DNA of 23,368 bases from a virus: positions 1 to 23,368 of the IMG/VR virus record IMGVR_UViG_3300020416_001617. The stretch is one strand, 5' to 3'. The translations under genes were made by a program, and so were the position numbers. The notes beneath the pieces were generated by a model. The model was not told where the DNA came from. It did no database searches and worked only from the letters and a program-made list of their open reading frames with translations. The stretch's first letter is position 1. Every line of letters starts with the position of its first letter. This document shows, in pieces, positions 1-23,368 of this stretch.

Positions 1-772
1 TCCAAGTAAATTGTTCTTGTTTACCCCACTCAAAAACACCGTTTTTAGAAGAGAATTCATTAACAGTTTTACTAGATTGATAATAATATACGTTGTTATC
101 AACTACAGTATGATGTACACTACTATTTTTAATATGAGTATGTTTTACAGCATCTATTGTAAATCCTGGAGGTGGATTTCCATCTGGACCCCATTCTGGT
201 GTATGAAGTAATCCACCGTTTGCTAATATACCAGTAACTTTATCTAATTGTACTTCTCTAGTATCAGGATCTGGTACATCTTTACCACCCCTGAATATAA
301 ATTCTTGATTAAATGCTCTATCTATTAAGTAATCCTGACCACCTGGTTCTCTTTCTTGGTCTATGATAGAAGGCTTAGGACTATTATCAGAAGTAATAGT
401 AAGTCTATCTGAGTTGGCACTAAATGTTCCTACAGTTGGAGAGTTTGGATGAGTTTGCCATATCCTATTAATATCAAATGAACTAATAACATTAGGAGTA
501 TCCTGAGATGGAATTATTTGTAACCTTAAAGGATCGTATCCTTTACCTCTTTCTAAAACTCTAACATGTATTATCTTACCAGATTCTTCATCAATAATTG
601 GATACAGTAATGCCTCCTGATCGGGAGTGCCACAACCAGTAATAGTTAAACGTGGAGGATCCTCTTGAGAATATGAATCCCCTCCTTCAACTACTCTTAC
701 TGCACGAACTCCAAAAACTTCATCAAATATAGGTTCAATTACAGCACCACTTCCAGGAACAGTTCTTGCCAT
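1..772 (-). CDS. Virion structural protein, partial (3' end beyond left edge)
   Basis: A reading frame absent of stops runs from an ATG at 772-770 to the left edge, giving 257 visible codons without the C-terminus. The protein starts MARTVPGSGAVIEPIFDEVF, a beginning I recognise from conserved virion proteins of T4-like marine phages whose exact role I cannot name. Residues about 22-48 and 67-88 form two degenerate copies of the Gly-rich strand repeat seen in the giant upstream gene (V-R-A-V-R-V-V-E-G-G-D-S-Y and V-R-V-L-E-R-G-K-G-Y-D). Residues about 98-115 (S-F-D-I-N-R-I-W-Q-T-H-P-N-S-P) look like a conserved core. A His-rich stretch lies near residues 210-221. No signal peptide or membrane segment is seen. 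The start lies 6 bp after the stop of the preceding gene, which suggests co-transcription and perhaps translational coupling. No Shine-Dalgarno sequence is visible; the leader is AT-rich. The start is supported by the recognisable N-terminus. Confidence 0.85.
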   Translation of the reverse strand, partial: MARTVPGSGAVIEPIFDEVFGVRAVRVVEGGDSYSQEDPPRLTITGCGTPDQEALLYPIIDEESGKIIHVRVLERGKGYDPLRLQIIPSQDTPNVISSFDINRIWQTHPNSPTVGTFSANSDRLTITSDNSPKPSIIDQEREPGGQDYLIDRAFNQEFIFRGGKDVPDPDTREVQLDKVTGILANGGLLHTPEWGPDGNPPPGFTIDAVKHTHIKNSSVHHTVVDNNVYYYQSSKTVNEFSSKNGVFEWGKQEQFTW

Positions 773-778
773 ATTTTA

Positions 779-2005
779 TTAACCGATTACGTTGATTACG
801 CCATTCATAGCAGCGTGTAATGTACACTGATAATAAAGAATAGCTGGAGCATCCATAGGAACAGTCCAATAAAGAACAGCAGTTCCACTACCAGTTTGAC
901 CAGCAGTATATGGGTTACCACTCAAACCTTGACTACTCTGTATTCTAAATGGGTGTGCAGATGCTTGGACAGTATTATCAAAAGCATATGTCATACCCTT
1001 CATAACAGAAAGAGTTGGGTCTGCAGTTGCACTAGCAAATCCAGGTCCAGCAATAGTATAGTCAGATGAACCATTAGCATTCACTTCCCACCAAGTAATA
1101 GGACTGCGTGTAACAACCCAATTAGTACCATTATAAAATAATGAATCTCCTTGTACTAAACCACCAACATCAGTATCAGTTAAATTGGCAAATGTAGTAG
1201 TAAGAGTTCCAGAAAAATCTACTGTTAAAGTATCACCAACAACTGTTGTTGTTATATTAGTTCCACCAGCAACTGTTAATGTATCAACTTGACTATTAGC
1301 AGTTGTAGATCCAGTATCACCAGCAACAGTAGCAAATAAGTTTACAGAACTAACTCCAGCAGCATCATCACCTGGTTTCCATTTAGCAGCAGTTGAATCC
1401 CATTTAAGAACTTGGTTATTTGTAGGAGCAACAGTAGTTGTATCAACGTCTGCTAATAAATCAACACTAGAATACTCTGTTGCTAACTTTGCTCTTACAT
1501 CACCAACACCACCTGTAGTAATATTAATGTTAACATATGGATTATCATCACCATCTACAGTAAAGAAGAATCCACCATAAGCTGCAGCAGAAGGTGCATT
1601 ACCTAATGCTGGAAATTCATTTTTGTAACCTACTCTCGTAGGGAAATCAAAGTCTCCAGTCGCACCATCAAAAGTAGCAGTAACACCGCCAGCAGAGATA
1701 GTAACATCTCCTGTTCCATTGGGAGCGAGAGCAATATTTCCATTACTTGAGGATATGATAGAATTTCCATTTACATCCAGTCCTGATGTTAAAGTTGTAA
1801 GATCTGATGGTAAAAAATTACTACCATTATAGCGGAGAACTTGACCAACAGCAGGGTTTGTGACACTAAGTTGGAGATTAGTACCATTACCAATTGCGGA
1901 ATATATTTCATTGAAATTGTCGTTAATCTTGTCGCCTCCACCACGGAGGGTATCCCCCGTGTTGTCATTAGCTACCGTACCAAGATTTAGTGATTGCTTA
2001 GCCAT
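779..2005 (-). CDS. Fibre-like virion protein with C-terminal cupredoxin-like domain
   Basis: This complete 408-residue frame lies between the giant gene and the next virion gene. Residues 6-35 (S-L-N-L-G-T-V-A-N-D...D-K-I-N-D-N-F-N-E-I-Y) match an N-terminal module common in marine phage tail or fibre proteins. Three copies of a fibre motif, G-Q-V-L-x-[YW]-[ND]-x-[ST]-x-x-[WF], sit near residues 53-66, 197-211 and 285-297. Residues about 125-170 and 220-267 are beta-rich modules of a type also frequent in such proteins. Residues about 300-408 resemble a cupredoxin: a T-Y-x-F-D strand, His351 in S-A-H-P-F, a W-T-V-P strand, then Y-Y-Q-C394-T-L-H397-A-A-M400-N-G. The C-x2-H-x2-M spacing equals that of amicyanin. 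Copper binding is inferred, not shown. No signal peptide is present, which fits a virion part assembled in the cytoplasm. No Shine-Dalgarno is evident; the ATG is chosen because the conserved N-terminal module begins there. Confidence 0.9.
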   Translation of the reverse strand: MAKQSLNLGTVANDNTGDTLRGGGDKINDNFNEIYSAIGNGTNLQLSVTNPAVGQVLRYNGSNFLPSDLTTLTSGLDVNGNSIISSSNGNIALAPNGTGDVTISAGGVTATFDGATGDFDFPTRVGYKNEFPALGNAPSAAAYGGFFFTVDGDDNPYVNINITTGGVGDVRAKLATEYSSVDLLADVDTTTVAPTNNQVLKWDSTAAKWKPGDDAAGVSSVNLFATVAGDTGSTTANSQVDTLTVAGGTNITTTVVGDTLTVDFSGTLTTTFANLTDTDVGGLVQGDSLFYNGTNWVVTRSPITWWEVNANGSSDYTIAGPGFASATADPTLSVMKGMTYAFDNTVQASAHPFRIQSSQGLSGNPYTAGQTGSGTAVLYWTVPMDAPAILYYQCTLHAAMNGVINVIG

Positions 2006-2029
2006 TTATCGCTACAATTTTTTAGTTAT
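2006..2029 (-). other. Short AT-rich intergenic leader
   Basis: These 24 bp separate the stop of the giant gene from the ATG of the 408-residue protein. On the coding strand it is mostly A and T, with no purine-rich Shine-Dalgarno and no inverted repeat that could act as a terminator. The two genes are therefore probably read on one transcript, unless the candidate late promoter just upstream is used. Confidence 0.6.
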
Positions 2030-2034
2030 TTATG
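2027..2034 (-). promoter_or_regulatory. Candidate T4-type late promoter -10 element
   Basis: On the minus strand the octamer CATAAATA overlaps the stop codon of the giant gene and matches the T4 late promoter consensus TATAAATA at 7 of 8 positions. It ends 21 nt before the ATG at 2005, which would leave a leader of roughly 15 nt. Such an element would allow the two downstream virion genes to be transcribed separately from the very long upstream gene. In AT-rich DNA this match may be chance, so confidence is low. Confidence 0.3.
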
Positions 2035-5000
2035 TTAATACTTCAGGGTCTACTAACTCTTCACCATATAGTGAAAGGTCAGGAGCAGTCCAATCGTCTG
2101 GTACAGTAGTTTCAACTGCAATATCTGGGTTCTGATATCCAGTACCTTGGTTATTAATAACAACTCCACCGACACCAACTAGTGCGTTAATATCTCCTTC
2201 AAAACCAGATATAGAATCAACCCTAACATTTGGTCTACTTGTGTATCCAGATCCCCCTGAAGTAACCTGTACACTATCAATAAATCCTGAAGTTAGATTT
2301 GCCTGTGCTTGTGCGTTCTGTCCAAATACAGAACCAAGATAGTCGAATGTAATTAGAGAGTTTGAAGACTCAATAACAGCAACCTCTCTATCTGATGTCT
2401 CACCTTGGATGTCAATAAAGTCACCAGGTTCGATAGGTGGAATAACTTCAGCAGCATCAACGTCTGCCTCAGAACCAACGTAGGAGAATCCAACAAATGT
2501 GGAACCTACACGAGGAATCTCAGAGAAGATGATACGTGAACCAACCAATTCAAAACCAACGCCTGGTTCCTGAATAACACCGTTAAGAGAAACGATGATA
2601 TTATTTTCAGGTCTAATGGTTGTAGACTGAACACCATCCGTAAGCGTTAGTGAGTAGAATACATCATTACGCTTGAGGTTGAATGACTGACGTAAGGAGT
2701 CGAACTCGAATGAAATATCATCCAACTGTCTCAACTTACCTACGTAGAATCCTGTGAATGATGCACCCAAATCTGGTGGTTCTGTGAACTGAATAGAATC
2801 AGAGAATGCTGTATAAGCAGCAGACGCACCAGGTGGTTGAAGAATACCATTAACAAATACAAGAAGATGTCCAGCTGGATCTGGTAGATACTGAGTACCA
2901 TTACCAGTAGAGAGTTTAAATGTAGTTTGAACTCCATCAAATCCCTTGAATGCTCTCTTAACACGTGCGAGAAGTGAAACTTTATTCACCACGATTGCCT
3001 TATAATTATCAGCACTGATAATGGCATCCTTAGTAACAAATGTTCCTTTAATATCACTTAGATAAACTCTCTTAAGAGTACCACTATCACGTATATCCTG
3101 AATTAAAGCTGAACCAGCACCAGGTGTGACAACCCTTGTAGTTACAGATGCGTAACCAACTGGGAAGTTATTTCCTACTCCATAATCACCTACGAGATCA
3201 CCATTTGTAAGAGGTGTTCCTTGGAAATCAGCAACATATAAGAAGTTGTTATCTAAATCAACTTCAGAAATTATTGCGTAATTATCAAAGTCCTGTATAC
3301 CACCAACAACCTTATAAAGTCTCTGACCAACGGTAAATTCATTCAATCCACTAATGATTGAAATACCCAAGCGTGTATATCCAGCAGATGCGATTCTGTC
3401 ACCAACTGATATATCAAAACCATCAAACTTACTAACTTCAATATATTGTCTAGAAACTTCAGGATAAACAACAGAAGTTGTTTCAAATGAACCTAATAGA
3501 GTTTCAGTATCAACTGTCAAAGTACCACCTGTATTATCAAGTACAGCAGCTTCTGTACGTATGAATTCGGTTGGGGTAGCAGTTGCACCACTAGTGTATG
3601 CCTTGAATGGAACCGATGCCTCAAATGTACCCTTAAGGTCTATAATTTGAATACGATCTGTAATTACACTAATCTGTCCTGTTGGTGGTAATTGTGCTCT
3701 ATCAGATTCAACTATATCAAGAGCTGCAAATGTACCAGCATTCATTATCACATCTACGTATCTGTAGTTCTCATCTTCCCATAATCCATGAACAGTTCCA
3801 TTTACAGCATTGTCAGATACCTTTCTAATAGTCTCACCTATCCAGAATGGTCCATCTGTTATCACAGCATCAAATCGTAATCTCTGATAGATGTTAACAA
3901 TCTCACCTTCATTAACAGTCATATTTTCTAATTCCGCATATGCACCACTTGCGAATCCATATAAGTAATCGGAATCATTCAATCCACCACCTAAACCAAT
4001 TGGTAATTCTCTAGTTCCATATGTGTAAGTAGGTATTCTAATACCATTGTTAACAGTGATATTAGTATAGAATGTATCTAAACCTAATTGTCCTTTTAGA
4101 ATATCTAAATTACTTCTAATACATCTAGTTACTGCTCTATCAGAATAATATCCTGACGCTGCAGCATCAAAGTACTTAACGTAACTTGCAGCAGTTGAAG
4201 GAGATGTAAGTGTGTTACTTATTGCTTGACTTGCATAAGTTTCTAAAGCATCTAAAGCATAAGTCTTAACATTATACTCAGTATCTGCGTAGAATATTTC
4301 ACCAAGTTGAGAAGTATATGGGTCAATAGTACCAACAGATAATTTAGCACCCCACATAAACATACCACTTGCACCATCACCCGTGTATGATAGAGAATTA
4401 GTAGTATCATACATTAAGAATTGAGCACGTAATTCACTAAATCCAAAGGATATGGTTGTTGTAATATATGCTCTATACCATCCATTACCATAAGGTACTG
4501 AACCATATGCATCACCACTTATACCACCTTGAGGTTGGAATAATGTTCCAGCAGTTCCTGTAGCAAGATCTAAGTCAAAGAATACATCTTGCTGACCAAC
4601 TGTACCAGCATCCATAACAAGACCGAATCTAACTTTATTAAATTCATCTCCTTTAAAGAATACTGAGAATGTGTATTGTTGATTATCATCATCAGTAGCT
4701 GCTCCACCTTCGTCAAATGTATTGTTTGTATCATCAAACTTAATAGATCCATCATCCCATGTATCAAAGGATGTTAAACTATAATTTCTGCTAGTAAAGT
4801 GGAAACCATTACTTGTGAAAGCAATTAGTTTTTCTGCAGTTTGTGTACCATCTGGTGCTTGTGCGAAATCATCACTAATAACAATGAAACCAGGAAGCCA
4901 ATCAGTTCTAATTGATTCTGGATTTGTGAATAAGTTAGGTGCAGATACCTGACCTTGAATATTAGATTGAATATTCTTAGCAAAAGCGATAGTTCTAACA

Positions 5001-8000
5001 TTTGCTGGTTTGTTAAACCAAGTATATGGATAACCAACTCCACCTATCTTAACATTTGCTACAACACCAGAACGTGTTCCTTCAAGTCTGTCATTTCCTT
5101 CCCAAGGAGCACCATACCATTTTCCAACAACTAAGAAACTACCTTCACTCTTATATTCAAGAACTACAGCAGAACCACCACCAGCTCTTTGACTGAATAT
5201 CATCTCACCAACTTCAAAAGCACCAGTAACATTTTCAATTTCAATATTATGTGCTACTGCTGTATCAGTAATATCAGTTGTAATTAAATCATGTACTAGG
5301 TTAGTAACAATAGTATTGAGCCAATCATCATACTGCCAAACAGAAGCACCGAACTGCTGTGTTACAAGAGTTGTAATCTCTTCTTTATAGTAACTCTGGT
5401 TGTAGAGTAAGTTCTTAGCAGCACCTCTCATTGCCAACTTACCAGGAGCAAGTATATTAAGAGCAATATCAACCAATTCCTTGAACCTAGTAACAACTGG
5501 ACTCATGTCAGTTGGTGTTAATGCATCTCTATATGCTTCTATAGTAGTATAGTTAAAGTTATAATTTGGAGGAGTTTCATTAGAATCTTTAGTGTACAAT
5601 CTATTAAGAATTGCATGCTCACCTAACCACTTCATCTGCTCAATAGCATATGTTGTTGCTAATAACTCATCTTCGATATAGTTAATTTGCATTGCAGTGG
5701 ATAGATAATTTTCCATTGCAGCAATAGTGCTATTATTTCCACCTGTTTGTAAGTCAGAAATAATACCCAACATAATAAGAGCTAGGTCACGTTGACATGT
5801 TTGAACGCCACCTGGTTCTGGATATAGGAAAGCATTGTAAACAGGACCACCTTCTACCAATTGGAATTGGAATTCATTGGTTACTAATGTTGTTATTTCA
5901 TCGGCAATTGACTTTCTATTGAAGTATAATCTATCAGCAGATATTGCAAAGTCACTATTTGTAGGAGCAATAATATCATTAGCAGTTGCAACTAAATTGT
6001 CTATTGCTTCCTTAACATTAGCACAATCACCAGGAGATACTATTCCATTAGCAGCAGCAGATACAAATGTATGTGCTTGAACATTTGTTGTACTACCAAC
6101 ATTAAATGTAATTGTTGTTGCATCAGCAGCAATGATTTCTAAGTTACTATTAGACGCAGGGTCAGTAGATCTTGGATATGAAGCCTGAGATGTAGAAACT
6201 GCGGTTACATTAACTGTAATTGTTGTACCAGTTACACCAGAAATTGCTAAGACACCATTATTAAGACCCGATGTATTAACAGATGCAGGGTCAGTAGGAC
6301 GTGGATATGTATGGTTAGAAGAATGATTATCGGCATCACAAGTAAATGTCAATCCATTATCAGCAATACTAATTGTATTACTTGTAGTCAAACTATGTGA
6401 CCCAATTTCTAATGTTAAATTACCATTTGAAGGATCGTATGTTGTTCCTGTTGCTGCAGTAAATGGTCCACCAGAATCTGCAGTAATAGCATTCGTAACA
6501 CCACTTACAAATGTATGAGTTCCTGTACCACCAGCACAACTGAATACTAGAGAACCATCTACGACATTAACATAGTCTCCAACTTCAAGACTATGAGTTC
6601 CAATAGTTGCAACAAGAATACCAGTTGCAGGATCATAAGTTGCTCCTGTTGCTGTAAATTGAGTTGCTGTTGATTGTGTAATACCCCAATCACCAACTAT
6701 AATTTTATCAGTATTATCATAAGTTAAATTACCAGTTATCGCTTGCTTCATGTAATGTGCAAGACGTAAATGTGCATATGCAGATTGGAATAACTGTAAG
6801 CGAATGTGTAAGATTACATCATTAGCACCAAGATATCTTCTAGCAACGTTAACTGTATTAAAGTTACCACCTTGTCTAAGGTCTTTAATAAATTCGGTAA
6901 GAATTAATGCTAAGTCAGTCTTACATTGTAGAGTACCATTACCACTACCATCAGCATTTCTAGGCATATCCAGAACAAGATCTGGATATAAAGTCAACAT
7001 ATCATGAGATGCTTTATCTACAATAGGACCAGCATTTGCTTCAACTAAATCAGCAGCATCTTGGAATCTATACTTACCATCACCACCAATTTGATTTGCA
7101 TAGATGATATCATCAGTAGAATTATGTAATGAAACTGGGAATGATTCTTCTAAGAATGCGTATACACGACCACCAAGGAATTCATTATCTGGATCTGAGG
7201 ATAGTCTCGATACAGAACCAAGATGATCTATAGGTGATGGATTATTAGCACCTTCTAAAGTATCAGTAACTATATCAATTAAATTTTCTACAGTTGCTTG
7301 AACATCTACACAATCACCTACACTATAATCCATAACAGTAACACAATTATTTTCTGCAGAAACAAATGAATGCTTAGTTAAGAGTTTCTTAACTGCACCA
7401 GGGTCAGCACTTGAGAATGTGTGTGTGGAATCTGGACTGTATATAACGTTATTACTACTTGCATTACCTGTAAATGTATGTGCATAATCACCACCAGTTA
7501 TAACTGCGGCTCTCTTAATACAATTAGTTGCATAAGACTTACCAGCTACAAATGTATGTGTAGTAACGTTAGTAGAAGGTGTTATATCTAAAACTTGTAC
7601 TTGGAAGGTATATGATGTCAATCCTGTAGATAGAACCTTCAACCACTTACCACTTGCAGGGTCAGTTGCTCTTGGGTATCTGTGCTCAGTAGCATTACCA
7701 TCCTTAGTACATGTAAATGTTAATGAATTATCATCAAACTTAATATACTCACCTGCATCCATATTATGAACAATATTAGTTGTAACAGTCATTATTCCTG
7801 TCCAACCACTATATGTTATTCCAGTTGGTGTGAACTTATCATATACTGTATAGAAAGCATGTTCTGTGGTATTACTAATAGCACCATTAGATATGTTAAC
7901 AGTGATAGAAGTTGAAGTTTTAGCAGTAATAGGATGAGATTTATTATAACCCCAATCACTTGTACGAGGATAGTAGTGAATAGTATTACCACCATCTTGA

Positions 8001-11000
8001 GCACAAATGAATCCAAATGATTGTTTAGCAATCTTAATACCATCACCAACCTCAAGTTCATGAGCACCAATATCAATAGTCAACATTCCAGTATTAGGAT
8101 CATATGCTGTAGTAGAACCAGCTGCCAATGAAGGATTGTAACCCTTAATAGGAGACTTACCAACATTAACTTTAATCATACCATTCTGTGCTCTAACACC
8201 ATTTGTTGCAGCTGCAGTAAAGGCATGAGTAGAAGTATCTGAAGATATTCCTACATTAACTTCAAATGTATCATTAGTCTTATTTGAGATAGCTAACCAT
8301 CTTCCACTTACAGGATCACTTGGTCTTGGATACTTATGTTCTGTTGTATATCCATCTAGATTACATTTAAATGTTAATGACTCATCAACAAGTTGAATGT
8401 AATCTCCATTGCTAAGTCCATGATTAGTCAATGTAATTACCATCAATCCAGTTGCAGGAGTGAATACTGCATTAGAAGCAGTGCCTGAATTGTAATATAC
8501 GTCAGTTACAGGAATTGATTTTTCAGAACCATAAGGATCTGTTGCACGTGGATATGTCTTAGTGGCAGTATTGCCATCCATATCACAAGTAAATTGTAAA
8601 GTATTGTTCTGTATAACAATATTAGAACCTTTACGTATTCCATGTTGACCAATTGTTAAGGTCATATCACCTGTTGATGCATCGTAAGTAGCAGCAGATG
8701 GTGTAAATGTCTGGTTAGTTCCAGCTATTCCTACATTAACTGTTATTGAAGTAGCATCTGTAGAAAGAACTGGTAATTCTTTACCAGCAGCACGAACATC
8801 ATGTCCAGGTCTAGGATAAGATTTAATGGACTGATTATTGTCCATTGTACATGTAAATTTAAGAGACTCATCTTCAATAATTACAAAGTCATCAGTTGTA
8901 ATATCATGAGCAAGAAGATTTATTTGTAATGAACCTGTTGATGGTGTGTATGTTGCAGTAGTAGGATTATATGGTTTGTAATTTTTATTGAATGAAGTAG
9001 GACCAACATTAACAGTAAATGAGTTTGTATCAAACTTAGTAATTGGTAATACTTGCTTAGATGAAGGATCTGTAGTACGTGGATACTTATGATTTGAACC
9101 CCTATCATCATATTCACATGTCATGGTTAATCCATGATCATCAATAGCAATTGCTCTACCTTTCTTCTTAAAGCATCCACCCTTAGCACCTGTAAGAGTA
9201 TGTGTATAAGCACCACCAGTTCTAATTACAGCACGTGTTAATCCATTTGTTACAGCAGATTGGAATTGGTGAGTAGTAGTATTAGAAGAAGTACCGACAT
9301 TAACAACAAAGGTATCTTTAGTAACACTAGATACTTGCAAATATGTACCGCTAGCTGGGTCAGAAGAACGTGGATATGTATGATCAGTCTGATAGTTATC
9401 TTGTAAACAACGGAATGTTATTGAACCATCGTCAAATTTAACCATATCTCCATTGTCAAATCCATGATTAGGAACAGTCACGGTCATTGAACCAGTTCCA
9501 GGAGTAAATGCAGCAGCAGTTACTGTGAATTTCTCTCCACCAGCTACAAATTCGTGTGTATAGTCACCACCAATAGTAAATGCTTTATCTACTGTTAGTC
9601 CACCCTTCCAAACGTGAGTGTATTGTCCACCACACTTGATAGCATCTGCACTAGCAGACTGGAATACATGAGTTGAAGTATTTGAAGATATACCAACATC
9701 AACTGTAATTACACCAGTTGGTCTCTGCATGCTGTTTGCAACAAAGGATACAAAGGTGTGTGTTGATGTATCACTAGACTTACCAATAAAGACATCAAAT
9801 GTATTTGTCTGAACATTATCTAATGGTAACCACTCAAAGTAAGATGGGTCTGTACGTCTTGGATATGAATGGTTTGTAGCATTACCGTCTTTAGCACAAG
9901 TGAATGTTACTGCATTCTCATCTAATCTAACCTTATCATTTGCTTTAACCAATCCATTAGCAACTGCTGATACCCATACGTGAGTTGTATTATTAGAAAT
10001 AGGTTGGTCACCAAATGCATTACCAACAGTCATGGTGAAATCATTAGCACTTGTGCGAAGAATTGGGAAGAATCTTCCACTAGCAAAATCACTAGATCTT
10101 GGATATGAATGGTTGGTAGAATTACCATCTTCAGCACAAGTAAAGACTAAAGAGTTATCAGCAATCTTAACCATGTCACCAGTTACAAATCCATGATTAG
10201 CAGATACTACGAATAGTTCACCTGTTGCTGGATTAAATGTTGTACCACTTTCTGCAGTCTTTGTAGTTGGAGCAGTTAATCCATGACCATCCATAGTTAT
10301 GGTCATGATACCTGTGGCTGGATTATAATCTGCATCAGTTGGAGTATGAGATGTAGTCTTAACTTCCTGAACATAAGTTGCAGTATTGTATGCATAGTCA
10401 GCACCACCAGGAGCATTAGAACCAGATGCACGAGGATATGTCTTATCTGTTGTCTGACCATCAAGATCGCAACGGAATGTTAATGAATCTTGCTCGATGT
10501 ATACAGAATCACCAGCTCTTGTAATACCATTTTGAACACAACTTACGAAGTTATGAGTGTAATCACCACCAGTAATTACAGCACCTGATAAAGATGAATG
10601 ATAGTTATGAGTACCAGCATGACTAATTGCGGTATCTGGTGATTCATTAACGTTTACCGTAATAGTTGTTGCATCCTTAGCAATAATATTCAATGCAGTA
10701 TTGTATGCATAGTCTTGATTATCACTTGTATTAGCACCATATGATCTTGGATATGACTTCTGAGTAGAGAATCCATCTCCACCATAATCACAAACAAATG
10801 TAATTGAATTATCTTTTAATCTTATACTAGTTCCAACTGAAAGACTATGTGTACCAATGGTAAGTACTAAGTTTCCAGATACAGGATCGTAAGTAGCATT
10901 AGAAACATCAAAGTCTAACTGTGGTGAAGTTCCTACGTTAACATCAAATGTATTATCAGTAACGTTAGAAATTAGCATCCACTCCCCAGACTTAGGGTCA

Positions 11001-14000
11001 GTAGATCTTGGATAAGTATGCTCACTACCGTGTTGGTCTAATGAACATGTTAATGATATTGCATTATCAGCAACCTTAATCTTATCTCCTATCATGAATC
11101 CATGATTAGGAATTGTAAGTGTCATTACACCAGTTGATGCAATATAATTTACATCAATTGCTGTATGAGTGGTAGAATCCTTAATCCAATGATTACCAAC
11201 AGTCAAGTCCATAATACCTGTCTCAGGTACATAGGTAGCAGCAGAAGGTGTGTATGCTGAGAACTTACTCTTACCAACATTAACAGTAAAGGCATTATTA
11301 TGAACCTTAACACCGTTAGTTGTTCCAGAAACGTATGTATGTGTATAAGCACCAAATACTGTTCTACCAACAAATACATCAAATGTAGTGTTAGTTGAAG
11401 CTTCTACAACACTCCATCCTCTTCTAAACACTGGGTCAGTCTTACGAGGATATGCATGGTTTGTAGCATTACCATCTTTAGTGCAACTAAAGGTAATAGC
11501 ACCTTCTTCAAATCTAACCATCTCACCAGCAACTTTCATGCAAGGGTTAGCAGTTACACCAACACATGTATGACCACTAAGGTCTTGAGACTTACCAATA
11601 AACAAGTCAAATGTATTTTCAGTTCTATTCTGTGCAGGTAACCATTCATCTCTTGCAGGGTCACCTGAACGTGGGTAGAAATGGTCTGTTGTCTCATCAT
11701 CTAATCCACAACGGAATATAAATGCACCATCATTAAGTCTAACAAGGTTACCATTGTATACCTGATGAGCAGATGATGTAATGGTTAACATTCCAGTAGC
11801 AGGGTCATAAGCAGCACCAGTACAATTTCTAGTACTTGGTGAATTTAATAATGAACCGATAGTAACGGTCATCATACCTGTTAATGGATTATATGTTGCT
11901 CCAGTTGCAGTCTTATCAACTTCGGAAATATCAATAACGTCAACAGCAGTACCACGAGCAGGGTCAGTTAATCTTGGATATGCGTGGTCGGTTGCTTGAC
12001 CGTCCATATTACATGAGAAGAGGAATGCTCCATCTCTAAGTCTAATACTATCACCAACCATTAAATTAGGATGTCCACCAAATCCAGGAGAACCAGGAGC
12101 AGAAGTAGAAATTACTAATGCACCAGTTACAGCAGTATAATTTGCACTAGAAACATCATATGCAATATTATGTGTCTTACCAACATCTAAAGTAATTGTA
12201 TTATCCTTATGAATAATACCATTAGGATCTGCAGACTTAAATGTATGTAATGAAAGGTCAGGAGATACACCAACATTTACATCAAATGTATTAGTAGTTA
12301 CATTAACAATCTTATGTAATCTACCGCTAGATGGATCTGTAGAACGTGGATATCTATGCTGAGTTATGTTGTTGTCCAACAAGCACTCAAATGTAAGTGA
12401 TTCATCAGCAATACGAACTTTATCACCATGAGCAAATCCATGACCAAACACCGTGATTGTTAATAAACCTGAATCAGGTGTATATGATGCAGAATTTGCA
12501 GTATGAGTAGTTCCTTCATATAGAATAGGTACACTATCCTGATAGATGAAATCATTTTCTCTTGGATACTTCTTAACATCCTGTAGTCCATCCATAGTAC
12601 ATCTGAATGGAAGACTACCTGTAGCAACCTTAATATTTGTACCAGCTCTCAATCTATGCTCACCAATAGTCATCTTAAGAAGACCTGTTGAACCACTGTA
12701 TGTTGCAGCAGTAGGATTGAATATTACGTCAGGTGTTTTACCAACATCAACTTGGAAAGTTGTTGAGTCAACAACAACAACATCTAACCAACCTTGACTT
12801 GCATGATCAGAAGCTCTTGGATACTTATGCTCAGACCTATTCTGATCCATAGTACAAGTAAATGTTAGAGACTCATCTTCAATTTGAAGTTTGGAACCTG
12901 CTGTAAGATTATGAGCACTGGCAGTTGTACATGTAAGCATACCAGTAACGGGGTTATATCCACCACCATTGATTGATAATGTTGTTTCACTAAACAAACC
13001 ATGTGATGATTTTAATATCTTTAATTCACCAGTTGCAGCATTATATTCTGCTCCTGAAGGTGTAAATTTAGTTGCAGCATTACCACTAGATTCTGTAATA
13101 CTAGTATCAAATTTTTGCTTTTGTCCATGATTACCCTGAACATCCCAAGCATCATTGGTTATGACATATCTTAAAATTTGATTTAATTTACCGTAAGTCC
13201 AAACAGTTTCTACAATCTCATTTTCAACGTTAAGTAATTTAACGTTGTTTATATCTTCTCTATCAACATAATATGATGCAGCAAGCCAAATCTTCTCATT
13301 ACTACCATTACGTAAATCGTGTGCAATAGACTTACAAATATCTTTAACATCATCTTGGCAATTTACACTACCATTAATTACAGTGAAATCTGGGAATTTC
13401 TGTTCTAGTAGATATACTGACTCTTGAGCAATGAATTCTAAGTTGGATTCAATCAACGTAGCAGCATTGTAATACCTGTTGGTATTTCCAACAAAACCTC
13501 TAGAAACTGCTCTACCAACATTAACTGTAATTGTAGTACCAGTTACTGAATCAATTGTTAATGCTACTCCATGTGCAGGGTCAGTTGGTCTTGGATATCT
13601 ATGCTCAGTTGCATGATTATCCTTATCACAAGTGAATGGTAACTTATCAGTACCAATAGTTACAGTATTAGATGTTGTATAACTATGAGATCCAATAGTC
13701 AATACTAAAACACCAGTCTCACCATTATAAGTTGCATCAGTAACATCCTTTATAGTTCCATCATTAAATGTAAGAGCAGCATTTGAAGTACCAGCTACAA
13801 ATGTATGATTACCAACATAACGAACGGTAGAAATTATAGCATCGTTATTGAAATATTCTCCCTTTGTGAATGACTCAGAACCAGACCAATCTTGTACCCA
13901 TTGCTGACCATCTTTACCATCAAAGTGAAGTAACATCTTAGTAGCACTATCACCTTGGAATATTCCAGCTAAAGGTGTAAATGCAGATGCATATCTAATA

Positions 14001-17000
14001 GTATTGGATATTCTTACTTCATCAATATGACCGATAAATCCAGTTCCAAATGCATAACCAACACCAATAAAGAGTGGTTTAGCAACATAATTTGAATTAT
14101 CAGTTCCTGTACCAACCTCAACACCATCAATATACAACTTACCAGATGTACCTGTTCTGGTATAAGCAACATGAGCCCATGTATCAGCAGTTAGAGATGT
14201 TCCAACAGAAGTTACAAGATCTGCATTATTAACATTCCAACGAAGTTGACCACTTTCGATATATACTCTCAATGCAACTTCATTAGCACTTGAAACTCTT
14301 GTATCAAAAACATCGATAGTTCCACTTAATGAAGAAGAATCAGGACGTATATAGAATTCAAAAGTAAAGTCACCAGTACCAAAAGCAATTTCAGAAGTTG
14401 TTTGACACCAGATATAATCTGTTGTTCCAGCAGTTAATTGTAATGAACCAGCACCATACTTTTTCTGTGCAGTATCAATCTGAGCACTACCAGCAAAAGT
14501 AAAATCAAAATAGTCTTCACCATTAGACTTAGTTCTACCAATCTTACCAAGATATACTGTATTACGTGCTTGGTTATATCCAATAACTTCAGCCTTAGTA
14601 TCTCTAGATCTTATAACTTGACCAGAACTAAAGAATCCAGTTCCTTCTTTATCATAGAAGGACATCTTTCTAACTTTACCAGTTTCACCAGTTACAAATT
14701 CATTAGTATTATTACCATATTCAATCTTATAATTGCGAATATTTTCATTGAGTTGTAATGTTCCTGTTAGATTATTAAATGGAACAATATAATTATTAAT
14801 CTGTTCGTTAGATGGGAAGTTACCATTATACGGAGTTAAATTATCAGTAGCATCAACAATACTTACTGCAGATGCTGCAATGTCATCTAAGACAACATTT
14901 GGATAAGTTTGAGATGTAATTCTGTTGAATAGTAATCCAAAGAATGAAGAACCAGGAGAAATATCTACCTGTCCAATAAACTCATTAGTTATAGGATCTT
15001 GATAAGCAGATGTCGAAGTAATTCGTGCTATAACACCAGACTGTGCTCCATAGATAACATCATTCAACTGAATATCAAATAATCCAGGTGTTGATGTATA
15101 TGTACCTGCAGTCTTACTTAAAGTTAACTTATCAGTAACCTCAATTTTAGTACTATAAAGTGGAGTATTATCTTGCTGATTCGCTGCAGTTGTACCAAGA
15201 ACATTTCTTACAACTGTAAGTGATGTGGATTCTGCATTATCTACAGTGCTTATAAGAGTAAAGATTTCAGATCCTACTTGATAATTAACATTAGCATCAA
15301 ATGTTCCTATAGGTACTGGTTGTGGAGTTTCTGATGTTGGATCAATAACTTCAAATACAGTTGTAGAAGGACCAATAGAATACCTTAATTTAGCAATAGG
15401 CATCTCTTGTCCAGTTTCTAAGTTAACTGATTCAACCTTTGCAGTATTACCTTCTAAGTTTGTAATATTTTCATTAAAAGTAAATAGTCCAATACTTCCA
15501 ACTGGAGTTATAGATGCTAAGTTTCCAGCAAATCCTGTTGCTATAACGTTACATAATTCACCAAGTACAAAACTACCATCAGTTATATAACCAGTAACTA
15601 CAGTACCAACTACTTTCAATACAGTAAATCTAGCATCAGAAGAACTACCCTTAATCTCATTACCAAGACCAGGATAAATTCCACTAGGATTATTGAATAT
15701 CATTTCATATCCCTGAATAGGATCAATGGTAACAGAAGCATATTTAACACTTGCTGGTGGTCTTGGTGGTTCAGTGAATACTATAGAATCCTGTTGAATT
15801 GTAAATGCTGTCTCTGGGTTCTGTACAACACCATTCAAGACAACCATTAACTGATTTGCGTTAGCAACAACAGTACCACCATTAACTGTTAATGGGAATG
15901 AAGTCTTAATACCATCAAACTGGCTTGATATATCATCAACTCTCTGTACAACAGAAGTTAGAATGTTCTCAGAAGATGTCAATCTCTTCTGTCTGAATAG
16001 TACTTCTGTATTATTAAACTCAGTGTAAATTGGATCTACAAGAGCAAAGTTTTGAATATTTGGAACAATTGCTTCTTGAGCAAGTTCAACAGATTTAGTA
16101 AGTTCAAAGAATGTCTCTTTATTTGGAATTTGACCATATTCATTCAAGTTCAACTCACCAAACACCTTAAATGATGCAGGGTGAACGTTCCTAATTAGAA
16201 TCTCTTTCCACTCACTGATAGAAACAGCAGACTTAACAGCATAAGAGAAGTCCTGATAGTAGTAAGAGTCTTGGATCTTCTGAATAATTTCAGATGGTTT
16301 ACCAACATCATCGATGAATTGACCAGTAGTTTTAGTGATAGAACCAATATCTAGAACACCACGAGCAAACTTAAGGTCACTAATAGTACCAGAAGACTTA
16401 GAAATAACACCAGTTATTTGTTGATTTTCTGCAAACACACCAGTATAATCAACAATCTTAAGAATTCTAGGTCCAATCTGCCAACCAGAGTTAGTTGAAA
16501 CATATCCTTGTGCTGTTGCTGTCTCTAAAGAATCACCTTGATAAACAAGTTCACCTTCAAGGAAGGTAGAAGTGATAACGTTAGCAGTAGCTTCACCACC
16601 GAATGATTCAGTTAAGATACTCTGACGACCTTCACCAGCGTTAACAAATGATAGTGCATCACCTAATTCTGCGTTTTGAGGAGTAATAGCAATCTTTAAC
16701 TGATCATCTTCTAGAGAATTTGCACTACCAGAAATCGCATAATAAGTGGTATTTGGATTAAGACGACCTGTTGCACCAGCAGATAGAGGATAATCAGCAC
16801 CATCTCCAGTATCTGTTACAGCAACACTAATTTCAGCACCATTAGTAATACCATGTGGATAAGCAAACTGTAATAAACCTAAGTCAAGGTTTACAACATA
16901 GTTGAATGAAGACCTAAGACTTACAGTAGGAGTAGAAGAATATCCAGCACCTGGGTCTTTAACTTCAATAATATCCAATCTACCATTCTTAATAGTTGCT

Positions 17001-20000
17001 TCAGCAGTTGCTCCAGATCCACCACCACCTTGAATTATTACAGTTGGTGCTAATGAATATCCAGAACCTGGATTCGTAACAGTAATACTCTCAAGAATAC
17101 TTGTAGAAGTTAACTGAGCATTAAGTGGGAATGTAATTTCAGGACGTAAAGTATAGTCATGAGGATAATCATAACCAAAGTTATTGTTCTTAAGTTTCTT
17201 AATCTTACCAACTTTATCACCCTTAGTAAAGATAGATGCTTCAGTACCGAAAGGTGGAATAACAACTGATAAATCTGCACCAGATCCAGTTAAACCAGCA
17301 CCAAGAATACCAGAAACACCTTCAACGTCAATTGTAGCAGTAGTATATCCTTTACCTGGAGATGTGACGAGAACTTCTTGAATCTGACCTGGAATGGTTA
17401 TACCTTCATCATCCTGTCCATCAGCAACAGTAATTTGAACAAATCCACCTTCACCATCACCAGCAATAGGTACACCATTATATGTTCCTACAGCATATTC
17501 AGTTCCTGGTTCAACAATTTGAACTCTTTCAATCTTTCTTGTAGATGCGATACCAGTAACAATAGGTAACTTGGTATAGAAACCACCTGGATTAATAATA
17601 CGAATATCACCAATAGAACCAACTGCCTTTAATGAACTTGTAGTATATGATGTTCTTGAAATATCACCAATACCTTCTGGCTCATTTAATAATGGGAATT
17701 TAAATACATCAGCACCACGAGTAATTGTTTGACCAGAAGTACTGCTAATTGTAAATGTACCAGTATAAGGTGAGTCTGTTACATCAAGATAACTGTCAGA
17801 AATTACAGGAGAATCATCACCAGTTCTAGAAGGATCGAAATAATAAGAGATATTAGTAACTATATTATTATCAACTTTTAACTTAACTGATGGATTTGGT
17901 TGTCCTTGACCAGTTAAACCAGGAGTTCCAATTCTTTCAATAGAGTTGAATGAATACTCCAACTTATAAAGGTTATCCTTAGCAAATGATAAGTTACCAC
18001 CAACAAGTGTAGAGTGACCCAAATCAAAGATATATTGGTGTCCATAGTACATCTTAAGAGTTGGAGACTTAACAAATATACCAACACTAGAAGCATTAGT
18101 TGCAGGAGCAGTTACAGCAGTTTGTGGTAATTTGTAAGTAAATTCAAGTGGACTTACAACAGTATCAACAGCAAATGCACCATCATACTCATCATAAACA
18201 AGACCGCCAAAATTCTGTGATGGGTTACCATCAACATAAACAATTTCACCTTCAGATAAGTAATGACTTGTTCCTGTGATTACATAGACCTCATCGCTAT
18301 TATTAACAGCAGTTATTTGAAGTATTCTCTCTAGATTAGAAATCAATGTAATCTTAGTAACACCTGTTAAATTTGTTATCTGAGTTGTATTGTAATCAGC
18401 ATTGAAAGATATATCATCAGATGTAAGTGAAACTACAGATCCAACAATGAACGATGAACTACCACCAATTTCATCAATTCTAACTGAATAGTCACCTACA
18501 TTAAACGGTTTAAATCTAGCAAAGTCATTTAAGTTATTAGTTCCACCAATATCAGCAGGAGCATCATAAGTGGACATGTCAATGTCAAATGTTCCAGGAG
18601 TTGTATTATCAACCTGTGCGAAGGTATATGCCTTCATTTCATTAACATCATTTGGAACAGGACCAACTATTCCATAAGTATCTTGCTCATTAAATTGCTC
18701 ACTAACTAAGATACCAGTGTTTAAATCATTACTCCAAGGATTATTTTGAACAGCAACATAAATTTTTCTGTTAGGTATATCAGATTTTATGATATATCCA
18801 CTATTAATAAATGTACCACTAGAAAGATTATTAAGTCTTAACTTAGAACCAGTAGTAAATATAAACGGTTGATTTATAGTTAACTCTTGAATATTATCAA
18901 TTTTAACTGTATTAGTAACCTTAAAGAAATACCTATCCTTAACTACAGCAGATACTTGTAATTTTTGAGAACCTGGAGAAGGAACAGTTGCTGTTCTAGA
19001 ACTCCAAATATCATTGGTATATGTCAATGTCTCCGTACCAGGAGTCATTGTTATAGTAGCATCATCAAAGTCTAAAGTTTGTAGACCTGCATCACCCAAT
19101 GCAAAATCAGCTTCACCTATTGTCATTGAAGATCCAATAACAGGAGTTACAGCAGTTCTGACAAATCCTAATTGAGTATTAGTTTGTACACCTTTATCAC
19201 CCAATCTAGTAGCATCAGCATTCTTATCTACTTTTAAATTCCATGCATTATAGTCAATATAATCGTACTTAGTTAAATTATTAGTGAACCAAGCAGTGTC
19301 TGTCCAAGCAAATCCCAATGCAAATGATGCAACAGGAGGTAAACTTGAAATATCAGAAGGTACAGTAACAGGAACTGCTCTATTTCTTAATCTAATATTA
19401 TCAATAAAGAACTGACCTTGATAATTTTGACTGAAATCTGTAGCACCAGTACCAAAACCAATCTGGTTACCAAAGTACAGATCTTTAGTAGCAAATGAAG
19501 TATTTGATAATGTACCACTTATTACTTCTATACCATTAACAAATGCTTTAAATACATTACCTTCTTTCCTTACAGCAATGGTTTGCCAACTATTGTCAGC
19601 ATACATTGTTGTTTGTGTGGATGATTGTCCCGAACCATTAATTAACTGAGTTGTTTGATTGGTAATAACCATCTGCAACTCACCAGAGGAATTATCATAT
19701 CCTAACCATAGTCCACCAGTAGCATCTCTAGCACCACCGATACCCATTATAGTTTGGACATTTTGTGATAAAGTCTGAGATTGTGATCCAGATTTGTATA
19801 TAAAGAACTCTAAAGTCCAATCATTTGCTAATGTTGTGCCTAAATCAGCTCCAGCAACCTTAAGATATGAATTTTCCCATGTAGAACTAGACCCAGCTGG
19901 TTGATAACCGTAGATCTTAGCCATATTATCATCATAAGTTATAGCACTACTTGCTCCAACTGAAGTTAAAGTATAGTTGCCAGTTAGATCTGTTTGCTCA

Positions 20001-23000
20001 TTAGCAGCAAAATCGAAGATAAACTCATTTCTATTCCATTGAGTTTGACCAGAAAGGTAAATATCACCAGAATTATCAGTATTAACTGAATGAACAGTTA
20101 TACCTTCAATACGGTTTTGATTAAATTCATTAGTTGTATGATTCTTAATAATACCATTATATCCAATCTTAACTGAATCTACAGTTTTAACACCAGTTGT
20201 ACTATTGTCTCTACTAAATGCAACATTTAAATCTCCAAATATATCGATAGAACTCCTATCTGCCATAGTGATATCTCTACCAGGAGCAACATAACGATAA
20301 TTCCAAATTATACTACCAGTTCTACTAACTTTACAAACCCAGAAACTATCTTTCTGTGTAGGATCAGACTTAAATCTTAATGAAGCAGAAATATAGCACT
20401 CATTAAATTCATCAAAGACAAGACTACCATCAACTAATGAATATACAGATGTACTGTACTCTTTAATAAAGTCTATATTAATTGCACTTGTAGTTAAAGT
20501 TGCTTTACCAAATGCAAGATTAACATCGGTAGTAGCTTGATTTAACGCCACTTCCATTAGGAAGTATAATTCTGTAGCTCCCTCAGTGGTTGTTATAACC
20601 TTCATATCTACAATCTTTTCAGATTTACTAGTAGATACAAGCTTTCTCTTAATAGCAAAATTACCAGTACTATCAATAGATGCTAAAAATGCATCATATG
20701 GGTTACTGGAATTTGTATTAGTATAACCACCAATAATGAAACGAGTATCACTCCATTTTTGAATTGCGGATACATGGTCAGCACGAGTAGCACCAGAGAT
20801 ACCAGCATATCCTTTCTGGAATTGTAATCCAGCACTTAATCCATTTTCTGCCTGAGTATACTTAGCAAGTATAACATCTGGATTATATGCATCAAGTAAA
20901 TTGGAATTTGGCTTATTATTACCAACTACCCAAACATCAAGACCATCTACAAAAAGTTTTTGGAACTCTGTATAGTATTGTCCATCAGTACTTTCTAAAG
21001 TATTTTCCCACTCTTTAACACCTGTAGCAGATAATTTAGCAACAAAACCTACTGTATTTCCAACAGCATCCTTTGTTTTACCACAAATAAAGATCTCCTT
21101 ATTATCACTAACGTGAGTATCATTAATTTTAACATAATTCTGATTTTCGAGTTTAGAAATATAATAATCTGCTTTCTTAAAGACCTGTGGATGAGATAAT
21201 ATAACACGAGGATTGGATGTATATCCAGAACCAGAATTTAAAATATTAACTTGATCAATAGCACCAACAGTTGATACAACTGCTTCTAATTTTCCAGAAG
21301 TACCATCACCATCAATTGTAATAGTTGGTGGAATGTCTGTATTGTATCCAGAACCTCTTTGGTCAATAACAATCTCTTCTATACCTTTATATTGACGAAC
21401 TACAAACGTTTTGTTTGTATTCTGCATTATAGGAGTATAATCTATGTAAACAACATCACCAGCAACTAGATTATGAGGATCTGCTGTCTGTAAAACACCG
21501 TAATTAGAACCACTAATATTCTCAAACTCATATGAAGCAACTGATTCACCCTTAATTTTTGAAATACGAGCAGATACACCAGCTCCATCAGTATCGGTAT
21601 TATCAAATATTAATCTATCATCTACCTGATAGTTCTTACCTGTGTTCTCAACAGTAAATCCAGTAACAGAAGCATCTTCAAATTTAGTTGTTGTTTCAAC
21701 TTCAATATCAACTTTAGAGTCAAATTTAACTTTAGGGAAGTAATCAAATAACTGTAAAGGTGACTCCTCAAACATTTGATCAGGGTCAGCAGTCTCTTCT
21801 GGACCTATAATTCCATCTCTATTCTCATCTTCCACTTCAAACAACAAGATCTCACCATCTTCAGTTGTTAAAGCAGCAGTAGAAGCATTAGGTGTTCTTT
21901 CAACATCAATATCAACATTCTCATAAGGGTCTCTGTAACGTACAACTCCAGTTGGTATATTCTGCTGAATTGCATTTGAACTAAGGTTCCAAGAATCAAC
22001 AACTGAGTTGAAACTTGGTCCTATAACATATGGGAAAAGTGGACTACCTAAATCAGTAGCATCAATAGTAACGAAATAAGCATAAGCACCATCAGGGAAA
22101 TCAGGAGTCTTACAAAAACGACCATTATACTGGTCTAAGTCACCTAATCCAAAACTATACTCATAGTCTTCTACAAAATTACCAGCAGGTTCCTCTGTTA
22201 ATAATGGACCAGCAGTTCTATTTGGAGTTGGATTAGTAGTATCATCATAAACCAATTCATCCCTTAATTTGTAAGAAGTTCTAAGTCTTACGATAGCAGA
22301 ACTCTGGTCAGTAGGATCATTATATCCATAAGGACCATAAATTGGGTTACCATCAAAAGCCCAACCTATAATTGGAGAGTGAGTTAACTGCTCTTCTTGT
22401 TCGAGAATATTTCCTGTGCCAATTTCTTCATAAAGGTTATCTCCAAGAATATATCTCATCCTTTGAGGATTGGATAGGTGAGCATACTCACCACCATACT
22501 CATTATTGTAACCAGTAAATACAGAACCTTTAGCAGTATCAAACTGTGAAGTTGCTTGAAGGTTATAATTCCATTGGAATACATTTGCAGTGAATGTTGC
22601 ATTCTGACCAACAGAAGTTAGATTGATAATCGTTGTACCCTGAACGTAGTTAATACCTTTGTTAATAATCTCAATATTAGTAACCCTACCAGCATTTTCA
22701 CCATCAGTATCAATAGTAGCACGAGCAACAGCACCAAATCCTTCACCTTGAACGGTTACTTCAGGTGCAGTAGTATATCCAGATCCAGCAGAAATGATAG
22801 CAATAGATATAATTCTACCATCATTAACAATGGCTTGTGCAACAGCACCTTTACCAGAACTTAGTGTTACTGTTGGACTTGAAGTATATTCAACACCACC
22901 ATTAGTAATACCAATAGACTGAATAGGTCCACGAACAGATGCAGTACCAGCAGCACCAGTTCCACCACCACCAACAATAGTAATAAGTGGTTGTGAAACG

Positions 23001-23368
23001 TATCCAGAACCACCTTGGTTAATTAGAATACGTGAAACTGACCCTTTAGTGATAATAGCAGTTGCAGCAGCACCAGAACCGCCTCCACCAACGATTGATA
23101 CCAATGGAGATGAAGTATATCCAGAACCACCATTAGTTACAGTAATCTCACTAAGAGAACCGTTAACTACAACACTCGCAGTTGCACCTTCTCCACCACC
23201 ACCTGTCATAGTAATAGCAGGAGGAGATGCAGCATCATATCCAGATCCAGAATTAGTAATGCTAACATCAGTTACAGCACCAAAGGTTTTTGCTTCGGTT
23301 GACTTATAAGACCAAATTGATACACCATTAACCCAAGTACCTATCGGACCTGAAGAAATATCATTCTT
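2030..23368 (-). CDS. Giant modular virion protein, partial (N-terminus beyond right edge)
   Basis: A single frame stays open from the right edge to the TAA at 2032-2030: 7112 visible residues, roughly 0.75 MDa. The first in-frame ATG (23209-23207) is not the start, because the frame stays open upstream and encodes a recognisable part of a YHYH-like domain and a Gly-rich repeat. Residues here count from the first visible codon. Modules in order: YHYH half and Gly-rich repeats (to about 263); YHYH core (267-455); propeller-like region (740-1113); LamG-like (1117-1334); degenerate cupredoxin-like (1765-1870); Gly-rich repeats (1910-2157); tail/baseplate-type module (2354-2410); second LamG-like (2954-3135); C...D...YPR array with helical cassettes (3209-6045); carbohydrate-binding-like (6142-6357); small beta repeats; two fibre modules (6804-6972); Gly-rich C-terminus. 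No membrane segment or C-terminal secretion signal is seen. The likely role is a host-contacting fibre, adhesin or baseplate-attached protein (inference). It precedes two virion genes on the same strand. Confidence 0.9.
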   Translation of the reverse strand, partial: KNDISSGPIGTWVNGVSIWSYKSTEAKTFGAVTDVSITNSGSGYDAASPPAITMTGGGGEGATASVVVNGSLSEITVTNGGSGYTSSPLVSIVGGGGSGAAATAIITKGSVSRILINQGGSGYVSQPLITIVGGGGTGAAGTASVRGPIQSIGITNGGVEYTSSPTVTLSSGKGAVAQAIVNDGRIISIAIISAGSGYTTAPEVTVQGEGFGAVARATIDTDGENAGRVTNIEIINKGINYVQGTTIINLTSVGQNATFTANVFQWNYNLQATSQFDTAKGSVFTGYNNEYGGEYAHLSNPQRMRYILGDNLYEEIGTGNILEQEEQLTHSPIIGWAFDGNPIYGPYGYNDPTDQSSAIVRLRTSYKLRDELVYDDTTNPTPNRTAGPLLTEEPAGNFVEDYEYSFGLGDLDQYNGRFCKTPDFPDGAYAYFVTIDATDLGSPLFPYVIGPSFNSVVDSWNLSSNAIQQNIPTGVVRYRDPYENVDIDVERTPNASTAALTTEDGEILLFEVEDENRDGIIGPEETADPDQMFEESPLQLFDYFPKVKFDSKVDIEVETTTKFEDASVTGFTVENTGKNYQVDDRLIFDNTDTDGAGVSARISKIKGESVASYEFENISGSNYGVLQTADPHNLVAGDVVYIDYTPIMQNTNKTFVVRQYKGIEEIVIDQRGSGYNTDIPPTITIDGDGTSGKLEAVVSTVGAIDQVNILNSGSGYTSNPRVILSHPQVFKKADYYISKLENQNYVKINDTHVSDNKEIFICGKTKDAVGNTVGFVAKLSATGVKEWENTLESTDGQYYTEFQKLFVDGLDVWVVGNNKPNSNLLDAYNPDVILAKYTQAENGLSAGLQFQKGYAGISGATRADHVSAIQKWSDTRFIIGGYTNTNSSNPYDAFLASIDSTGNFAIKRKLVSTSKSEKIVDMKVITTTEGATELYFLMEVALNQATTDVNLAFGKATLTTSAINIDFIKEYSTSVYSLVDGSLVFDEFNECYISASLRFKSDPTQKDSFWVCKVSRTGSIIWNYRYVAPGRDITMADRSSIDIFGDLNVAFSRDNSTTGVKTVDSVKIGYNGIIKNHTTNEFNQNRIEGITVHSVNTDNSGDIYLSGQTQWNRNEFIFDFAANEQTDLTGNYTLTSVGASSAITYDDNMAKIYGYQPAGSSSTWENSYLKVAGADLGTTLANDWTLEFFIYKSGSQSQTLSQNVQTIMGIGGARDATGGLWLGYDNSSGELQMVITNQTTQLINGSGQSSTQTTMYADNSWQTIAVRKEGNVFKAFVNGIEVISGTLSNTSFATKDLYFGNQIGFGTGATDFSQNYQGQFFIDNIRLRNRAVPVTVPSDISSLPPVASFALGFAWTDTAWFTNNLTKYDYIDYNAWNLKVDKNADATRLGDKGVQTNTQLGFVRTAVTPVIGSSMTIGEADFALGDAGLQTLDFDDATITMTPGTETLTYTNDIWSSRTATVPSPGSQKLQVSAVVKDRYFFKVTNTVKIDNIQELTINQPFIFTTGSKLRLNNLSSGTFINSGYIIKSDIPNRKIYVAVQNNPWSNDLNTGILVSEQFNEQDTYGIVGPVPNDVNEMKAYTFAQVDNTTPGTFDIDMSTYDAPADIGGTNNLNDFARFKPFNVGDYSVRIDEIGGSSSFIVGSVVSLTSDDISFNADYNTTQITNLTGVTKITLISNLERILQITAVNNSDEVYVITGTSHYLSEGEIVYVDGNPSQNFGGLVYDEYDGAFAVDTVVSPLEFTYKLPQTAVTAPATNASSVGIFVKSPTLKMYYGHQYIFDLGHSTLVGGNLSFAKDNLYKLEYSFNSIERIGTPGLTGQGQPNPSVKLKVDNNIVTNISYYFDPSRTGDDSPVISDSYLDVTDSPYTGTFTISSTSGQTITRGADVFKFPLLNEPEGIGDISRTSYTTSSLKAVGSIGDIRIINPGGFYTKLPIVTGIASTRKIERVQIVEPGTEYAVGTYNGVPIAGDGEGGFVQITVADGQDDEGITIPGQIQEVLVTSPGKGYTTATIDVEGVSGILGAGLTGSGADLSVVIPPFGTEASIFTKGDKVGKIKKLKNNNFGYDYPHDYTLRPEITFPLNAQLTSTSILESITVTNPGSGYSLAPTVIIQGGGGSGATAEATIKNGRLDIIEVKDPGAGYSSTPTVSLRSSFNYVVNLDLGLLQFAYPHGITNGAEISVAVTDTGDGADYPLSAGATGRLNPNTTYYAISGSANSLEDDQLKIAITPQNAELGDALSFVNAGEGRQSILTESFGGEATANVITSTFLEGELVYQGDSLETATAQGYVSTNSGWQIGPRILKIVDYTGVFAENQQITGVISKSSGTISDLKFARGVLDIGSITKTTGQFIDDVGKPSEIIQKIQDSYYYQDFSYAVKSAVSISEWKEILIRNVHPASFKVFGELNLNEYGQIPNKETFFELTKSVELAQEAIVPNIQNFALVDPIYTEFNNTEVLFRQKRLTSSENILTSVVQRVDDISSQFDGIKTSFPLTVNGGTVVANANQLMVVLNGVVQNPETAFTIQQDSIVFTEPPRPPASVKYASVTIDPIQGYEMIFNNPSGIYPGLGNEIKGSSSDARFTVLKVVGTVVTGYITDGSFVLGELCNVIATGFAGNLASITPVGSIGLFTFNENITNLEGNTAKVESVNLETGQEMPIAKLRYSIGPSTTVFEVIDPTSETPQPVPIGTFDANVNYQVGSEIFTLISTVDNAESTSLTVVRNVLGTTAANQQDNTPLYSTKIEVTDKLTLSKTAGTYTSTPGLFDIQLNDVIYGAQSGVIARITSTSAYQDPITNEFIGQVDISPGSSFFGLLFNRITSQTYPNVVLDDIAASAVSIVDATDNLTPYNGNFPSNEQINNYIVPFNNLTGTLQLNENIRNYKIEYGNNTNEFVTGETGKVRKMSFYDKEGTGFFSSGQVIRSRDTKAEVIGYNQARNTVYLGKIGRTKSNGEDYFDFTFAGSAQIDTAQKKYGAGSLQLTAGTTDYIWCQTTSEIAFGTGDFTFEFYIRPDSSSLSGTIDVFDTRVSSANEVALRVYIESGQLRWNVNNADLVTSVGTSLTADTWAHVAYTRTGTSGKLYIDGVEVGTGTDNSNYVAKPLFIGVGYAFGTGFIGHIDEVRISNTIRYASAFTPLAGIFQGDSATKMLLHFDGKDGQQWVQDWSGSESFTKGEYFNNDAIISTVRYVGNHTFVAGTSNAALTFNDGTIKDVTDATYNGETGVLVLTIGSHSYTTSNTVTIGTDKLPFTCDKDNHATEHRYPRPTDPAHGVALTIDSVTGTTITVNVGRAVSRGFVGNTNRYYNAATLIESNLEFIAQESVYLLEQKFPDFTVINGSVNCQDDVKDICKSIAHDLRNGSNEKIWLAASYYVDREDINNVKLLNVENEIVETVWTYGKLNQILRYVITNDAWDVQGNHGQKQKFDTSITESSGNAATKFTPSGAEYNAATGELKILKSSHGLFSETTLSINGGGYNPVTGMLTCTTASAHNLTAGSKLQIEDESLTFTCTMDQNRSEHKYPRASDHASQGWLDVVVVDSTTFQVDVGKTPDVIFNPTAATYSGSTGLLKMTIGEHRLRAGTNIKVATGSLPFRCTMDGLQDVKKYPRENDFIYQDSVPILYEGTTHTANSASYTPDSGLLTITVFGHGFAHGDKVRIADESLTFECLLDNNITQHRYPRSTDPSSGRLHKIVNVTTNTFDVNVGVSPDLSLHTFKSADPNGIIHKDNTITLDVGKTHNIAYDVSSANYTAVTGALVISTSAPGSPGFGGHPNLMVGDSIRLRDGAFLFSCNMDGQATDHAYPRLTDPARGTAVDVIDISEVDKTATGATYNPLTGMMTVTIGSLLNSPSTRNCTGAAYDPATGMLTITSSAHQVYNGNLVRLNDGAFIFRCGLDDETTDHFYPRSGDPARDEWLPAQNRTENTFDLFIGKSQDLSGHTCVGVTANPCMKVAGEMVRFEEGAITFSCTKDGNATNHAYPRKTDPVFRRGWSVVEASTNTTFDVFVGRTVFGAYTHTYVSGTTNGVKVHNNAFTVNVGKSKFSAYTPSAATYVPETGIMDLTVGNHWIKDSTTHTAIDVNYIASTGVMTLTIPNHGFMIGDKIKVADNAISLTCSLDQHGSEHTYPRSTDPKSGEWMLISNVTDNTFDVNVGTSPQLDFDVSNATYDPVSGNLVLTIGTHSLSVGTSIRLKDNSITFVCDYGGDGFSTQKSYPRSYGANTSDNQDYAYNTALNIIAKDATTITVNVNESPDTAISHAGTHNYHSSLSGAVITGGDYTHNFVSCVQNGITRAGDSVYIEQDSLTFRCDLDGQTTDKTYPRASGSNAPGGADYAYNTATYVQEVKTTSHTPTDADYNPATGIMTITMDGHGLTAPTTKTAESGTTFNPATGELFVVSANHGFVTGDMVKIADNSLVFTCAEDGNSTNHSYPRSSDFASGRFFPILRTSANDFTMTVGNAFGDQPISNNTTHVWVSAVANGLVKANDKVRLDENAVTFTCAKDGNATNHSYPRRTDPSYFEWLPLDNVQTNTFDVFIGKSSDTSTHTFVSFVANSMQRPTGVITVDVGISSNTSTHVFQSASADAIKCGGQYTHVWKGGLTVDKAFTIGGDYTHEFVAGGEKFTVTAAAFTPGTGSMTVTVPNHGFDNGDMVKFDDGSITFRCLQDNYQTDHTYPRSSDPASGTYLQVSSVTKDTFVVNVGTSSNTTTHQFQSAVTNGLTRAVIRTGGAYTHTLTGAKGGCFKKKGRAIAIDDHGLTMTCEYDDRGSNHKYPRTTDPSSKQVLPITKFDTNSFTVNVGPTSFNKNYKPYNPTTATYTPSTGSLQINLLAHDITTDDFVIIEDESLKFTCTMDNNQSIKSYPRPGHDVRAAGKELPVLSTDATSITVNVGIAGTNQTFTPSAATYDASTGDMTLTIGQHGIRKGSNIVIQNNTLQFTCDMDGNTATKTYPRATDPYGSEKSIPVTDVYYNSGTASNAVFTPATGLMVITLTNHGLSNGDYIQLVDESLTFKCNLDGYTTEHKYPRPSDPVSGRWLAISNKTNDTFEVNVGISSDTSTHAFTAAATNGVRAQNGMIKVNVGKSPIKGYNPSLAAGSTTAYDPNTGMLTIDIGAHELEVGDGIKIAKQSFGFICAQDGGNTIHYYPRTSDWGYNKSHPITAKTSTSITVNISNGAISNTTEHAFYTVYDKFTPTGITYSGWTGIMTVTTNIVHNMDAGEYIKFDDNSLTFTCTKDGNATEHRYPRATDPASGKWLKVLSTGLTSYTFQVQVLDITPSTNVTTHTFVAGKSYATNCIKRAAVITGGDYAHTFTGNASSNNVIYSPDSTHTFSSADPGAVKKLLTKHSFVSAENNCVTVMDYSVGDCVDVQATVENLIDIVTDTLEGANNPSPIDHLGSVSRLSSDPDNEFLGGRVYAFLEESFPVSLHNSTDDIIYANQIGGDGKYRFQDAADLVEANAGPIVDKASHDMLTLYPDLVLDMPRNADGSGNGTLQCKTDLALILTEFIKDLRQGGNFNTVNVARRYLGANDVILHIRLQLFQSAYAHLRLAHYMKQAITGNLTYDNTDKIIVGDWGITQSTATQFTATGATYDPATGILVATIGTHSLEVGDYVNVVDGSLVFSCAGGTGTHTFVSGVTNAITADSGGPFTAATGTTYDPSNGNLTLEIGSHSLTTSNTISIADNGLTFTCDADNHSSNHTYPRPTDPASVNTSGLNNGVLAISGVTGTTITVNVTAVSTSQASYPRSTDPASNSNLEIIAADATTITFNVGSTTNVQAHTFVSAAANGIVSPGDCANVKEAIDNLVATANDIIAPTNSDFAISADRLYFNRKSIADEITTLVTNEFQFQLVEGGPVYNAFLYPEPGGVQTCQRDLALIMLGIISDLQTGGNNSTIAAMENYLSTAMQINYIEDELLATTYAIEQMKWLGEHAILNRLYTKDSNETPPNYNFNYTTIEAYRDALTPTDMSPVVTRFKELVDIALNILAPGKLAMRGAAKNLLYNQSYYKEEITTLVTQQFGASVWQYDDWLNTIVTNLVHDLITTDITDTAVAHNIEIENVTGAFEVGEMIFSQRAGGGSAVVLEYKSEGSFLVVGKWYGAPWEGNDRLEGTRSGVVANVKIGGVGYPYTWFNKPANVRTIAFAKNIQSNIQGQVSAPNLFTNPESIRTDWLPGFIVISDDFAQAPDGTQTAEKLIAFTSNGFHFTSRNYSLTSFDTWDDGSIKFDDTNNTFDEGGAATDDDNQQYTFSVFFKGDEFNKVRFGLVMDAGTVGQQDVFFDLDLATGTAGTLFQPQGGISGDAYGSVPYGNGWYRAYITTTISFGFSELRAQFLMYDTTNSLSYTGDGASGMFMWGAKLSVGTIDPYTSQLGEIFYADTEYNVKTYALDALETYASQAISNTLTSPSTAASYVKYFDAAASGYYSDRAVTRCIRSNLDILKGQLGLDTFYTNITVNNGIRIPTYTYGTRELPIGLGGGLNDSDYLYGFASGAYAELENMTVNEGEIVNIYQRLRFDAVITDGPFWIGETIRKVSDNAVNGTVHGLWEDENYRYVDVIMNAGTFAALDIVESDRAQLPPTGQISVITDRIQIIDLKGTFEASVPFKAYTSGATATPTEFIRTEAAVLDNTGGTLTVDTETLLGSFETTSVVYPEVSRQYIEVSKFDGFDISVGDRIASAGYTRLGISIISGLNEFTVGQRLYKVVGGIQDFDNYAIISEVDLDNNFLYVADFQGTPLTNGDLVGDYGVGNNFPVGYASVTTRVVTPGAGSALIQDIRDSGTLKRVYLSDIKGTFVTKDAIISADNYKAIVVNKVSLLARVKRAFKGFDGVQTTFKLSTGNGTQYLPDPAGHLLVFVNGILQPPGASAAYTAFSDSIQFTEPPDLGASFTGFYVGKLRQLDDISFEFDSLRQSFNLKRNDVFYSLTLTDGVQSTTIRPENNIIVSLNGVIQEPGVGFELVGSRIIFSEIPRVGSTFVGFSYVGSEADVDAAEVIPPIEPGDFIDIQGETSDREVAVIESSNSLITFDYLGSVFGQNAQAQANLTSGFIDSVQVTSGGSGYTSRPNVRVDSISGFEGDINALVGVGGVVINNQGTGYQNPDIAVETTVPDDWTAPDLSLYGEELVDPEVLT
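2110..2290 (-). repeat. C-terminal Gly-rich G-S-G-Y protein repeats
   Basis: The last two Gly-rich units read V-T-S-G-G-S-G-Y-T-S-R-P-N-V-R-V and I-N-N-Q-G-T-G-Y-Q-N-P-D-I. They are followed by a short acidic tail ending E-E-L-V-D-P-E-V-L-T. The gene therefore begins (as visible) and ends with the same repeat family. Confidence 0.75.
2455..2960 (-). repeat. Fibre-type L-N-G-[VI]-[LI]-Q-x-P-G modules, copies 2 and 3
   Basis: Two successive modules: F-D-G-V-Q-T-T-F-K-L...L-L-V-F-V-N-G-I-L-Q-P-P-G...I-Q-F-T-E-P-P and F-D-S-L-R-Q-S-F-N-L...I-I-V-S-L-N-G-V-I-Q-E-P-G...I-I-F-S-E-I-P. They match copy 1 at 15741-15930. Their place near the C-terminus suggests a distal or attachment segment. Confidence 0.75.
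2965..4055 (-). repeat. Small G-x-F-x-x-G-[ED]-x-I type beta modules
   Basis: Several short degenerate modules share a strand, an F or P after G-[TP], and a turn before an S-G-A-like stretch: D-L-K-G-T-F-E-A-S-V, D-F-Q-G-T-P-L-T-N-G-D, D-I-K-G-T-F-V-T-K-D-A-I. Related ones occur at 5160-5240 and near 16300-16470. They look like small beta-barrel spacers. Alignment is poor and the number of copies is uncertain. Confidence 0.45.
4060..4300 (-). other. Helical cassette E
   Basis: About 80 residues with T-Y-A-L-D-A-L-E-T-Y-A-S-Q-A-I-S and Y-Y-S-D-R-A-V-T-R-C-I-R-S-N-L-D-I-L-K-G-Q. It is predicted helical from hydrophobic spacing and links the carbohydrate-binding-like domain to the beta repeats that follow. 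Confidence 0.5.
4300..4945 (-). other. Carbohydrate-binding-like beta-sandwich domain
   Basis: It starts with N-L-F-T-N-P-E-S, then D-W-L-P-G, A-P-D-G-T-Q-T-A-E-K-L, Y-T-F-S-V-F-F-K-G-D-E, G-N-G-W-Y-R-A-Y-I-T-T and F-M-W-G-A-K-L-S-V-G-T. This order is typical of a beta-sandwich domain of CBM4/9-like type found on phage appendages. Glycan binding is likely by family, but the ligand is unknown. Confidence 0.65.
5235..5530 (-). other. Helical cassette D
   Basis: About 99 residues with V-V-T-R-F-K-E-L-V-D-I-A-L-N-I-L-A-P, then Y-Y-K-E-E-I-T-T-L-V-T-Q-Q-F-G, resembling the E-I-T-T-L-V-T-N-E-F part of cassette C. It lacks the C-x2-D core and is followed by a small beta module with V-T-G-A-F-E-V-G-E-M-I. 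Confidence 0.6.
5600..6040 (-). other. Helical cassette C
   Basis: It repeats the layout of cassette B: G-D-C-A-N-V-K-E-A-I-D-N-L-V-A-T-A-N-D, then T-C-Q-R-D-L-A-L-I-M-L-G-I-I-S-D-L-Q-T-G-G-N, then M-E-N-Y-L-S and long hydrophobic-periodic helices up to A-I-L-N-R-L-Y. Confidence 0.7.
6030..6665 (-). repeat. Distal C...D...Y-P-R units, including one half unit
   Basis: The stretch holds a truncated unit (S-C-A-G-G-T-G-T-H-T-F), unit 20 (F-T-C-D-A-D...N-H-T-Y-P-R-P-T-D-P), and a half unit with only S-Y-P-R-S-T-D-P and T-I-T-F-N-V-G-S before A-H-T-F-V-S-A. It lies between helical cassettes B and C. Confidence 0.8.
6670..7330 (-). other. Helical cassette B
   Basis: It begins with G-D-C-V-D-V-Q-A-T-V-E-N-L-I-D-I-V-T-D and later has L-Q-C-K-T-D-L-A-L-I-L-T-E-F-I-K-D-L-R-Q-G-G-N, then A-R-R-Y-L-G and several amphipathic helices. 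Both the D-C-x-x-V and C-x2-D-L signatures recur in cassette C, showing that the two arose by duplication. Confidence 0.7.
7390..13070 (-). repeat. Main array of C...D...[HK]-x-Y-P-R repeats (18 units)
   Basis: Units 2 to 19 follow one another for about 1,890 residues. A typical unit is: [YF]-[ND]-P-x-T-G-x-[ML]-x-[VI]-T; H-G-[LF]-x-x-G-D-x-[VI]-x-[IL]-x-[DE]-x-[SA]-[LI]-x-F-x-C-x2-D-x5-[HK]-x-Y-P-R-x-[ST]-D-P; a strand ending T-F-x-V-N-V-G or T-I-T-V-N-V; and often S-x-T-H-x-F-x-S-A-x-x-N-G-[IL]. Successive Y-P-R triplets lie about 215 to 490 bp apart. Some units have extra G-G-x-Y-T-H-x-[FLW] caps. The pattern suggests a beta-solenoid or string-of-domains shaft, but the fold is not known to me. 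Confidence 0.85.
13135..13490 (-). other. Helical cassette A
   Basis: About 119 residues rich in heptad-like hydrophobic spacing, with L-I-E-S-N-L-E-F-I-A-Q-E-S-V-Y-L-L and V-N-C-Q-D-D-V-K-D-I-C-K-S-I-A-H-D-L-R-N-G. The C-x2-D-[LV]...D-L-[RQ]-x-G core recurs in cassettes B and C. The cassette sits between unit 1 and unit 2 of an otherwise beta-rich array. Confidence 0.65.
13494..13745 (-). repeat. First unit of the C...D...H-x-Y-P-R repeat
   Basis: This isolated unit reads Y-N-G-E-T-G-V-L-V-L-T-I-G-S-H-S-Y, L-P-F-T-C-D-K-D, E-H-R-Y-P-R-P-T-D-P and T-I-T-V-N-V-G. It is separated from the main array by a helical cassette at 13135-13490. Confidence 0.85.
13965..14510 (-). other. LamG-like (concanavalin-type) domain 2
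   Basis: The order Y-G-A-G-S-L-Q-L, D-F-T-F-E-F-Y-I-R-P, T-W-A-H-V-A-Y-T-R, K-L-Y-I-D-G-V-E-V-G and G-H-I-D-E-V-R-I-S-N is a strong match to the LamG-like jelly-roll pattern. It is closer to consensus than domain 1. It directly precedes the first unit of the Cys/Tyr-Pro-Arg array, so it may cap that array. Confidence 0.85.
15741..15930 (-). other. Fibre-type V-L-N-G-V-V-Q-N-P module, copy 1
   Basis: F-D-G-I-K-T-S-F-P-L is followed by L-M-V-V-L-N-G-V-V-Q-N-P and D-S-I-V-F-T-E-P-P. This is the first of three copies in the gene; the other two are near the C-terminus at 2455-2960. The same order of elements is widespread in phage tail-fibre and appendage proteins. Confidence 0.65.
16141..16310 (-). 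other. Tail/baseplate-type module
   Basis: The segment contains I-Q-D-S-Y-Y-Y-Q-D-F-S-Y-A-V-K-S, S-E-W-K-E-I-L, V-H-P-A-S-F-K-V-F-G-E-L. I recall a motif of this form as conserved in structural proteins of T4-like marine phages. Its structural role is unknown to me, but it is the best anchor of this giant protein to the virion. Confidence 0.65.
16900..17640 (-). repeat. Gly-rich G-S-G-Y protein repeats, central cluster
   Basis: Five or more units of the Gly-rich family lie here, mixed with insertions. Clear ones read V-T-S-P-G-K-G-Y, V-T-N-P-G-S-G-Y-S-L-A-P-T-V-I-I-Q-G-G-G-G-S-G and V-K-D-P-G-A-G-Y-S-S-T-P; weaker ones read I-I-N-P-G-G-F-Y and I-V-E-P-G-T-E-Y. A non-repeat insertion with K-I-K-K-L-K-N-N-N-F-G-Y lies near 17170-17210. 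Confidence 0.7.
17760..18075 (-). other. Degenerate cupredoxin-like module
   Basis: The segment reads L-K-M-Y-Y-G-H-Q-Y-I-F-D-L-G-H-S followed by G-N-L-S-F-A, I-G-T-P-G and later I-S-Y-Y-F-D. I recognise the order T-Y-x-F-D...G-H-P-L-x-F-S...G-T-P-G...Y-Y-x-C-x-x-H-x-x-M from marine phage cupredoxin-like modules. Here the ligand His is replaced by Asn, and the terminal C-x2-H-x2-M is absent (Y-Y-F-D instead). If the family assignment is right, this copy cannot bind copper in the classical way, unlike the domain in the 408-residue neighbour. Confidence 0.45.
19370..20020 (-). other. LamG-like (concanavalin-type) domain 1
   Basis: The order D-W-T-L-E-F-F-I-Y, G-L-W-L-G-Y, S-W-Q-T-I-A-V-R-K-E-G-N-V-F-K-A-F-V-N-G-I-E-V, L-Y-F-G-N and F-I-D-N-I-R-L-R-N-R-A matches a laminin-G/concanavalin jelly-roll domain, which is a common sugar- or protein-binding fold on phage fibres. 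Ligand identity cannot be read from the sequence. Confidence 0.75.
20030..21150 (-). other. Beta-propeller-like region
   Basis: About 370 residues show recurring blade-like strings in which a strand ending in C-G, V-G-N, I-G-G-Y or L-S-G-Q is followed by an A-K, A-S or C-K strand. Examples are I-F-I-C-G-K-T...F-V-A-K-L-S, V-W-V-V-G-N-N...V-I-L-A-K-Y, F-I-I-G-G-Y-T...D-A-F-L-A-S-I-D and I-Y-L-S-G-Q-T-Q. This resembles SBBP-type or related propeller repeats. The number of blades was not established, and another beta-repeat fold is possible. Confidence 0.5.
21190..21385 (-). repeat. Pair of Gly-rich G-S-G-Y protein repeats
   Basis: Two units read I-D-Q-R-G-S-G-Y...P-P-T-I-T-I-D-G-D-G-T-S-G and I-L-N-S-G-S-G-Y-T-S-N-P-R-V-I-L. 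They belong to the same family as the array near the right edge and separate the YHYH-containing part from the propeller-like part. Confidence 0.75.
22005..22570 (-). other. YHYH-like domain, C-terminal part, with degenerate signature motifs
   Basis: The segment holds H-S-P-I-I-G-W-A-F-D-G-N-P-I-Y-G-P-Y-G (near 22325-22381), then L-D-Q-Y-N-G-R with P-D-F-P-D-G-A-Y-A-Y-F-V-T, and ends with F-P-Y-V-I-G-P-S-F. This is the order I recall for YHYH-family proteins. Both places where that family has Tyr-His-Tyr-His are altered: Y-A-H-L at 22475-22486 and Y-A-Y-F at 22073-22084. The matching early part of the domain (V-N-G-V-S-I) lies at the right window edge, beyond the Gly-rich repeats. Any metal binding that needs the His residues is therefore doubtful here. 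Confidence 0.7.
22580..23278 (-). repeat. Six Gly-rich G-S-G-Y protein repeats
   Basis: Six tandem units of about 36-46 residues share the pattern [IV]-x-[IV]-x-N-x-G-S-G-Y-x-S-x-P-x-[VI]-x-[IV]-x-G-G-G-G-x-G-A-x-A-x-A. The first three are well conserved, including a run of four glycines; the last two are degenerate and lose it. The same motif recurs at 21190-21385, 16900-17640 and 2110-2290 in this gene, and twice in the gene at 1-772. The alternating hydrophobic pattern suggests short beta strands joined by Gly-rich turns. Confidence 0.85.
23312..23350 (-). other. N-terminal fragment of the YHYH-like domain
   Basis: The frame at the right edge reads G-P-I-G-T-W-V-N-G-V-S-I-W. This resembles the early strand of YHYH proteins, usually of the form I-G-V-A-x-N-G-V-P-I-F. 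It lies before the six Gly-rich repeats, while the rest of the domain lies after them. I infer that the repeats are nested inside the domain. The fragment also shows that coding continues upstream of the ATG at 23209. Confidence 0.5.

Follow-up and report, generated by a model that had tools for sequence, protein, structure and literature searches.

The giant protein and its gene neighbourhood

The window, the whole stretch of 23,368 nucleotides of viral DNA that was analysed, contains a giant gene and two baseplate genes, all on the minus strand. The main features are listed below.

2030..23368 (-): giant structural protein, phrog_701; 7112 aa in the window, N-terminus cut by the window end
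22055..22585 (-): YHYH domain (PF14240), Pfam E 7.6e-30
19376..19873 (-): Laminin-G/concanavalin-like lectin domain 1 (PF13385), E 1.1e-6, barely above the cut-off
14000..14404 (-): Laminin-G/concanavalin-like lectin domain 2 (PF13385), E 9.9e-22, immediately upstream of the array
6170..13630 (-): array of 20 Cys-YPR units (predicted barrels) and one orphan YPR half
4328..4945 (-): head spike fiber Rcc01080-like region (PDB 6tb9), E 1.2e-11, downstream of the array
779..2005 (-): gp9-like baseplate wedge tail-fiber connector (PF07880, phrog_677)
2..772 (-): next baseplate wedge protein (phrog_708), start only, cut by the window end

A matching contig extends the giant protein by 1098 aa upstream, to about 8210 aa, and no further Cys-YPR units were found in this upstream part. 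The phrog_701 profile matched all three segments of the window protein with an E value of 0 (positions 1095-6135 of 6136) and covers the array in pieces only, while the last segment is scored higher by phrog_18802, a virion structural protein. The PHROGs entry for phrog_701, a giant virion structural protein, gives neither domain nor function for the repeat. The tail fiber family phrog_5342 and phrog_1276, of unknown function, each matched both array-bearing segments in 7 to 12 stretches, so the same units are present in both clusters; neither a domain nor the Cys-YPR hairpin is described for them.

The ORF is the giant structural protein encoded by T4-like cyanophages upstream of gp9. The gp9-like ORF follows it directly in the window, the gene order of P-SSM7 is identical, and a gp9-type connector comes directly after the giant in 10 of 13 complete homologous giants from isolates. 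One gene lies between the two in ACG-2014d and P-RSM6, and the following gene is unnamed in S-MbCM100. Directly upstream is gp6 in all eight isolates with this side in view. Residues 1-1000 of the P-SSM7 giant match 12 other giants over their full length at 44-86%. The P-HM2 gene in the same place lacks the common first 650 residues and is followed by gp8. The phrog_708 protein bears one Cys-YPR unit in several relatives.

Judging by gene position, attachment of the giant to the baseplate is probable. Cluster T4-GC969, which occupies the slot of the giant and to which the giant-slot protein Syn19_088 belongs, is listed among the proteins found in purified S-SM1 virions (PMC3037559). Like the baseplate wedge protein gp7 of T4, the giant is placed after gp6, and some records label it gp7 or similar to gp7. 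However, comparison of T4 gp7 with the 1600 N-terminal residues of the P-SSM7 homolog by phmmer gave a non-significant E value of 0.4 over 31 residues, and a passage of PMC7029224 describes T4 gp7 as absent from cyanomyophages and pelagimyophages. Several cyanophage giants of the baseplate region are annotated merely as structural or hypothetical proteins.

The repeated unit and its predicted fold

A total of 21 YPR triplets, 20 of them with a Cys half, had been counted between 6030 and 13745 in a sequence-only reading, and a recount in the minus-strand ORF gave the same numbers, with motifs from 13630 down to 6299 and the orphan YPR beyond them. The pattern C-x2-D-x5-[HK]-x-YPR is indeed exact in 19 units, unit 9 being two residues longer, and its [HK] position holds His in 15 units and Lys in five (units 3, 9, 10, 15 and 16).

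13589..13630 (-): unit 1 motif, CDKDNHATEHRYPR
12815..12856 (-): unit 2 motif, CTMDQNRSEHKYPR
12560..12601 (-): unit 3 motif, CTMDGLQDVKKYPR, Lys type
12344..12385 (-): unit 4 motif, CLLDNNITQHRYPR
11972..12013 (-): unit 5 motif, CNMDGQATDHAYPR
11669..11710 (-): unit 6 motif, CGLDDETTDHFYPR
11444..11485 (-): unit 7 motif, CTKDGNATNHAYPR
11006..11047 (-): unit 8 motif, CSLDQHGSEHTYPR
10745..10792 (-): unit 9 motif, CDYGGDGFSTQKSYPR, two residues longer, Lys type
10430..10471 (-): unit 10 motif, CDLDGQTTDKTYPR, Lys type
10097..10138 (-): unit 11 motif, CAEDGNSTNHSYPR
9857..9898 (-): unit 12 motif, CAKDGNATNHSYPR
9368..9409 (-): unit 13 motif, CLQDNYQTDHTYPR
9077..9118 (-): unit 14 motif, CEYDDRGSNHKYPR
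8810..8851 (-): unit 15 motif, CTMDNNQSIKSYPR, Lys type
8546..8587 (-): unit 16 motif, CDMDGNTATKTYPR, Lys type
8324..8365 (-): unit 17 motif, CNLDGYTTEHKYPR
7964..8005 (-): unit 18 motif, CAQDGGNTIHYYPR
7670..7711 (-): unit 19 motif, CTKDGNATEHRYPR
6299..6340 (-): unit 20 motif, CDADNHSSNHTYPR
6170..6178 (-): orphan YPR (the 21st), without a Cys half
8171..8500 (-): unit 17 with flanks, modelled alone, predicted small beta-barrel; pLDDT 93.6, pTM 0.85
7874..8713 (-): units 16-18, modelled together; pLDDT 87.7, pTM 0.65

In 300 shuffled versions of the protein, YPR occurred 0.39 times on average and three times at most, and the exact motif never. The motif forms the centre of a domain of about 78-110 residues. 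Pairwise identity of the 20 units averages 29% and ranges from 16 to 52% (190 pairs). Across the aligned window units, the Cys, the Asp and all three YPR residues never vary, with the second Asp of unit 9 taken as the aligned one, and the Phe two residues before Cys and the Asp three residues after Arg are near-invariant too. The array gave no significant match to Pfam or NCBIfam models.

By prediction, the units are small beta-barrels, and the Cys...YPR stretch makes up one hairpin of the barrel. The hairpin blocks of the single-domain model have a pLDDT of 95-97; in the three-unit model, the relative placement of neighbouring units is uncertain at its pTM. Foldseek returned a best E value of 6e-3 and none of 0.001 or below, with probabilities of 0.97-1.00 for the upper E1 and endosialidase matches. 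Structure comparison gave Z scores of 7.0-8.2 for the barrels of these two families, and V-ATPase barrels follow just below at 6.6-6.7, so that the likeness to all three may reflect a common arrangement. The endosialidase of phage phi92 (Foldseek E 6e-3, probability 1.00, TM 0.56-0.57; Z 7.7) and the barrel at residues 422-511 of the K1F/NF endosialidase (Z 7.0-7.3) align to the unit model over 83 residues, but they are part of an enzyme and share 14-20% identity with the unit. The first catalytic cysteine half-domain (FCCH) of the ubiquitin-activating enzyme E1, whose function is unrelated to the phage unit, reaches a Z of 8.2. Only 83 of the 110 modelled residues align to these nearest solved folds, and neither E1-FCCH nor endosialidase matched the unit in sequence in the Pfam scan or the PDB sequence scans. 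We also considered the hairpin as an insert in a standard phage barrel; sequence comparison gave no support, the profile matching motif-less barrel-like N-termini from the same loci with a probability of 1.5%.

The fold raises the idea that the units bind glycans, much as the barrel of the K1F endosialidase does; the array as a whole would then hold polysaccharide on the cyanobacterial surface through many sites at once. The closest phage folds are the phi92 and K1F/NF endosialidase barrels, the K1F barrel is described as one of three polysialic-acid sites (PMC12632334), and other lectin-type domains are present in the giant. However, E1 domains are an equally good structural match. To our knowledge, no sugar binding is known for them. 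The most conserved residues lie on the hairpin face that is read as inward, and the outward positions mostly vary between units, unlike one conserved ligand site. We regard this reading as rather unlikely; given the glycan site in the nearest phage fold, multivalent receptor contact, as suggested earlier, is possible.

Constraint on the hairpin and the role of its residues

Residue numbers below (Phe38 to Asp56) are columns of a 78-column HMM of the unit. From 1474 HMM rows, 1258 units with at most 30% gaps were kept, 513 of them below 70% identity and 477 of these spanning the hairpin. Cys is kept in 474 of the 477, a count that covers the matches listed in the viral scan, includes loci fetched by a pattern that contained the motif (L068-L215), and under-detects motif-less barrels since the first HMM was built from motif-bearing window units. 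Among 102 units from loci fetched without the motif pattern, Cys and Pro are present in 102, Tyr in 100, His/Lys in 99, Arg in 98, Asp56 in 95 and Asp43 in 91. Proteins with one detected unit have Cys in 53 of 53, many of these having been fetched by the motif pattern or cut by the locus end. In isolate giants and fibers, Cys was scored automatically in 104 and YPR in 99 of 107 units; inspection by eye of the three Cys misses found Cys in two truncated rows, and the third, from Sf-CH1b, lacks both Cys and YPR. The aligned Cys, Tyr, Pro and Arg sites show no amino-acid change at 72-80 sites in each of ten relatives, in which changes affect as many as roughly half of the remaining array sites. 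The data support extreme constraint on Cys, Tyr-Pro-Arg and the following Asp.

Alignment A2 comprises 78 of 331 candidate rows, chosen for few gaps, and the window; alignment A3 comprises 120 of the 122 candidates, from 392, with a following THxF-like element, and the window. Loss of Asp43 goes with loss of His/Lys49 (Fisher p 1e-10), and the same holds for Arg53 and Asp56 (p 1e-11). The covariation pairs 37-50, 39-48, 43-47, 42-49 and 53-56 fit the strands of the model, and the strong pairs 34-50, 37-48 and 39-45 have no exact fit to one register. Secondary structure and covariation together suggest that the conserved residues are clustered, neighbours in one predicted hairpin and not scattered. 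Phe38, Cys40, Thr/Ser47, His/Lys49 and Tyr51 would share a face of the hairpin. There would be two polar pairs, Asp43-His/Lys49 and Arg53-Asp56, and Pro52 would determine the hairpin exit. Entropies of the two faces overlap, inward positions reaching 1.89 bits and outward ones starting from 1.49, and Thr/Ser47 occurs in just 52 of the 104 Lys-type units. Outside the hairpin motif, column 21 is His in 80%.

Metal binding had also been proposed, and Cys, Asp and His, suitable residue types within one hairpin, could coordinate iron or zinc; potential HxH-type iron sites are described in marine phage fibers (PMC11705849). However, Lys replaces His in 104 of 441 His/Lys units, all 104 of which keep Cys, and nine units have Cys and YPR but neither Asp nor His/Lys. 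An obligate Cys/Asp/His site is contradicted by these unconserved ligands, and we consider metal coordination highly improbable.

Alternatively, the shaft could be locked by covalent bonding or redox switching of Cys, for example through an inter-chain or inter-unit disulfide or a Cys crosslink of some other kind. The 474 units with Cys are in line with this, as are the six Cys-less units matching past the hairpin, five of which also lack the Arg of YPR. However, the unit has no second conserved Cys column, with Cys in at most about 5% of rows in the other columns of the 78, and the crosslink suggested by the sequence-only reading is thus unlikely within a unit. Isolate giants with a single detected unit retain Cys in five of five. 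Linkage of adjacent units is therefore not required, and chains may still be linked to each other. His rather than Lys in most units argues against a general Cys-Lys bridge. A covalent or redox role appears improbable. Quite improbable, too, is a reading of the Cys-YPR hairpin as a structural element of a new type, with covalent or redox activity: Cys would react once the virion has left the reducing cell, its partner being a second chain, a side chain within the same hairpin or a group attached to it, and would stiffen or lock an adhesin lengthening by added units. Where a Cys merely packs, Ala, Ser or Val can usually replace it, and such replacement was almost never seen in the units, so a purely structural role accounts poorly for the near-irreplaceable Cys.

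Copy number, distribution and the proposed shaft

Copy number ranges from 1 to 20 units among related giants; S-RIM8, for instance, has one unit and P-SSM4 has 11. Protein length correlates with the number of hairpin-spanning units in 14 homologous giants including that of the window (r = 0.96, slope 111 aa per unit), which are kin by descent and thus represent fewer than 14 independent points. Syn30, whose gene runs off the record, is not in this comparison, and the fibers of S-RIM44, Sf-FR1 and Sf-CH1b were counted for units and excluded as other genes. Adding P-HM2 (6 units, 4454 aa) drops r to 0.73; both values are reported, its missing shared N-terminus having been checked afterwards. Unit number explains most of the length differences between homologous giants, as the data support. 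Truncated half-units occur inside arrays and point to recombination. The alignment, the models and the unit counts support a shared structural site, as proposed earlier, repeated along a segment of variable length.

With somewhat better than even confidence, the array is a shaft that can expand, part of an adhesin-like, multi-lectin virion protein of about 8210 aa from a T4-like cyanophage, with Cys, Tyr-Pro-Arg and Asp as its structural core. The barrels would form a rod that holds the lectin-type domains (YHYH, two laminin-G and the head-spike-like region) off the baseplate, and phages may tune its reach as units are gained or lost through recombination between copies. The conserved residues would serve as a structural core and not as a catalytic site.

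The unit was found in 26 of 28 loci from genome contigs, all except L073 and L079. Most of the loci come from metagenome bins, three are on one Prochlorococcus single-cell contig and one is from a Nonlabens isolate. These loci probably stem from misbinned phage contigs, and a cellular origin of the unit was set aside. A photosystem reaction-centre gene is present in two of six source records, Nonlabens and Prochlorococcus, and none was found in the 63-kb contig of the window or in three metagenome bins. In one open-access literature collection, no paper combines the words 'YPR motif' and 'phage', and among the titles listed in related searches none names this domain.

T4-like cyanophages are abundant in the ocean. 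Their giants annotated as structural or hypothetical are now given a domain, a predicted fold and a conserved core. Copy number against length is a measurable variable for comparison with host range and the reach of fibers, and with its range of 1 to 20 copies among related phages it amounts to a natural experiment in how long an adhesin can be. Why Cys is kept so strictly is a precise chemical question.

The giant protein and its repeat array

The repeat lies in a single minus-strand ORF encoding the giant, a structural protein of a T4-like cyanophage, with the following features.

2030-23368, minus strand: the giant, 7112 aa, open at the window end
about 22600-23300 and 16900-17700, minus strand: N-terminal-half repeats of NGGSGYTSSP type, accompanied by Gly-rich runs
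6170-13630, minus strand: the array of 20 units and an orphan YPR
4328-4945, minus strand: region downstream of the array resembling head spike fiber Rcc01080 (PDB 6tb9, E 1.2e-11)

The repeat C-x2-D-x5-[HK]-x-Y-P-R, noticed in the sequence-only reading, is real. Its counts were borne out: YPR occurs 21 times, follows the Cys half in 20 of these and completes the exact motif in 19, unit 9 being two residues longer, with His in 15 units and Lys in five at the [HK] position. The exact motif did not occur in 300 shuffles of the window protein. Mean identity between the units is 29%, and Cys, Asp, Tyr, Pro and Arg are invariant in their alignment.

All three searched segments of the giant matched phrog_701 (giant virion structural protein), and the protein also possesses a YHYH domain and two laminin-G-type lectin domains. 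A gp9-like gene and the start of another baseplate wedge gene lie downstream, as in Prochlorococcus phage P-SSM7, where the gene order is gp25, gp6, giant (7124 aa), gp9, wedge, gp8. A 63-kb IMG/VR contig is 100% identical to the window giant over the 580 residues compared and contains exactly the window's first 60 bases of the giant's strand. It supplies 1098 more upstream residues, in which no unit was found, so that the whole giant is about 8210 aa. Gene cluster T4-GC969 (Syn19_088) represents the protein of this slot, and a passage of PMC3037559 names the cluster, tied to the slot via Syn19_088, among the proteins detected in purified S-SM1 virions.

Predicted fold and conserved core of the unit

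The unit is a predicted barrel domain of about 78-110 residues centred on the Cys-YPR hairpin. In the single-unit model (121 sequences; pLDDT 93.6, pTM 0.85), strand 42-46 ends at Cys46, a helical turn at 47-49 ends at Asp49, and the return strand 54-57 contains His55 and Tyr57 (model numbering); the three-unit model reached pLDDT 87.7 and pTM 0.65. Covariation pairs 37-50, 39-48, 43-47, 42-49 and 53-56 match this hairpin, and pairs 34-50, 37-48 and 39-45 deviate somewhat from a single register. Entropy is 0.02-1.89 bits at the implied inward positions (36, 38, 40, 47, 49, 51) and 1.49-3.17 bits at the outward ones (35, 37, 39, 41, 46, 48, 50), with slight overlap. Judged by predicted secondary structure and covariation, the conserved residues would cluster.

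In Foldseek against PDB the best match is phi92 endosialidase (E 6e-3, TM 0.56-0.57), and no row came down to E 0.001. By Z score the best match to the unit model is the E1 FCCH domain, at 8.2 with an rmsd of 2.8 over 83 residues; K1F/NF endosialidase barrels reach Z 7.0-7.3 and V-ATPase barrels 6.6-6.7, so the likeness may reflect a common arrangement. The K1F barrel is one of its enzyme's three polysialic-acid sites, according to a passage of PMC12632334. Among the named BFVD matches of the three-unit model are cyanophage proteins labelled as structural, tail or baseplate, and a single protein of a Synechococcus phage that is annotated as endosialidase.

Among 477 non-redundant hairpin-spanning units, part of which were obtained by a motif-containing pattern, Pro is retained in 477, Cys in 474, Tyr in 464, Asp56 in 463, Arg in 460, His/Lys in 441 and Asp43 in 429 (numbering of the 78-column unit HMM). 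The 102 units from loci not fetched by that pattern keep Cys in 102, Arg in 98 and Asp43 in 91. The Cys very rarely gives way to Ser, Ala or Val. In ten relatives (44-95% array identity), each of the 72-80 aligned Cys, Tyr, Pro and Arg sites keeps its amino acid, and synonymous changes do occur there (21 of 72 in the relative L025); the protein is therefore under strong purifying selection. Elsewhere in the L025 array, 1029 amino-acid changes were found at 2031 other sites. Cys-less units are rare, with Arg also missing in five of the six whose match extends beyond the hairpin; the relation is not reciprocal, Cys being kept without full YPR in 20 of the 477. One protein (locus L159) has His-Pro-Arg instead of Tyr-Pro-Arg in five of its seven units and Cys in all seven.

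Across the 477 units, Asp43 and His/Lys49 tend to vanish jointly (18 units without both; Fisher p 1e-10), and so do Arg53 and Asp56 (nine units; p 1e-11). Nine units without Asp43 and His/Lys49, mostly with a Gly-rich loop, retain Cys and YPR. Lys replaces His in 104 of 441 units, which keep Cys in 104/104 and Asp43 in 88/104. From these patterns the core would consist of Cys, YPR and Asp56; Asp43 and His/Lys appear to make up a polar pair that can be exchanged, rather than metal ligands. The structural reading proposed from sequence was right in part; obligate metal binding is contradicted by the Lys substitutions and the nine Cys-YPR units.

Distribution, copy number and length

By tblastn, one unit matched 324 records in a phage set of 50,697, their names reading Synechococcus in 243, cyanophage in 49, Prochlorococcus in 22 and marine virus in 10; 580 array residues matched 360 records of the same kinds. 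In metagenomic loci the unit was found behind at least ten kinds of protein N-terminus; its carriers include a gp9-like protein, fibers and the wedge protein that follows gp9. It thus behaves as a mobile module. Several relatives of window 2-772, this wedge protein (e.g. L025, L030, L034), carry a single Cys-YPR unit. Existing PHROG clusters already contain the unit; Pfam and NCBIfam gave no significant match to it, and no published description was found in the open-access literature searched.

A bacterial-genome collection yielded 28 loci, mostly from metagenome bins, and 26 of them have the unit. Unit-bearing contigs labelled Euryarchaeota, Dehalococcoidia, Planctomycetaceae and other taxa (L068-L095) probably come from phages and were misassigned in metagenome binning. 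Locus L081 (NZ_RMVE01000006.1, 188,235 bases), with five detected units, looks like a cyanophage genome inside the assembly of flavobacterium isolate Nonlabens xiamenensis 1Q3; G001:C10 of this assembly encodes a photosystem reaction-centre protein (PF00124).

Thirteen isolate giants are homologous, residues 1-1000 of the P-SSM7 protein matching the other 12 along that entire stretch at 44-86%. They range from S-MbCM100 (6064 aa, one hairpin-spanning unit) to P-RSM6 (8573 aa, 18 units); the window giant has 20. Length follows unit number with r = 0.96 and 111 aa per unit in these 14 related proteins, uncorrected for kinship, and with r = 0.73 (n = 15) when P-HM2 is added, whose 4454-aa protein shares only part of the first-1000-residue stretch. 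Expansion of the giant takes place mainly in the array. Half-units occur within arrays, among them two near the end of the window's array, the orphan YPR at 6170-6178 and, at about 6536, a Cys half that lacks YPR; they suggest recombination between unit copies.

Proposed role of the array

The domain, its predicted fold, the constraint on it, its copy-number range, the length relation and the gene slot are supported by these analyses. For the Cys we infer a structural role, together with a rod shape, baseplate attachment and reach of the array; a covalent or redox role of the Cys is possible but less probable. The array would serve as the shaft of an adhesin that has several lectin domains and sits close to the baseplate. 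This shaft would lengthen or shorten as barrel units are gained or lost, every unit being kept together by a Cys-YPR hairpin core of its own.
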